Assembly: GCA_905221615.1 (NCBI GenBank)
Contig: CAJNDT010000307.1
Location: forward strand, 62,001 to 126,000
Reading direction: 5' to 3'
DNA length: 64,000 nt
Source: Symbiodinium sp. CCMP2592
Lineage: Eukaryota; Sar; Dinophyceae; Suessiales; Symbiodiniaceae
The notes under the pieces are model-generated. The model had not been told where the DNA came from. It saw only the letters and a program-made list of their open reading frames with translations, and did no database searches. Below are positions 1-64,000 of the stretch, piece after piece (within the stretch, counting starts at the first letter, position 1; each line of letters starts with the position of its first letter). A program made the position numbers and the translations under genes.

Positions 1-1
1 G

Positions 2-256
2 CCCAAGGACCTGCAGAGCTGGATTGTGCCTTTGTCGGGGAAGATTTGGAATGCTTACAATTACACCATGCTTGTGTATTGTCAGAAGAAGCTGGAACAG
101 AAGGCAAGGGGGGAAATCCTCGACGCGGTGAGCCAGATGGGTGATGATGGCCCGCCATCGGAAGATGAAGAAGAGGATGAATATGTGGATGTTTACCAGA
201 CCACTGGGAACTTCGTTCCTGATTGGGGAGTAACTGCAGATGGCTTTCAGGATTGA
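2..256 (+). CDS. Gene X, 3' end (partial, copy A)
   Basis: This is the last 84 codons of a protein whose full version ends at 8906. The sequence is identical over this stretch: a segment starting PKDLQSWIVPLSGK, then an acidic run (EDEEEDEYVDVY) and the C-terminus DWGVTADGFQD. The frame is open from base 2, so the start lies outside the window. No function is recognised. It shows that another gene X copy lies upstream, supporting a tandem array. Confidence 0.7.
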   Translation, partial: PKDLQSWIVPLSGKIWNAYNYTMLVYCQKKLEQKARGEILDAVSQMGDDGPPSEDEEEDEYVDVYQTTGNFVPDWGVTADGFQD

Positions 257-966
257 TTAGTGTCAATGATTGAGCTGAACGAGTAGGTTTATTAATTGTG
301 TTGCCAAAACAAAGCCATCTAGTGGAGCTCCTCTTCTTCATCCCATTCGTCCTTGGGCACTGGGGACTTTCACAAGGCAGAGTGCCAGAGAGTTCTCGGT
401 GTGACTAAGGCAGAGTGCCACCAAACAGTGTGGCCTGTTCAGATTCTTTTTTGTGTCGCTGTCACTAGGCAGAGTGCCGGAAAGGCAGAGTGCCAATGTG
501 AAATCGCATTTCTTGGGGCGTTTGAATTTTGTCACTTTTGCAGTCCGTCTGATCTGGCACATTTCAGCTTGCCGTTTTGGAAAACAAAGACGGTGCCTAT
601 GCATACAGTCATGTCGGCAGTAACTCGATGGATTAATTACTGTGCCTGTGAATTGATTGGTTCAACCTTGGTTTCCTGTGACAGCCCCATAAAACCTCTC
701 AGGTGCTGGTGTCCAAGGTGGTTGGCTACTATGGCAAGGCTGGAATGCATGATGCAAGTGATTGTGAGTTGTGGAAGCTGAAACGCTTGCTATCTGGCCG
801 TTAATGGGACCACGCCACGTAGTGTGTACGGACTCTAGTGACTAGTGAGTGGATGCGCAAGAATTTCATGACCTGGCCGCCATCAACATATGTGTGTTCA
901 AGATCGAGTCCCTTAGTGCTGCAGTGGTGCTTCCAGGCAGAGTGCCAGAGACAGTCGCCGAGAGCA
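257..966. other. Spacer between genes X and Y (copy A)
   Basis: About 700 bp with no supported gene. It carries the mini-element at 376, 409, 468, 484 and 936. The same spacer is present between 8907 and 9616 with only a few substitutions. Confidence 0.6.
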
Positions 967-2457
967 ATGGGAAAGTCGAGGAAGAGCGCTCGTGTGAGTG
1001 ATCAGATGATGTTCCCAATGCCGGGGGCAATGAACCCAGCACTGGGAATGAACAACCCACTGGCCATGATGAACCCTTCATGTTGCAACAGCAGCAACAG
1101 ATGCAGCAGCAGCAACAGATGCAGCAAATGCAGCAGATGCAGCAAATGCAGCAACAGCAGCAGACGGCTGCTGGGGGTGAATCAAGGCAGAGTGCCAACG
1201 ACTCCTCCTCGTCGGAATCAGAAGACCAAGAAGTGAGGAGGATACGTAAGGAAACCAAGAAGAGCAGAGCAAGGCAAGCAGCAACGATCGGGATTGATCG
1301 GCTGGCAACGTCTACGACCGATGCAGATGCAATCCCGAGAAGCGCCACGACATTGCGTTCGGTCCCTCTGGCTGCTTGTCAATCAACAGAGTATCCCTAA
1401 GGTCAGCAATGATCCCTGAACCCTCCTCCCAAAAAACCAAGCTGAGCCTTACTGACTGAGGTGAAGGTGAAAGCTCTGCTCGAGCGGGTTCATAGTGCAT
1501 GGGATGCCGCGGTCACGGCTGACCTGCCACAACAAACAGCGCTGCAGCTGCTCTTCATATTGACCAATCTGAAGCCGACCACAAAGGTCAGTGAACTCAG
1601 GATCGATATGAAATACAGCTTGCTTGGTCAGCGATGTGAGAATGCCCATACGCGTTAATCCCTCTGCGATAGCAGCAGTTGGAACCGCATAGCCAAACCG
1701 GTTCTGGGGATGGGGGTGAATATGTCTGAGCATGCTGTTGACAGGGTTGCCTTGGAATGTGGATGGCAGTCCACATGGATGACCGAGGATGTCACGACCT
1801 ATGCCAGGCGTAGAGCGAGAGCAAGGCAGTCCACTGAGACGCAGGGACGTCTCAGTTTCAATCCGAGTCCTGCTCCAGCTGCCCCGCCAACGGTTCCGCC
1901 GTCGGAAGGCAGAGTGCCAGACGTGGTCCGTTCTGGTCCTTTGCCAACGACTGCTCCTAGTTCCAATCCAAGCCAGGCTGTGGGTCGCAGCCCGGCTGGG
2001 GAACAAGGCAGAGTGCCGATTCAACAGCCGCCTGCCTCCCCTCATGCCGTTCCGGGTTCCAATGCAAGCCAGGCAACCGAAGGCAGCCAGGCTGCAGGAA
2101 GTGAACAAGACAGAGTGCCGAGGGTTGTGGAAGGCAGAGTGCCAGTTGATCGGAATGCTCCTGCCATAGCCGGCAGAGGCAGAGATCAGGCCCGATCAGG
2201 AGATCGTCATGCCTCCTGCAGAAGGGACCACTGCACCTGAAACAGTTGAGTTGCCAGGGCCAGACACCTCCACGAACAGTGACTCGACAGCTGGTGCTGA
2301 CGTGAATGCCGTTGTGCCCTTTGCGACACCCAAGTCGAAAGCCAAAGCAAAAGCCAAGGGCAAGTCCAAAGCCAAGGCCAAGTCCAAGGCCAGGGCGACG
2401 GCACCAAACACAGAGTCGCAGGACGAGGTCGCAGTCGAGGTCGATGATGAGGTCATG

Positions 2458-2530
2458 GCCGAGGCCGAGGTCGAGGCCGGGGCCGAGGTCGAGGCCGAGG
2501 TCGAGGCCGAGGTCGAGGTCGAGGGCGAGG
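2458..2530 (+). repeat. 12-bp coding minisatellite (EVEA repeat), copy A
   Basis: Tandem GAGGTCGAGGCC-type units encode alternating Glu-Val-Glu-Ala. Copy B of the duplication has one extra 12-bp unit (11124-11211). The length change is a multiple of three, so it keeps the frame. Confidence 0.8.
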
Positions 2531-2641
2531 CCGACGACAGTTTCTTCTTTGAGGAGGAGGAGGATGCTCCGAATGAGTCGAGCAGACCTGCGAAACCAGG
2601 ACATCTGTGTCATTTGCCATTCGGAGATGCACCCGGGCCAG

Positions 2642-2774
2642 GCAGGCTGGTTTCGTTTGCCTTTGGTTAATGAATCATGGATAGTGGTGCCTGTCCTGTT
2701 TGTACATTCCACTAATCCTCAGAACATTACCTCTCACATGACGTGTCTTTTTCTGTGGTTTCCCTGGAATGCAG
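2642..2774 (+). other. Intron (GC-AG) splitting the RING finger, copy A
   Basis: Removing these 133 bases joins CVICHSEMHPGQ to ALEALSCGHLFHSEC and rebuilds the RING spacing. The donor is CAG|GCAGG and the acceptor GCAG|GCA, so CAGGCA occurs at both edges. Non-GT donors followed by AG|G acceptors are known for dinoflagellate introns. The same intron is at 11323-11455. Confidence 0.75.
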
Positions 2775-3053
2775 GCATTGGAAGCGCTGTCGTGTGGCCA
2801 CCTCTTTCACAGCGAGTGTATCAATCGATACTGTGAATCGACCGGGCGGAACAAGGCCACCGCTTGCCCTCTCAAGTGTGCGAGCTCGACCTCTACGGCA
2901 AGGTTCTTTTTTGGTCCGAGGGGGTCAACGGGAAGCAATGCCCCTGTTCCTGTCGAAGATGATGTGGACGCACTCGTTCAGGAAATACAAGCTCAACTCG
3001 TTGACGACCGCACTCGTGAAGCTCCTCAGGTCAACGACCCCGTGGTGGACTGA

Positions 3054-3721
3054 TTGCGTCGACAAGGTGGCTCGGTAACAAGGCAGAGTGCCACAATAAC
3101 TGGCTCATGTGTATGTGTTGTCGGTGATGTGGCCTCGAGTCTTATTAATTTTGGAGGTGTGGCAATGCCATTGTCACAGACATGTTTCTGAAGGCGGAGT
3201 GCCATGGGTTGTAACATGTGTTCCATGATTATTATGTATTGACATGATTGTGTTGCCTTGTGTTGCATTATGCCATCAGAAATGTATGTCTCTTTGTAAT
3301 CCCAGGCGGTCTGTCGATTTCACAAGGATACTGCAGATGCCTGTGGACAAATCCGCGCCAAAGGCAGGATCCAACCTGTCCTAGAACACCAGTTGGGAGG
3401 GACCCAATAAAGGACCACGGAAGTCTGCAATGGGGTGCATCCGTGTTAAAAAAGCATATGGCCTTTTAATGGACACCATCCCCATACCGCCCCACAGGCC
3501 CTGCAAAGTCTTAGAAGACATTTGTGGCACTTGTGGCATGCCCCGGAAAAATCTTATTGAATCTTATTGAATCTTATTGAATCTTATTGGTTTATCATTT
3601 TTAAAAGGGTACCGAATCCAGATCGCCCCAAAAAATCTTATTGACTTCAACATGATCTCAGTTCAGGATCGATCAACATGCACCGCCAGCTTACCTGAAG
3701 CTGGAACTCACCGGTGCAGGC
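3054..3721. other. 3' flank of gene Y copy A
   Basis: No supported gene. It carries a mini-element at 3082, the variant GGCGGAGTGCC at 3192, and the decamer repeat at 3548-3599. The duplication ends at 3644. Confidence 0.5.
3548..3599 (+). repeat. AATCTTATTG decamer tandem repeat
   Basis: Four head-to-tail AATCTTATTG units followed by TTTATC. The same array is present in copy B and expands further at 12215-12625. The duplication boundary falls in another unit of this repeat, at 3635-3644. Confidence 0.85.
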
Positions 3722-3988
3722 ATGCAAGTGATGATGGACAGAAGATGGCTCTATGCCTGTAATGACGGCTGGGCGCGGGGGGTTGAGAATTTGACGCTGT
3801 GGGACGGGGAAGTCACCGAAGGTGAGCAACTCTTGTGGACCACGACCATGGTGAGATTCGGTTACGACGAAGATGATCCGGAGGCCTGGAATGAAGAGCG
3901 TGTGGAAGATGAGGAGGATTACAACGAGTTCGAAGAAAGGCCTGCTCCCATGGAAGACGGCGAATTCGTTGAAGTCCGAATGCCGTGA
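3722..3988 (+). CDS. Exon-like ORF, acidic, unknown
   Basis: An open frame of 88 codons preceded by an AG|G acceptor-like site. It contains a Trp/Gly-rich start (WLYACNDGWARG), then LWDGEVTEGEQLLW, an acidic stretch (DEDDPEAWNEERVEDEEDY) and the end GEFVEVRMP. It is probably one exon of a plus-strand gene between Y copy A and X. No homology is recognised. The two mini-elements that follow (3997, 4014) lie past the stop. Confidence 0.4.
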   Translation: MQVMMDRRWLYACNDGWARGVENLTLWDGEVTEGEQLLWTTTMVRFGYDEDDPEAWNEERVEDEEDYNEFEERPAPMEDGEFVEVRMP

Positions 3989-5168
3989 GAAAAAAGGGCA
4001 GAGTGCCTTAAAAGGCAGAGTGCCAAAGGCAGAGTGCCCACCATTGGACCATTCAGTGAGTGGGTTGGCCCAAATTCCAATATCAATTTAATTTTCAGGC
4101 CAGGACAGTGACGAAGGCAGAGTGCCAGGAAGGCAGAGTGCCAGGTGGGTCAGGCTTCGTCGACTGACTCTTCTCAAGTTTTTCAGTGCCGATGTCTGCT
4201 CATGTGGACTTCTGCCTGCCTTTCGCACAGCAACAGGTTATTTGTTTGTGGTGCAGGCAAACCAACAAGTCATGATCAAAGTTGTGAGTGTTTTGGAGAA
4301 GGCCTCGTCGCTGTCAGAGTAGTGCCTCCAGAAGAGCATTGCTTGCTGCAGAAGCAAAACTGTGAGTGCTGAGACTTCTGAAGACCGAGCACTTCTGAGT
4401 TCTGTTGGATGTGTTGGGTTTGCGACTGTGCTGAGAGAGTCTGAGTATGAATGAAAGTGACCATGCAAGGTTTGGCCGTCAGCTGGCGTCTCCAGACCCC
4501 AGGATTGCTGGTCATCGGTGCTGTTCTTAGCTTCCGATCATGCTGCTTCTGCGTTGCCAAATTCAACTTAGCATTCTCGGGCTTCTGAAGTGTCATGTCA
4601 TGATTGTTTTGCCTATGGCTTATGATGGTTGCTCAAATTTCAAATGTTGCTGCAGTGGTCCTTGAATCATGGCATATGGCAGATTTGAATATCAACACAG
4701 CCCTTGAATTAGGTTTCATTCGTGTGCTAAGCTCCCGATCATGCTGAGTCTGTCTGGCCCCTCAATTAAGTTAAACTCCGTGTAGCTGCTGCTTCAATAA
4801 AAGTGTCATGTCATGATTATTCTGTCGATGGAGTTGCTCAAAGTGAAGTGAGTCGTGGTCCTTGAATGATGGCATATGCATGATATTTAATGTCAATGTG
4901 AGCACAATATCAAAATATAGTTGATTTAATTTAAATTGTGTCAATTATTAGTAACTATAATCTAACAACACATTGACGTCAGAGGTAGTATATCATTTCG
5001 ACATAATAAGTAAGGCAGAGTGCCGCCTCGCCATTCATTGCAGAGTGCCTTGAGCTGGACTGAGAAGTCTGAGTGCCTGCATCTGGCTGGACAAGGCAGA
5101 GTGCCGCAATCTGGCTGGACAGGGCAGAGTGCCGCAATCTGGCTGGACAACGCACAGAGTGCCGCAGG
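3989..5168. other. Mini-element-rich spacer upstream of gene X
   Basis: No supported gene over about 1.2 kb. Mini-elements start at 3997, 4014, 4028, 4116, 4132, 5014, 5095 and 5123. The 4600-4960 stretch is AT-rich and repeats phrases such as GTCATGTCATGATT and TGATGGCATATG. It may contain the promoter and 5' UTR of gene X, but no defined promoter element was seen. Confidence 0.5.
5074..5168 (+). repeat. 28-bp minisatellite built on the mini-element
   Basis: About three to four tandem units of CTGGCTGGACAAGGCAGAG followed by TGCCGCAAT, with the last units degraded. Each unit contains one mini-element, so here the motif has been amplified as part of a larger tandem unit just upstream of the gene X start codon. 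Confidence 0.75.
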
Positions 5169-8100
5169 ATGACAGCGCCTGTGCATACGAGTTCGCTTGG
5201 TCAGGTGTTTTGGGCCAATGTGCGAGCCGGCAACATCACGGGTGAGTTTTACGAACAAGGGCTGGATGGATCCTTGCAGATGGGTGGGAGTTTTCCCTTG
5301 CCGGTCAGTAAGCCTCTAGAATGCTATGTCACTGGCTACGGTGAGGTCCGCCTGTGGGGCGGGCAAGCATTCAAACAGTGCAAGCTTACATGGAGATACG
5401 TCGGTCATGGCCAGAATCGGGACACAATGCTTGCGAAGATCCCACAGCCGTGGGTCATCGACATTCTGAAGCTTCTGCGCGAGCTCAGGATTCCTCGGTC
5501 TGAAAGGCAGAGTGCCGAAGTCCTCAAAGCCTCGGAAGTCGCAGCAGATGCCCTGAAACTGGTGGATTCTATTCCTGAAGATGCTCTGGACTTCGATCAT
5601 CCGACAGATCAGGTGCACCTCGCGATCAAGCTGCACAGGAAACTCGCAAAGGACGAAAAAGAGTGTGGAAACCAATATGACTGGCATTTTCTGAAATCTC
5701 GAACGTTCACAACCCACTGGCAATCGTTTCCTGTCCCGCTCGCTTTCGACTTGAAAACCTTGGTCACCCATGCCGCGGGCGTAGTGGCACCGCGGATGAG
5801 AAAATCGGTGCTCGTCACAGAAGCCAAAGGCAACGGGACGACTGTGGGAGCCTTCCTCAACGCGAGGTTTTCCGACCCAAGCAAGTTACTGGGAACTAAG
5901 TTCCCAGAGAAAGAGACCATGCTGATCCTCTTCAAGCTGTTCAACTATATCATGAAGCTACAAGTGCATACCTTTAGGCAGGAAGGGTGTCTTCTGGGGG
6001 ACCTCCACGAGGACGAGGATAACATTACTGTCATGGGAGGCAGAGTGCCGGACCACAAAGGCAGAGTGCCAGTGGGGGCGGAGAATTTGACGTTTGCCTT
6101 GGTGGACTGCTCCGGTTGCCTACCAGTTATGGCTGTTCCCGCAAGAAAGATGAAGGGTCACCTCAACTGCTTTCTGAGCTTGTGGGCCATTCCCTCAAAC
6201 CACAGCGCCACCGTCTCCGCGTACGCGTCAGAGGTCTGGAAGAAGATGCTTGCCGCTGGCGAAAAATTCAAATCTGACTATGGACCGAATAAGTGGAGAA
6301 CTGCTGAAATGGTGGGCGATCTGTACAAGTTGTGCAAGAATCTGGAAGCAAAGTTCGAGCAGGGTCTGGACTTGAGCCAGCAATGCCAGCAAATGAGGGT
6401 GGAGGCAACAAGGGCAGTAATGAGCAGACTTCAGCCGCAGGTACTTGCGCCGCCGAATCCTCCGCCACGTCAGTGTTTGGATTCGACACCTCCCTGGGAT
6501 CCCCCTGGATCTGCGACTGCAAAAGCCAAAGGGATGAAAGGAGGAGTGCCAGTAGAAGGCAGAGTGCCAGGCAAAGGCAAAGCAGTACTTCATCCTGATG
6601 GGACTCCTCCCAGGGACCGCCGGCATTTGCATCAACCGGGTTAGCAAAAGGCGAGGCCTCGCCCTCCGCCTCCTGACGGGCCTCCTCCGTTTCAGCAGCG
6701 AGCAAGACCCGTGCAGGAGTGGGAACCACTACCAAGGGCGCCGGTGCAACCAGCTCAGCCTCCTCCTGGCCACCAGCAGCAACAACATCGCTGGGGCAGA
6801 ACGGCCAGAATGCCCGTCATCTAGGACGAATACGATGCCTGGCATGACGATGAGCCGAATCCCGAGCCGATTCCCCCGGCCAAGAGTGCCAGAGCCGATG
6901 GGTCGGCAAAGCAAGGCAGAGTGCCAGAGCCGATGGGTCCCCCGCCGACAAAGCAAGGCATGCCAGAGCCGAATCCCGAGCCGAATCCCCCGCCAAGAGT
7001 GCCAGAGCCGATGGGTCCCCCGCCGGCAAAGCAAGGCAGAGTGCCAGATCCCGAGCCGATGGGTCCCCCGCCGGCAAAGCAGCCTCCTGCCAAAAGGAAA
7101 TTCGGCGACGGACAGCCTGTGCCTGTTGGTGCCAAGCCACAGTTTATGTCGGCAAGTGCTCCTGCTGAACTGACGGAACAGCAGACGATGGACGAGCAGG
7201 ATTTCGCCAAGGAACTTGCCGAGTATGCTGACGATATGGCAAGAGGCTCCAATTTCGTTCCGCAGGGCCGACGCGCTGAGCCGGCCTGGGTGGCAAAGGC
7301 CCAGGGCTTGAAAAGCAAGGGCGACGCCGTCCCGCTCGGGAAAGCAGCTTTTCGCCCAAAAGGGCAAGCCTGCCGGAAAGGGCCACAAAGGCAGAGTGCC
7401 AGTGGAGGACAATATCCCTACTCACCTTGTTGGAAAGGGCCGTCCACTCACCTTGTTGGAAAGGGCCGTCCAGGCGAAGCTCATCCTGCTTTTTTGCGGC
7501 ATATGAAGACGGAGAAGGGCGGAATATGGTTGGACGCCGAGGAGGAGGTGGAAGCCGAGGAGGAGGATGACACTTTGGTTGATGTTGTGGTGGAAGAGGA
7601 GGAGTCCGTGCAAGGTACGTCGGACGATGACTTTGAATTTGTCGAGATTGTGGTGCAGGATGAGCAACCGCCGCTTGAGATGGAGGCGGAGCCCGAGGAG
7701 GATGAGCATGCGTGCGCCACGGCTGCCTCGTTAGACCCGGATCGCTTGGACGAGAATGAGGGTGACAGCCAAGCAACAATGGTACTAGGGGACCATCTCC
7801 GAGAGGAGCAAGATGAGCCGATGCCTCCTGTACCGGAGGCCCGGGTGACTCAGAGCGAGGACCCTGTCGTCGCCAAGGTCATGCACGAGCTGGGGGCTAT
7901 GAATGTGGACCCGAACCCGAAGGCTGCCGCAAACCCGAAGAGTGCGACTGCGCCAGTGCCTGGAGAGGTGAAGCCTTTCTTGGAAGCGGAGGAGGACCTC
8001 GGAATTACGGACCCCCAAGGCAGAGTGCCAAGGGGTCAAAACAAGATCAAGGTTCCAGCCGAGCTTTTGCAGCCAGAGACTGAGGAGGAGAAAACTCTCA

Positions 8101-8906
8101 GAGCGTTGCGGGGAATGCTGCCATGCAGTCACAGGGAGGTGACGACTTCGAAGGTGGGCCGCCTCGCCAATCGGGCACGTATGTCGAGACCGGTGCCACA
8201 AGATCGGCCGTTCAACCCCCACCACAACGATCGGAAGTTCAACAGCAAGACTACGACTGTCATCACCCAGCTGCTCATGGCTGTCCATGAGATCACAGTC
8301 CGAGAATGCGGGTTGAATTCCTTGCCAATGGAGAAGAAGGAAATGACGTGGAATGACTTTCGGTCGAAGGGCTCGAAAACTGTGGTTGTCTGGGATCTGT
8401 TGTTTGACAAGGGCATGAAGGAGATTCCAGAAAACTCTGAGCCTGGGGACTGGCACCTGTGGCTTCAGAGGGAAACTGGGGTGGCGGTCATTGAGCAGAT
8501 TCTCCAGTGCATGTTCAATGTCACTCGGCCAGTTCATGGCCGTGATCGAGTCAAGGGAAAGGAGCTGACATACTGGCACTGGTGGAAGGCCTCCGAGAAA
8601 CTCTGTGAGTTGTATACGACGGAAGATGTCATCTCGAAGGTCAAATTCCCGCCCAAGGACCTGCAGAGCTGGATTGTGCCTTTGTCGGGGAAGATTTGGA
8701 ATGCTTACAATTACACCATGCTTGTGTATTGTCAGAAGAAGCTGGAACAGAAGGCAAGGGGGGAAATCCTCGACGCGGTGAGCCAGATGGGTGATGATGG
8801 CCCGCCATCGGAAGATGAAGAAGAGGATGAATATGTGGATGTTTACCAGACCACTGGGAACTTCGTTCCTGATTGGGGAGTAACTGCAGATGGCTTTCAG
8901 GATTGA
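5169..8906 (+). CDS. Gene X: 1245-residue unknown protein interrupted by two TAG codons
   Basis: One reading frame runs from ATG 5169 to TGA 8904-8906, broken only by TAG at 6642-6644 and 6822-6824. Both sides of each TAG, and the stretch between them, keep coding character in the same frame (Pro/Gln/Arg-rich: QKARPRPPPDGPPPF, then DEYDAWHDDEP). Residues about 1-420 look globular (LTWRYVGHGQNRD, IPQPWVIDILKLL). Residues about 420-800 are a Pro-rich linker with PEPMGPPP repeats and GRVP insertions, followed by acidic segments. Residues about 970-1245 are again globular (YWHWWKASEKLCELY), with an acidic tail. No family is recognised. The TAGs could be nonsense mutations (CAG to TAG is one step) or could lie in small introns. 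Confidence 0.6.
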
Positions 8907-9616
8907 TTAGTGTCAATGATTGAGCTGAACGAGTAGGTTTATTAATTGTGTTGCCAAAACAAAGCCATCTAGTGGACCTCCTCTTCTTCATCCCATTCGT
9001 CCTTGGGCACTGGGGACTTTCACAAGGCAGAGTGCCAGAGAGTTCTCGGTGTGACTAAGGCAGAGTGCCACCAAACAGTGTGGCCTGTTCAGATTCTTTT
9101 TTGTGTCGCTGTCACTAGGCAGAGTGCCGGAAAGGCAGAGTGCCAATGTGAAATCGCATTTCTTGGGGCGTTTGAATGTTGTCACTTTTGCAGTCCGTCT
9201 GATCTGGCACATTTCAGCTTGCCGTTTTGGAAAACAAAGACGATGCCTATGCATACAGTCATGTCGGCAGTAACTCGATGGATTAATTACTGTGCCTGTG
9301 AATTGATTGGTTCAACCTTGGTTTCCTGTGACAGCCCCATAAAACCTTTCAGGTGCTGGCGTCCAAGGTGGTTGGCTACTATGGCAAGGCTGGAATGCAT
9401 GATGCAAGTGATTGTGAGTTGTGGAAGCTGAAACGCTTGCTATCTGGCCGTTGATGGGACCATGCCACGTAGTGTGTACGGACTCTAGTGACTAGTGAGT
9501 GGATGCGCAAGAATTTCTTGACCTGGCCGCAATCAACATATGTGTGTTCAAGATCGAGTCCCTTAGTGCTGCAGTGGTGCTTCCAGGCAGAGTGCCAGAG
9601 ACAGTCGCCGAGAGCA

Positions 9617-11734
9617 ATGGGAAAGTCGAGGAAGAGCGCTCGTGTGAGTGATCAGATGATGTTCCCAATGCCGGGGGCAATGAACCCAGCAATGGGAATG
9701 AACAACCCACTGGCCATGATGAACCCTTTCATGTTGCAACAGCAGCAACAGATGCAGCAGCAGCAACAGATGCAGCAAATGCAGCAGATGCAGCAAATGC
9801 AGCAACAGCAGCAGACGGCTGCTGGGGGTGAATCAAGGCAGAGTGCCAACGACTCCTCCTCGTCGGAATCAGAAGACCAAGAAGTGAGGAGGATACGTAA
9901 GGAAACCAAGAAGAGCAGAGCAAGGCAAGCAGCAACGATCGGGATTGATCGGCTGGCAACGTCTACGACCGATGCAGATGCAATCCCGAGAAGCGCCACG
10001 ACATTGCGTTCGGTCCCTCTGGCTGCTTGTCAATCAACAGAGTATCCCTAAGGTCAGCAATGATCCCTGAACCCTCCTCCCAAAAAACCAAGCTGAGCCT
10101 TACTGACTGAGGTGAAGGTGAAAGCTCTGCTCGAGCGGGTTCATAGTGCATGGGATGCCGCGGTCACGGCTGACCTGCCACAACAAACAGCGCTGCAGCT
10201 GCTCTTCATATTGACCAATCTGAAGCCGACCACAAAGGTCAGTGAACTCAGGATCGATATGAAATACAGCTTGCTTGGTCAGCGATGTGAGAATGCCCAT
10301 ACGCGTCAATCCCTCTGCGATAGCAGCAGTTGGAACCGCATAGCCAAACCGGTTCTGGGATGGGGGTGAATATGTCTGAGCATGCTGTTGACAGGGTTGC
10401 CTTGGAATGTGGATGGCAGTCCACATGGATGACCGAGGATGTCACGACCTATGCCAGGCGTAGAGCGAGAGCAAGGCAGTCCACTGAGACGCAGGGACGT
10501 CTCAGTTTCAATCCGAGTCCTGCTCCAGCTGCCCCGCCAACGGTTCCTCCGTCGGAAGGCAGAGTGCCAGACGCGGTCCGTTCTGGTCCTTTGCCAACGA
10601 TGCTCCTAGTTCCAATCCAAGCCAGGCTGTGGGTCGCAGCCCGGCTGGGGAACAAGGCAGAGTGCCGATTCAACAGCCGCCTGCCTCCCCTCATGCCGTT
10701 CCGGGTTCCAATGCAAGCCAGGCAACCGAAGGCAGCCAGGCTGCAGGAAGTGAACAAGACAGAGTGCCGAGGGTTGTGGAAGGCAGAGTGCCAGTTGATG
10801 GGAATGCTCCTGCCATGGATGACGATGGTCTAGCGCCGGCAGAGGCAGAGATCAGGCCCGATCAGGAGATCGTCATGCCTCCTGCAGAAGTGACCACTGC
10901 ACCTCAAACAGTTGAGTTGCCAGGGCCAGACACCTCCACGAACAGTGACTCGACAGCTGGTGCTGACGTGAATGCCGTTGTGCCCTTTGCGACACCCAAG
11001 TCGAAAGCCAAAGCAAAAGCCAAGGGCAAGTCGAAAGCCAAGGCCAAGTCCAAGGCCAGGGCGACGGCACCAAACACAGAGTCGCAGGACGAGGTCGCAG
11101 TCGAGGTCGATGATGAGGTCATGGCCGAGGCCGAGGTCGAGGCCGGGGCCGAGGTCGAGGCCGAGGTCGAGGCCGAGGTCGAGGCCGAGGTCGAGGTCGA
11201 GGGCGAGGCCGACGACAGTTTCTTCTTTGAGGAGGAGGAGGAGGATGCTCCGAATGAGTCGAGCAGACCTGCGAAACCAGGACATCTGTGTCATTTGCCA
11301 TTCGGAGATGCACCCGGGCCAGGCAGGCTGGTTTCGTTTGCCTTTGGTTAATGAATCATGGATAGTGGTGCCTGTCCTGTTTGTACATTCCACTAATCCT
11401 CAGAACATTACCTCTCACATGACGTGTCTTTTTCTGTGGTTTCCCTGGAATGCAGGCATTGGAAGCGCTGTCGTGTGGCCACCTCTTTCACAGCGAGTGT
11501 ATCAATCGATACTGTGAATCGACCGGGCGGAACAAGGCCACCGCTTGCCCTCTCAAGTGTGCGAGCTCGACCTCTACGGCAAGGTTCTTTTTTGGTCCGA
11601 GGGGGTCAACGGGAAGCAATGCCCCTGTTCCTGTCGAAGATGATGTGGACGCACTCGTTCAGGAAATACAAGCTCAACTCGTTGACGACCGCACTCGTGA
11701 AGCTCCTCAGGTCAACGACCCCGTGGTGGACTGA
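9617..11734 (+). CDS. Gene Y copy B: RING-finger protein
   Basis: Same architecture as copy A: MGKSRKSARVSD start, uninterrupted Met/Gln-rich tract and Ser/Glu segment to 10051, helical exon near 10110-10240, Pro/Ser linker with GRVP insertions, KAKAKGKSKAK run, EVEA acidic repeat, then RING split by the intron at 11323-11455 and ending at 11734. This copy keeps the base lost in copy A at 1079 and the 17 bp lost near 2166, but lacks one base near 10602 (in the linker) and one near 10368. The RING frame differs by one from the acidic frame in both copies, so an unseen short intron or shift must lie at about 11230-11275. A ubiquitin-ligase role is inferred only. Confidence 0.55.
11124..11211 (+). 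repeat. 12-bp coding minisatellite (EVEA repeat), copy B
   Basis: Same unit as at 2458-2530 with one additional GAGGTCGAGGCC unit. A GAG codon in the following Glu run also differs (+3 bp). Confidence 0.8.
11323..11455 (+). other. Intron (GC-AG) splitting the RING finger, copy B
   Basis: The same 133 bases and CAG|GCAGG ... GCAG|GCA edges as at 2642-2774. Both RING halves stay intact on either side. Confidence 0.75.
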
Positions 11735-12214
11735 TTGCGTCGACAAGGTGGCTCGGTAACAAGGCAGAGTGCCACAATAACTGGCTCATGTGTATGTGTT
11801 GTCGGTGATGTGGCCTCGAGTCTTATTAATTTTGGAGGTGTGGCAATGCCATGTTTCTGAAGGCGGAGTGCCATGGGTTGTAACATGTGTTCCATGATTA
11901 TTATGTATTGACATGATTGTGTTGCCTTGTGTTGCATTATGCCATCAGAAATGTATGTCTCTTTGTAATCCCAGGCGGTCTGTCGATTTCACAAGGATAC
12001 TGCAGATGCCTGTGGACAAATCCGCGCCAAAGGCAGGATCCAACCTGTCCTAGAACACCAGTTGGGAGGGACCCAATAAAGGACCACGGAAGTCTGCAAT
12101 GGGGTGCATCCGTGTTAAAAAAGCATATGGCCTTTTAATGGACACCATCCCCATACCGCCCCCACAGGCCCTGCAAAGTCTTAGAAGACATTTGTGGCAC
12201 TTGTGGCATGCCCC

Positions 12215-12625
12215 GGAAAAATCTTATTGAATCTTATTGAATCTTATTGAATCTTATTGGTTTATCATTTTTAAAAGGGTACCGAATCCAGATCGCCCCA
12301 AAAAATCTTATTGAATCTTATTGAACCTTAGAAGACATTTGCAGAATTGTGGCCTACCCCGAAAAAATCTTATTGAATCTTATTGAATCTTATTGAATCT
12401 TATCGGTTTTACAAGGGACACCGCCTCCAGCTCGCCCAAAAAGATCTTATTGAATCTTAGAAGACATTTGCAGAATTGTGGACTACCCGAAAAAATCTTA
12501 TTGAATCTTAGTGTTCGGGCCATCACGTTTTGAAGGCACACCGACCCTGTACCAGACAATTGCACACATGTAACATCCCCTCCCAAAAGTCTTGTTGGAG
12601 CTTATTGAATCTTGGGAGCTAGTTA
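12215..12625 (+). repeat. AATCTTATTG decamer array, expanded
   Basis: Clusters of AATCTTATTG(A) units at about 12221-12260, 12303-12330, 12367-12405, 12445-12460 and 12495-12510. They are separated by repeated non-decamer phrases such as TTAGAAGACATTTGCAGAA, ATTGTGG and CCCGAAAAAATC. The larger unit (decamers plus spacer) is therefore itself tandem. It lies at the breakpoint of the segmental duplication. Confidence 0.75.
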
Positions 12626-12844
12626 TACAATATCGAATCCCATTGAATCGGCACAGTCCAGCTAACCCAACCAAATCCCTACGAGTAGTAACACATCTTA
12701 TGATTAAGCATAAACTAGGTGGCACTCTGCCTTGAAGTACCTTTAAACCATGGACCTCCTTAAAACCTAAAACCCTGAAGCTCTTTTAAACCCTAAACCG
12801 TTACTGTGTGTGGTAAGTTTACACACAGACCTAGGTATATGTAT

Positions 12845-12885
12845 AACATACATACATACATATATATATATGTATGTATGTATGG
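12845..12885. repeat. Palindromic AT microsatellite
   Basis: (CATA)n then (TA)n then (TGTA)n. The two tetranucleotide arms are reverse complements, so the tract can fold into a cruciform or hairpin. Confidence 0.8.
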
Positions 12886-13134
12886 ATTATATGCATACAC
12901 TTATTATGGGGCATACTGCTTTGGAACATTAAACTACATCATCTATTAGCACCCTGTCTTCAAATATGTGTTAATCTAATGATCATGTGCATAAATGCTT
13001 GTGTCGTCCAGTGGAACATATTGCATGTGGTATTGAAACGAACATGGCAATCAACATCTAGTACCTGTTCGTACTATCCAACACACATAGTTGCTTGCAG
13101 CTTGTGGGATCAAAGATATTTAAAGTTAAGCACC

Positions 13135-15459
13135 ATGGCACCGAAGCCGAAGGCCAAGCCGGCAGCAGCAGGGAGGATCGGCCGGGTGAGGACTCCGAAG
13201 CGACGGCCTCGTAGAGTGCCGCCAACCGGTGTGAATGGCATTGGTGAAGAAGGCGGTGGGGCGGAAGGCAGAGTGCCAGGGCCACCCATGGGTCCGCCGC
13301 CGCCAACACCTGTGAATCGGCCACCTTTCCCAAGACCTCCCGCCCCTGCGCGACATGAGTTTGAGATTGCCCAAGCTGTGGCAGAAGCGTTGGACATTAT
13401 GGAGACCCCGATCATGATCAACTTCGAGCCGGATGTGGTTACTGTTAGGGAGGGCCGCAGTGTTCTGGTCACCCTTCAGAACTTGACACCGGAAGAGATG
13501 CAACGTCGGCAGTTGGAACGGCGAATTTGTGCCATGTGTTTCAATGCTCCAGACAACCCGCCGCCACCAATAGTGCCGCCAAGGCCGATGCTTGAAAATG
13601 GCTATCCTCGCCCTAACAATAACGCCAACAGTGGAGCTGCTGAAGGCAGAGTGCCAGAAGGCAGAGTGCCAGATGAGTTCGAAGGTGGAGTTCGTGATCG
13701 AATTTTTTTTAGTTTGGAATCTCGCCCGGATGCCTGGTTGACTGGGCCAGCTCGTGCCGAAGGTGATTCACGCCTCAGACTCAGATGTGATTGAGGAAGG
13801 TGTTCGAGATGTTCGTCTTGGTGAGCTTGGAGGGCGGGGTCGTTTGGGGATTGATCATGGACACATCTCAGAAGAAGACCCGGACTGGAGTCAGCGCGAC
13901 TCAGCGGATGGAGCCCCCTCAGATGTGATGGAGGAAGGTGAGGAGTCAGACTCTGAGGCTTCTTCCACTGATGCTGTTTGTCAGATGGGAGACTGATTAT
14001 TTTAACTCACCAGCAAAGACTGCATATCTTAGAAGGCAGAGTGCCAATGCAGAATCTGGCTGACAAGTGGCTGCCACCTCGGTGGTCTCGCAATCGTCGA
14101 GTGATATGGATGGACTGCTGTGTGCGGTACCAGAAAAACGAGAATCGAGTGAGGGTCTGCCAGTGCTGTGTTTGATTGCTTGAGCATGAAGTCATGGTCT
14201 GCAACAACTATGCCATGTGTGAATTTCAACAAGTGATGTCGTCATGTCTGTCTCATCCTTGTGTTGTGATGGATCAATCGACTCACAAGTGTGTCAACTG
14301 CTGCATGTGCTGGTTCACAATTACGTTGTTAATTCGAACACCCTTGAGGTTGAGGTGTTACACTTCGGGGTTAGGACAGAGTGCCATGCACAGTGCAATT
14401 CGGAGTGCCATTTCTGCAGCAGAAGCGGAACCGACTGAAACAAGAAGAAGACTGTTAGCAGACATTCAGCAGCAGTTTGAGGCAAACATCGCACTGGAGA
14501 AGAGATTCATGGCCATTTCGAGAGGACAGGATGTTCTGCGCCTTTGTGAAGTTGACCCGTCGCTTCTGGAGTTCCATCATGAAGGTCCTTATGAAGTTCT
14601 GCCTGAGTGCAACTTTGATGTGATTCTTGAAGCCAGTGGGTTTTCCTGGATGATATCAATCTGGCAACAGATGTTGTCAGAAACTTTTCCCATCATGACT
14701 TCGTGGCCATGGAAGAAACAGATGAGATTCCTCATCAACTTTTGTCATTGGAAGCGGAACATAAGGCAGAGTGCCAGGTTCCACTTCCTGGAGATCTTTG
14801 CCGGGCAGGGCAACCTCAGTCGGGAGATGCTCCGTGCTGGCTGGCAGGGGCTAGCCCTGGACATCAGGTACGGCCCAGATCATGATATTCTTTCTCTGAG
14901 AGGACTTCGCCTGGCTGTCAATGCTGTGTGTCAAACACACAAACACGGCCTGGTGTGGTTTGGAACTCCATGCTCTTCTTTCGTCCAACTCTGTAAACAC
15001 AGTACTGGAAGGGCCATTGCCAATGACTGGATGGGAGAACCTGAGCGATCGCTGTCATGTGAAGAAGGCAATCGTTTCATGTATGTGACACTGCTGTTGA
15101 CTTTGCTCGCGGCTTTGAATGACAACCGGTTTGTGATCGAGCAGCCTTGCTCCAGCATGCTGTTCGACATTCCAATCGTCGCTCGTGTCATGGGAATGAT
15201 CCAGGCTATGAAGGTCAAAACCTATGGTGGTGCCTTTGGCCAGCCCATCCTGAAGCTGCTTCAACTGTGGAGCAACTGTCAGCACATCAATGGCATGTGT
15301 CGCAGCTATCCTTCCCATGTCAGAGGAAGTGCTGGTTGCGTTGATCGAGATGGTGACAAGTTCACCGGTCGTGCTGAAGATCTTCAGGTGTCAGAGGAGT
15401 ACACCGTGGAGTTCGGCAAGGCTGTTGCCTGTCATATGATGAGCGATATCCCAACATGA
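13135..15459 (+). CDS. Gene Z: cytosine-C5-methyltransferase-like protein, multi-exon
   Basis: Starts MAPKPKAKPAAAG in a CACCATGG context. Residues 1-220 are basic then Pro-rich with GRVP insertions (13267, 13645, 13660). An acidic exon follows in another frame (about 13754-13996), then a Trp/Arg-rich exon (about 14040-14150, WLPPRWSRNRR), then a domain to 15459. That domain resembles the Rossmann fold of C5 methyltransferases: FLEIFAGQGNLS (motif I, about 14783), FGTPCSSF (motif IV with Pro-Cys, about 14958), IEQPCSSML (motif VI-like Glu, about 15135) and a TYGGAFG segment. A mini-element inserts RQSA just before motif I (14765). DNA or RNA methylation is plausible because the Cys and Glu are present, but it is not shown. 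Exon joins are not resolved. Confidence 0.6.
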
Positions 15460-16010
15460 ATTGTAGGTGAAGGCAGAGTGCCAAAAAGGCAGAGTGCCAT
15501 AATTTTCTAGAGTTAAATGAGCTTGCTTCATCTTTAGACAGTCTGTCTTGTTGGTATTCTGCTTTCCAATGTTGGGACTGGGTTGAGCCCTGGAACCCCT
15601 TCGGTCCCTCCATTAGGTGCCGATGAAAATCATCGCCGCCTTGTGGAAGGATCTGAGTGATCCGAGCTGGTGCAGCTGTGCAATGAAAATGCAGAGAGCT
15701 TCAGCCAGTCCGTGTTCAGATGTGTTTGTCGGTATTGTCTCAGTTCATATGCCGCTGTCGTGCAGGTGGCAATGACCTGGCTGGTGTCTCGACCTCCAGT
15801 TGCAGGCATCGGTGGCCTGTGTTAATCATTCCACGTGGTTGTCAGTGCCATCTGGGATTGTTTCCTGTCTCAAGCTCGAGTGACATGATGTGGCTGCTGA
15901 CATGTCATCGTGAGTCTTTGGGTTGATTTCTTAAGAATTCAACGTGTTGTGAACTGGGGCTTGTTACACAAGTGCAGGCGTGTGTCAGTATTTAGTAAGA
16001 TTCAAGTACA
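15460..16010. other. 3' flank or intron after gene Z
   Basis: No supported coding region. Two mini-elements start at 15472 and 15488, right after the gene Z stop. The rest is unremarkable. Confidence 0.5.
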
Positions 16011-16721
16011 GTGTTGCTTTGGAGGATTTCGGTGATGCTTCTCAAACTGTGGGTCATGCTATTGCTCCGGGATGGGCAATTGCTGAACTTGGAAAATGAT
16101 GCAAAACTTCCAGCGAGAGCAGCTTGGCTCTCACAGGGCGAACTGTGGTGGCGTCTGGACTTGTTTTTCGATGAGAGCAACAGGAACGGCTCAGAACGTC
16201 GACAGTACCACAAATGGTACCTCTTCTTCAGTGATCAACTCCGGAAGACCCCCTTGGCTGCGAACTGGGAGTCACATGTGCAAAGTCAAAAAGGCAGAGT
16301 GCCAAACCCTGATGCTGTGCAGGAGGATGTGGCATCTTCCATAGCCTTGGCCCGATTCATGTTGCAAGCATCCTTCGACACAAGGACAGATGCCCACAGG
16401 GAATGGTACAAGAGCAAACTGAAGGATGCTATGGTACGTGTGTGTGAAACTATCAGTGATGAGCCTCTGGTCATGCAGTTGGATGAAGGCAGAGTGTCAT
16501 GGTTTCTTCTATCAGCTGAGTTGGTGTCAGGCTTTGCCGCTTGGATGATGAAGTGGCTGGCAGGCAACACGTCCCGATCTTTGCGTGAGCTTTGGTGCGA
16601 ACGGACTGCGATGCCTTGTCAAGTTCTAAGGTGTCACTATAAGAGCTGTGAGCAAGACCGTGTAAAGTGCAAGGGAAGGGGGCACGCCACGCGTCCCTCG
16701 TCTCTAGGAGTAGGCTTGTGA
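16011..16721 (+). CDS. Exon-like ORF with mini-elements, unknown
   Basis: A 236-codon open frame; coding-like character runs from about residue 25 to 200 (WWRLDLFFDESNRN, YHKWYLFFSDQLRK, then helical segments and WFLLSAELVSGFAAWMMKW). A GRVP insertion lies at 16293 and a decayed GRVS at about 16484. It is probably the last exon of a plus-strand gene in the mini-element block; whether it belongs to gene Z is unclear. No family is recognised. Confidence 0.4.
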   Translation: MLLWRISVMLLKLWVMLLLRDGQLLNLENDAKLPARAAWLSQGELWWRLDLFFDESNRNGSERRQYHKWYLFFSDQLRKTPLAANWESHVQSQKGRVPNPDAVQEDVASSIALARFMLQASFDTRTDAHREWYKSKLKDAMVRVCETISDEPLVMQLDEGRVSWFLLSAELVSGFAAWMMKWLAGNTSRSLRELWCERTAMPCQVLRCHYKSCEQDRVKCKGRGHATRPSSLGVGL

Positions 16722-17139
16722 GCGGCTTGTGGTAGTGCTACGCACACCGCAATGCCTATCCATCCTTTCAGTATGACCGCCCATGCAACGTTTGGCTCAA
16801 GAATGAGCACAAGCTCTAGAAAGCATTGCCCATAGCTAAAGTGCTATAATCTTCTGTGATTCTCCGAGTGGACAGAGCTTTCCCGTGCACAGACGATCCA
16901 CCGCCGGCCGTGAGTGTGCAAAACGAGCGAACGTTGGATCTGCCTGCATAGGAGTGCGCGTGTGGAAGTGGAAGTAACGGTGATCCAGTCTGTAGAAGGC
17001 AACCACGCCAACAGTCAATACAGCTCTTTGTGGGGTGAGCGACAGAGAACATTACCAGGATCAAATCCCCACGCAGGTTATCAGCCGTACGCGGCTCTGC
17101 CTTTCTGCAGCAAAGACTACTTGATCTACTACGACCACA
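16722..17139 (+). other. Leader region of the copia element
   Basis: No gene. The mini-element block ends about 400 bp before this point. It holds TTTGGCTCAAG at 16791-16801, matching the last 11 bases of the conserved dinoflagellate spliced leader, and GGTTATCAGCC at about 17077, which weakly resembles a methionine-tRNA primer-binding site. No LTR pair was found. Confidence 0.35.
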
Positions 17140-20100
17140 ATGAACTCGGGATCAAGTCAAGATACGACAATGACTTTCGGTGCCGATGTGGCAGCGCCAG
17201 CCGTTGGTGAGTCAACAGCTGATGACACAGTGGTGCAATCCGTTGATAGCTCCACGGAAGATGACAAAGGTCAATCTTCTGCGCTTGCCATTGCAAAGGC
17301 AGTTCCCAAAGCAAAAGCAAAGAGTCTACCAAGAGCATCCACGCCTTCGCGTCCAACATCCACAGGTTCGAGGACGAGCAAGGCTCCAGAACGACGATCC
17401 GAAGCGTCTGGTTTTCAGGCACCTCGGACCCCGTCGAGGGCAAAGGACAAGGGAGTGAAGACTTTGGAAAAGAAGCCGCGACCATCATCTTCGAGAAGCT
17501 CTTCAGCACGATCTAGGACTTCGGCCACTCGTGGACGCGACAAGTCCATGACATGGAATCGAATGGTTACCAATCAACCACGCGAAGCTGACGATCTGGA
17601 TATGACTCTGGACACGATTCCTGCACGGGGTGACGCTTCGTCGGTGACTACACCAGCCATAGCCGATGGTCCGAATGCCTACCAGGGACTGACAATTCCG
17701 CAACAGTTTGAAGCATCGAATCTTGCACAGCAGATGTACTATCGAAGTCAGGTGCAGGAGTACGAAGGTGTTGTCCAGACCCTGATGGAGAAGATCAAGG
17801 AGATGCAGCAAGAGGATGAAGGATCTGGAATTCGCATCGAAGAATTGGAACGACAACGTGACCATGCATGCTTAGCCATGAGGCACATCAACAATGTCAA
17901 TCAGGAGATGAAGCGAGACTATGAAACAGCTTTGTTTCGCATGGATGAACAGAACTCTGCTCAACAACGTCAAGCACACGCCGTTGCCGAGGAACTGGCT
18001 CAACAGCTACATGTGTTTCGCACGGAAGCAGCCACTAACTTTGTGCAGTTGGAGGCAAGAGCGCAGGGCGATGGTGAGCTTATGGCACGTGAGTATGAGC
18101 ATCTGACTCATGAACTTCATGAACAAGCCAGAGAGAACTTGTTCCTCCGGTCGAACACAGCAAGTTCGGAACAAGCCTTGCAAGCGATGCAGGAACGATT
18201 CCACCTGGTCAGGAATCAGGAGTTGCGAGCCATAAACGAGATTCAAGGGCTAGCTGGAAACAGCGCAGCCATTGATCAAGAGCGACTTCGGCTTCGCGAA
18301 CGTCTTGGTGAGGAGGAAGAGTACCGCAAAATGGCTGTGAGGAGGATGCAAGATGCAGAGGACCGACTCCATCAGAATGAGGATCATGCAAGGCGCGCAT
18401 TGCCCACCTTGCACGACGAGCTGAGTGAACTCAGGAAAACGCTCAAAGCACAAGAAGATCTTCAAGCGAGGACACGCAGCGAATTGGAGGCAGCACGGAA
18501 CTCCAACTACCATGGCGGAGTGACACGGCCTTCGAGCATGCCCATGTCTTCGAGGACTACTGAGTCTGGCTGGGAGCACGTAGGAAAGGACGTAGTGCCT
18601 GCATTTTCCGTAGGAGGTGAGGTGCGATCCCCTGAAATACGGTCCCCAAGTCAAATTAGTCCAGTCGCCAAAGAGAAGTTCGCATTCTCAGAATCGGACA
18701 AGGACAAGAACCTTGCGATGGATGGCATCCCATTTACCGGTGGAAACTTCTTCACTGGCAACATCAAAGGTGAGGTAAATAAATCCTACGCAACGCCAAT
18801 CGTGGCGGATGCAATGCCCGAGCACCACGTGCCAGGCATTAGCAGTCCAGCACATGCGCGTTCCACGCCCAGTGCAGCCACTCTGTTTGGCATACCAAGC
18901 GGATTTCATGGACAAAGTGATGCGGCAGCTGTACGTGACCGACAGCTACGTGAACTCTTGGAGGATCGCGGGATGTTGGGATCGAAGTCCACAGCATCTG
19001 CCAGCTCTTCAAGACCTGTTGGTATCGACGGCATTATCGCATCTATGAGGGGCAACGACCCCAATGGTGCCCCAAAGGCTACCCCTGTCACCTACGATGC
19101 TTCCATCCATGAGGCAAGGAGACGTCAGATCGAGAAAGAGGTCGCGGAACAGTACGAAGAGAAGATTGCTGATCTGCGAAGCGAAGTACTCAAGGCCCAG
19201 AAAGCCGAACAACGTCTCAGAGCTGATCGTGATGAGTGGAGATTATTCGCTGAAACGATGCAGGAAGACAATGGAGACGATGACGGTGATGAAGCTGGCG
19301 ATGAGAACGAAGATGGAGAGCGAGACGAAGGTGCCGGCACAGGGTATGACCCTCCAGATTCGCCTGATGATGACGATGATGATAAGAAGAAGAACGGTGG
19401 AGGCAAACCTGAACCGGATCCTGACCCTCATGCGCGTGATCCTGACGGAGACGCAGATCCTGAGGTCACGGAGGTGAGAATTTCCAGGAGAGAGGCCGAT
19501 AAAGTGACAGTCCCTCCATGGCCTGTTCTCACTCACCTGAACAACTGGCCGTCAGTATGCACGGCGAATGTCCTAGGAGCGTCAGCCGACCCAAATCATG
19601 AGGACTGGATGTTGTGGCTGGCACCAGCGTTCAATCCATTCCCTGATGTCGAAGCACTGAACGATTCAGGACACAAGAAGTTCAAGAGCATAGACGTCAA
19701 ATTGGGAGTCTCCATGGTCGCAATGCTACGCGCTGGTGGTGACAAATCCGCTGATCTGTACCTGGAGGTGAACCGGAAGGCCAACGATTACATCAGCAGG
19801 CCCGAAGGGAAGATCATCAAAGGACGACAAATCATTGCGATGATGTATGAAAGTTTTCGAACGCATGACCGTCTCGACATGATCATCACTCTCGAGTACT
19901 TGGTGAAGCTCCAGTACCAAGGCGACAACAAACTTCATACGTTCAAGCAGACATGGTTGGAAGTTCTTGGACGGATGAGACCAGAAGACATACCATCCAA
20001 GACAGCTCTCCGTGATTGCTTGCACAGCAAGATCAAGGACTCGCCCGCAATGAAGATGGATTTGGGCATGCACTATGACCACTTGCCCTACAACCACGAA

Positions 20101-21843
20101 GACCGATCGTACGACAATCTGATGAAGATCATCGATCGTACCATCATGCGGAGACGAGAACAATCAAATCTCACTCAGACCCAAATTGGTTTGCGCCAGA
20201 TGCTTGAGGGCAAGGATTTGCTCGCTGCGCCGGCCAAGGTACCTGAGAAACCAACGCCTAATGCAGCTCCATCCGCAAAGGTCAAAGCTTCGCCTACCAA
20301 GCCGGATAAAGCAACACCTGTACTACCTCAGAGCAAGGCGAAGAGTCATGCGAAGACCAAGCCAAAGCCCAAGAAGAAGACGAGGAGTGAGTCAGCGGAC
20401 AACAGAGGCGACAAGAGCAAGAAGCAAATCCGCTGCAAGTTCCATTTCACAGATGCAGGGTGTCGAAATGGTGACAAGTGCCCATTCAGTCACTCGAAGA
20501 AGACTCCAGAGCGACCCTTTACGCCGAGGACGAGAACTCCAAGTCCATCTGGAGGAGGAGGAAATAGGATATGCTACTCTTTCAAGAACACAGGCTCGTG
20601 CTCAAGAGAGAATTGTTCTTTCAAGCATGAGGCCGCAGCTACCCCAGCACCGGAGCCAAAGGCGAAAGCCAAAGCCAAATCCGAAGCGAAGGCAGCTCCA
20701 GCGAAACCGAATGCTAAGGCCAAGGCACTCCCTGCGGCACCCGCCATTAGATTGTGCCGAAGGTGGAATCCATCAGCCCCGGCTATATGGAAGCGATCTT
20801 CAAGGCAAGATGAGGAAGAGTCAGATTGTCCATCCGCTGACAGCGACGCTGACTCGGATTGTTCAACCGACGACGAATCTTCGGGACCGACTACGTCGAC
20901 CCGAAAAGAGATCAAACGCAACGTGACATTCGCTGACGACGTGAAGTTCACTTCTTCGTGTCCTAGAAAGTCGAAGAAGGACAAAGAACGGAAGGTGAAG
21001 TACGTCGACATGGAAGCAATTGTCAACGATGAGGATCGCGCCGTGACTTTGGAATTCGCCAAGCACAAAGCGAGATTGAGGGCACAGATCATGAGAGACA
21101 TGGTTGACGACGATGATGTTCAATGCGGAGATCGAGTTTCATTCGTACGGATCCCAGGAACGTCTCGGGTGGAAGAGGTTTCCTTCTACGACGGTGAGGA
21201 TTCCATCGTGGAGCGTGAACTCGATGCTGCGCACAGCAAGCGGATCATCAATCAGGGTGTGTTTAAATGCATGGTTCAACCAGTCATCCTCAAGAAGAAG
21301 ATCAAGTTTCTCATGGACACTGGATGTGGCCATGACCTCATATCGCAGAAGAAGATCGAGAAGCACAGTCTCGAGACACTCGTGACTCCAGAGCCCATAT
21401 CATTCCAGACCGCAAATGGAATCACCGATACCGATCTTGTGTCGAACTTCCAGACTGAGTCGTTCGAGGAACCGATCAACGCTTATGTGTTGGATGACAC
21501 ACCGTCGGTGCTTTCCATAGGTAAGAGATGCATGAACTTCAGTTACGGGTTTGTGTGGCCACCCGGGAGGGAACCATTCATGATCAACCCGCAGGGCAAG
21601 AGAATATCTCTGTTCGTGAACGGTGACATTCCGTACATTCGTGCCGGGAGCTCCAAGTCACTGGTTCATGATGATCCGGAGGCCAAAGCAATCACCGAAA
21701 TCTTCAAGGGTGTGCTAACCGCGGGTGATGTTGACGTCAATGTCGCAGCTGCCGCCGAAGCTGCCTTGGCGAAGTTGAAGCAGAAGAAGAAGGTGACGCT
21801 CATGAACGACCTCCTGACCCTGAACCCCATGAATCTCCTATAG
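17140..21843 (+). CDS. Copia gag-protease polyprotein
   Basis: 1567 residues from MNSGSSQDTTMTFG. Residues about 30-190 are basic and low-complexity. About 190-480 is a long coiled coil. About 690-770 is an acidic Asp/Glu tract (about 19260-19390). About 790-1050 is a helical capsid-like region (WPVLTHLNNWPSV, FKQTWLEVLGRM). About 1080-1180 holds two CCCH zinc fingers (CKFHFTDAGCRNGDKCPFSH and CYSFKNTGSCSRENCSFKH), likely for nucleic-acid binding. About 1380-1500 is a retropepsin-like aspartic protease with FLMDTGCGHDLIS at about 21310. The frame ends at TAG 21841. The integrase continues in another frame, with overlap of open frames near 21800-21843, suggesting programmed frameshifting or one indel. 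Confidence 0.85.
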   Translation: MNSGSSQDTTMTFGADVAAPAVGESTADDTVVQSVDSSTEDDKGQSSALAIAKAVPKAKAKSLPRASTPSRPTSTGSRTSKAPERRSEASGFQAPRTPSRAKDKGVKTLEKKPRPSSSRSSSARSRTSATRGRDKSMTWNRMVTNQPREADDLDMTLDTIPARGDASSVTTPAIADGPNAYQGLTIPQQFEASNLAQQMYYRSQVQEYEGVVQTLMEKIKEMQQEDEGSGIRIEELERQRDHACLAMRHINNVNQEMKRDYETALFRMDEQNSAQQRQAHAVAEELAQQLHVFRTEAATNFVQLEARAQGDGELMAREYEHLTHELHEQARENLFLRSNTASSEQALQAMQERFHLVRNQELRAINEIQGLAGNSAAIDQERLRLRERLGEEEEYRKMAVRRMQDAEDRLHQNEDHARRALPTLHDELSELRKTLKAQEDLQARTRSELEAARNSNYHGGVTRPSSMPMSSRTTESGWEHVGKDVVPAFSVGGEVRSPEIRSPSQISPVAKEKFAFSESDKDKNLAMDGIPFTGGNFFTGNIKGEVNKSYATPIVADAMPEHHVPGISSPAHARSTPSAATLFGIPSGFHGQSDAAAVRDRQLRELLEDRGMLGSKSTASASSSRPVGIDGIIASMRGNDPNGAPKATPVTYDASIHEARRRQIEKEVAEQYEEKIADLRSEVLKAQKAEQRLRADRDEWRLFAETMQEDNGDDDGDEAGDENEDGERDEGAGTGYDPPDSPDDDDDDKKKNGGGKPEPDPDPHARDPDGDADPEVTEVRISRREADKVTVPPWPVLTHLNNWPSVCTANVLGASADPNHEDWMLWLAPAFNPFPDVEALNDSGHKKFKSIDVKLGVSMVAMLRAGGDKSADLYLEVNRKANDYISRPEGKIIKGRQIIAMMYESFRTHDRLDMIITLEYLVKLQYQGDNKLHTFKQTWLEVLGRMRPEDIPSKTALRDCLHSKIKDSPAMKMDLGMHYDHLPYNHEDRSYDNLMKIIDRTIMRRREQSNLTQTQIGLRQMLEGKDLLAAPAKVPEKPTPNAAPSAKVKASPTKPDKATPVLPQSKAKSHAKTKPKPKKKTRSESADNRGDKSKKQIRCKFHFTDAGCRNGDKCPFSHSKKTPERPFTPRTRTPSPSGGGGNRICYSFKNTGSCSRENCSFKHEAAATPAPEPKAKAKAKSEAKAAPAKPNAKAKALPAAPAIRLCRRWNPSAPAIWKRSSRQDEEESDCPSADSDADSDCSTDDESSGPTTSTRKEIKRNVTFADDVKFTSSCPRKSKKDKERKVKYVDMEAIVNDEDRAVTLEFAKHKARLRAQIMRDMVDDDDVQCGDRVSFVRIPGTSRVEEVSFYDGEDSIVERELDAAHSKRIINQGVFKCMVQPVILKKKIKFLMDTGCGHDLISQKKIEKHSLETLVTPEPISFQTANGITDTDLVSNFQTESFEEPINAYVLDDTPSVLSIGKRCMNFSYGFVWPPGREPFMINPQGKRISLFVNGDIPYIRAGSSKSLVHDDPEAKAITEIFKGVLTAGDVDVNVAAAAEAALAKLKQKKKVTLMNDLLTLNPMNLL

Positions 21844-22948
21844 AAGAAGTACCAGAGTCCGAGGCAGGACGATCGCCGGACGATGAAGGAGCAGGAGTGG
21901 GTGAAGTTCTACTGGACGGTGACGATGAGGTGATCATTGATGTGGAAGGCGACGGTGCGCCGAGCCGCAAGGCCAGAGTCGGAACACTGAAAGCCGAAGC
22001 AAAGACGTTGGCACATCTGTGCACTCATCGCTACCGCAATCCATATTGCGAATCGCGCATACGCGCGAAGATGAAGCACTTGCGGACACAACGAGGTGCA
22101 TTTCAACGTGTGATCAAACACTGGGGGGATCTCGTAACGTTCGACTTCCTCGATATGCGCAAAGGCGCCGAAGCAGGCATCGGACTCGATGACGGAGCAC
22201 GTGAAGTTCTAGTCATCAGAGACATCGCCACCAAAATGATCGCAGCGATTCCCACGGCCTCAAGGAATACTGACGAGGTTGTCATGGCCATCAGACGCTT
22301 AATGGGGAGACGCAAGATTCATATGGCGTACAGTGATGAAGCACCAGAGTTCGATTCAGCCATGGCGCAGTTGAAGATCGTGATAGATCATTCCCTTCCA
22401 GGGAAACCCAGTAACAATTCACTCGCTGAACGATCAAATCAAGAAGTGATCAACACGGTCGCCGCATCCATGCTACACGCCGGATTACCCGCCCAATACT
22501 GGTCCTTTGCGCTGAATTGCGTGATGCAGAACCTAAACATTGAAGATGTGGAGGGCGATGGTGATTCAGCATGGAAACGAATGACTGGAAAGGACTTCGA
22601 GGGAAAAGCCATACCATTTGGGGCCAAAGTCTTCTTCAAGCCGACGGATACAAGGCCGAAGACATATGGCAACAAGTTCGATCCAAAGGGGATCCCAGGC
22701 ATTTTCGCCGGATACATCATCACTGCTGGTCAAGGATGGTCCAAGAAGTATCGCGTATGGGATATGAAGGAGTTTGCCAATGCGAACTTGTCGATGGACG
22801 CATCTGTTCCCAGGAAGTTGATGAGACCGTACGAGACAGAGGTTGTCTACTTCCCAGAGGAGATAACATTTCCCCTGAAAGCTGAGTACGAAAGGATGAA
22901 CTCGACCATTGAGGGACTCACCGACAGGATCCTACGTCGCATATTGCG
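17140..22948 (+). mobile_element. Ty1/copia retrotransposon, 5' part (gag-protease-integrase)
   Basis: Two consecutive frames encode structural, protease and integrase domains in the copia order. Similarity ends at about 22940, where a palindromic GCGTATACGC repeat begins, and no RT follows. A fragment like the integrase-RT linker lies 17 kb away at 39887-40971. No LTRs or target-site duplications were identified. Confidence 0.85.
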
Positions 22949-22997
22949 CACTAGCGTATACAATCTACATCCGCGTAATTCCAACGTCGGCGTATGA
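21897..22997 (+). CDS. Copia integrase (3'-truncated)
   Basis: The frame is open from about 21805 and lies in a different frame from the protease. It has an integrase zinc-binding region (HLCTHRYRNPYCESR), where the expected second Cys of C-x2-C is Arg, and a DDE core: Asp in VTFDFLDM (about 22140), Asp in MAYSDEAPEF (about 22335) and Glu in NSLAERSNQE (about 22428). The spacing and the PGKPSNNSLAER context match Ty1/copia integrases. A C-terminal chromo-like region (GIPGIFAGYIITAG) follows. Copia sequence ends near 22930; the last 20 or so codons are foreign repeat DNA. The Cys-to-Arg change suggests an inactive copy. Confidence 0.85.
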   Translation: MGEVLLDGDDEVIIDVEGDGAPSRKARVGTLKAEAKTLAHLCTHRYRNPYCESRIRAKMKHLRTQRGAFQRVIKHWGDLVTFDFLDMRKGAEAGIGLDDGAREVLVIRDIATKMIAAIPTASRNTDEVVMAIRRLMGRRKIHMAYSDEAPEFDSAMAQLKIVIDHSLPGKPSNNSLAERSNQEVINTVAASMLHAGLPAQYWSFALNCVMQNLNIEDVEGDGDSAWKRMTGKDFEGKAIPFGAKVFFKPTDTRPKTYGNKFDPKGIPGIFAGYIITAGQGWSKKYRVWDMKEFANANLSMDASVPRKLMRPYETEVVYFPEEITFPLKAEYERMNSTIEGLTDRILRRILRTSVYNLHPRNSNVGV

Positions 22998-23050
22998 TAT
23001 ACGCTTGCGTATACGCTGCGTATACGCTGCGTATACGCTGCGTATATACA
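22980..23050. repeat. Tandem palindromic GCGTATACGC repeat
   Basis: Four close units of (T)GCGTATACGC(T), each a perfect 10-bp palindrome, begin where copia coding similarity stops. They are followed by a TATATAC tail. Confidence 0.8.
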
Positions 23051-23129
23051 CTATGTGCTTGGGTATCATGCGCATTGCATGCTTGCAATTTGCACGTGGT
23101 GGCATATAGGTGCCAGCTCAATATGGCAT

Positions 23130-23466
23130 TTCGTTGCGTGCGCTGATGCAATTAGCGCTTGCGCTGATGGCGTTTAATCGGTGTGCTTGCGCTGATGGCG
23201 TTTAGCCGCTATATGCGTGCGCTGATGCAATTAGCGCTTGCGCTGATGGCGTGTATGGCTTCTTAAAAATTATTGCAATTGCATGATGCAATTGCAATAT
23301 GCAAGGATATGTACAACATGCAAACATTGAATTCGCACTTGGTTGCGTGCGCTGATGCAATTAGCGCTTGCGCTGATGGCGTTTAGCCGCTGTACTTGCG
23401 CTGATGGCGTTTAACCGCTATGCGTGTGCGCTGATGCAATTAGCGCTTGCGCTGATGGCGTTTAAA
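23130..23466. repeat. GCGCTGATGG long-unit tandem repeat
   Basis: Repeated phrases GTGCGCTGATGCAATTAGCG then CTTGCGCTGATGGCGTTTA. Copies lie around 23135, 23215, 23345 and 23423, interrupted by 50-100 bp of AT-rich DNA with the dyad ATTGCAATTGCATGATGCAA near 23270. Confidence 0.8.
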
Positions 23467-23470
23467 ATGC

Positions 23471-24051
23471 CTTAAGAGCACACACTTTGAGCCAAAATAT
23501 GTAAGGTATATAGGGTCTCTGATAGGGTTTCAAAGTAAAGATCTTTGAGCGAGGAGAGCTTGCTTATTTTGAGGGTAGGGTTTCGGGATTTACAGCTGCG
23601 GGACTTTTGGAGCCGAGGCTTCACCTAAATCTGCTTGTAGGGTTTTCGTTCAAAAGATTTGGGTAGAGTTAAGTCGTTGGGTCCGCAAAGGTCGTCGGGT
23701 TCAGGGGTTTCTTTTCAGGTTCCATGGTTCGATCGTGTGTCGGAAGCTATATGCATATATGTACATATATATATATACACACACATTTTTACAATATATG
23801 CATATGTGCATGGGTATTTCCTCGCAGTAGCTGCCTTAAGGCCGCTTGAAGTTTGTATAGAGCTAGCACAGATGTCGAAACGAATGGGAGCATGCGGATT
23901 TGTATCGAAATCGGGTGGATGCAATGAAAGCTCTCGTAAGTTTAGCTTCACCAATTGGGTGGTTCAAAACCGGCCGTCTCGAACCTTTTAGTTTATAAGA
24001 TCCTTCGGATCGAAGGGCCCTGGTACACTAAACTCTTGATCCCTCGTGCCG
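23471..24051. other. Convergent strand-switch spacer
   Basis: No supported gene. It separates the plus-strand copia from minus-strand genes. It contains ATTTTGGCTCAA on the minus strand (23487-23498, partial spliced-leader match), several GGGTTT/AGGGTTT phrases at 23510-23650, and a small TA/CA microsatellite at 23750-23800. Confidence 0.45.
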
Positions 24052-24864
24052 TCACTCCATGCCCAATGAGCCCTTTGAATTATAAAGATGAACACCGAAA
24101 CTTCCGAAGATAAACCTCGAAATTTCCGACTCGGGAAACATTTTCACGATCCGCGCGTGCATCCGCTCATGATGCAGTCGTCGCTGCATGTGCCATATTT
24201 GCACAGAGCTGAAGTGGATCACTTGCCCAAGCATCGTCGTTTTGCATATACTGCCGTGCTGCTGAACGCATGCTGTTCCCTTTCCCAATCGAGAAGCAGG
24301 AGTTGCTCCACGGACTCGTCCCCAGTAACAGCCGGTATCTCTGATGCTCTTTTTGCTCGCTCCCACAGGAAGGAAAGGTAAAGCACATACCTTTGCTGCA
24401 CACGCATCAGCATTGAAGCCGAATGGCACTTCACAGCGACCTTTTTCATCTTCCCCATGAAGGATTCTGAATTGAAGTTTTGGTGTATGCGCGGGTTGAT
24501 TCTCGTTTTCGCAACATATAGCCCAATGTGTTGTAGATAGTGGTGCTTCGGGCGGATATAAGCCAAAGGGATGCATAGGGCCTCGAACTTCAAAGCCAGT
24601 CGCTGCCACGTTCGTAGATGCAACTGAACCATCTCGTTGAATTTCGTCGAATCATCCCCGCTCAGCAACAAGTCGTTGTTGTCGATCAGACGTTGGGCTC
24701 GGTCCAGTGCTCGAATTGCCAGTGCCATATTCATCAAATCGTCATCCTTGCACAGTGGCAGAAGAGGCGGAATCAGAGGAGCGGGAAGGGGAGGGAGGGA
24801 GGGAGAGACAGACAGAGAGATAGGGAGAGCGAGAGAGAGAGAGAGAGCAAGCAAGCAAGCAAGT

Positions 24865-24919
<55 letters not shown>

Positions 24920-25772
24920 AGAGAAAGAGAAAGAGAAAGAGAAAGAGAGAGAGAGAGAGAGAGCGAGGGAGGGAGGGAGGGAGGGAGGGAGGGGGGGAGG
25001 GAGTGAGAGAGAAATGTGAGCAAACACCGACACTGATGACATGATGCTTGCCCGGCGTGCAGACAATCAGGGGTCCTTTCGTTGCACCAAGACATTCTTC
25101 AGCTTTCTCGCCATGCCCCACACCAGAATCTTCACATGTGCTGCTTTGTAGATGCTGCCCACTTCCGGATATTCATTCCAGGGATCCAAGCCAGTGTTCG
25201 CAGGGGTGAAAGAAGGCAAAGAGCAGGACGCCCTTCACTTAAACTTGCAAGTTCATCAAATCACCACACCGGAACAAACCCAAACCAGGAACTTAGAGAA
25301 AAACAAAAGGTCGAGCCGTCCAAGCGTCCCAGTCTCGTTCTTCCGTTCCTTTTTGATCCAGGTTGTCAGGGCTTTCAAATCTGCACGCAAGGTTTCACGG
25401 GAAATCTCTCCCAGCATTGCCAGGAGCTTGATAGCAGCAGCAACCACATCTCTGCCAACCCCCAACAATACAACGTGCATCCAGTCAAAGAAAGTTTTTT
25501 CAATCTTCCATCCCGGCATAGCCGTCCAAGGCGAAAGTCGGGTTGCAGGAGTCGAGTTCAGGTACAGGTTGTGATCAACAGTCGTCAGAAGAAACGGAGC
25601 AGCTGAGGAAAAGTTTTTGTAGTTCATGCCGTCCACACAGTTTTTCCCAGGCTTCATTGCTAGGCAGCGGTCGCAAAGCAGATTGCAATTATAGTGGCGA
25701 CTGAAATAGTGACATTCCCGTCTCGCCTTCTGGTCCCCACGAATTCCGTAGAAGCAAGCCCTCAGAGCACCA

Positions 25773-25818
<46 letters not shown>

Positions 25819-27194
25819 CACCAGGTTGGGAGGGGTAGAGAGAGAGGGAGAGAGAGACGCCCCCATATATGCATGCATATACACATGCACACAAGCGCAT
25901 TGCACACACACACACAGCCAAACCCCGCAGTTTCCGTGTAGCTGCAACCAAGAATCTTCCACTCACCAGCCAATGCCGTGCCACTTCTTTTCGCACGGCA
26001 CGACGCAGAAGGAAACTCTTCCCCATTGAATCCAGTCTCAGGAAACTTTCCTCTTTGAAGGCATTCGAACGACCAGCTCATCAGCCTCGCGATTTCTTTG
26101 TGAACGTACTCCTTCACCTGTGAGCAATTTCTTGTTCTGTGCATTATAGGCAGTCGCACGATTACTTAAAACACATGATGTCCCACACGGGCCTGCTTCT
26201 CTTCCATTGCTCTGTGAGGAATCATGCAGCACGCAAATTGAGTTTGCAGGCAATCCACATCCAGCAAAGATGACATAGCACTCGAAAACGACCAAACGTT
26301 ATATTCAGCATTGTTGTACATCTCTGCACCGTCAAAGTGAACCAGCAATGGTACCATCTTGCCAAGATCGGCGCTCTCGAGCGCCGGATGATCATTCACC
26401 TCTGCCGGCGAAAATCGCTGCAAATGATTCCAAAACTCTTTGATGGCAGCAGGTGTTCCTTGCCCCAGCATGCTCAAACCAAACTGACAGGGAAGCAGGA
26501 GGTATTTGCACATTATGGCACAGACCGAACATATACTTAAGACATACACGGAAGCACAGGAACCAAAACCGTGTTCTTACTACTTACCTGTGTCACTCTG
26601 TGTCTTTTGTCCCATGAGAACCTGATACTCGCTTGAAGAATGAAGCTCAGAGAAGATCTCGTGTGGTAGGAGCACAGGTATCCGTGTGGACACTGTCACA
26701 GTTTTGTCGTTCTCATCAATGTTGTCGCTTTCAAGCATCAACTCTATCACGTATGGCTCCAAAGAAACTCCATAGATGCCTCGTAGCCACCTATGCAGGT
26801 CTCGCTCAGCATTCGAAGCGTGAGCTCCGAAGGAGCCCAAACTTGCAAAAGCAGCAACGGCCTCTTGAGGTATACCATCGCGAACCATTGCAGCTGCCAA
26901 ACCTTGTGCATGAGCCACATGAGTCTTCCCACTTCCAATCATTTCCAGAAGCTCTTCTGCTGCGTGAGAACGTGGCAGAGAGGAATAATCTTCTCTCCGA
27001 CGAAAAGATGACGGCCTTGTGTCAGCACACCACAGCAACATGAACTGAGCAAAGCACATGACGATTGAAACGGCCCAGCCTCGCTTGCAAGTCATCACCA
27101 GCCACGCCTGCAATCCAGGAAGCAGACTCCAAAGTAGATTCGGCAAATCTGTGCAACACCGGACCGCACCACATGCAAACAACTGCAAAATCAC
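24052..27194 (-). CDS. Tnp2/CACTA-like transposase, multi-exon
   Basis: Minus-strand exons in order: about 26990-26590 (SNAERDLHRWLRGIYG, PVLLPHEIFSEL); about 26490-26165 (VPLLVHFDGAEMYNNAEYN, FACCMIPHRAM); about 26120-25975 (HKEIARLMSWSFECLQ); about 25765-25260 (GIRGDQKARRECHYF, SPWTAMPGWKIEKTFFDWMH followed by VVLLGVGRDV); about 25180-25070 (IYKAAHVKILVWGMARKL); about 24750-24370 (RPKHHYLQHIG, NSESFMGKMKKV); and a last exon to 24052 (HFSSVQIWHMQRRLHHERM). The DxMHxxLLGVxR and ESFxGKxKK patterns resemble Tnp2/KDZ DDE transposases of CACTA elements. Introns include AG|GTAAGT at about 26588 and contain (GA)n tracts. It could be domesticated, because no terminal inverted repeats were found. Confidence 0.6.
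24780..25015. repeat. (GA)n/(GGGA)n microsatellite with GCAA insert
   Basis: A purine-only tract on the plus strand: GGGA repeats, GA repeats, a GCAAGCAAGCAAGCAAG block at about 24846, (GA)n, (GAAA)n, GA repeats and GGGA repeats. It lies in an intron of the minus-strand transposase gene. The GCAA-then-GA order matches the tails of hairpin repeats at 50-55 kb. Confidence 0.9.
25778..25856. repeat. (GA)n microsatellite in transposase intron
   Basis: GA repeats with short interruptions, followed by a (CA)n-like stretch near 25880-25920. They fill the intron between the HKEIARL exon and the GDQKARR exon. Confidence 0.9.
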
Positions 27195-27513
27195 AATCTT
27201 TCAGCAGAATGACATGGAGCATCCTTCGCAGCAGCTGCACATCTTGGCAAAAGAGTCTTCCCAAACATTCGGTGACATGCATGGCACACTTCACTCAGAA
27301 AGCATTCTTCCTTCACCTACACCTATAGACCATCGGAACTTCAGAACTTCAAGGGATATATACTGCAATGGGTTCAACACAAACACCCACAAATCATGAA
27401 GTGTGCGTGCACGTCTCAGTGGGGGCTCGCCGTGGCAAGTCTATCCCACGTCAGAATGTCGTCCCGACGACCGTCAATCTGCACACTGCTGCATCTAGAA
27501 TCTAGAAATCACA
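27195..27513. other. Spacer between transposase and Lys/Glu-rich gene
   Basis: No clear gene. 27195-27290 may contain a further 5' exon of the transposase (minus strand, hydrophobic), and 27300-27510 looks non-coding. Confidence 0.4.
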
Positions 27514-30168
27514 TCAGTCCGCTTTCGCGGAACTCTTCGGGGCAGCACTTTTCGCTGCTGGCTTAGCCTTTGCTCCTGCCTTCTTCTTGGCTTTCAGGCC
27601 CTTCATCAGGCCGTCTGCTGCCGCCTGCGACAAAACGGCAGAACCAACACAAGCATAAGTTTAGTTTATACCGCAACAGCATCATGCGCCTGGGCTAGCT
27701 TGAACCATGGTTTTTTCTTCTCAACCCATCGGAGAATCTTCTTCATGTCGGTTTCAACACCCTCCTTCTTTTGCAGCGCAGCGAGGTTCTTGTAGGCCAG
27801 CTCCATCTGCTTCGAAAACTTCAGCAGCTGGTCCGATAGGTCACCACCATAGTTCAGGTTGGTGAGGGTGATGGCGGTTTTGCGTGCCTCCGTGGAATCT
27901 CTGAGGATCTCCGGCTTCCTTTCTGTCACTTGCCTTAGCAACTTGCAAGGATCCAAAGATACTGCACACATATATTAAAGTCGAACTGAAATCTCATATG
28001 CAAAACAAAATGGAAGCCATGAGTGCAAGGAGCTCCTGCAGGGTCTTGGGCTTCATCTCCTCGGCACCTGTCTCTGCAGCCTCCTGCTTCCGGGGCTTCG
28101 CAGTTCGCTTCTGAACCGCACCTGGTTCCTCGAAGAGGGAAAGCAGGGCCTTCTCCCCAGCCTCAGTTTCTGCATGCACAGCAGGCATGCAGCCTGCCTG
28201 AAGCAGGTTATTCTCCTCAAGAATTTTTCCCAAATCCTCATCCATGCTTTGATCCACAGACAGCTTCTGGGACTCCTTTGTGGCATTGTCACTCCGCAGC
28301 AAGTGGCCCTGTGACATGTAGTACCACGCTTCCTCGGAACGGGAATGCATGCAGCATTACAATCAAAGCTGGCAAACGACACTCTGACCGCAACCTAGTC
28401 ACATCCTCATTGTTCGGGAAGTCTTTGTCTTTGTACCATCGTCCCTCGGCCTTTCTTGCTGCGATCACTTGCTTGTACATCTCCTGGCAACAGGATCCAT
28501 ATGGGCACGAGATGAGCACGAAATAACAGAATCAACGGAACCACTTATGCCTCCGTCTCGTACTTCTTCTTCAGCTCTTTGCCCTGGATGGCAACCACAT
28601 CTTGCCGGTTGAGGTTCGTCTTCTCGTGTTTGCGCTCCATAGTCAGCTTCACCCTGGGTTGCAGCAGCACAGCATGCAAATCACAAATCATGTCTGCCTT
28701 GGAAGAAACAAACAAGTCCGTGGCAAGAAGGAAGCACACACACACACACACACACACGCAAACATGCCTAGCTAGCTTCAGCCATGTAACTCCTCCCAAT
28801 TGCCGTTGCAATCGAGCCAGGCACCAAACAAATCCGTCTTGGATTTATTCGCATAGTTGCTGAGAGCCACGGGGAACTTCTGGCGGTTCTTGATCGCACG
28901 GTCAAACACGGCCCATTCCTTCCTGTGCGTCGCACCTTAACTGCTTGCATACATTGCCACAGCTGACACAGAACACCTCACATGAAACAAGGGATCAAAT
29001 TCATCTGGGGAGCTGTTGCGCACAAGTGCCTCGCCCTCCTGAACCGCACTACTCAAGGAAGCCTTGTCGGCAGCCTCCTCTTCTGCCTCCAGGGGCTCGC
29101 CGTCCACATTCTCCTCGGATTCCGAAGAATCCGAACTGGACGATTGCAACTCATCCTCGTCCAGTCGGCACTCTTGCGACAGGGGCAGCTCCTCGTCGCT
29201 CTCCAAAGCACCGGCTCCGGGTGTGCGAGGGGCCTGCTCCTCATCTTCTTCTTGCTCTTCCTCTTCCTCGCTGCACTCCCGGCTTTCAGCATCATCGATC
29301 TCTGCCTCCGTCATGTCTGACTCCTCACCAGGGTCCTCGGTTTCTGCGGCAGCAAGCTCGGCAGCTGCCAGGTTTGCCTCGTGCATGGCGACCTCATCAA
29401 AGGCATTCTGTGACTCTTCATCCTTCGAAGCACGGCACAAAGATCTATCATTCAGCTTTACAACGCCATGCTCTATACAAGGAAACCACCACAGACTGCA
29501 TGCACGGAAACCCTTGCCCGGTCCTCTGACTCGACCGGCCGGGACTTCTTCTGCCTTTTGTGCTTTGGGCCCTCCTGCTGGTCCTTGGCTTCCTTCTTGT
29601 CTCTGCTTTCCTTCTTGTCTTTGCTGTCCTTCTTCTGGCCTTTGCTTTCCTTCTTGTCTTTGGCTTCCTTCTTGTCTCTGCTTTCCTTCTTGTCTTTGTT
29701 GTCCTTCTTCTGGTCTTTGCTTGCCTTCTCGTCTTTGCTGCTGTTCTGCTCTGTGCTTTCCTTCTTGTCGTCCTTCTTCTGGTCTTTGCTTTCCTTCTTC
29801 TCTTTGCTTTCTTTCTTCTTCTCTTCCCTTCGCTTCGCCTCGTTGCTGTTGGGGGCTTGGTTTTCATCATCTTTGGCTTTCTTTTGCTCCTGCTTGCTGG
29901 CTTTTGCCTTGGTGGCCTGCTGGTCCTTGGCTTCCGTCTTGTCTTTGCTTTCCTTCTTGTCTTTGCTCTCCTTGTTGCCTTTGCTTTCTTTCTTATCTTT
30001 CTTGGCCCGTTCTTCTATCATCTTCATCAGTTTCTCGTGCCGAGCCACGTCCTGTGGCGACGGCTTTGAACGAGGTTTTTTCGAAGCGACTTCTGCCTCT
30101 GAATCCCGCGACTGCTGCCTTTTCGAAGGGATCCGGTGTGTCACCCGACTCGTCCCGTCGGCTGGCAT
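27514..30168 (-). CDS. Lys/Glu-rich multi-exon gene, conserved-looking C-terminus
   Basis: ATG at 30166-30168 (MPADGTSRVTHRIPSK), stop complement at 27514-27516. Exons: about 30168-29525, with KDKKESKD-type repeats; about 29420-28985, very acidic with Ser/Glu runs; about 28930-28795 (KEWAVFDRAIKNRQKF, DLFGAWLDCNGNWEE); about 28660-28555 (ERKHEKTNLNRQDVVAIQGK); about 28485-28400 (RKAEGRWYKDKDFPNNED); about 28345-28020 (MDEDLGKILEENNLL, EKALLSLFEE); about 27965-27665 (helical, LKFSKQMELAYKNLAALQ); and about 27625-27514 (KAKKKAGAKAKPAAKS). Acceptors fit AG|G. I recall similar exon patterns from other dinoflagellate predicted proteins but no function. The order Lys-rich, acidic, globular is clear; exon edges are approximate. 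Confidence 0.6.
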
Positions 30169-30845
30169 GGCTGCAGCACTTCAAGAAGGGACGGTTTCAA
30201 AACACAAGCAAACGCTTCGAGGCACATGGGTGTTGCAGCACAACATGCATGCATCCAGTCTGCACGCAGTCTCTCTCAGAATCTCTCCACATGCTTCTGT
30301 TCGATCTCTGCAGACGACACACAAACTGCATACCAATATGTCCAGACAGAGAGACAGACAGACAGATAGAGAAATAGACAGACGGACTGATAGACGGGCT
30401 CGATCGGCTGTGCTGGGCGGGATGGGTCGGCTGGCTGGGTTTGACAACAATGCATGCTGTGGGCTGTATATGCATGCATGACATGTAGGCATGGCAGACT
30501 GCTGCCGAGTTGGTTGCATGTGTGACTACATGCATGATAATGCATGACAGACAGACTCTAGAATGGCAATCGCACAATGTGGGTTTCACCATGATACCTT
30601 CGTGTAATCCATGTATATTGTTCGTGCACACAGGGCAGCACAAGTGCGACCTTCATGCTTCCATGCGCAATACACACATACGCACATATATGAGTTAACA
30701 GGTGCATGCCTTTCAATCCTTTAAAGGCGCATGCAATCTAATGCATGCATGCTGTAATAGCTATAGCACACATGCATGCACGCAGCTATATATGTTTATA
30801 TATTATATAACACATATAGTATATATATACATACATATAGTTTTA

Positions 30846-30877
<32 letters not shown>

Positions 30878-30924
30878 ATATCATGTGCCGACATGCATGT
30901 CATGTGTGTATACCATGGCATATA
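30169..30924. other. Microsatellite-rich upstream region
   Basis: No gene. Contains (GACA)n near 30345-30390, many CATGCATG dyads (30430-30780) and a TA/ATAC microsatellite at 30785-30890. It lies immediately upstream (5') of the minus-strand gene starting at 30168. Confidence 0.6.
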
Positions 30925-31662
30925 GAAATCACGGCTTCGGTCGAGGTACAAATCACGGACGGGGCAAAACAAATCACGGCATGTTGGCACAAATCACGGC
31001 AGCGGGGTAAAACAAATCACGGCAGCGGGGTAAAACAAATCACGGCAGCGGGGAAAACAACAAATCACGGCAGCGGGGTAAAGCAAATCACGGCAGCGGT
31101 TGGCACAGATCACGGCAGGGGTTGGCACAAATCACGGCATCGGTAAAACAAATCACGGCAGCGGTTGGAGCAAATCACGGCAGCGGTGCAACAAATCACG
31201 CGTGAAGTGTTACAATCACGGCTGGTTTGTGTAGGTGCAGTGGCGGCTCTGTTCCGAATTCGGGTCGTTCGTGTCGAGTTGTGGTCGTGGGTGCGTCGTT
31301 TGCAGTCGGTTCGGTATGGTTTTAGGGGCCCAAATACAAATCACGGCATTCCACGCCAAATCACGGCAGCGTCCACGCCAAATCGCGGCATCGACTTTGG
31401 GCCGTTTGCGCCGATTCCTTTGCGTGTTTTTTGTTTCTGTCTCGGCGAAATCCATTTCATCTGCCGTCTCCCCTCCCACTTCCATCTGTCTTTCAGTGTC
31501 TCCCAGCTCCCGTCCTCTATTTCTTCTTTCCCCTCCCCTCACGGCAGCGGGGCAAAACAAATCACGGCATGTTGGCACAAATCACGGCAGCGGGGTAAAA
31601 CAAATCACGGCAGCGGGGTAAAACAAATCACGGCAGAGGGGCAACACAAATCACGGCCCGTC
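30925..31662 (+). repeat. AAATCACGGCAGCGG interspersed tandem repeat
   Basis: Roughly 25 copies of AAATCACGGC, mostly CAAATCACGGCAGCGGGGTA units of 20-26 bp, in two clusters (30940-31225 and 31540-31662). Isolated copies at 31340-31390 flank a roughly 150-bp pyrimidine-rich segment at 31400-31530. All copies are in the same orientation. Confidence 0.9.
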
Positions 31663-33360
31663 CCGGCTCTGAAAAAAACCTTTGCCGTCCAGCCCTCCAT
31701 TCTCGCAAACTAGAGCACAGCACCACATGTTCTGTCTGGCACCCATGCAGCCGGCCTTGCTTTGGACCACGGCATTCAGCCAGTTGCAGATGTTGCGGCT
31801 TCAAAGCGAACGGCGGCATACTCCTGCGAAAAAGCACACCGTTCTTGCATGCATCACACAGAACTATAGCTGTTGCACACCATCCCTTGCATGCATCGGG
31901 CTTGCAGCAAATCTTGCAGTGCAGCCTTTTGTCGGTATACCCCACCGAGATCTGCTGCTTGCACTCGACTGTACACTGCACGCATTGTTTGCTACATGTA
32001 GGATGTAGCAAGCAGCTATTGCTGCTTTCGAAGGAAAGCAAAGACCTTCTTGAAACAAGCTTGTTTCGCCCATTTCTTGGAAATCTTGCAATCACCGGGC
32101 AGCCGCAAACGCTGCCTCAAAGCCTCGGAGAGCTCTTGCCAAGCATGCTGCTTGATCTCTTTGTCATACTCAGTCCGCAAGCATGATAGCGAAGCACCGA
32201 ACCTTAACATGGGAAGCAGCAAATTCCTCGGGTTCGGGTTCTTGGTTTACCTGCACGCACCACACTCAAACTCAGATCCCCACTGCCTCGGGTATGCTTG
32301 AGAAGACTTGAGATTCTTGCCGCCAGTGACTCGACTGCACCCACTCTCGTCGACACGGCGCACCGTCATTTCCCATCCCTGCTTGTCTGCATCCGTTGGC
32401 AGCTCGGACTCGGCTGGCTTGAACTTCGGGAGCTTCTCCAGGATCTTTCGGTCTCAGCAACAACAGAAAAGCTCCATCTCAATCGTGCAAAACCCACATG
32501 CAATCACATGGCTCGTCCTCGAAATCAGCCAAGGCGCTACTATATAGCCAAGTCGGCTTCCTCGATCTGGCACCGTACTCGACCATGTTGACCGAAACCC
32601 TATAGCACTGGATCATCCCGAACAGAAGCTGGAACGCTGGATGATGTTGCATCAGGCATCTCTCTGGTTGTTCCAAGATCCAAAAGACACCCTTAGCTGA
32701 GCAGATCAGGAGGAGTGCCACAACCCTCCAAAGCATGCAGTTTCCATCTGTCACAGACTGCACAGTCTCGTCTCCCGTGACATCACCGGAACGCCGCTGT
32801 GTTTTGGATTGGGACCTGAGAAAAGGCAAGAGCACCACAGCACAGCAGACATAGCAGGACCCGCACATCATGTGTGGTACATACATCGCGCAGCATCAAC
32901 TTAGTGCCCTACATAAAGATCCAAGAAGAGCAAACCGGAGCCGTGAGCTTTCCACTGCCGGGCTCAAGTCGCATGCATTCAAACACTGCATTGCAGAATC
33001 CCAGGGAGCCCAGGATATTCATCGTGCGCTCGTTGTAGCTTATGTCGTGCGAGATCGCAAATCTCCCAGCCTGGGAACAATGTTGCAGGGCATGGGCTTT
33101 TGGGAGGGTGGGGCGGGGGGCGGGGGGGGAAAGCAATCACTCAGTTCTGTGGGGCGGGGGGGGGAAACCAATGACTCAGTTCTGTGGGGCGTGGGGGGGG
33201 GGGGGAAACCAATCGCACTCAGTTATTCTGCAATCAAGCAGCTTGAAGTTCTGCTCGAGTAACAGCTTTCTGGCCAGCAAACGTTTCGAAGTGCTGCACC
33301 GCAGTATCCCAGGGCAGGCTCTCGATCTGTGTCACCAATGCCACAAGTCTAAAAATGACC
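31628..33360 (-). CDS. C5-methyltransferase-like protein, multi-exon (minus strand)
   Basis: Minus-strand exons: about 33358-33245 (ESLPWDTAVQHFETFAGQKA then VTRAELQAA, motif I); about 33080-32910 (AGRFAISHDISYNERTMNIL ... GSGKLTAPVCSSWIFM, motif IV region with Pro-Val-Cys); about 32815-32490 (VFWILEQPERCLMQHHPAF, YGARSRKPTWLY, motif VI-like Glu and target segment); about 32450-32255 (WEMTVRRVDESGCSR); about 32200-32010 (WQELSEALRQRLRLPGD); about 31975-31690, Cys-rich (CKICCKPDACKGWC, CDACKNGVLFRR), probably metal-binding. The order matches methyltransferase-like predicted proteins of dinoflagellates. Pro-Val-Cys instead of Pro-Cys leaves activity uncertain. Upstream exons may extend to about 34 kb. 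Confidence 0.55.
33105..33225. repeat. G-run minisatellite in methyltransferase intron
   Basis: About three units of a roughly 40-bp repeat: a run of 8-12 G (interrupted by C), then AAACCAATGACTCAGTTCTG. It lies between the motif I and motif IV exons of the minus-strand gene. The G runs could form G-quadruplexes on the non-template strand. Confidence 0.8.
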
Positions 33361-33785
33361 TCATTCATGGACGGTCAACAACTTTGTCCAATCGCGGGAA
33401 GGGCTTGACATGCTCATGACGCAGCCACTATGTGCAAACCAAAGCTCCAAAGGCGCACCCAGACGTGCTAGCCCGTGCAGCACGAACATCTGCTGCAGCA
33501 GTCGCCGGCTTTTCGGCAACGGTCGCTGCACTCGCAGCTTCTTCGTATTCTTGGAAGCACGCTTCATCGTGCGAACTGAAACCACAAGCAGACTATGTAG
33601 CTGCGTGCATGCTACATGCACTATATCTCGACAATCGAAGCACTGTTTGCAAATACACTTGCATGATTGCTTTGTCGGAAGATTGTGGAAAGCAATAGCA
33701 TCTGTTCTTCTTGCAAGACACTCCATGAGCCTGAATCCATGAACGTAGCTTCGATGCACTCTCAGGCACACATGACACACGCACA

Positions 33786-34005
33786 CACAAACCCGACGGG
33801 CATGGCACTGCACGTGAACCGCCTGCTTGCAACCCTCGAGGTTCGGTCCTTCCACAAAGTCATACATCCACATCGGAATGTCCTCTGGGCACACACACAA
33901 ATGAGACGGGCATGGCACTGATCCTGAACCACCTGCTTGCAACCCTGGAAGGTGGGTCCTTCCATAAAGTCATACACATCCACATCGGAATATCCTCTGG
34001 GCCAC
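33786..34005 (-). repeat. Tandem duplication of an exon-like segment
   Basis: Two head-to-tail copies of about 110 bp (about 33786-33892 and 33898-34005) share ACGGGCATGGCACTG and TCATACA(CA)TCCACATCGG. On the minus strand one reads EDIPMWMYDFVEGPNLEGCK and the other YDFMEGPTFQGCK in a frame shifted by 2 bp. Recent exon duplication is likely. Confidence 0.7.
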
Positions 34006-34692
34006 ACCTGCAGGCATGCATTTGCCGGAACAGACAAAACTTCGTGAATGCTATACTCTCAGGGCATGCAACCTGCAGCTCAAACTCAAAGGTTTTTTCT
34101 CAGCGGCTTCCGCTTCGCTGTGTGAAAGCCTGCGCCCCTCGTTTTGGCACGCGGGCCATGCGTGCTCTCATTCCGTGGGATGTAGAAAGCTCTTTGTATT
34201 GCCATGAGCAGTACGACGACAGCATCTGCCGGACCACATGTATTCCCAGCAACTGGCACTGCATGCATGGCCGCGGGCCTCCTCTTGCCTCCGGCAGAAT
34301 CGTACTGCTTTATAGAAAAGCTGCTTCACAAAATCTACAGCAGCCCGCCAGGCACACAAGCAACAGCTTCTAAAGAACATGCCATAGGCTAGCTGAGTAT
34401 ATTTGCATGCACTCACTGCACTTCAACTCACAACATGCACTCCTGGCTCCACCGCAGAGCGAAGCATGCGTGTGAACGTCGCGTTCACCAAAATTTGAAC
34501 CGCACTGCCGGATGGGATCTCTCTCTGCATGCATGCTCTAGTCTAGCTGCACGGCACACATAGTACAAACCTTCTTACACAAGTGCAAAAGTGCATTGTG
34601 CTAGAAAACGTGCATGGTGCATGGCAGCAAAAGCAGCGTAGTATATAGGAGTATAGAGCAGCATGGTGCGAATACTAGTAGTATATAGTATA

Positions 34693-34991
<299 letters not shown>

Positions 34992-35053
34992 TACTAGTAC
35001 CAGCAGCATAGTATAGTAGTAGTAGTTGTTGTTGCTGTTGGTGTTGTTGTTGA

Positions 35054-38000
35054 TCACTTCAGGTCCCACCCAACTCGGTCTTTCGCCACTCTCCATGCAG
35101 CAGCCACACTGCCCACGGTTTTCCAGCCGACCTGTCCCTTTCGATGATCGGGGTCCGCGGCAAGGCTCGGATGCACTCGCTTGCAAAAAAAGGCTTTGTT
35201 GCGGCACAAAACCTCGATCGCTGTGTCGTTGGGGGCCTTCACAGTATAACTGTGAAGGCCTTTGCACGCCCCTTGGGGCCAAGCATCCTTCGGAACCTCA
35301 AGCTTCAGCAGATCGTACCCATTGAACATCATGCCGGCCGGCAACCGGCGCTTCATCTTGCGCAGCCCTTTCTTGCCACGCCGAAAAGAAGCTCTCTTCA
35401 CCTTCTTTTTCTTCATCGGCTTTGTGGGCTCGTTGGCCTTCTTTCTCGCGGCCTTCATGTTCGCGGCACTCTGCGGACCAACAGCAGGCATCTCATCCAT
35501 CTCCTCCGGGCATACACTTAAGGCTGCACTGCCAAAGTATGCACATATGTCTGCAAATCGTTCTCCTGGCTGCCGTCGGCTGGCTCTCCCAGGGGCGACC
35601 CGAAAACGTCATCCTTTGAATCGCTGCTTTTTGCATGTTTGGTTTCAATGGGAATTGCATCACAAAACATCGGATCCTCGTCCTCGCTGCAGTCGGCTCG
35701 CTCGCCCAGGGGCGACCCGAAAACGTCATCCTTTGAATCGCTGCTTTTTGCATATTTGGTTTCAATGGGAATTTGCATCACAAAACATCGGATCCTCGTC
35801 CTCGCTGCGGTCGGCTCGCTCGCCCACGGGCGACCCGAAAACATCCTCCTCTGAATCGGGGCTTTTTGCATATTTGGTTTCAATGGGAACTGCATCACAA
35901 AACATAGGATCCTCTTCCTGGCTTTGGTCGGCTAGCTCGCCCAGGGGCAGGGGCGAGCCGAAAGCATCATCCTTTGAATCGCTGCTTCTTGCACATTTGG
36001 TTTGAATGGCTTGCATTAGACAATATCTCTCGAAGAACAAACAGCAAATGTCGACCTCATCGGCACTGCCCCATGGACTCCGGATAAACTCCTTAGTACA
36101 TCCCATCCGGCACATGCACTCCAAACTTGGAGTATACCGCCTCTCAGAGAATATCGGGCTCACTCAGCCATGTCTCATCAGCATTCTCCTGATGCAACAG
36201 TCGCTGTAAGATTGTTAATTCTAGGTGGCTCAACACACACTTAGATTGCAAGGACTTCATACACAGTCCTCGTCAGAGCTCATAAAGGGAGCAGCCATGG
36301 GCTCCTCGATATCATCATCCTGCATCCGAACTGAACAAATTGAACATGCACCCATGGGCCCATGAAAATATGCTCCAAAACAACTTGTGGCTCGCGGTCC
36401 AGCTGTGTGGCTCGCTCACGAAGTATGCTCGGGCATGAGTCGCTGCTGACTGGATCCTGGAATGAAATAAGCATCACGCAATCAAACCTCCAATGATATA
36501 AAGGAACAATCATTTGCATGGAGCAGTCCTTGGGGGCCGAGTCCATGGCATCCTGCCCGCCCTTCTTCTTCTTCTTGGGCCCCTTGTTGGCCGCGCTTTG
36601 CTGATCCTGCACCAATGACATATGATCATACGTGAAGCATCTATAGCCTTGTAAAGAATGACGGTCCTCACGGGCCGAGTCCATCGCATCCCGATTCTTC
36701 TTCTTGTTCCGCCGGAGGCCCTGCAAAACCACAAAGTCATTTCGAAATCGTGCATGAAATCTCATTTGCATGGCACTGTCCTTCTTCCTCTTCTTGGGCC
36801 CATTGTCGGCCTCCTTGCCCACTTCGAGCTCATCTGCGATCCGCTCCGCCTTTTCGAGGTCGGTTGCATCATCCTTCAAAAGAAGCTATTGATCATGACT
36901 TCGCATGCGTGCATGAATCACAACGTCCTGCTCGGATGATGTCTTCGGCTCGATGTCGCTGTCCTTTCGGGTCTCCTACAGGGAACAGGGACACGCACGG
37001 TTCCATCATGCACGGGACTTGCACTCTGCACATCATCATCATCCTCATCAGAATCATCGATGACCATCGGCCAAATGCCGAAGATAGGTTCATCTAGATC
37101 AACTTTTGCTTGGGGACGACACAACCACAGGCCCCCGTCATCCTGATGGCCGGGGACACGCATACATCATGCAGACGTGAACATGTTAACATTTCTTGTT
37201 CCCAACACGAATCCTCGCAAGCATCATCGGCCGCCTCGCTCTCGCCCGGCGAGCTCGGCGGCTCAGGCACATCCCCGCAGCCGAGGTAGCTCTCCGTGAC
37301 CGCTTGGCTCGGGTCCACCATGTCCTGTAGTTTAGCATATAATCGCGGAAATCTATAACATGTTTGTGCGTGTGATCGGATTCAACCAAGCGGCGGGTGG
37401 GTCTCCATCTTGTGAGGCCGCCATTTGCATCTGAATCATGTCACGCTCGTATTCGGCTTGTCGAAGGGCAGCTAAAGCCTCATACCTCCACGGAGAGTGC
37501 ATGCCGGCCTGCAGCTCCTCCAGCTTTAAATCCAAGGGGTCGTCCGGGTCCTCCTGTTTTCGTGAAATGAGCACACAAAAACTCGTAACCTCGCAAACAT
37601 GATTTTCCCGAAATCCTCGGATGAGCTCTCGTCGCTCAGGAGGTTGAGGGAGCTGGTTTCATCGAAGTCCTGGCAGGTGATTGAAGGTCATGGCAATCTA
37701 TACAGACAAAGCACCATGGCATCATGCATGCAATGAGCGGCCTCATCATTTTCATCATTCAGATGCTCTCCCAATTCCCGGGTTGATGCTTGCGAGAGCT
37801 CGAGCTCGGCCTGAGATAGAGCACACAAAAAATACCCATGCACCCAGCAACTCCAAAAGCCAAGAATCCTCCCCGTCTCCGGGGCCGTTGTCAATCGCCG
37901 CCGCCTCCTCACCGTCGGCGATCGGCAGCGGCTCGTCGGCGCCCTTCTTCTTTTCCTTCTTTTCCTGGGAGCAAACAAAGGCTTAATACCAAACCTTCGT

Positions 38001-38830
38001 GCAATCTGCAACCGAACGGGCACACCTTGCGCCGGAGGTCTTGCTTCAAGTCGTGAATCCTCTCGAATCTGCTGCTCGTGCCTGCACGGGCTTCTGAAAA
38101 TGTAAGAGCATGCATGCATGCTCACAGCTATGAGTTGCCAGCGAGTGGCTGGATCGGAAGAGGTACCGTAGGCTCGAGATGAGCTTCCGCAGACGAACCG
38201 CGTCTTCTGCAGCTCGGCCGCGGACGGATTCCGATTCTTTGACTCGTAGCAATTTTGAATCCAAAAGGCCGTTCAGGAACAGCATCACGTCTGTTATAAA
38301 GTACCCTGACGGGACCTTGGTTGGGAGCACGGTGCACCACGGCTTGATCCATTTGTAGTGGAGGGATATCTCCATGGCCGTCGGCCTGGCCAATTCACTC
38401 TTCAAAGTGATCAGCTTCGCTCCCTGCCACGCAGGGTTCTGGATCATCGTCAGCATCTCGATCGGGAGCCGCTCGTACGTCAGGCTCGCAATCAAAACCT
38501 AATATGCTGTCGTGCAGCCGGTCATCTTGCCAACAGACCGCTGCAAACAAACATCAAATGCATGCAAGGCTCAACCATCTCGTATGTCCACGAGATCTTG
38601 CCAGCTCCTAATGATCTCAAGATGCTCTGCAATATCAAGATCATGATTCGTGAACGGTCCTTCGAAATTGCAGTCGAGCCACGCACCGACCGCCATGTCT
38701 CGGCCGTGGGCAGCTCCCGATCCAAGGGAGGCTTACCATCCCTAATGCGAGCCAGCGCTTCCACAGCACGCCCTGCATCATCCATGGCTCGAGATCGCGG
38801 GCGAAAGAGTCCCAATCACCCTTTCCAAAT
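35054..38830 (-). CDS. Unknown multi-exon gene with tandem acidic repeat
   Basis: Minus-strand exons in order: about 38825-38590 (GDWDSFARDLEPWMMQGVLW and, in a shifted frame, AVGAWLDCNFEGPFTNHDLD then IAEHLEIIRSW); about 38495-38160 (PAWQGAKLITLKSELARPT, WIKPWCTVLPTKVPSGYF, VMLFLNGLLDSKLLRVK); several short acidic exons 38040-36280; a tandem repeat exon 36005-35560; and a terminal exon 35500-35054 that is very basic (KKKKVKRASFRRGKKGLRK), then LHSYTVKAPNDTAIEV, ending VGWDLK. AWLDCN also occurs in the Lys/Glu-rich gene (28.8 kb), so the two genes may share an ancestral module. No function is recognised. Confidence 0.5.
35560..36005 (-). repeat. Four-unit coding tandem repeat (about 120 bp)
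   Basis: Four units, each encoding roughly ETKYAKSSDSKDDVFGSPLG followed by ERADCSEDEDPMFCDA with small changes. The unit nearest the gene's 5' end (near 35950) has a 6-bp in-frame insertion (GGGCAG). Units are rich in Ser and Asp and could be phosphorylated or bind a partner; this is inference. Confidence 0.85.
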
Positions 38831-38896
38831 GCAAAGTCGCATTTAAAACTCGCAACTATAAGCCTTCAAAATCGCCCCTCTTACGAGCTGGCCTCA

Positions 38897-39019
38897 GAAT
38901 GTCACGTGGCATGAAGTCACATCCATGCATCCATGTGTGTGGCATGTAGCGCCTTCAGGAATGTCACGTGGCATGAAGTCACATCCATGCATGCATGCGT
39001 GTGGCATGTAGCGCCTTCA
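38897..39019. repeat. 62-bp direct duplication
   Basis: Two adjacent copies beginning GAATGTCACGTGGCATGAAG and ending GGCATGTAGCGCCTTCA, with two or three differences. It sits at the 5' flank of the minus-strand gene. CACGTG inside each unit is an E-box-like palindrome; no regulatory role is shown. Confidence 0.9.
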
Positions 39020-39886
39020 CGCTGCGGTCTGCAACAGCGAAATTGCAAAAGGGAGCAATCTCAAGGGCCACATGACGATGCCTGCAGATATGGCTTGAAA
39101 AACGCATGCAGCCTCGTCCGGAGAAGCGACGATGATGAGGAACTGGTCGTTCATGATGCGGCCTTTTGCACGCAAAGTGTTCCTCGTGTTCTGAGGCACC
39201 GCTACGGCACCCTGCCTGCCCACTGATATTCGCAAAGTCGTAGGAGGAGAGCATGGCAAGCACTTGCCATGTGCACACAGCGACTGTACGATTGCACTGA
39301 CTTTTTACATGCAACATGTATCCGTTCGCCCACGAAGGCCGTGCCGACACCGGACTTGCACTTGCTGCATGCAACATGACTGCGTGTGAACATGGAACGT
39401 CTGAGAACTCGGAGCTTGTTTGCAGGTTCTTGAGTTAAAGCTTCGAAAGTTAAGGGCTTTCTCGGGGCATTCAACGGAAGAGCCACAGCTTCGAGCGAAG
39501 GATCGTCCTGGCGAGCTTGCTTCTGTTGGTTTTGGAGCTTCGAAGGGTTTGGGGTTTCAGGGGTATACAGGAAAGGAGGCAGCGAAAGTCTCGAAGTACG
39601 GCTTTGTGCTGGGAGCTTGCGGTTCATGAGCTTCGAAAAATTATAAGTTTAAATCCAAAAGCGCAGGTTTTCCAAGTTTCCCTTGGAGTCTTTCCGGGTT
39701 TTCGGTTCATGTACGAATATATATTTTCAGGGTATGATGGGATATAGGGTGTCTGTCTTCTTTTCTCTCCCATGGCTTGAGCCGGTTTGAGCCAAAGTTG
39801 GGTGGTTAAAGAGCTGTCTTTTTTTCATGTACCTCGGAAACGAGTAACACAGTGCATTCTCTATTTACAAGATGTTGGAAGCATAA
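39020..39886. other. Divergent strand-switch spacer
   Basis: No supported gene. A weak minus-strand exon is possible at 39017-39260 (MNDQFLIIVASPDEAACVFQ). 39420-39700 is rich in AGCTTCGAAG and GGGTTTGGGGTTT phrases resembling the other switch region at 23510-23720. TTTGAGCCAAA at 39786 is a partial reversed spliced-leader match. Confidence 0.4.
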
Positions 39887-40576
39887 AACATCAGCGGACA
39901 CAAAATACATCATAATGATGTATTTGGCCCCGGCGTCGTGCAAAATGCACTATCGGAGCCTCACGGCAGGGACAATGTTGACCTCGCTGGCAAGGAGATA
40001 AAAGACGTCGATGACGGGGATGATGGTCCGCCTGGAGGAAATGGTGGCAACGGGGATGATGATGATCAAGACGGTCTACTTCCTCCACCGGATCCCGGAG
40101 AAGACCCTGATTTGCAGGACATAGATCCGTCTGACATTGAGACGGAGCCGTCTGGTGAAGTCTTCAAGTCAGCAGAACATGAAGCCATTGATGCTATAGG
40201 AGACAAAAGACTCGACGAACTAGACGAAGAGCTAGGTCTACGTGCAGCACCGCCTCCTTCTGAACCAAAGGTTACTGGGAAAGATCGGCGATCGCTCCGC
40301 GAAGTCGGTCCAACCGGTAGACTCATCCCTGAAGGAGACATCGAAGAACCTGGAGAGATCATCAAGATCTTGAAAGAAAAGAAATTGGCTCCTGAGGAGA
40401 TCGAGCATTGGAGTACAGGAAAGAAAGGGGACGGCATTGTATATCTCACTGATGATGGTGAAGCCTGCAAGATCGATAAAAGGGGAGTCCATACAAGATC
40501 CGAAGCGACGGTCGACGAACTCTCCCTACACGGCGACCTATCCATTCCTATTCTCCGGAAGCATGGAAGAAAATGA
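39887..40576 (+). CDS. Acidic linker ORF of copia-like fragment
   Basis: The frame is open from 39887 with no clear ATG at its start. It has Gly/Asp-rich NGGNGDDDDQDGLLPPPDPG, then DPSDIETEPSGEVF, AIGDKRLDELDEELGLR, and a folded-looking segment (LKEKKLAPEEIEHWSTG, GIVYLTDDGEACKIDK). It ends in HGRK with TGA 40574-40576, overlapping the next ATG by ATGA. Confidence 0.5.
   Translation, partial: NISGHKIHHNDVFGPGVVQNALSEPHGRDNVDLAGKEIKDVDDGDDGPPGGNGGNGDDDDQDGLLPPPDPGEDPDLQDIDPSDIETEPSGEVFKSAEHEAIDAIGDKRLDELDEELGLRAAPPPSEPKVTGKDRRSLREVGPTGRLIPEGDIEEPGEIIKILKEKKLAPEEIEHWSTGKKGDGIVYLTDDGEACKIDKRGVHTRSEATVDELSLHGDLSIPILRKHGRK
39903..39925. repeat. Perfect 23-bp palindrome at start of copia-like fragment
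   Basis: AAATACATCAT, one A, then ATGATGTATTT. It lies within the first codons of the fragment's open frame, at the boundary between the minus-strand block and copia-like DNA. Confidence 0.85.
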
Positions 40577-40971
40577 GTGAAGCAGAGAAGAAGGCAGCGT
40601 ACAAGAAAGAAAAGCGAGACAAAGCTCGAGTTGCCAAGAAGGACCGGAAGAAAGCCGCGATAGGAAAGAAGATAGTCACCAAGGTTTTGGACAACATGAT
40701 CTTTCCCAAGATTGTTCCATGTGAAGAAATTGATCTGCAACTTAACGTGTCCATTGACGACGACGATGGGTGGTCCTGGGCACAGTCCTATGTGGATCAA
40801 TACACACAAGAACAATTCTTGGCAGATGTCGTGCCGGCCGTTCCGGCACATATGGTCATGGATGATAACTGGATTCCATCTATGCCGTGTACGACTTCTC
40901 ACAGAAACGTACATCGGGAAAAGAATCACGCAGGAGGATCATGCTTCAATGCCATGGCATGTCTGCATTAA
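40573..40971 (+). CDS. Basic linker ORF of copia-like fragment
   Basis: Begins MSEAEKKAAYKKEKRDKARV (Lys-rich helix), then VLDNMIFPKIVPCEEIDLQL, DDDDGWSWAQSYVDQYTQEQ and VPAHMVMDDNWIPSMPC. The ATG overlaps the previous stop (ATGA), so translation in a polyprotein would need a frameshift; a single-base indel is the simpler explanation. It stops where unrelated DNA begins. Confidence 0.5.
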   Translation: MSEAEKKAAYKKEKRDKARVAKKDRKKAAIGKKIVTKVLDNMIFPKIVPCEEIDLQLNVSIDDDDGWSWAQSYVDQYTQEQFLADVVPAVPAHMVMDDNWIPSMPCTTSHRNVHREKNHAGGSCFNAMACLH

Positions 40972-41001
40972 CTAATTTCCCCCACTTGAACTCTGAAACG
41001 G

Positions 41002-41032
41002 AGGGGGGCTATGACGTTTTCGGAGCCCCCCT
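41002..41032. other. GC-rich hairpin upstream of RT element
   Basis: The 9-bp arms AGGGGGGCT (41002-41010) and AGCCCCCCT (41024-41032) are perfect reverse complements with a 13-base loop. It lies between the copia-like fragment and the (TCAC)n run that abuts the RT element's direct repeat. Confidence 0.6.
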
Positions 41033-41113
41033 GAGAAGTCGAGAGGGACGTGGGTGGCAGGCTGCACCGTAAGTGCTAGTCGTCTCTCACTCACTCACTC
41101 ACTCACTCACTCA

Positions 41114-41223
41114 CGACCGAAGGAACATTCCGGGAGTCGGCAGCCACACCAATCCACCATGCAAAAGAGGGCTTGCGCGCATGGTGCTTTTTGGTGTGCC
41201 ATTTTCATGCGGATATCTGACAT
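41114..41223 (+). repeat. Left terminal direct repeat of RT element (110 bp)
   Basis: Identical to 46077-46186. Starts CGACCGAAGGAACATTCCGG, ends ATCTGACAT. It is preceded by a (TCAC)n run at 41087-41113. Confidence 0.95.
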
Positions 41224-41356
41224 TAGCTACTTGCAACAGAGCTTGCCGAATTGCAAGTCTTATGTCAGGAGACGTCTGCCAAAATGGCTCTGCTATTTTG
41301 GCCCAAGATCGTGGACCTTGGGTCCTTCAAAATTTGAAACCCGCCCACCCCTCCCC

Positions 41357-42490
41357 ATGGCAACGCCGGTCACTCTGGCTAAACCCCCTGAGGCCATCCC
41401 GGACGCTTATGCCGACGACATTGCAGAACTCCACTCGTCTGTGGCCACTCTGTTTGCGAGGAAGCAGATCCCCTACTCGGTCCAGGCAGCCTTGGCCAAG
41501 GAGGGCTACATCACTTTGGAGGACATCGCCGACCGCTGGGACGATGCATCGGCTGCCAGAACCAGTGGCCCCAAGGACTTAGGCTTTGCTAATGGCGACA
41601 ATGGGTTCACGCCTCAAAGCAGCGCCTTCACTGCCATGCGCCTCTTTCAGGCGATCAAGGCGGCTAAAGACATGACCAAGAACCTCTATGCGCCTCGCTC
41701 CAGTGTCACCCCTGGCCAGGGCTCTTTAGAACGCTCAGGTCTGGAAGTGCTGTGTGACCGGCACCAGCTCCTCACGGAGTGGACTAAGGCGACTGGGCTC
41801 CCGAAGCCCAAACTCGAAGCCCAGGGGAGTGACACCCTCCTCAAGGCGCAGTTTCGCTTCTCCTCAAAAGGGGAACTCGGTTTCATCAATGCGAAATACA
41901 TCATCAGTGCCCTGCCGGAGCTTGAAGAGAAGCCGTTCAAAACAAAGCGGAAAGTGACGGTAGACGGTTGGGATAAAGAAGAGGAGGAAGAAGAACGCAA
42001 GCTCCCAACCACCAGACGACATCTGGAGAGGATGCGCCGTGTGTTCCGCAACAACCTTTCGATGTGTCTCCTGGCCTTTCCCCAGTTCACTCAGTTCGAT
42101 GCCTCGAAGCATGATCTGGATGACTGGTATGACTGGTTTTGGGGCCCGGACATTGCGGGACGAATCCCAGCTCCATCGGAAAAGACTCTTCTTTACGCCG
42201 AACGGAATGCGTGGAGAGCCATCCACAATCTGGTCTATGAGGGCAAGTCGCTCAAGGAGGCCATGGTGGAAGTCCGTGCGGATGCCCTCTTCTGGACCAG
42301 GGAAGTCTACGAGCGTGTGTCTCGGCCTGGTGATAAGGGTTCGAAGGGCACTCCGAAAGGTGAGAAAGGCAGCCCCCCTGCAAAGTGGCAGGGGAAGGGC
42401 TCTTGGAAAGGGAAGCAAGCTTGGTCGGTGTACCAGCCCTTCCTCAAGCAAGCCACCAAGGGCAAAGAAGGCAAGAAGGGCAGCCCAAGG
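41357..42490 (+). CDS. Gag-like protein of RT element
   Basis: ATG 41357 (MATPVTLAKPPEAIP, context CCCCATGGC) is chosen because upstream codons overlap the terminal repeat. A helical protein of about 375 residues: a short N-terminal module with LAKEGYITLEDIADRWD (SAM-like helices), a central domain (LEVLCDRHQLLTEWTKATG), an acidic run, a capsid-like helical region (RVFRNNLSMCLLAFPQFT, DWYDWFWGPDIAGRIP) and a basic Gly/Lys-rich tail. The finger region that should follow continues in a different frame from about 42480. Confidence 0.7.
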
Positions 42491-42960
42491 GCAAGGGCAA
42501 GGATCCCTGGCCCCAGAATTGGTCCAGGAACAATCCGAAAGGCACCCCCTTCTGCAGGGATTATCACATCAAGAAGCAGTGTCCTGGCAACCGTGGACGT
42601 TCCCACAACTGTCCTGTCACCAAGGATGGCTGGGTGTGCAATGCCCCTCCGAATGAGCACAGCCCAGACGACTGTGAGGGTCTGCCGCCCTCCAGTAGTG
42701 CTCTCTCGGATGACAAGCCCTTCTCTCTCGGGCTTTGGATTGAGAGGCATTACCCGGGCACCCTGACTGCACACTACTCTCCTGAATGGCTTAAAGGAGT
42801 CCCCGACCGACTGGTCCGGAGACTCCAGTGGTCTCCTTCCGAGTGCACTGCCAGCATTCCTGAGGGTGCCATCATTTTGCCCTTTGCGGGCCGGGATGAT
42901 GCCTCATCTCTGGAAGCGATCCTCCAGCTCCGGAACTCTCCTCGAGAGTTCTGGCCTTTG
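42480..42960 (+). CDS. CCCH-like finger and linker of RT element (shifted frame)
   Basis: In a frame shifted from the gag ORF: PKGKGKDPWPQNWSRNNPKG, then FCRDYHIKKQCPGNRGRSHN followed by Cys, a C-x8-C finger in which the third expected Cys appears to be Arg. It continues through SALSDDKPFSLGLWIERHYP toward the methyltransferase-like part, keeping the frame to about 42957. Confidence 0.55.
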
Positions 42961-43530
42961 ATTCCTCTAGGAAACCCGATGGTAAGGACCTCCTTAATGA
43001 CACCCTGTTCGGGTCGCTCTGTGTTTCGGCGCTGCAAGGACACATCTCCTTTGTGGGAGGATGTCCGGACCTCAAAACCTGGGGTTTAGATAGATGGTTT
43101 CAGGACTCGGGTACTTTCCATGCGGTTCGTGCCCGCTCCGCAGAGAATGCCTGGGGCATAGCCGCTCTTCCTCAGGAGACTTTGCACTCTGCGGACGAGG
43201 AAAGCACCCTGCTCCTTAGGTTCCTTCTGCTTGCATGGCTCGCCTTCAAGGCGGCCTCGCCCCGTGCTGCCCCTAAGGTCTTTTGCTTCCTGGAGATGGC
43301 TGAGGATCCAGCTCGAGGAGCCATTTCCCCGGCCAAGAGACGCTCCTCTTCGGCCTGGGCCACTCCGGCCCTACGTGCTTGGACCTTAGATCTAGGCCTT
43401 GAGGTTCTTCATTTCGATCTTTCCTCCTTTGGATGGGTTGTTAGTCGTCCCTCTAGAGCGGTCACGAACCTTCCCCTCCAATCCTGGGAGGGAAGGACCT
43501 GCACACATACCCATCACCTTAAACATGATA
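42957..43530 (+). pseudogene. Degenerate C5-methyltransferase-like domain in RT element
   Basis: A third frame reads FDSSRKPDGKDLLNDTLFGS, HISFVGGCPDLKTWGLDRWF, ESTLLLRFLLLAWLAF, KVFCFLEMAEDPARG, SSAWATPALRAWTLDLGLEV and a final segment ending AVTNLPL. This order matches a methyltransferase-derived domain recalled from other dinoflagellate RT proteins, in which the third block reads roughly GGPNCRTW. Here that block is GGCPDLKTW, so the Pro-Asn-Cys position is lost and catalysis is unlikely. dinoflagellate retroelements with captured C5 methyltransferases are described in the literature; this assignment is by motif order only. Confidence 0.45.
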
Positions 43531-43908
43531 GTCCCGTGCCTGGGGACGCCCGGCGACCTGAAGCCATGCTACAGAGTATTGCCTCGGCGTTGGCCGAAAT
43601 GCTTCGGAACACGGTCTCTCCGGTGGTGGCTTCGCCGAGTGGGCCCGCCACCAAACTCCTCGCTGATCCCTCGCTGGGGCAGGAGCGTCCTCGCTGGGCG
43701 GCTCAAGGGTCAGCACCCATCGGGGCGGCTGCTCAACCCTCCCTACCTTGCTGGGAGGGAAGCGTCATGATGCTGGGTCTCCTGGTGCAGGTACCCATGC
43801 AGGCGATCACTTGCTCGCTGCGGCCCCACTGATTGGGTCTGATCGGCCTTCGACGCTACCGCTTTCAGAAAAGCTTGCCTTAGACGATGCCACAATGAGA
43901 GTGGGAGA

Positions 43909-45235
43909 GTGGCCCATGGTTTTAAGGTTAGGCCTCTGAGGGACGGAGGTGGTAAGACCTCCCCCGGTAGGATGCCCCCACACCTACGCACGGGACCGAG
44001 GGCTCCTGCTCTGGGAAAGTTCATCCGGGAAAAGGCCGGGCCCCTGGTCCCCTCCTTCCTAGCCTCCACGGCCGCGGGTGCCAAGCAACACCCTTTCCCG
44101 GATTCTGTTCTCAAGGAAATTCGGGATTTTATCATGCCTCAGCACCCCCAACCGGATGCAGGACAGCCCTTTTACTTGGATGTTATCAGGAAACTCCTGT
44201 GCGACATCCAAGATGTCGATGCTGAGTACCCGCTGATACTCAAGGAAGGGGTCCCTCTGGGAGTGGACACCCCTACTCTCCAATCTCCGGGCGTTTGGCC
44301 TCTGAAATCAGAGATCATTGGAGAAGAGTGGGACCCGGTGGAAGCACCACCCCCCACAGGCCATACTAACTACTCCTCCGCTGACACCTTTAGGGAGGAG
44401 ATTCGGGCTACCTTCGTGGAAGAAACTCCACTGGGTATGGTCATCGGACCATGCACGAGTGCCGAAGCAGCAGCGCACTGCCAGTGTACGGAAGATGAGC
44501 TCTGCCCCTGCCCCATGGCGGGGATTGATGAGTCGGACAAGATCCGTTCCATCTTTGATGGCTCCAAGGGAGGTGCTAATCTCCGTATCCAACAGAACAC
44601 AATGGAGAAAACCACTGCTCCGACTGTCACGGACTGCGTCCAGTGCCTACATTGGCTTCGGGCATCACGTTCTCGTGGGAAGCCAGGTGCCTATGGCCCT
44701 GAGCCCGGGGAACAGGAGACCACGGATGCCTCTGGGTCTCGTGAAACCACCCCTGGTGCGGCAAGCCCGGAACGGGACAGTCCCTCGGAAAAGGAAGACT
44801 CCAGCGCCGGCTCCGGCCGACCCTGGTGCTTTCCTGGCTCTGATGACGAGTGGATCCTGCTCAAAGCTGACGTGACTAAGGCACACAGGAGGATCAAGAT
44901 TCTTATCCGAGAATGGCGCTACCAAGTGGTGAGGAATGGTGGGTTAACACAGTAGGCACCTATGGGATGGCCAGTGCCCAGCTCTACTGGGGACGTATGG
45001 CTGCCATCCTCCTAAGGATTGTGTATGCCGTGTTTCCCGAGGTTGACTGGGGTTTCGTCTTTGTCGACGACTTTGCCTGGCCTGCTCCGTAAATCGAACT
45101 CCCCCCTCTTGGCGACGGCAATTTGCTTGCTGTTGCTTGCCCTCGGCACTCCTTTGAGCTGGAAGAAAACCTTGCTAGCTGAGGTCAACACTTGGCTTGG
45201 CTTTGTCATTGACCCAAAAGGGCCCTGTGTGCAGA
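43909..45235 (+). pseudogene. Reverse transcriptase of RT element, frameshifted
   Basis: First frame (43909-44955): finger/palm N-terminal part (PLILKEGVPLGVDTPT, AGIDESDKIRSIFDGSKGGA, DEWILLKADVTKAHRRIKIL). It shifts at about 44930 to a frame reading EWWVNTVGTYGMASAQLYWG and FPEVDWGFVFVDDFAW, where VDD is the polymerase motif (about 45055). It shifts again at about 45080 to LLRKSNSPLLATAICLLLLA and NTWLGFVIDPKGPCVQMARD. Each frame supplies the next RT block with little loss, so the shifts are small indels. Confidence 0.75.
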
Positions 45236-45299
45236 TGGCCCGAGACAAGCACCTGCTTGTCATTGGCATTCTTGTCTTCTCCTCTCTCTTTTTGACCGG

Positions 45300-45917
45300 A
45301 TGTTCCGACAGGCATCGCCGTATGCCCCGCTTGCCATTTGGTCAGGGGCAAGTGATGCTAGCGCTTCGGATGATGGCAGCGCCTATGTAGGCGGCTGGCT
45401 TTCCAACATGGACTCCCCGTCCAAGTCGGAAGTCTTCTGGTTCCACTACCAGGTCACCGCGGAGCGGCATCCATGGGCCTTTGAGAAGGGCTGCCCGAAA
45501 AAGCGCATTGCTGCCCTCGAGATGTTCGGCACTCTGATCCTCTCTCACTTTCTCATGGAGAAGGCGCCTGCGTTCATCCCGAACCTCAGGCTCCCCCTGG
45601 TCAGCGACAACCAGGGGAACGTGTACTCGCTCCTGAACGATAAGTCCAAGAGGATGCCAACATCTGTCATCCTCATGGAGATCTTGTACCAGCTGCACCG
45701 GCATGGCATGCAGCTTGCTCCCTCCCACGTCAAGCGCGACTTCAACACGTGGGCTGATGATCTGACTCATCCCAACTTTCAAGGTTTCACTCCATCTCTC
45801 TGCTTGCCGGTGGAACCCGTGCTCAAGCATTTTTCCCTCATTCGCTCTATCTTGGAAGATCGTATTTTCGACGACCCATCTGACCTCACCCATGGGCCCG
45901 CGCAGGGCGCCCGGTGA
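45300..45917 (+). CDS. RNase H-like domain of RT element
   Basis: About 200 residues with the acidic positions of RNase H: Asp in SGASDASASDDGSAYVGGWL, Glu in KKRIAALEMFGTLIL, Asp in PLVSDNQGNVYSLLNDK and Asp in HVKRDFNTWADDLTHPNF. It would cleave the RNA of the RNA:DNA hybrid. The order RT then RNase H, with no integrase between or after, separates this element from the copia element at 17-23 kb. Confidence 0.75.
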   Translation: MFRQASPYAPLAIWSGASDASASDDGSAYVGGWLSNMDSPSKSEVFWFHYQVTAERHPWAFEKGCPKKRIAALEMFGTLILSHFLMEKAPAFIPNLRLPLVSDNQGNVYSLLNDKSKRMPTSVILMEILYQLHRHGMQLAPSHVKRDFNTWADDLTHPNFQGFTPSLCLPVEPVLKHFSLIRSILEDRIFDDPSDLTHGPAQGAR

Positions 45918-46076
45918 GGATGTGGCTGCCTCCTGTACAGGCTTCTTTCTGGACGGCACAAAATTTTGGAACTCTCACTTCTGTACAAGGAGGGTTCCCG
46001 ATCTCCAGGTGCCTTAGGCCCTGAAGGAGGGGACCCTCCTGTACTTTGAAACGGCCTTCCTCTAAGCGGAGGTCCC

Positions 46077-46186
46077 CGACCGAAGGAACATTCCGGGAGT
46101 CGGCAGCCACACCAATCCACCATGCAAAAGAGGGCTTGCGCGCATGGTGCTTTTTGGTGTGCCATTTTCATGCGGATATCTGACAT
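46077..46186 (+). repeat. Right terminal direct repeat of RT element (110 bp)
   Basis: Identical to 41114-41223. Because the two copies show no differences, insertion or the last homogenisation was recent even though the coding region is broken. Confidence 0.95.
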
Positions 46187-47116
46187 CATTCCTTGTTATG
46201 AGACTCGGCGGGCGTATATGGTTTTCACCCAGCCTGCACCTTTGGATGCTGGATTCTGCCTGTACTCGGTCGTCAGAACCTAAGGACAGTCAAGCTCGAG
46301 CGCTTGCACCGAGTGGTCAAAGACGAGCATGACAAACGGCGTCAAAAGGCTTGCAATGGTGAATAGAATTGGTTGATGAAGGTCAACATGTAGAATTTCT
46401 TGGAAAGACATATGTCCTGTGTGTGTTAAGTAATAAGCATCTTGGAGGGGAAGTCGGTGATTGTTGTGTTGCGCATTGGTGCTTGAAATTGCCATGTGTG
46501 GACCGCCTCCTGTGATGTTTTTTTGGCTGAAGGCTGGTTTAGGCGCCCGTTGTTAAGGCAGGTTGTGATCACGCAGTTGAGTGTAGTACATAATTGATTC
46601 CAATCACCGGTGGTGCCTGCACAACACTACAACTTTGCCCGACACGGGGCGTTTATAAAGAACCTTCGTTCTCGGAAGCAACCGTCGGCTTGCAGGCAGA
46701 GACATGTGGGATGAACATGCGAAGGAAAGCAGATCTGGCAGCGATAAAGGCCGAAAGTGCACTGCCGGACTCCCTTGCCATTGCCGATAGCTTCTCGAAT
46801 GCAAGCAGTTTTTTTGTCTCATGTTCTGTCTGTCATAAGAAGGATCCCCCGAACGGCGACCTGCCGGACCCTTGCAAAACAAGCCAATCAATTGTCAAGC
46901 CCATGAGTTTCATCGTGTGTGAAGGCTGTGCGGCAGGAGAACAAGCTGCTGGGCCACACAAGCGCGACGGAGAAGATGTTCTCGACCAAGATACGACGGC
47001 CGAAGCGGGACTTGTTCAAGAAGAGGTGCACAGATCCTCTTCAGCAGTGATCTCCAGATATGCTGCATGGTGTACCTAGAATCAGTTCAGAATGCGCATG
47101 TATGCATAATGCATAT

Positions 47117-47176
47117 TATTATATAGATATAGATATAGATATAGATGTAGATGTAGATGTAGATGTAGATGTAGAG
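47117..47176. repeat. (GATATA)n/(GATGTA)n microsatellite
   Basis: Hexamer ATAGAT repeats switching to GTAGAT repeats about half way. Confidence 0.95.
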
Positions 47177-47924
47177 AGTGAGTCCCATGTCACGACCTAC
47201 AGTGGAGCGTAACTCAACACGCTATTATGACTTGAGTGACGACCTACACAAGGGGCGGCATGATAGGGTCGAGAAACAGAGACTCTGACACAGCCTTGTG
47301 GTTGTCACAAGAGGGATGCAAGGGCTTGAGATGCAAGTGCTTGGCGGGAGACCTCTCGGCTTCCTGATGGGCGCTTTTTGTGCTTCCTCGAATCTGGGCT
47401 CGGGTGAGGTCAGCGCACATCTGGCATGCAACAGATGAAGCTAGATGCTCTGTGAGCAATGTTGGCAGATCAGAAGCTGGAAGCTACACGTGTTGTCGAA
47501 TGGTGTGCGGAGATGTGTGAAAAGTTAGACGTTGTATTCGGATCGCTTCGCCGAAAGCCGTAAGCCAATGTGCCTATGGTAGAGTTTGCACCCTATGCTG
47601 CAGGTCTCCCCGAGACCTCGTCTGATGCATTCGAGCACGAGTGACAAGAAGAGAGTGAGTCGGGATACAGCCTGCTAAGCTAGCTATTTTTCTTACTTTT
47701 TTAGATGTGTGATCTATTTATATGTATTTGGATAGCAACACACAGGCCTTTGAAACATGTAGTATATCTCTGATATTCACATACAACCCACTGACGCCAG
47801 GACTGTGCCACACTGAGGTTCTGACCTTACTGAGCAATGTCATGCATCACGCATTATATATGTTTCTTCGTGATGTAGTGACAGCGAGCAGACGCACTAT
47901 GCAAGTCAACCCTTTCCGTACATA

Positions 47925-48010
47925 TATATGTATATATATATGTATGTATGTATGTATGTATACATATGCATGTACGTATGTATGTGTGCGTGTGTATATA
48001 TATATACACA
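47925..48010. repeat. TATG/TA microsatellite
   Basis: Tracts of TATA, TATG and TATAC, with a CATACATACATG end, giving partial dyad symmetry like the tract at 12845. Confidence 0.9.
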
Positions 48011-49912
48011 TACATACATGTATTGTTTATCTGGTATCTATCTATTTATACATTATCTATATGTACACGCACATACCTGCCAGCCTGTCTGCAAGAAATC
48101 TGTCTAGGGTGGATGACTCAGTGAAAGGATGACTCACTGGAAGAATGGAAGGATGGATGGATGTAGGCACTTGAAAGGACAAAGGCTAAACACTGGATCG
48201 AGTTCCTTCACTACTTCATCTAGAGTCTAGAGGTGCAACTTGTAGCTGAGAGGGTAGACCGAGGAAGCCGAACAGCTGACGTCCAGATAAGGACTGCTGA
48301 ATGTGCCGACAGATAGCCTTTATTCCAACTGCAACATGTGCAGAGGCGCTTGAGCTGCAAATATTTCGAGTGCTTCCAGGGCCAAGGAAAGGTGATGTGA
48401 AGTGGACAAGACCCCTCCATGCCAGGTCAGTATCTGGAACACCATCACTTTTATCATCAGCTGTGTCCCCGCTGTGCCGAACATAACTGGCAAAAGCGCC
48501 AGCAAACCGCGGATATGCGTGGTATGGTATGTGCCTGACCCCCAGATGTAAGCTTGCTTGTTTCGCTGTTTCCAAGACAGTGCAGGACCCGCGGATGAAC
48601 AGTGTAGTAAGCAAGGAATAACAGCCGAAGGCTCCTTCATCTAGTGCATGTGAAGGGGTCGCGCTCACTGGGAAAGCTCAGTGTCATTTATTCGTACAGA
48701 AAGCAGAGCACTCGGACTCACCAATTGAGTAGCACCCGCACGGGTGCCGTGACCGTGGGCATCGACCTTTCACATTGGACCGGTGTGGATGGATCCTATG
48801 ACATGGTGCAACATCATTTCTACTTTCCGGTCGAGTGGCTGGTGACGGCTTGGCTCTGGACCTGTTTAAGATCGCAGCATGTGGTATCCGTGGCGAGCGA
48901 GGGGCCAGGCAGGAAACTGCGGCACGAAGGAAACGCCACCCGATCGAAGGCTTGTGGTCATGCTCCATGGGTGCTAATGTATTTCAACCAAGCAGGGAGC
49001 AAAGGCTCGGGATCGAATCGGGATGGAACTGTGACGGACTGCATCGCAAGAGGGGCGGGAATCTGTGCTTCTAAGCAACGAAGTGCCCGGCAGCAGTGCA
49101 AGCTTTAATGCAACAGCTCGTGGCAGCATCTCTTGATGTCCAGCTTGTAGCCAGGGGCAGTAGCACTGCAACCTAGTCACGGCTGCATTTGGGTCACATC
49201 GTAGCGGGCACCAAATCGTGCTGCAGGTGGTCACAGGTGGACGTGTCCGCATCGGCTTTCAAATAGCCCGGCACTTTGCAATGCCGTCACATGCAGGTGT
49301 TCACCAGTTTCAATTGGATCCTTGGACTTCGCAGGGGATCTGATTGCCTGCAGACACAGTTCTTGGGCATTCGTGAAGGTCTTGAAGCTCCTACGTGCAG
49401 GAGCATTTGTGCTTACTACCTCACGATTTCCGTGCGATTGTGACTCAGAACCGCAATTGGATGGGCTTGCCACTGGGTGGATCGATCGGATGACATCTCC
49501 TGCCGAGGCGCTTTGCGCTACTCCAAGGAGCCAGACTATCACGAATGGCGCGAGCGCTTGGAGGCAGCGCAGTTGCACAGTGTCTGATGCTCTAAGCATT
49601 GGTGGAAGTCGAGATGAAATTCTCTAGTCGTCACTTCAGCCGTCTGGGTCTTTTTGCAAACGCTGTGAGGTCTGTGGGCCCTTGGAACTCTGCGATCTGC
49701 GGCTCGTGGAACGATTCTGCCAGCAGCTCCTGCGCCGCTTCCCGCGCATCCATGCGGGGGCCCCGAAGCGATGTATACCCTCGACGGAAGGAAGGAAGAG
49801 TGCGAGCGAGCGAGCGAGACAGAGCAGGTAAGCCATGAAGAAAGAGTGTGGATGACCCGAGTGATCAGGGCAGGTTTTCTGAGTGGTCACGGTCTTAGCA
49901 CTTGGTCGTGGG

Positions 49913-49986
49913 CAGGGGGTTGAACTGTGCACTCGGGGGAACACCTCTTTCCGCCGCGAGTAGCTCAACCCCTCAGCAAGCAAGCA

Positions 49987-50018
<32 letters not shown>
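49913..50018 (+). repeat. Hairpin + (GCAA)n(GA)n repeat, copy 1
   Basis: AGGGGGTTGA near 49914 pairs with TCAACCCCT at 49965, enclosing a CCGCCGCGAG-containing loop. It is followed directly by CAGCAAGCAAGCAAG and (GA)n. This architecture recurs at 54140 and 54745, suggesting a SINE-like or hairpin-mobilised repeat. Confidence 0.65.
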
Positions 50019-50433
50019 GTTCTCCCTTGGAGCACATTCACCCTGCAGCGCATGTGGGACATTTATGGCCACATGGCCAGAGCAGAGCCTGGGGGACGCC
50101 CCATGCTAATGTGGAAGAACATGGCATGGTGGGGGAGGGAGCAGCAACGCCCACGTAGGGAACGGCACCAGCACGCGGGGCGATTCAACGCCTTCGTGGA
50201 CCCAGAGAGGAAGGTGATGAGCGTAGCGAGGGAGAACTGGCATGGAGTCGCAGCGAACCTTGAGGCATGCTAGGAACAGAATTTGTGGAACAGTACGACA
50301 CGCCTTGGGCAACAAACAGGCCGACAAGCCAGCATCGGCAACCTGGCACCTAACCCGGCGGCACCACAACGGAACAGGGGGCGAGGAAGGCTCCGCTTGG
50401 GGAATGAAGCACGAACGCTGAGACGCAGCAGTC

Positions 50434-51492
50434 GTGTGCAGTTTCTGTTGTGTTGCGCCGCGGCCTCAGCTCAAACACGACACGTGTGACAGCGACACTG
50501 TGAACACAACAAACACCAGCAGCGCCCTGTGTTTCCTCTTCGGTGTGGGGGCCCTCGTCTGGCAAGGATATACATCCACAGCTAAGCCCAGCAACGGGGG
50601 CCCACCACCACCGACCGCACCGCAAGCCTCACCACGCAGAGCAGCAGCCCGGCAGCCGGTCACGCAGAAAACGGCACCGGCGGGGGCAGGGGCCACGCAG
50701 CGCCACAACGGGGCGACACAACCACCACACCCCAGCAACCACAGCAACCAACTGCAGCGGGGGAGGTCCCAGAGTTGGAGGAGGCCGACAAGCCAGAGCC
50801 GGCCCTACCATGAAGGCCATGGCGACCAGAGAATGAGAGGTAAGAGATTCAAGGCAGCAGTTCAGCAAGCCTACCAACAACGAGGATGGCACAAGCTCGA
50901 CGAACAGACGTGGAGAGAAGTGGCACACCACGTCGGCCTCAGAGAAGAAGACGACGAGGAGGAATGGGCGCGCGTACTCGCGCGAGGGTCGACGGGGAGC
51001 ACACGCATGGGCAGCCCGACCGCAGCCACAACACACCAAGGGGGGAGCAAGCAGCAGACCGACAACTGGTCAGAACTCCTCAACAGGGGGCGCCAACTAT
51101 GGACAACCCACAGCAGCACAGCCGCGGCCGCCAGCAGCAACACACAGCTGGGGGGAACCACGCCGCCAAGCGCACAGGGCAGCCAGCACTCAACAGCCAC
51201 AGCTCCCCAACCCCAGCAACCACAACCACAGCAAAGGCCAAGAAGGGGGCAGCCACCGACCGACCCACGACGACGCAGAGGGAACAGCCCGACGCCAGTA
51301 GTGCCTCAACCAGCGGATGACCCAGCCAAGTGGGAGGGGGTGTTCAACACGATCATCCTGTCAGCAGGGGGCGGCCCGGCGGCCCACTGCCACGGACCTT
51401 TCCACCGGAACTACCAGTCACATGGCGTCAACGTGGCGTTCGCTCTGTTTCCTTGGGGGAGCTCCGGCAATTCAGGCCGGTCAAATGGCTGA
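50434..51492 (+). CDS. Unknown Gln/Pro/Thr-rich ORF with conserved-looking core
   Basis: 352 codons, low-complexity except for a helical core at about 50835-50990 (KRFKAAVQQAYQQRGWHKLD, REVAHHVGLREEDDEEEWAR). Flanks are Gln/Pro/Thr-rich with long G runs in DNA. Probably one exon or frame of a degenerate gene that continues to 53670. No family is recognised; the extreme composition means the frame could be partly spurious. Confidence 0.35.
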   Translation: MCSFCCVAPRPQLKHDTCDSDTVNTTNTSSALCFLFGVGALVWQGYTSTAKPSNGGPPPPTAPQASPRRAAARQPVTQKTAPAGAGATQRHNGATQPPHPSNHSNQLQRGRSQSWRRPTSQSRPYHEGHGDQRMRGKRFKAAVQQAYQQRGWHKLDEQTWREVAHHVGLREEDDEEEWARVLARGSTGSTRMGSPTAATTHQGGSKQQTDNWSELLNRGRQLWTTHSSTAAAASSNTQLGGTTPPSAQGSQHSTATAPQPQQPQPQQRPRRGQPPTDPRRRRGNSPTPVVPQPADDPAKWEGVFNTIILSAGGGPAAHCHGPFHRNYQSHGVNVAFALFPWGSSGNSGRSNG

Positions 51493-51507
51493 TCCACATT
51501 ACGCTGG

Positions 51508-52890
51508 ATGTTGGGGCGGCTTCCGCCGCGAGTAGCCAACCAGTACTACTTCGACTGGGGCTACCAGCAAGACCCACTGCCACCAGCCACCTACCCCCCG
51601 GGCCAGTGGGAAGCAATCAGGTTGCGGCTCATACCACGTCCCACACCCAACTACCCAGGAGACCCGGCAGCACACAGCCACAGGGGGGTGGCGACGAACC
51701 ACACCACGGGGACTGGGGGGAGCACACAGAGAGAGCAGCAACAGCCCACGACAAGCAAGCACACCGCCCAGAGGAGGGACACCACCGGCGCCCGCACCGA
51801 AGAGAGAGGACACAGACGAGGCATCCTACATGCAGCAACCGGCTAGCAGCAGTAGCCCCGCCGTAAAAGCCGAAGTCAGCCATGGGGTCACAGCGAGAGG
51901 CCGCGCGACGGCAGCAGCCTGGCGGAGGCCCCGCCTGGACCCAACGGCAGCCATGATCCGACACTGGCTACGACAGATACGAGATGTACTGGAGATGAAG
52001 GGGGGCAAGCATGCGGCGATTGACGTTGCAGAGCACCTGCTGCTCCTTCTCGACACCAGAGACGGAGCTGGCAGCGGGGACAGCAGAGACGAGCGAGGGG
52101 GCACATTGCCCAGAACCGCCACGCAAGCGCCGCAAGTACCTCGATACCTGGGCATAGCTTCTATGCGCATGTGCGATATAGGGGAAGAGGAATACAACAG
52201 GACGGGGTCAACCAGCACTACGTGCGCAGGGCACAAGAAGTCCTGAACCTGCTTGTGGCCGACCAGTCAGGAGCACAAGTGCAGGCCAGCTATGCTGGCA
52301 TCCAGCAAGCCATGGTGGCCGTGAACACGGCGAGGGGGCTGGCTGTTTCAGGTCACGGCGGTGGGGCAGCACGCAGATGCCGCGGCCACGTAACCCGGCG
52401 GGTTACGCGCTAGAATGGGACCAAAGCAGCAAGCGCTGGCCATTGTCAGAGAGCCCCCGCCACGCAGCTCAACCTTCCCCCAGGACAGTGGGAAATGATG
52501 GCTATACGCCTCCTACCACCGCAGCCAGCGCAGTCGCAGCAAGCACTCCAGCACCAAGCCCAACTGCACCACCGAGGCAGCCATGGCGAGCCCTTGCTGC
52601 AAGCACCTCCACGGGGGCACCTGCTGACCGAAGTGGCAATGACGAGACTCTGGTTGCGACAGCTGCTCTCCTACACGCTCGATAGCGTGCCGTGGGGGAA
52701 CGCCGTCCGGCACCAAGTCGAGGACGCCCTGGACGCCCTGGAGACCCGCGCGTCTACAGCACCGGGCAAGAACTGTTCAGCCATGCCATGCGTGGAAGTG
52801 ACGGGGAGAACGGCATCAATACACACCAAGTCCGTGCAGATCTGGAAGCCGTCGACAAGGACATAGTGCGAGCCATACACGCCCTGGATG
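51508..52890 (+). pseudogene. Two diverged copies of an unknown protein module, frameshifted
   Basis: Module 1: YPPGQWEAIRLRLIP (51592), MIRHWLRQIRDVLEM ... HLLLLLDTRDG (51953), then DGVNQHYVRRAQEVLNLLV (about 52207). Module 2: LPPGQWEMMAIRLLP (52473), MTRLWLRQLLSYTLD (52638), then FSHAMRGSDGENGINTHQVR and ADLEAVDKDIVRAI (about 52775). The order and key residues (PPGQWE, R-x-WLRQ, NxHxVR) repeat. Within each module the pieces fall in different frames, so introns or indels separate them. Function unknown. Confidence 0.45.
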
Positions 52891-52917
52891 CCATGACGCA
52901 ACACCAGGGGGGAAGCC

Positions 52918-53670
52918 ATGCAGGTCAGCTCCTCCTTCGAAGGGCTCCGGCAAGTAGAGGGGGCCATTGGCGCTGCACTGGCAACAATCAACAGCGACTT
53001 CGAGTGGCTCTCGCAGAGCTGGGGGCAAACCCTGGGAGCCCTTCTACGTGAAGCTGAAGAACTACTGCAAGAACTTGAAGGGCTCCAGTTTGCACACCCA
53101 GCAGACGTCGCCGCGCTCAACGAGGGAGCGGTGGAAAGACCAGCGGTCCGCCAAGGGGAACCGATGGCACAAATGCGGGACATCCTCAGGGACGTCAGGG
53201 GCCTGCTGCCGTTCCTGACCGAGGGGGCGCCCATAGTGCGTGCAGCTGTGGGGGTGGTCACAGCGAACATGGAGACTCCCATCGCCATCGACACGCAGAC
53301 AACTGAAGAAGGAGACGGGGGACCAGCAGCGTCGCTCTTCACAGAAGTGCGGCCAGAAGCCAGAGAAGCGACACTGCAAGAGTCGCAAATGGCTACAGTA
53401 CCGTGGGTGCCACCACCTTATGCAGAACAGTGGAGCGGAAGCATCCCGGGGGAAACTGACGAATCCCAGCCGGGCCCAACGCCGCCCTCCGACTGGGGAC
53501 CGCCTGATGAAGAGCTGGTGGCCATCATGGAAGAAATGGAACGCCAGCAAGAAGCGGAAATGGAAGCCCAACGTGGTGGGGACACGGCGCTCGACGAGCC
53601 AGACGATGACTGCGAGGGGGATCGAGGGGGGTCCGCAAGCACTAGTGAGGCAGAGCAGCCACCAGCGTAG
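52918..53670 (+). CDS. Unknown acidic coiled-coil ORF
   Basis: 250 residues: a helical N-terminus (FEGLRQVEGAIGAALATINS, WLSQSWGQTLGALLREAEEL), a second helix pair (MRDILRDVRGLLPFLTEGAP), then a Pro/Glu-rich acidic tail (ELVAIMEEMERQQEAEMEAQ) ending QPPA. It follows module 2 with a small overlap or frame change. The SWGQTLGALL segment resembles SWGETILGLL at about 57200, linking it to another fragment of the same family. Confidence 0.5.
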   Translation: MQVSSSFEGLRQVEGAIGAALATINSDFEWLSQSWGQTLGALLREAEELLQELEGLQFAHPADVAALNEGAVERPAVRQGEPMAQMRDILRDVRGLLPFLTEGAPIVRAAVGVVTANMETPIAIDTQTTEEGDGGPAASLFTEVRPEAREATLQESQMATVPWVPPPYAEQWSGSIPGETDESQPGPTPPSDWGPPDEELVAIMEEMERQQEAEMEAQRGGDTALDEPDDDCEGDRGGSASTSEAEQPPA

Positions 53671-54139
53671 GCGTATGCATGCGGCATGCTATGATGAACA
53701 AAGGGGGTTTCTGGCACCCAGATATCTAAGTATGGGAGATCCTTGCTTCAAAGGGGAGCCGAAACCCCAGTATGCGTGGTGGCGTGTTGAGTGCTGTTGG
53801 GAAGGGGGGCCGAAGCACGAAGCGCAGCCTGTGACCGGAACCAAAACGGTAGACCGGCGCTTTTGGGCACGGCGCGTAGCAGACCAGACCCTTTGTGGAC
53901 GAGGCACGAGGCCGGGGGGTTTGTAGGATAGTGTAAAGGGTTGGGGGTCGACCGGAGCTGGCCAGTGCATCTCTCCAACAAAGGGGGTTTCACTACTTCG
54001 GACTAAGACCAGTGCGCGCGCGCGGGGGAGGGGAGACCCTCCTTGGCTGAGTGCAAGCAAGGGCCAAATTGTTTGGCACTCAGGGGATCGTACTCACCAA
54101 TCCCCGGAATGGGCCGAACTGACCATGGATCTCGCGCGC

Positions 54140-54214
54140 CGCGAGGGGGTAGGCCTTCGGGCCAAGGGGTTGCGTGCAGCCCCTAAACCCCTGAGCAAGC
54201 AAGCAAGCAAGAGG
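54140..54214 (+). repeat. Hairpin + (GCAA)n repeat, copy 2
   Basis: GGCCTTCGGGCC mini-hairpin, then AGGGGTT (54165) pairing with AACCCCT (54186), then GAGCAAGCAAGCAAGCAAG. There is no long GA tail in this copy. Confidence 0.65.
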
Positions 54215-54744
54215 GATGCGTACAATATGCCTGGATGTCTGCCCTATGTTGCAGCGTCGAAATCGATGCCTGCAGTCTGCCGGCTTTGACCCGACGTGGA
54301 CCGTGCAGCAGACATCGTTTTCTATCGAGATCTAACACCATTAGTTCTGCCTATGTGCGGGAACGTCCCGCTCAAAACCAAGCATGTGTCTGCAGTAAGA
54401 TGGAACCACTGCTGATGGTCTTCACATGTCTAGTTTATCTGACGGGTCTTCTTGCATCTGGCTTTCACCTTCCCTCAACGCCCTTGAGAAGACGTTGAGC
54501 CCGGGGACTTAACTCGTCCCTCATGCCCGGAAGAAGGGAAATGCAGATCTAAAGCTAGAGAGAAAGAGGTGCACGCGCGCTGGCTGCCCATACAATCGGG
54601 GGGGCGCAAACTCGCGGTGCGAGCTCCCTTCTCTTCTAGCCTTCTGCAGGAAGAAGAGAGGCTAAGGTGACTTGTCTTGAGGAACTCCTTTACAGGCACA
54701 TTGCGGAAAAACACGTGACTTCTGCCAACCTTTGAAGGGAAGGG

Positions 54745-54830
54745 GCCGGACCGCGGAGGGGTAACCCTTCGGGCCAGGGGTCCTGCTGGGCCCTAGACCC
54801 TCAGCAAGCAAGCAAGAGAGAGAGAGAGAT
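54745..54830 (+). repeat. Hairpin + (GCAA)n(GA)n repeat, copy 3
   Basis: AACCCTTCGGGCC mini-hairpin, AGGGGTC (about 54777) opposite TAGACCCT (54794), then CAGCAAGCAAGCAAG and a (GA)n tail. A looser relative with CGGGCGGCTTCGCC and a GAAAGAAAGAGAGA tail lies at 55395-55452. Confidence 0.65.
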
Positions 54831-54842
54831 GACGAGGCCACA

Positions 54843-55091
54843 GTGATCCTAGCGCAGCAATGGGAAGGGGGGGCAGATCCGTCGCCAGACTTCGGGGCGA
54901 CAACGTACCAGGAGATGGCAGCACTGCAAGCCACCGGGAGTGCTGCCACGCAAGCCGAAGCGGAGCGAGAGGAAGCAGAGGTCGAGGCGAGAGCGGAATA
55001 CCAGATGGACACGGGGCGGAGACGTGTCACCTCGAGCCCTACTGATCGCCCTACGCCAAAGAGCTCACCTGAACCCGACAGCAGTGATTAA
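54843..55091 (+). CDS. Short Ala/Glu-rich ORF, unknown
   Basis: 82 codons: GGADPSPDFGATTYQEMAAL, helical Ala/Glu stretch, then a Ser/Thr/Pro tail. It starts just past the GA tail of hairpin copy 3. It may be an exon of the same degenerate family as 50.4-53.7 kb. Low certainty. Confidence 0.25.
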   Translation: MILAQQWEGGADPSPDFGATTYQEMAALQATGSAATQAEAEREEAEVEARAEYQMDTGRRRVTSSPTDRPTPKSSPEPDSSD

Positions 55092-56950
55092 CCCCAAACG
55101 GGGCGTAGCTACCGGGGCGACTCAGTGAAACCCGCCCGTACAACTACAAACCCACTGGGCACTGCACGTCCTGTGGAAACTGCCAGAAGTGTCAAGCCTA
55201 GCATCGGAGTGTCCTTCACTTGTTACATGCACTGATTTGGGGAGCGAAGCGGGGCGGAACAACTGCCCAGGTTGCTCGCAAGTTACGAACACACCCGAGA
55301 ACTTAGCATGTACATCATACTCGTTCAGTTCGTACTACAACCGGGGTGTCGTAACTCTAGTTCGCCGCATGTAATACCATGCGTACCGCCAACAACGGGC
55401 GGCTTCGCCTCCCTAGCCTGGCGAAAGAAAGAGAGAGAGAGAGAGAGAGATAGAGACGAGCCACGGCCTGGGAGGATACCCGCACACCCTTCGGATGTGG
55501 TGAGCCAGGCAGCCGGGGGACAGCCCCCTAGCAGCAGGCGGTCTCCAGCCAGCTTGGAGTCAGGCGGTGGGCACCCTGTGCGCCATTTTGCATGAGTTGC
55601 CGACCTATCCGCAACACATGCTGCCTACGATACAAGAAGCTGCCATGAACCTGGTCAGGGGACGTCGCGCCTCATACCACAAGAACAACGAGGACAACCT
55701 GGCCCAGCACGGCATGGGGGACGCAAACCGCTGGGTTCCTGCTAGTCCCTGCGCAGCTGCAACAAGAAGACCACGGAGCCCAACACCGGAGGGTGACGAC
55801 GAAGGCTCGAATGACAACCACAGACGAAGACGCATCCTGGCGATCCACCTCCATGAACGAAAAATGTGACCTTCTACACGATCAACCGCAAGAAATACTG
55901 AGAGCCGCCTGAGCCTGCAGCCCACTGAATGCCCAGGGGAACATAAACCAGCTCTAGTGCAGTGTCGGTAGTGTCAACCCGTCGCTGTTGTTGGTCTGGG
56001 CCTCAGTTCCGATACCAACGCTTGCCCCTGATTCGTAACGCAGGGGACATGTGGTACTGCACTTGCAAACACAGCTTTTACAGTCGGCTGCACATTTTGC
56101 ATGCCTAGTTCTGATGTCAAGACAAACCTTGCAAGCAACATGGCCGTGGAGCGGCCAAAGACTGCTTTCCTTGTCACGAGGGTTGGGGGACCAGGTTTTC
56201 GCTGCTTTATCATTGTCTTGTTACTGTTGCTTAGATGTTGAAGGCCTTCCAACTCTGCTAGAAACTTGCTCCCAGTCCCCAGTCAACATATGCGGGGGAC
56301 AAACAGCGCTGTGCAGTTGAGCTTGCATGTCCTTCTTATATTAATCCTACACTGTTGCTTTCGTCTTGCACAGAGGCAAGCTGACCATAAACGGTCAAAA
56401 CAGCTGGGTACCTTTTGAACACAGCCGGGGGACTGCAGTGGGTCAGGCTGATGCACTGTTGCTTACACTGAGATTGTTTTTTTGGGCAGTCCGCCCGCAG
56501 CTGCAGTAGAGTGTCTCGAGAACAAAACGGTGCACCCTCTTGAAAACTCTTTTGGCTTCAGATAAGCAAAACACTTTATTAGTTCTATGTGTAACCGATC
56601 AGGGGGAACTAGTTATCGTATTACACTGCACAAAGCCCCATAACACATGGGGGGGCCATGCACCCGGGGGGGTTTGGAGCCTTCCAAGCCCTGCTGAAGA
56701 AGAGGGAGTAAGCGAGAAAGCGCAGGGGGGAAGGAAACCTACAAAGAGAGAGAGAGAGAGAGAGCCTGCACGCGGGTGGGGGGTAAAACCCCTACACCAC
56801 ATCCCTGACGAAAGAAAGAGAGAGAGCGAGCGAGACGGGGGCCGACCCGCCGGGGCGAGGGGCCTGCCCTCGCTTCTACACTTGTGAAAGAAAAAAGGAG
56901 GCGCGGGTTCCAAGACGCCTACAGACGCCGGGTGCAGAGAGGTTAAACGC
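55092..56950. other. Gene-poor stretch with purine-rich tails
   Basis: No confident gene. The open frame at 55567-55869 (Asn/Arg-rich) is not recognised. GA-rich tails occur at 55428-55452, 56738-56764 and 56812-56835, each preceded by a GC-rich inverted-repeat-like segment. Confidence 0.4.
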
Positions 56951-57316
56951 ATGAGGGGGTCAACCATCTTGGAGACGCACGTCGTGAACTTCGCAGCTTT
57001 CGGCACCTCTTGGACACAGAGGCTCGAAAAACTGGAACAACTGGTGGAAGCAGGAACTCTCAAACTGTACCACCAGCATGTTGGCGAAGGGGGACAACAG
57101 CTCCAAGACTCAGTGCGAGGAGCCGTCCGAGCCCTGGAAGCCATTGCCCAAGCCCGCCAAAGAACCTGCAATGGTGATGTGACGTGGTGCAGTTCGTCTT
57201 GGGGGGAGACCATATTGGGGCTCCTTGAAGAACCCCTGGCGATGGGTTACGACGAGGCCATGCCCGAATTCCAGGGACTACACCGCCCTGGAGCAAATTG
57301 TCAACTACATGACTGA
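56951..57316 (+). CDS. Fragment related to the 52.9-kb coiled-coil ORF
   Basis: 121 codons with FAAFGTSWTQRLEKLEQLVE, DSVRGAVRALEAIAQARQ and WCSSSWGETILGLLEEPLAM. The last block parallels WLSQSWGQTLGALLREAEEL at about 53020, so this is probably another partial copy of the same module. No function is known. Confidence 0.35.
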   Translation: MRGSTILETHVVNFAAFGTSWTQRLEKLEQLVEAGTLKLYHQHVGEGGQQLQDSVRGAVRALEAIAQARQRTCNGDVTWCSSSWGETILGLLEEPLAMGYDEAMPEFQGLHRPGANCQLHD

Positions 57317-58013
57317 GGCCTGGGGGACATGATCATGTGAAGGCAAGACGAGGGGACCAGAAGTTTCTATGTGGACAGCCAGACAACCGAGCTTGAGGGG
57401 GAATCAGCTCATACTGATGGTGGTGTTGTTGTGTCATCTGCCACAACAGGGCAAAAGACGGTTGTAGAGCCGACGTGTCCATTTACCCACTTGCAGTGGG
57501 AGCAACGCCGCCTTCTCTGAGTGAACTTCAAGATGGTGGCGGGGACACAGTCTACGACGGACCTGAGACTCCGAGCTCGCCGACCAACAGCGCGCTCCTC
57601 CGCGCGCTTGAAGAACACGAAAAGGGGGGCATAGGGGGGCGACACTGAAAAGGATCACCTTGCACCTGCCAGCAATGGGGAGCAGCCGCCAAATCGGCGC
57701 ATCAACGACGACGCGAACAACGCAGACGCCGACCATGGAGGACAAAACCAGTGCTGGCGCCCCATCTCAAAAACGGGCACACGTTTTTTTGGTTTTGCCA
57801 CCAGTCAGGACAGCTGCAGGGGGGACGACGAAGCCGAAACCGAAAGCTGAGCTGATAGCCTCGGCAGGGTCGCGGGGACGGGGCCGGGAACTGCAAGAGA
57901 GAAGAGAGGATGGGAACAAGCTCCCCAAGCCAAGCATTTTTGAATGCTTCTTGGGGGAAGCCGCAATCAAGTTTTTGTCGAATGCCTTAGCTAGTGTCCC
58001 GAGCAGGAAGGGG
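57317..58013. other. Unassigned stretch
   Basis: An open plus frame at 57660-57990 contains basic and hydrophobic segments but runs into the inverted repeat at 58014, so its 3' half is not coding. Nothing is recognised. Confidence 0.35.
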
Positions 58014-58158
58014 GGGCCAATTTTTGTTGGTATTTTTTCTTTAGCATTTGTGTTTGGTGGTGGTGGTGGCGGGCGGTGTGGGGTCTCTGTGGAAACCTCT
58101 AATTTTCGCTACTTTTTCACGGGAAAACCTTTATCTTCGCAATATTGTAACAGCAGTA
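58014..58158 (+). repeat. Left arm of a 1.6-kb fold-back inverted repeat
   Basis: The segment containing GTGGGGTCTCTGTGGAAAC, CTCTAATTTTCGC and AACCTTTATCTTCGCAATAT is matched, with gaps and substitutions, by the reverse complement of 59645-59800. The arms flank two satellites, suggesting a fold-back or MITE-derived unit. Confidence 0.75.
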
Positions 58159-58439
58159 CCTCTAGGTTCATGTATTTTTTCTTTTGTTTTAGCAGGAAAG
58201 CTCTGTTTTCTCGACAAAGGAAAACGTATATTTTCTGTTTATTCTCATAGGACTTGAAGGGAAGATGGCAGGGACAGAACGAAAGAAACATATAACAAAA
58301 GAAAGAAGGAAAGAACCAAACAAATGACATATTCAAAGGAAGAAATAAGGAACGCTAGAACCAACGAAAGAAATAACGAAATAAAGGAAGAAAAACAGAG
58401 TCGGGAGGGCAAGCCGTGCAAGCTTGCCCCACTGCATAT

Positions 58440-58690
58440 GAGTTTGTTTGAAGCCCATCATGCGAGCACTGCGTTCATCTGTTTACAAATGGGGGGCTGC
58501 CCCCAACCCCCCGCGCTTGCCTCCAAGCAGTCTTTTTTACACCCATCATGCGAGCACTGCGTTCATTCTGTTTACAAATGGGGGGCTGTCCCCAACCCCC
58601 GCGCTTGCTTCAAAGCACCCATCATGCGAGCATTGTGTTTGCGAGGGGGGGGGCCCCCCAACCCCCCCTCCGCTTTTTTTTGAGCCGCGC
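58440..58690 (+). repeat. Tandem repeat, three roughly 70-90-bp units
   Basis: Units start at about 58456, 58546 and 58619 with CCCATCATGCGAGCACTGCG and contain TTTACAAATGGGGGGCTG and CCCCCAACCCCC. The third unit is shortened. A fourth partial unit, ATCATGCGAGCATTCTG, is at 58733. Confidence 0.85.
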
Positions 58691-58789
58691 AAGCTTGCTT
58701 CAAGGCATGTGAGTGTTTCAAATTCTGGATCCTATCATGCGAGCATTCTGTCTGCAATGAACCGGAGTCGCGAAATGAGATGGCGTGTT

Positions 58790-59500
58790 CAAGGTATATG
58801 ATGAACCGGTATCGCGCATCAGGGGCACGTTTTAAGATATGTGATGAACCGGAGTCGCCAAATAAGGGGATATGATGAACCGGGAATCGCCTAGGACGGG
58901 GCGTGTTTAAGACATTTTAGGATATAGCATGAGCCGGAATCGACCAACGAGGGGGTCATTTTGCGACATGTAAGGATCCGGAATCGCCAAATGATGGGGC
59001 GTGTTTAAGATACCCGGAATCGCCAAATGCGGGGGCGTGCTTAAGCTATCATGAACCGGAATCGCCAAATGAGGGGGCGTGTTTAGGCTATCATGAACCG
59101 GAATCGCCAAATGAGTGGGCGCGGTTAAGATATACGATGCATTCGCATCGCGAAATGGGGGGGTATGTTAAGATATATGACGAACCGGAATCGCCACATG
59201 CACCAGAGTCGCCAATGGGAGGGGGGTGGCGTTTTTAAGATGTATGATGAACGGAATCGCCAAAGGGGCTTGTTTGAGGTATGTGATGAATCCGGAATCG
59301 CCAAATGAAGATTTTAATCTTAAAGCTTCAACTCTAAAGTTGAATCTGGTGGCCTGAATTGTCAAATGAAGGGGCGTGTTTTAGATATATGATGAAACGA
59401 ATTCGCCGAATGAGGTTTAACATACTGGAGGTTTAACATACTGAAGGAAGCAGGATCGCCAAATGAAGGGGTGTGTTTAAGATATAGGATGAATCCGAGG
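58790..59500 (+). repeat. GGAATCGCCAAATG satellite
   Basis: About 14 degenerate copies of ATGAACCGGAATCGCCAAAT followed by GAGGGGGCGTGTTTAAGATA, with unit length varying from about 45 to 75 bp. It fills the interior of the fold-back unit. Confidence 0.9.
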
Positions 59501-59644
59501 AAGCGTGAAGCTTACAGCCTGAACCCTAAAATTGAATCCGGTGGCCAAGTAACACCGAAATCTGTTTTCTAAGTCACCCAAAACGGTGCGGACTCGGAGT
59601 GGCTAGCAGACCCCGGTTTTCGGTGGCTACATAAGTCACCCACC

Positions 59645-59800
59645 GACAATGCAGGGTTTTGCTGTTAGAATATAGCGAGAATAAAGGTTTCCTGAGTTTC
59701 CTGTGAAACCGTCGCGAAAATTAGATGTTTTTCTATGGAAACACAGAGAACCCACACCCCTGGCCACAACCGAAAAAAACCAAAGAAAAGCAAAAGGCCA
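59645..59800 (-). repeat. Right arm of fold-back inverted repeat
   Basis: Reverse complement of the 58014-58158 arm: reading down the minus strand it gives GTGGGTTCTCTGTG, CATCTAATTTTCGCGAC and AACCTTTATTCTCGCTATAT. Homology ends near the GGCCAAGACAC at 59795. Confidence 0.75.
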
Positions 59801-62800
59801 AGACACATTCTCCACCCCCCGAGCAGCTGTATCTCACCAGAGTGACTGTACATGGTTGCCCCGTGGCGGCCCTACCTACCTCCCATACCACAATGGCATC
59901 TCGACGGCGTGACAGGGAGAGACGACATGAGATAGATAAGTCAAGCACATATCGGAAAATCTGTTTCCGTTATCGTCACATGGGTCACAAGAGGCGGTCA
60001 AATCCGAAACGTTGGGATTCTCAGCATGTTGGAGCTCCCGACCACCCCGACTATCGACGCAGGTCTCGCCAGGATGGTTAGCACCGAAAACGTGGAGAGT
60101 TCCCAACGTTTTGCCCTCGCAAAACCCAAGGCATTGGGACCTCCTAAGGTTTCAAAACTCAATCTTCGGTTTGCTGTTCCCCTACGTAACAAAATAATTA
60201 CTCCCTGTCATCGGGACTGGTTAGGATGTTGGCTCTGCATGCAACTCTGTGCCCCCCCTCTGTTGCTTTTGACTCCAGAATGGTTCGGAACAGTCTGTTC
60301 TGTGCAAATCTAAATCTCACGGAGCTTTGACCCAGCTCTGGTCGTTTGAAGAGGGACGTCCTGCACGTCTTGACGCAGGTCCTCATCAACAATGCAGCAC
60401 AGACCTTGACTCGACGCGACGGGTGGAATGCTCGAATGGCCGACTTGGAGGGCAAAGCTGCCAGCAGCTTAAACACCCGTGGCCCATGGGCCCTTGGCCC
60501 TTGGCTCGTTCTTTGCTCGTTAATGCTCTTGGCGCTTTTGTTCCACTCCCTGCGAGCGAGGCTGCAAACTTGCACGGTTCGGCACTGGTTGCTCGGACTC
60601 TGTTGCAGCCTTTTCTTTTCTTGGGACTGTTTGCACGGAGCTAATGGCAATAAGTCATGGGCGCCGTGCCGGCACGTATTGTCAGTCTTGGGTGTGTTCA
60701 GACGCCTTTCATTGCAATCCATTGCAGTGCGGCTGTCGTTAAGAGTTGTTTGTAAGGCAATCCGACAACCGGCACAATTGGATGAGATGGCCTTGCCGTG
60801 CTGCCACGGTCAACGATCCGAAGTGGTTCCGCTTCCAGAAGCAAATGCAACGCAGCAAGAACTAGACATGAAGCAACCTACGCTTAGAAAACTTCAGTTG
60901 CCAACTAGTCGAGGCTATGTGGAAGGAGGCCGCAGCCTTGGAGGCGAGCTTCGGCCTGCTTGCGGCTTGCAAGAACTGGTTCAACGAATGCCTCAAGTTG
61001 CAGGATTTCCCGAAAGGGCAGCTCGATGAGTCCAGACAGCCGCTGGATCTCTCGGCCCAGAACAGCTGGAGCCATGGCTGAACGAAGAGGGAGTAGGCTC
61101 TTCGATGGGGTTCGAGCTTGCTTGCTTTGCGGGCCTTTGCGGGGCTCCGGCCGCGCTTTCTGACGCTCCTCGGCGCTTGGAGCGCGAGTACCCAAAGGCA
61201 GGGACCCTCTCAGAGGGCCCGAGTGGGCTCGTCGGGTCGGTGGGCAGGAGTGGGATTGCGCATCTCCAAGCAATCCGGCTTGCGAGTTGCCCAGCATGCT
61301 TTCCTGCCAAGGGCAGCCTGCAGGCGTGATCAGACATGACCGGACCACCAGGAAATTCCATGTCATTCCGCATCCGGGGTTAAGGAAGCAAACGTTGCTT
61401 TTGTCCGTTCGTTTGGTACTTGGTGTGTTGATGGTCGACTTGATGAATGTCCTTTCGCTGGGAGGGCTCCTTGCGTCGAAGCTGCCATGTCTCGAGCACG
61501 TGTGACCATCAAGCCAGCCTGACCTGCACAGTCGGTGCGTGACCCTTAAAACGATGGTGGCAAGAGCCCACCCAACCCGACCGGCCACCGTTTCAGCTTG
61601 TATTCCTAGGCTCCGAGGGAAGCACTCTGGAAAAGCTGGTGTGGGAGCAACTACCATCACAGACAGGCGCAAGAGCGCGCAATTGATCGCTCATATACTG
61701 GAGCTTCTGAACTCCTGATTGCAAAAGCTGGTGTGTGCAGAATAGACGCATAAGGGCGGAGGCATTGCCGATGCAGTTTTTTCACCTTGACTGGACTGGA
61801 CTCTTGAACCAGCTGTGCTCTACTTCAGGTCGAGACGACTGGAAGAAGTGTGCGCCTGAGACCGGTTCCATGTGCATGAGAGGGTGTATTCTGGCCTTGA
61901 GGTTGAAACTTTGGAGCTTCTACAGACTCTGGCTGCAAACACCGCAGCCCCATTCATACTTTGCAGCAAGCTTGCTGCAGCCAGTCGCCCGGAAGGTGAA
62001 CAGCCTTAACAATTATGCTTCGAAGGGTTCGTATGTTTGAGGCGCTGGCTCCAACAGATGAGTCTGAACCTTTCGGACACATCGTCAACGTGAGTGCAGC
62101 GCTTGCTAGATCGCAGAGCATGTTCCTGCTTCACACATTCAAGCTCTTGTCCGATTGCAGGTGCGTTGGAGGGCAAATTCTCGGTAAAGAACAAAAGCCC
62201 GGGGCATCCACATACGAACATGGCGAAAGCTGCTCTGAACATGATGACACACACTGCTTGCAAGGACTCGTGTCTTAACAAACAGTCCAAGTCGCAAGCT
62301 CAAGCCTTCCTTATGCTCAGCGCCAGATGCCGGTCGCTTGGCAGGACATGTATCGCCGCCGGATATTGATGAATTGTGCCAGCTGCCAAGCCGAGTGCCT
62401 GTAGAATCGGCGGAGCTTTGCGTTACGACGGCGTGTCTGTTCCATTCAAGACTTTCGGATGAGATGCACGCCACATCCCTGTGAAGCTGAGGTGGACACG
62501 GGCTGGGTGACGGACATGGCGCCTGGCGGCATCGGTGCCGTCGCGGCCAGTCATGAGACCTGGGTCGGTCCACCACTGGATGAGGAGGAAAGCCTGCTAG
62601 CCCATGGCAACATGTCGCCAGACAGTCACCAGTTGTCGTGGCCGAAGGAGTAAGAGCATGGTCGCTGCACTCGCCATCGTGGTAGGAATCGGTACATGTC
62701 TCGACCGGCCGGGTCATCGTCTTGATAGCGGAATTGGTTTATGTGTCCGTCATCGTCACAGGAGTAGCCATAGTTATGCATTCTACCAAAAAGCGAACAT

Positions 62801-64000
62801 TTCAGAACCCGGGGGGCGCCAAGGGCAAACAAACACTCGAAAGCCATCACCAGGCCCACGGTTCCAGCGACATTCCAGCGACATATACGGCCAACACATT
62901 TTAGGAGGACAGGAGCGGCCCAAGAACGTCACATCACTAGCCGTTGAAATAGCCATTTTCGATCATGAAGAGTCTAGCAATCTTTTCCGAAGGATGGGGC
63001 TGCTCGTGTGCTTGATCCTGTCTTCAGCCATCTTCTGGACCCGACGTGGCTGCTGCGTGGGAAGTTCTTCAAGCACCTTGGAGAAGAAGCTTTTGATTCT
63101 TCTTGCTGCCGATGCCTGCTCTAGCCATGATTTGCCCTTACAGTAGTTTGGTCTGCGATGACTCGAGTATACTCCAGGCATGCGCAGAGGCCGTCTGAAG
63201 TAGTTCGTGTGTGGAAACCAAGGAACTACTATGCGGCTCGGCTCAGTAGACCTACCAAGTCGTTCTTTGATCACACGCTGATGCGTCGCATGAGGTTTGC
63301 GGATGGTGAGCCCGACATACCTCAAGCCTGTGGACCAAACATCTGACGTGCAGAATCCTGTGTCGGCAGGTTCGAGCTGTGTCTACTAGGAATTCAGGAC
63401 TTGTCATCGCGAATCCTTGCCGAGCGTGTGAGTTGAACATAGTGCTGAAGCGGGCCGACGGCACTTGTTGCTGACACGCTTCTGTCGGTTTGCCGCTCAA
63501 GCGTATATCACATATGTGTGAAAGCACGGAGCTGAACCCAAATCTCAATGTCAAATAGCGGCAGCCAACAGCAGAGACACGGGCCTGTTCTGCGTGGATC
63601 ATGGATGGCAACGAACAGTCGTGCTTGAGCACATCGGTCTGCTTCTGCAAGATTGGCAGAAATAGTGACTTCGGCGATGCGGGATGAGTCCGACAAGGAA
63701 GGGGGTCCAGCTGATGCGCCATCGCTGACGCATGAGAGGCAGGTCATTGCACATCGTCCAAGTGTTTCCGCTTAGCCTCCATGTGTCTGACAGGTCAACC
63801 GATGCGGCTCGGCCCGGCATGTTGTTCCTACGGTCAGTGGGTTCGCCGACAGAGTTCTTGAGTAGGCTGCCGTGATGAATGCGAGTGTTTCCTACGTCCG
63901 CGAAGGGCTGTCCTTCTGAATAGTGTCGCTGTTGTCATGGTGCCCTTCCTGTCGCAAGTAGTTCCAAGCTGCACGGAAACTGAGCATGCGACGGCCAAAA
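59801..64000. other. Gene-poor right end
   Basis: No gene is supported with confidence. The best coding-like patch is plus 60905-61080 (MWKEAAALEASFGLLAACKN, WFNECLKLQDFPKGQLDES), possibly an exon. A 10-bp inverted repeat AACGTTGGGA/TCCCAACGTT spans 60010-60110. The rest of 61.5-64 kb shows only short open frames on both strands. Confidence 0.4.

What the first reader, a model, noticed from the sequence alone, without database searches (positions are those of the whole stretch)
376..16303. Strand-biased 12-bp near-palindromic mini-element confined to one 16-kb block
GGCAGAGTGCC occurs 44 times exactly on the plus strand and once reversed (12721), all between 376 and 16303. I saw none in the other 47 kb. 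Copies sit in exons, the RING gene's flanks, spacers and 3' flanks. The arms are palindromic, but the GAG centre gives it a direction, and that direction always matches the direction of the genes. It does not belong to any repeat class I know. It may be a hairpin-mobilised micro-element, an RNA-level signal, or a splice/recombination motif.
Basis: seen in the sequence. Interest (0 to 1): 0.9.

Follow-up and report, generated by a model that had tools for sequence, protein, structure and literature searches.

The report
Repeated tag in giant dinoflagellate transposon
The odd 11-letter word belongs to a very large, recently active jumping element in an alga's genome, which carries dozens of copies of it facing one way; the word is kept almost letter-perfect in older copies whatever it does to the proteins, so it looks like a working signal of the element whose job is not yet known.

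Summary
In detail: 44 plus, 1 minus, none beyond 16303. The block is the inside of one copy of a dispersed element (about 24 kb on C4, 43.5 kb on C1) with imperfect terminal inverted repeats and 5-bp target duplications in 4 of 4 copies with both ends read; 40 scored 5' ends are letter-identical over 105 bp. Around three contigs, 301 of 301 motif copies lie inside the element, none in 150 kb outside. Genome-wide the 14-mer occurs 12,746 times, its reversed control 3. Between older copies (about 4% apart) 113 of 114 motif sites are unchanged, about 91 expected; between young copies no constraint shows. In relatives about 50% identical in protein, alleles reading one stretch in three frames fix the DNA as GAAGGCAGAGTGCC: the nucleotide word, not a peptide, is kept. 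The element also encodes a protein with a C5-DNA-methyltransferase-like fold. Best reading: an element-owned, directional nucleic-acid tag, most likely read on the sense strand or transcript. The element is well supported; the tag's mechanism is inferred. An independently hopping micro-element is not supported.

The parts
1..16595 (+). Inner part of a giant TIR element (copy starting upstream at C307:51049); similarity to the C1 copy stops at window 16595, so this copy is cut short at its 3' side
   Evidence: blastn of C307 against C1 and C4, 94-95% identical over long blocks
376..16303 (+). 44 sense copies of GGCAGAGTGCC (34 distinct sites)
   Evidence: duplicates by the tandem repeat
12721..12731 (-). 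The one reversed copy, in telomere-like noncoding sequence; counterparts in C1 and C4
1..3650 (+). First unit of a tandem duplication inside the element
   Evidence: spacing 8649-8681
8651..12320 (+). Second unit of the same tandem duplication
5073..6644 (+). ORF of the element (P0002); holds the motif read as RQSA and as GRVP; relatives 48-53% identical keep ERQSA and GRVP
6825..8906 (+). ORF of the element (P0003); continuous with the previous one in the C4 and C1 copies (1293 aa)
2606..2881 (+). RING-type gene by eye (CVICHSE at 2606, SCGHLFHSEC at 2790; an intron lies between, inferred); second copy at 11471
   Evidence: pattern recognised by eye, no Pfam match sought for the spliced form
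13135..13794 (+). ORF of the element (from the ATG of P0004), motif read as GRVP three times
14176..15459 (+). ORF P0001, C5-DNA-methyltransferase-like fold; FAGQG 14785-14811, PC 14959-14979, IEQP 15133-15156; motif (IRQSA) just before it at 14765
15999..16595 (+). Beginning of another element ORF (354 aa in C1), broken at the end of similarity

Best explanation
SHOWN: the block is the inside of a giant terminal-inverted-repeat element (23.9 kb as assembled on C4, which holds a 100-N gap; 43.5 kb on C1, lengthened by a 14.8-kb tandem duplication) that makes 5-bp target duplications and has at least 40 copies with identical 5' ends. GGCAGAGTGCC belongs to this element, occurs 54 (C4) to 105 (C1) times per copy on the gene-sense strand, lies in coding and noncoding DNA in all three frames, and is kept at the nucleotide level between old copies and in relatives about 50% identical in protein, while its number and places in linkers drift. 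INFERRED: it is a direction-carrying self-recognition tag read on the sense strand, most likely in the element's transcripts (GGCA-GAG-UGCC can form a small hairpin after AA), by a trans-acting protein of the element or host, so that the density of tags is selected rather than any one site. The reader protein and the benefit (export, stability, translation, escape from silencing) are not known. Odds: that the motif is owned by such an element about 0.95; that it has a nucleic-acid-level function about 0.7; the full statement with RNA as the level read, the number below.
For: Ownership: 301 of 301 copies inside, 0 in 150,270 bp outside; 74 of 74 on C1 in 41 kb. Mobility: shared sharp ends with different flanks, 40 of 40 scored 5' ends identical, 20 of 20 fetched ends in different flanks, 5-bp duplications in 4 of 4 (two of the four in simple repeats). 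Direction: 54:10, 105:11 and 120:1. Frame-blind: 40 of 54 C4 copies lie in ORFs of 150 aa or more, in all three phases, 14 outside. Constraint: 113 of 114 sites against 91.1 expected, C307 pieces against C1. Deep conservation: P0026, P0029 and P0030 read one stretch in three frames, fixing GAAGGCAGAGTGCC. Turnover: 1, 2 or 3 units at one site. Hairpin -2.9 kcal/mol for the core, -4.4 with flanks.
Against: The hairpin is weak and no compensatory change was seen, so RNA structure is unproven; no transcript data were available. Ten of 64 copies in C4 face the other way (nine in one array). Young copies show no constraint: C4 against C1 63 of 68, expected 65.3; L171 4 of 6, expected 4.5; L178 6 of 7, expected 6.5; 97 of 103 against 97.0. 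The C307 pieces are related, so 113 of 114 overstates the number of independent sites (largest piece alone 43 of 43 against 34.6). Some old sites have decayed: IRQRA and IRQGA in P0035 and P0039, 19 one-mismatch contexts beside 97 exact. No reader protein is identified.
Confidence: 0.35

Rival explanations
1. HIP1-like DNA mark: the element's own C5-methyltransferase-like protein recognises the near-palindrome and methylates it; repeated sites are made or kept by methylation-linked repair, or because the mark identifies or shields element DNA.
Against: No Foldseek hit at E 0.001 or better; the model is only pLDDT 62. A symmetric site does not explain the 54:10 strand bias. Methylation was not measured; specificity unknown.
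Confidence: 0.2
2. Passive repeat: a short sequence that multiplies inside the element by slippage, local tandem duplication and shuffling, without function; its sameness reflects recent spread.
For: Many copies are in local tandem units: 14-17-bp pairs, 28-bp, about 40-bp and 94-bp units. Unit number varies between copies. Young copies show no constraint.
Against: 97 contexts share nothing beyond -2 and +2, so most are not slippage products. The same word stands in relatives about 50% identical in protein, and sites shared by old copies have not decayed. Passive spread gives no reason for one strand.
Confidence: 0.22
3. Directional DNA signal like Chi, KOPS or uptake words: read along the element's DNA axis by a recombination, replication, excision or uptake machine.
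For: Dense, directional, blind to coding, kept by density rather than site; at the 3' end the array faces inward, so motifs converge near position 22.6 kb.
Against: A lone reversed copy at 14.7 kb; the tandem-duplication joins of the window lie near AATCTTATTG repeats, not at motifs. Comparison with Chi, KOPS and uptake words is recalled, not tested.
Confidence: 0.12
4. Transposase or accessory-protein binding sites, as subterminal repeats of some plant transposons.
For: A 9-copy array lies within about 1.3 kb of the 3' end; a long candidate transposase-like ORF exists (962 aa in C1).
Against: Copies run through the whole body and through genes; none in the first 680 bp of 20 of 20 5' ends. 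The candidate ORF has no family match and its relative's model is poor.
Confidence: 0.08

Closest known systems
HIP1 and alternate HIPs of cyanobacteria
   Same: Very frequent exact short (near-)palindrome through genes and spacers, with a methyltransferase gene present (PMC4390886, abstract and outline read)
   Different: HIP1 is a perfect palindrome of a whole bacterial genome; here an asymmetric centre with strand bias, confined to a eukaryotic mobile element; cognate specificity untested
DNA uptake sequences, Chi, KOPS (recalled)
   Same: Short, exact, dense, in coding and noncoding DNA, Chi and KOPS with strand bias
   Different: Bacterial chromosomes, known reader machines; here one element and no known reader
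Subterminal repeats of En/Spm- or Ac-like transposons (recalled)
   Same: Short repeated words inside a TIR element, an array near one end
   Different: Here copies fill the body and the genes, on one strand, and are absent next to the 5' TIR
Rickettsia palindromic elements and other small bacterial repeats (recalled; listing of PMC2229807 seen)
   Same: Palindromic repeats that sit inside protein-coding genes
   Different: Those are larger (about 100 bp or more, recalled) and spread through the genome; here 11-15 bp, owned by one element
Introners, TIR-bearing, reported for Symbiodinium microadriaticum with 4-bp TSDs (PMC9860276, passages read)
   Same: TIR/TSD DNA elements in a related alga
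   Different: Short elements that become introns; here tens of kb with genes, 5-bp TSDs, and the motif stays in coding frames
Polinton-like viruses and other endogenous DNA viruses of dinoflagellates (PMC10120064, passages read)
   Same: Large repeated elements in protist genomes, dinoflagellates included
   Different: No capsid or polymerase family among the ORFs scanned and no relative of the P0002 family in IMG/VR; not every ORF was scanned

Membership tests
TIR DNA transposon | Terminal inverted repeats | tested here: met
   Imperfect, about 50 bp, C1 and C4 ends; same 3' end in C422 and C462
TIR DNA transposon | Target-site duplication of fixed length | tested here: met
   5 bp in 4 of 4: CTAGA, TTAAA, TAGTA, TATAT (these two in simple repeats). 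Three of five stretches fetched did not reach a 3' end
TIR DNA transposon | Many insertions at different sites | tested here: met
   20 of 20 fetched 5' ends in different flanks; 40 scored of 646 candidates
TIR DNA transposon | Recognisable transposase | tested here: inconclusive
   Candidate 962-aa ORF without Pfam, PHROGs or PDB sequence match; model pLDDT 43
HIP-like iterated palindrome | Frequency far above expectation | tested here: met
   12,746 against reversed control 3
HIP-like iterated palindrome | Perfect palindrome without strand bias | tested here: not met
   Centre GAG; 54:10 in C4
HIP-like iterated palindrome | Cognate methyltransferase | tested here: inconclusive
   C5-MTase-like fold; specificity not testable here
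Independently mobile micro-element | Copies spread through host DNA | tested here: not met
   0 of 301 outside the element in 150,270 bp
Introner | Lies in introns and is spliced out | tested here: not met
   40 of 54 motif copies in C4 lie in ORFs of 150 aa or more and appear as GRVP, RQSA or KAEC in database proteins
Polinton-like virus / virophage | Capsid protein, DNA polymerase B, packaging ATPase | tested here: inconclusive
   None matched in Pfam or PHROGs among the ORFs scanned; no dedicated viral models were run
Chi / KOPS / uptake word | Read by a DNA-processing, segregation or uptake machine | not testable with these tools
   -

The most novel reading that the evidence does not exclude
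A eukaryotic giant transposon carries an address of its own: one directional 11-bp word placed every few hundred bases through genes and spacers, selected for density at the nucleic-acid level over long evolution and read by a dedicated factor, so that element DNA or RNA is told apart from that of the host.
Probability: 0.4. Interest if true: 0.88.

Novelty: new variant of a known kind. Interest (0 to 1): 0.72.

Why it matters
Iterated words that mark DNA as self or steer a machine (Chi, KOPS, uptake words, HIP1) are known to me from bacteria. A transposon that keeps such a word through its own coding sequences, in every frame, would be a new way for a selfish element to be recognised, and would point to an unknown reader in dinoflagellates, whose gene control and mobile elements are poorly understood. 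The element itself (tens of kb, 5-bp TSD, a C5-methyltransferase-like gene, no transposase family found) was not recognised in the papers found, which cover open-licence papers only. Concrete tests follow: methylation calls at the motif, stranded transcripts, pull-down with the 15-mer.

Tried and rejected
Excision footprint of an introner (half motifs around introns): the half motifs in the block gave no intron-bounded pair that I could see (by eye). Chance or composition: rejected (30 shuffled words gave no exact hit). Linker or contaminant: rejected, since the word stands at homologous places of many copies and in relatives in public data. Duplication joins at the motif: the window's tandem units break near AATCTTATTG repeats; the apparent deletion in C4 falls where C4 has its 100 N, so I take it as an assembly gap. 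Different cargo in other copies: suspected, withdrawn after comparison with C1. Relatives of the P0002 alignment in IMG/VR: none confirmed. Structure of the transposase-like protein: model too poor to search. Not obtained because the genome search stayed busy: list of 3' ends, one-mismatch counts genome-wide, search of the own genome with the 50%-identical relatives. VIA-align was a second look at Foldseek's own list, so families it does not show are not excluded.

Literature: GGCAGAGTGCC occurs in 10 papers, none on algae by title (listing and abstract beginnings). PMC4390886: abstract and outline. PMC9860276 and PMC10120064: passages. PMC7789003, PMC2229807 and the others: listings only.

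Full report
1. The observation. GGCAGAGTGCC is present 44 times on plus and once on minus, from 376 to 16303 and nowhere else in the window; 100 dinucleotide shuffles average 0.06. Thirty shuffled versions of the word give no exact hit in the C1, C4 and C307 element sequences, which hold the real word in 91 distinct plus contexts. Ten plus copies are duplicates through a tandem duplication with 8.65-kb spacing. The consensus is AAGGCAGAGTGCCAG, with nothing clear further out in 97 distinct contexts.

2. The genome. The window is C307:62001-126000 of a 1.098-Gb assembly in 5383 contigs. AAGGCAGAGTGCCA occurs 6232 + 6514 times, its reversed control 0 + 3. Only the first 100 places are listed: 74 on C1 (4.0 Mb), all within 41 kb, then 26 on C4.

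3. The carrier. Sequences around C1, C4 and C307 share sharply bounded segments with unrelated flanks: C4:80577-104487 and C1:1146663-1190172, 98.3-99.7% identical over their five long blocks, and two starts on C307, at 15958 and 51049. The ends are imperfect terminal inverted repeats of about 50 bp. A 105-bp 5' end gave 40 scored matches, all 100% identical, from 646 candidates; 20 of 20 fetched ends begin at the same base in different flanks. Over 1.25 kb the 20 copies differ from C4 by 0.1-5.7%. Both ends were read in four copies and give 5-bp duplications: CTAGA and TTAAA, TAGTA and TATAT (these two in simple repeats). So the block is part of a recently active TIR transposon. The window holds the inner part of the copy that starts at C307:51049; similarity stops at window 16595, and a Ty1/copia-like frame follows from 17125 (CCCH finger above cut-off; aspartyl protease, integrase and SH3-like matches below cut-off).

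4. Ownership and direction. In 264,000 bases of these three regions, 301 of 301 motif copies (both strands) lie in the 113,730 bp of element, none in 150,270 bp outside. Relative to the element, 54 copies face one way and 10 the other in C4, 105 and 11 in C1, 120 and 1 on C307. Nine of C4's ten reversed copies stand one per unit of a 94-bp telomere-like array near the 3' end; the tenth, the counterpart of window 12721, lies in partly similar sequence, so they may stem from one or two events.

5. Indifference to coding. In C4, 40 of 54 sense copies lie in open frames of at least 150 aa, in all three phases, and 14 outside (in that output the labels RQSA and KAEC are swapped, as the translations show). 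One ORF of the window reads it both as RQSA and as GRVP.

6. Constraint. Defining sites by either sequence and using gapless ones only, 113 of 114 are identical between four C307 pieces and C1, against 91.1 expected from GC-matched words without CpG; background divergence 3.6-4.3%. Over all 37 queries it is 265 of 274 against 241.3. The C307 pieces are relatives, so sites are not independent; the largest piece alone is 43 of 43 against 34.6. Against this: C4 and C1 (0.9% apart) have 63 of 68 against 65.3, L171 4 of 6 against 4.5, L178 6 of 7 against 6.5, so young copies show no constraint. The earlier one-directional count gave 110 of 111 (83.8 expected), 39 of 41 (31.0), 114 of 114 (86.5), 78 of 81 (57.8), 63 of 64 (60.9) and 97 of 103 (97.0). 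Gains and losses between copies are often whole units of 14-16 bp, and one site lacks just the central GAG (GGCATGCC at window 6957).

7. Deep conservation. Relatives of P0002 at 48-53% identity (9 found, one standing for 207 sequences) keep ERQSA at one site (EGQSA in P0031) and, where they cover it, GRVP in the same linkers in other numbers. Frame-shifted alleles give the DNA: P0026 reads QEGRVPEPAGPPPG where P0029 reads RRQSARACWTST and P0030 TKKAECRSLL; the first pair fixes CAAGAAGGCAGAGTGCC, the second GAAGGC[AC]GAGTGCC. This assumes that these alleles share their DNA there. For the P0001 family (11 relatives), RQSA stands at the same place in P0034, P0036, P0037, P0038, P0040 and P0042 and is changed in P0035 (RQRA) and P0039 (RQGA); P0041 is frame-shifted there, P0043 does not cover it and the distant P0044 aligns poorly. 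P0034 with P0041 fixes AAGGCAGAGTGCCAGG, in a stretch that is well conserved anyway. In the transposase-like family the number of GRVP units at one place is 1, 2 or 3, and distant members (P0016-P0018, 32-41% identical to P0006) have no such peptide there. Since GRV plus CC has 96 codings and three frames agree, the nucleotide word is what is kept.

9. What it most likely does. Density kept while sites drift, no regard for frame, and direction equal to that of the genes point to a tag read on the sense strand, in RNA or DNA. I favour the transcript, because a near-palindromic DNA site gives no reason for strand bias; the hairpin itself is weak (-4.4 kcal/mol with flanks). The methyltransferase-like gene makes a DNA mark the first functional rival. 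Neither is shown, and a passive repeat is not excluded.

10. Novelty. I know of no eukaryotic mobile element with such an iterated directional word; searches found none, but most subscription papers and bioRxiv are not held. The kind (iterated words such as HIP1, Chi, uptake sequences) is known in bacteria, so I rate it a new variant, with the stronger reading in the section on the most novel reading.

Noticed in passing
C91:509175(+) and C91:520497(-); C469:717756(+) and C469:750176(-): Pairs of 5' ends of the element facing each other at about 11 kb and 32 kb: perhaps copies with two 5'-type ends, or nested insertions.
   Followed up: no
element positions 22679-23423 in the C4 copy; flanks in L161, L162, L164: Nine 94-bp units of telomere-like sequence (CCCTAAA variants) near the 3' end; several insertion flanks look telomere-like too, perhaps a target preference.
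   Followed up: partly
window 17125-22997: Ty1/copia-like frames with a CCCH zinc finger and weak protease, integrase and SH3-like matches, without the motif.
   Followed up: partly
window 3549-3600 and 12220-12520: Runs of AATCTTATTG decamers at the joins of the tandem units.
   Followed up: no
window 30937-31667: Two clusters of a 23-bp repeat with AAATCACGGCAGCGGGG, another short iterated word, on a tandem period.
   Followed up: no
window 35533-36008 and 58441-58616: Short tandem arrays of about 118-bp and 88-bp units.
   Followed up: no
window 41114-41223 and 46077-46186: A 110-bp direct repeat, identical, 4963 bp apart, framing several plus-strand ORFs: possibly a small LTR-like element.
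   Followed up: no
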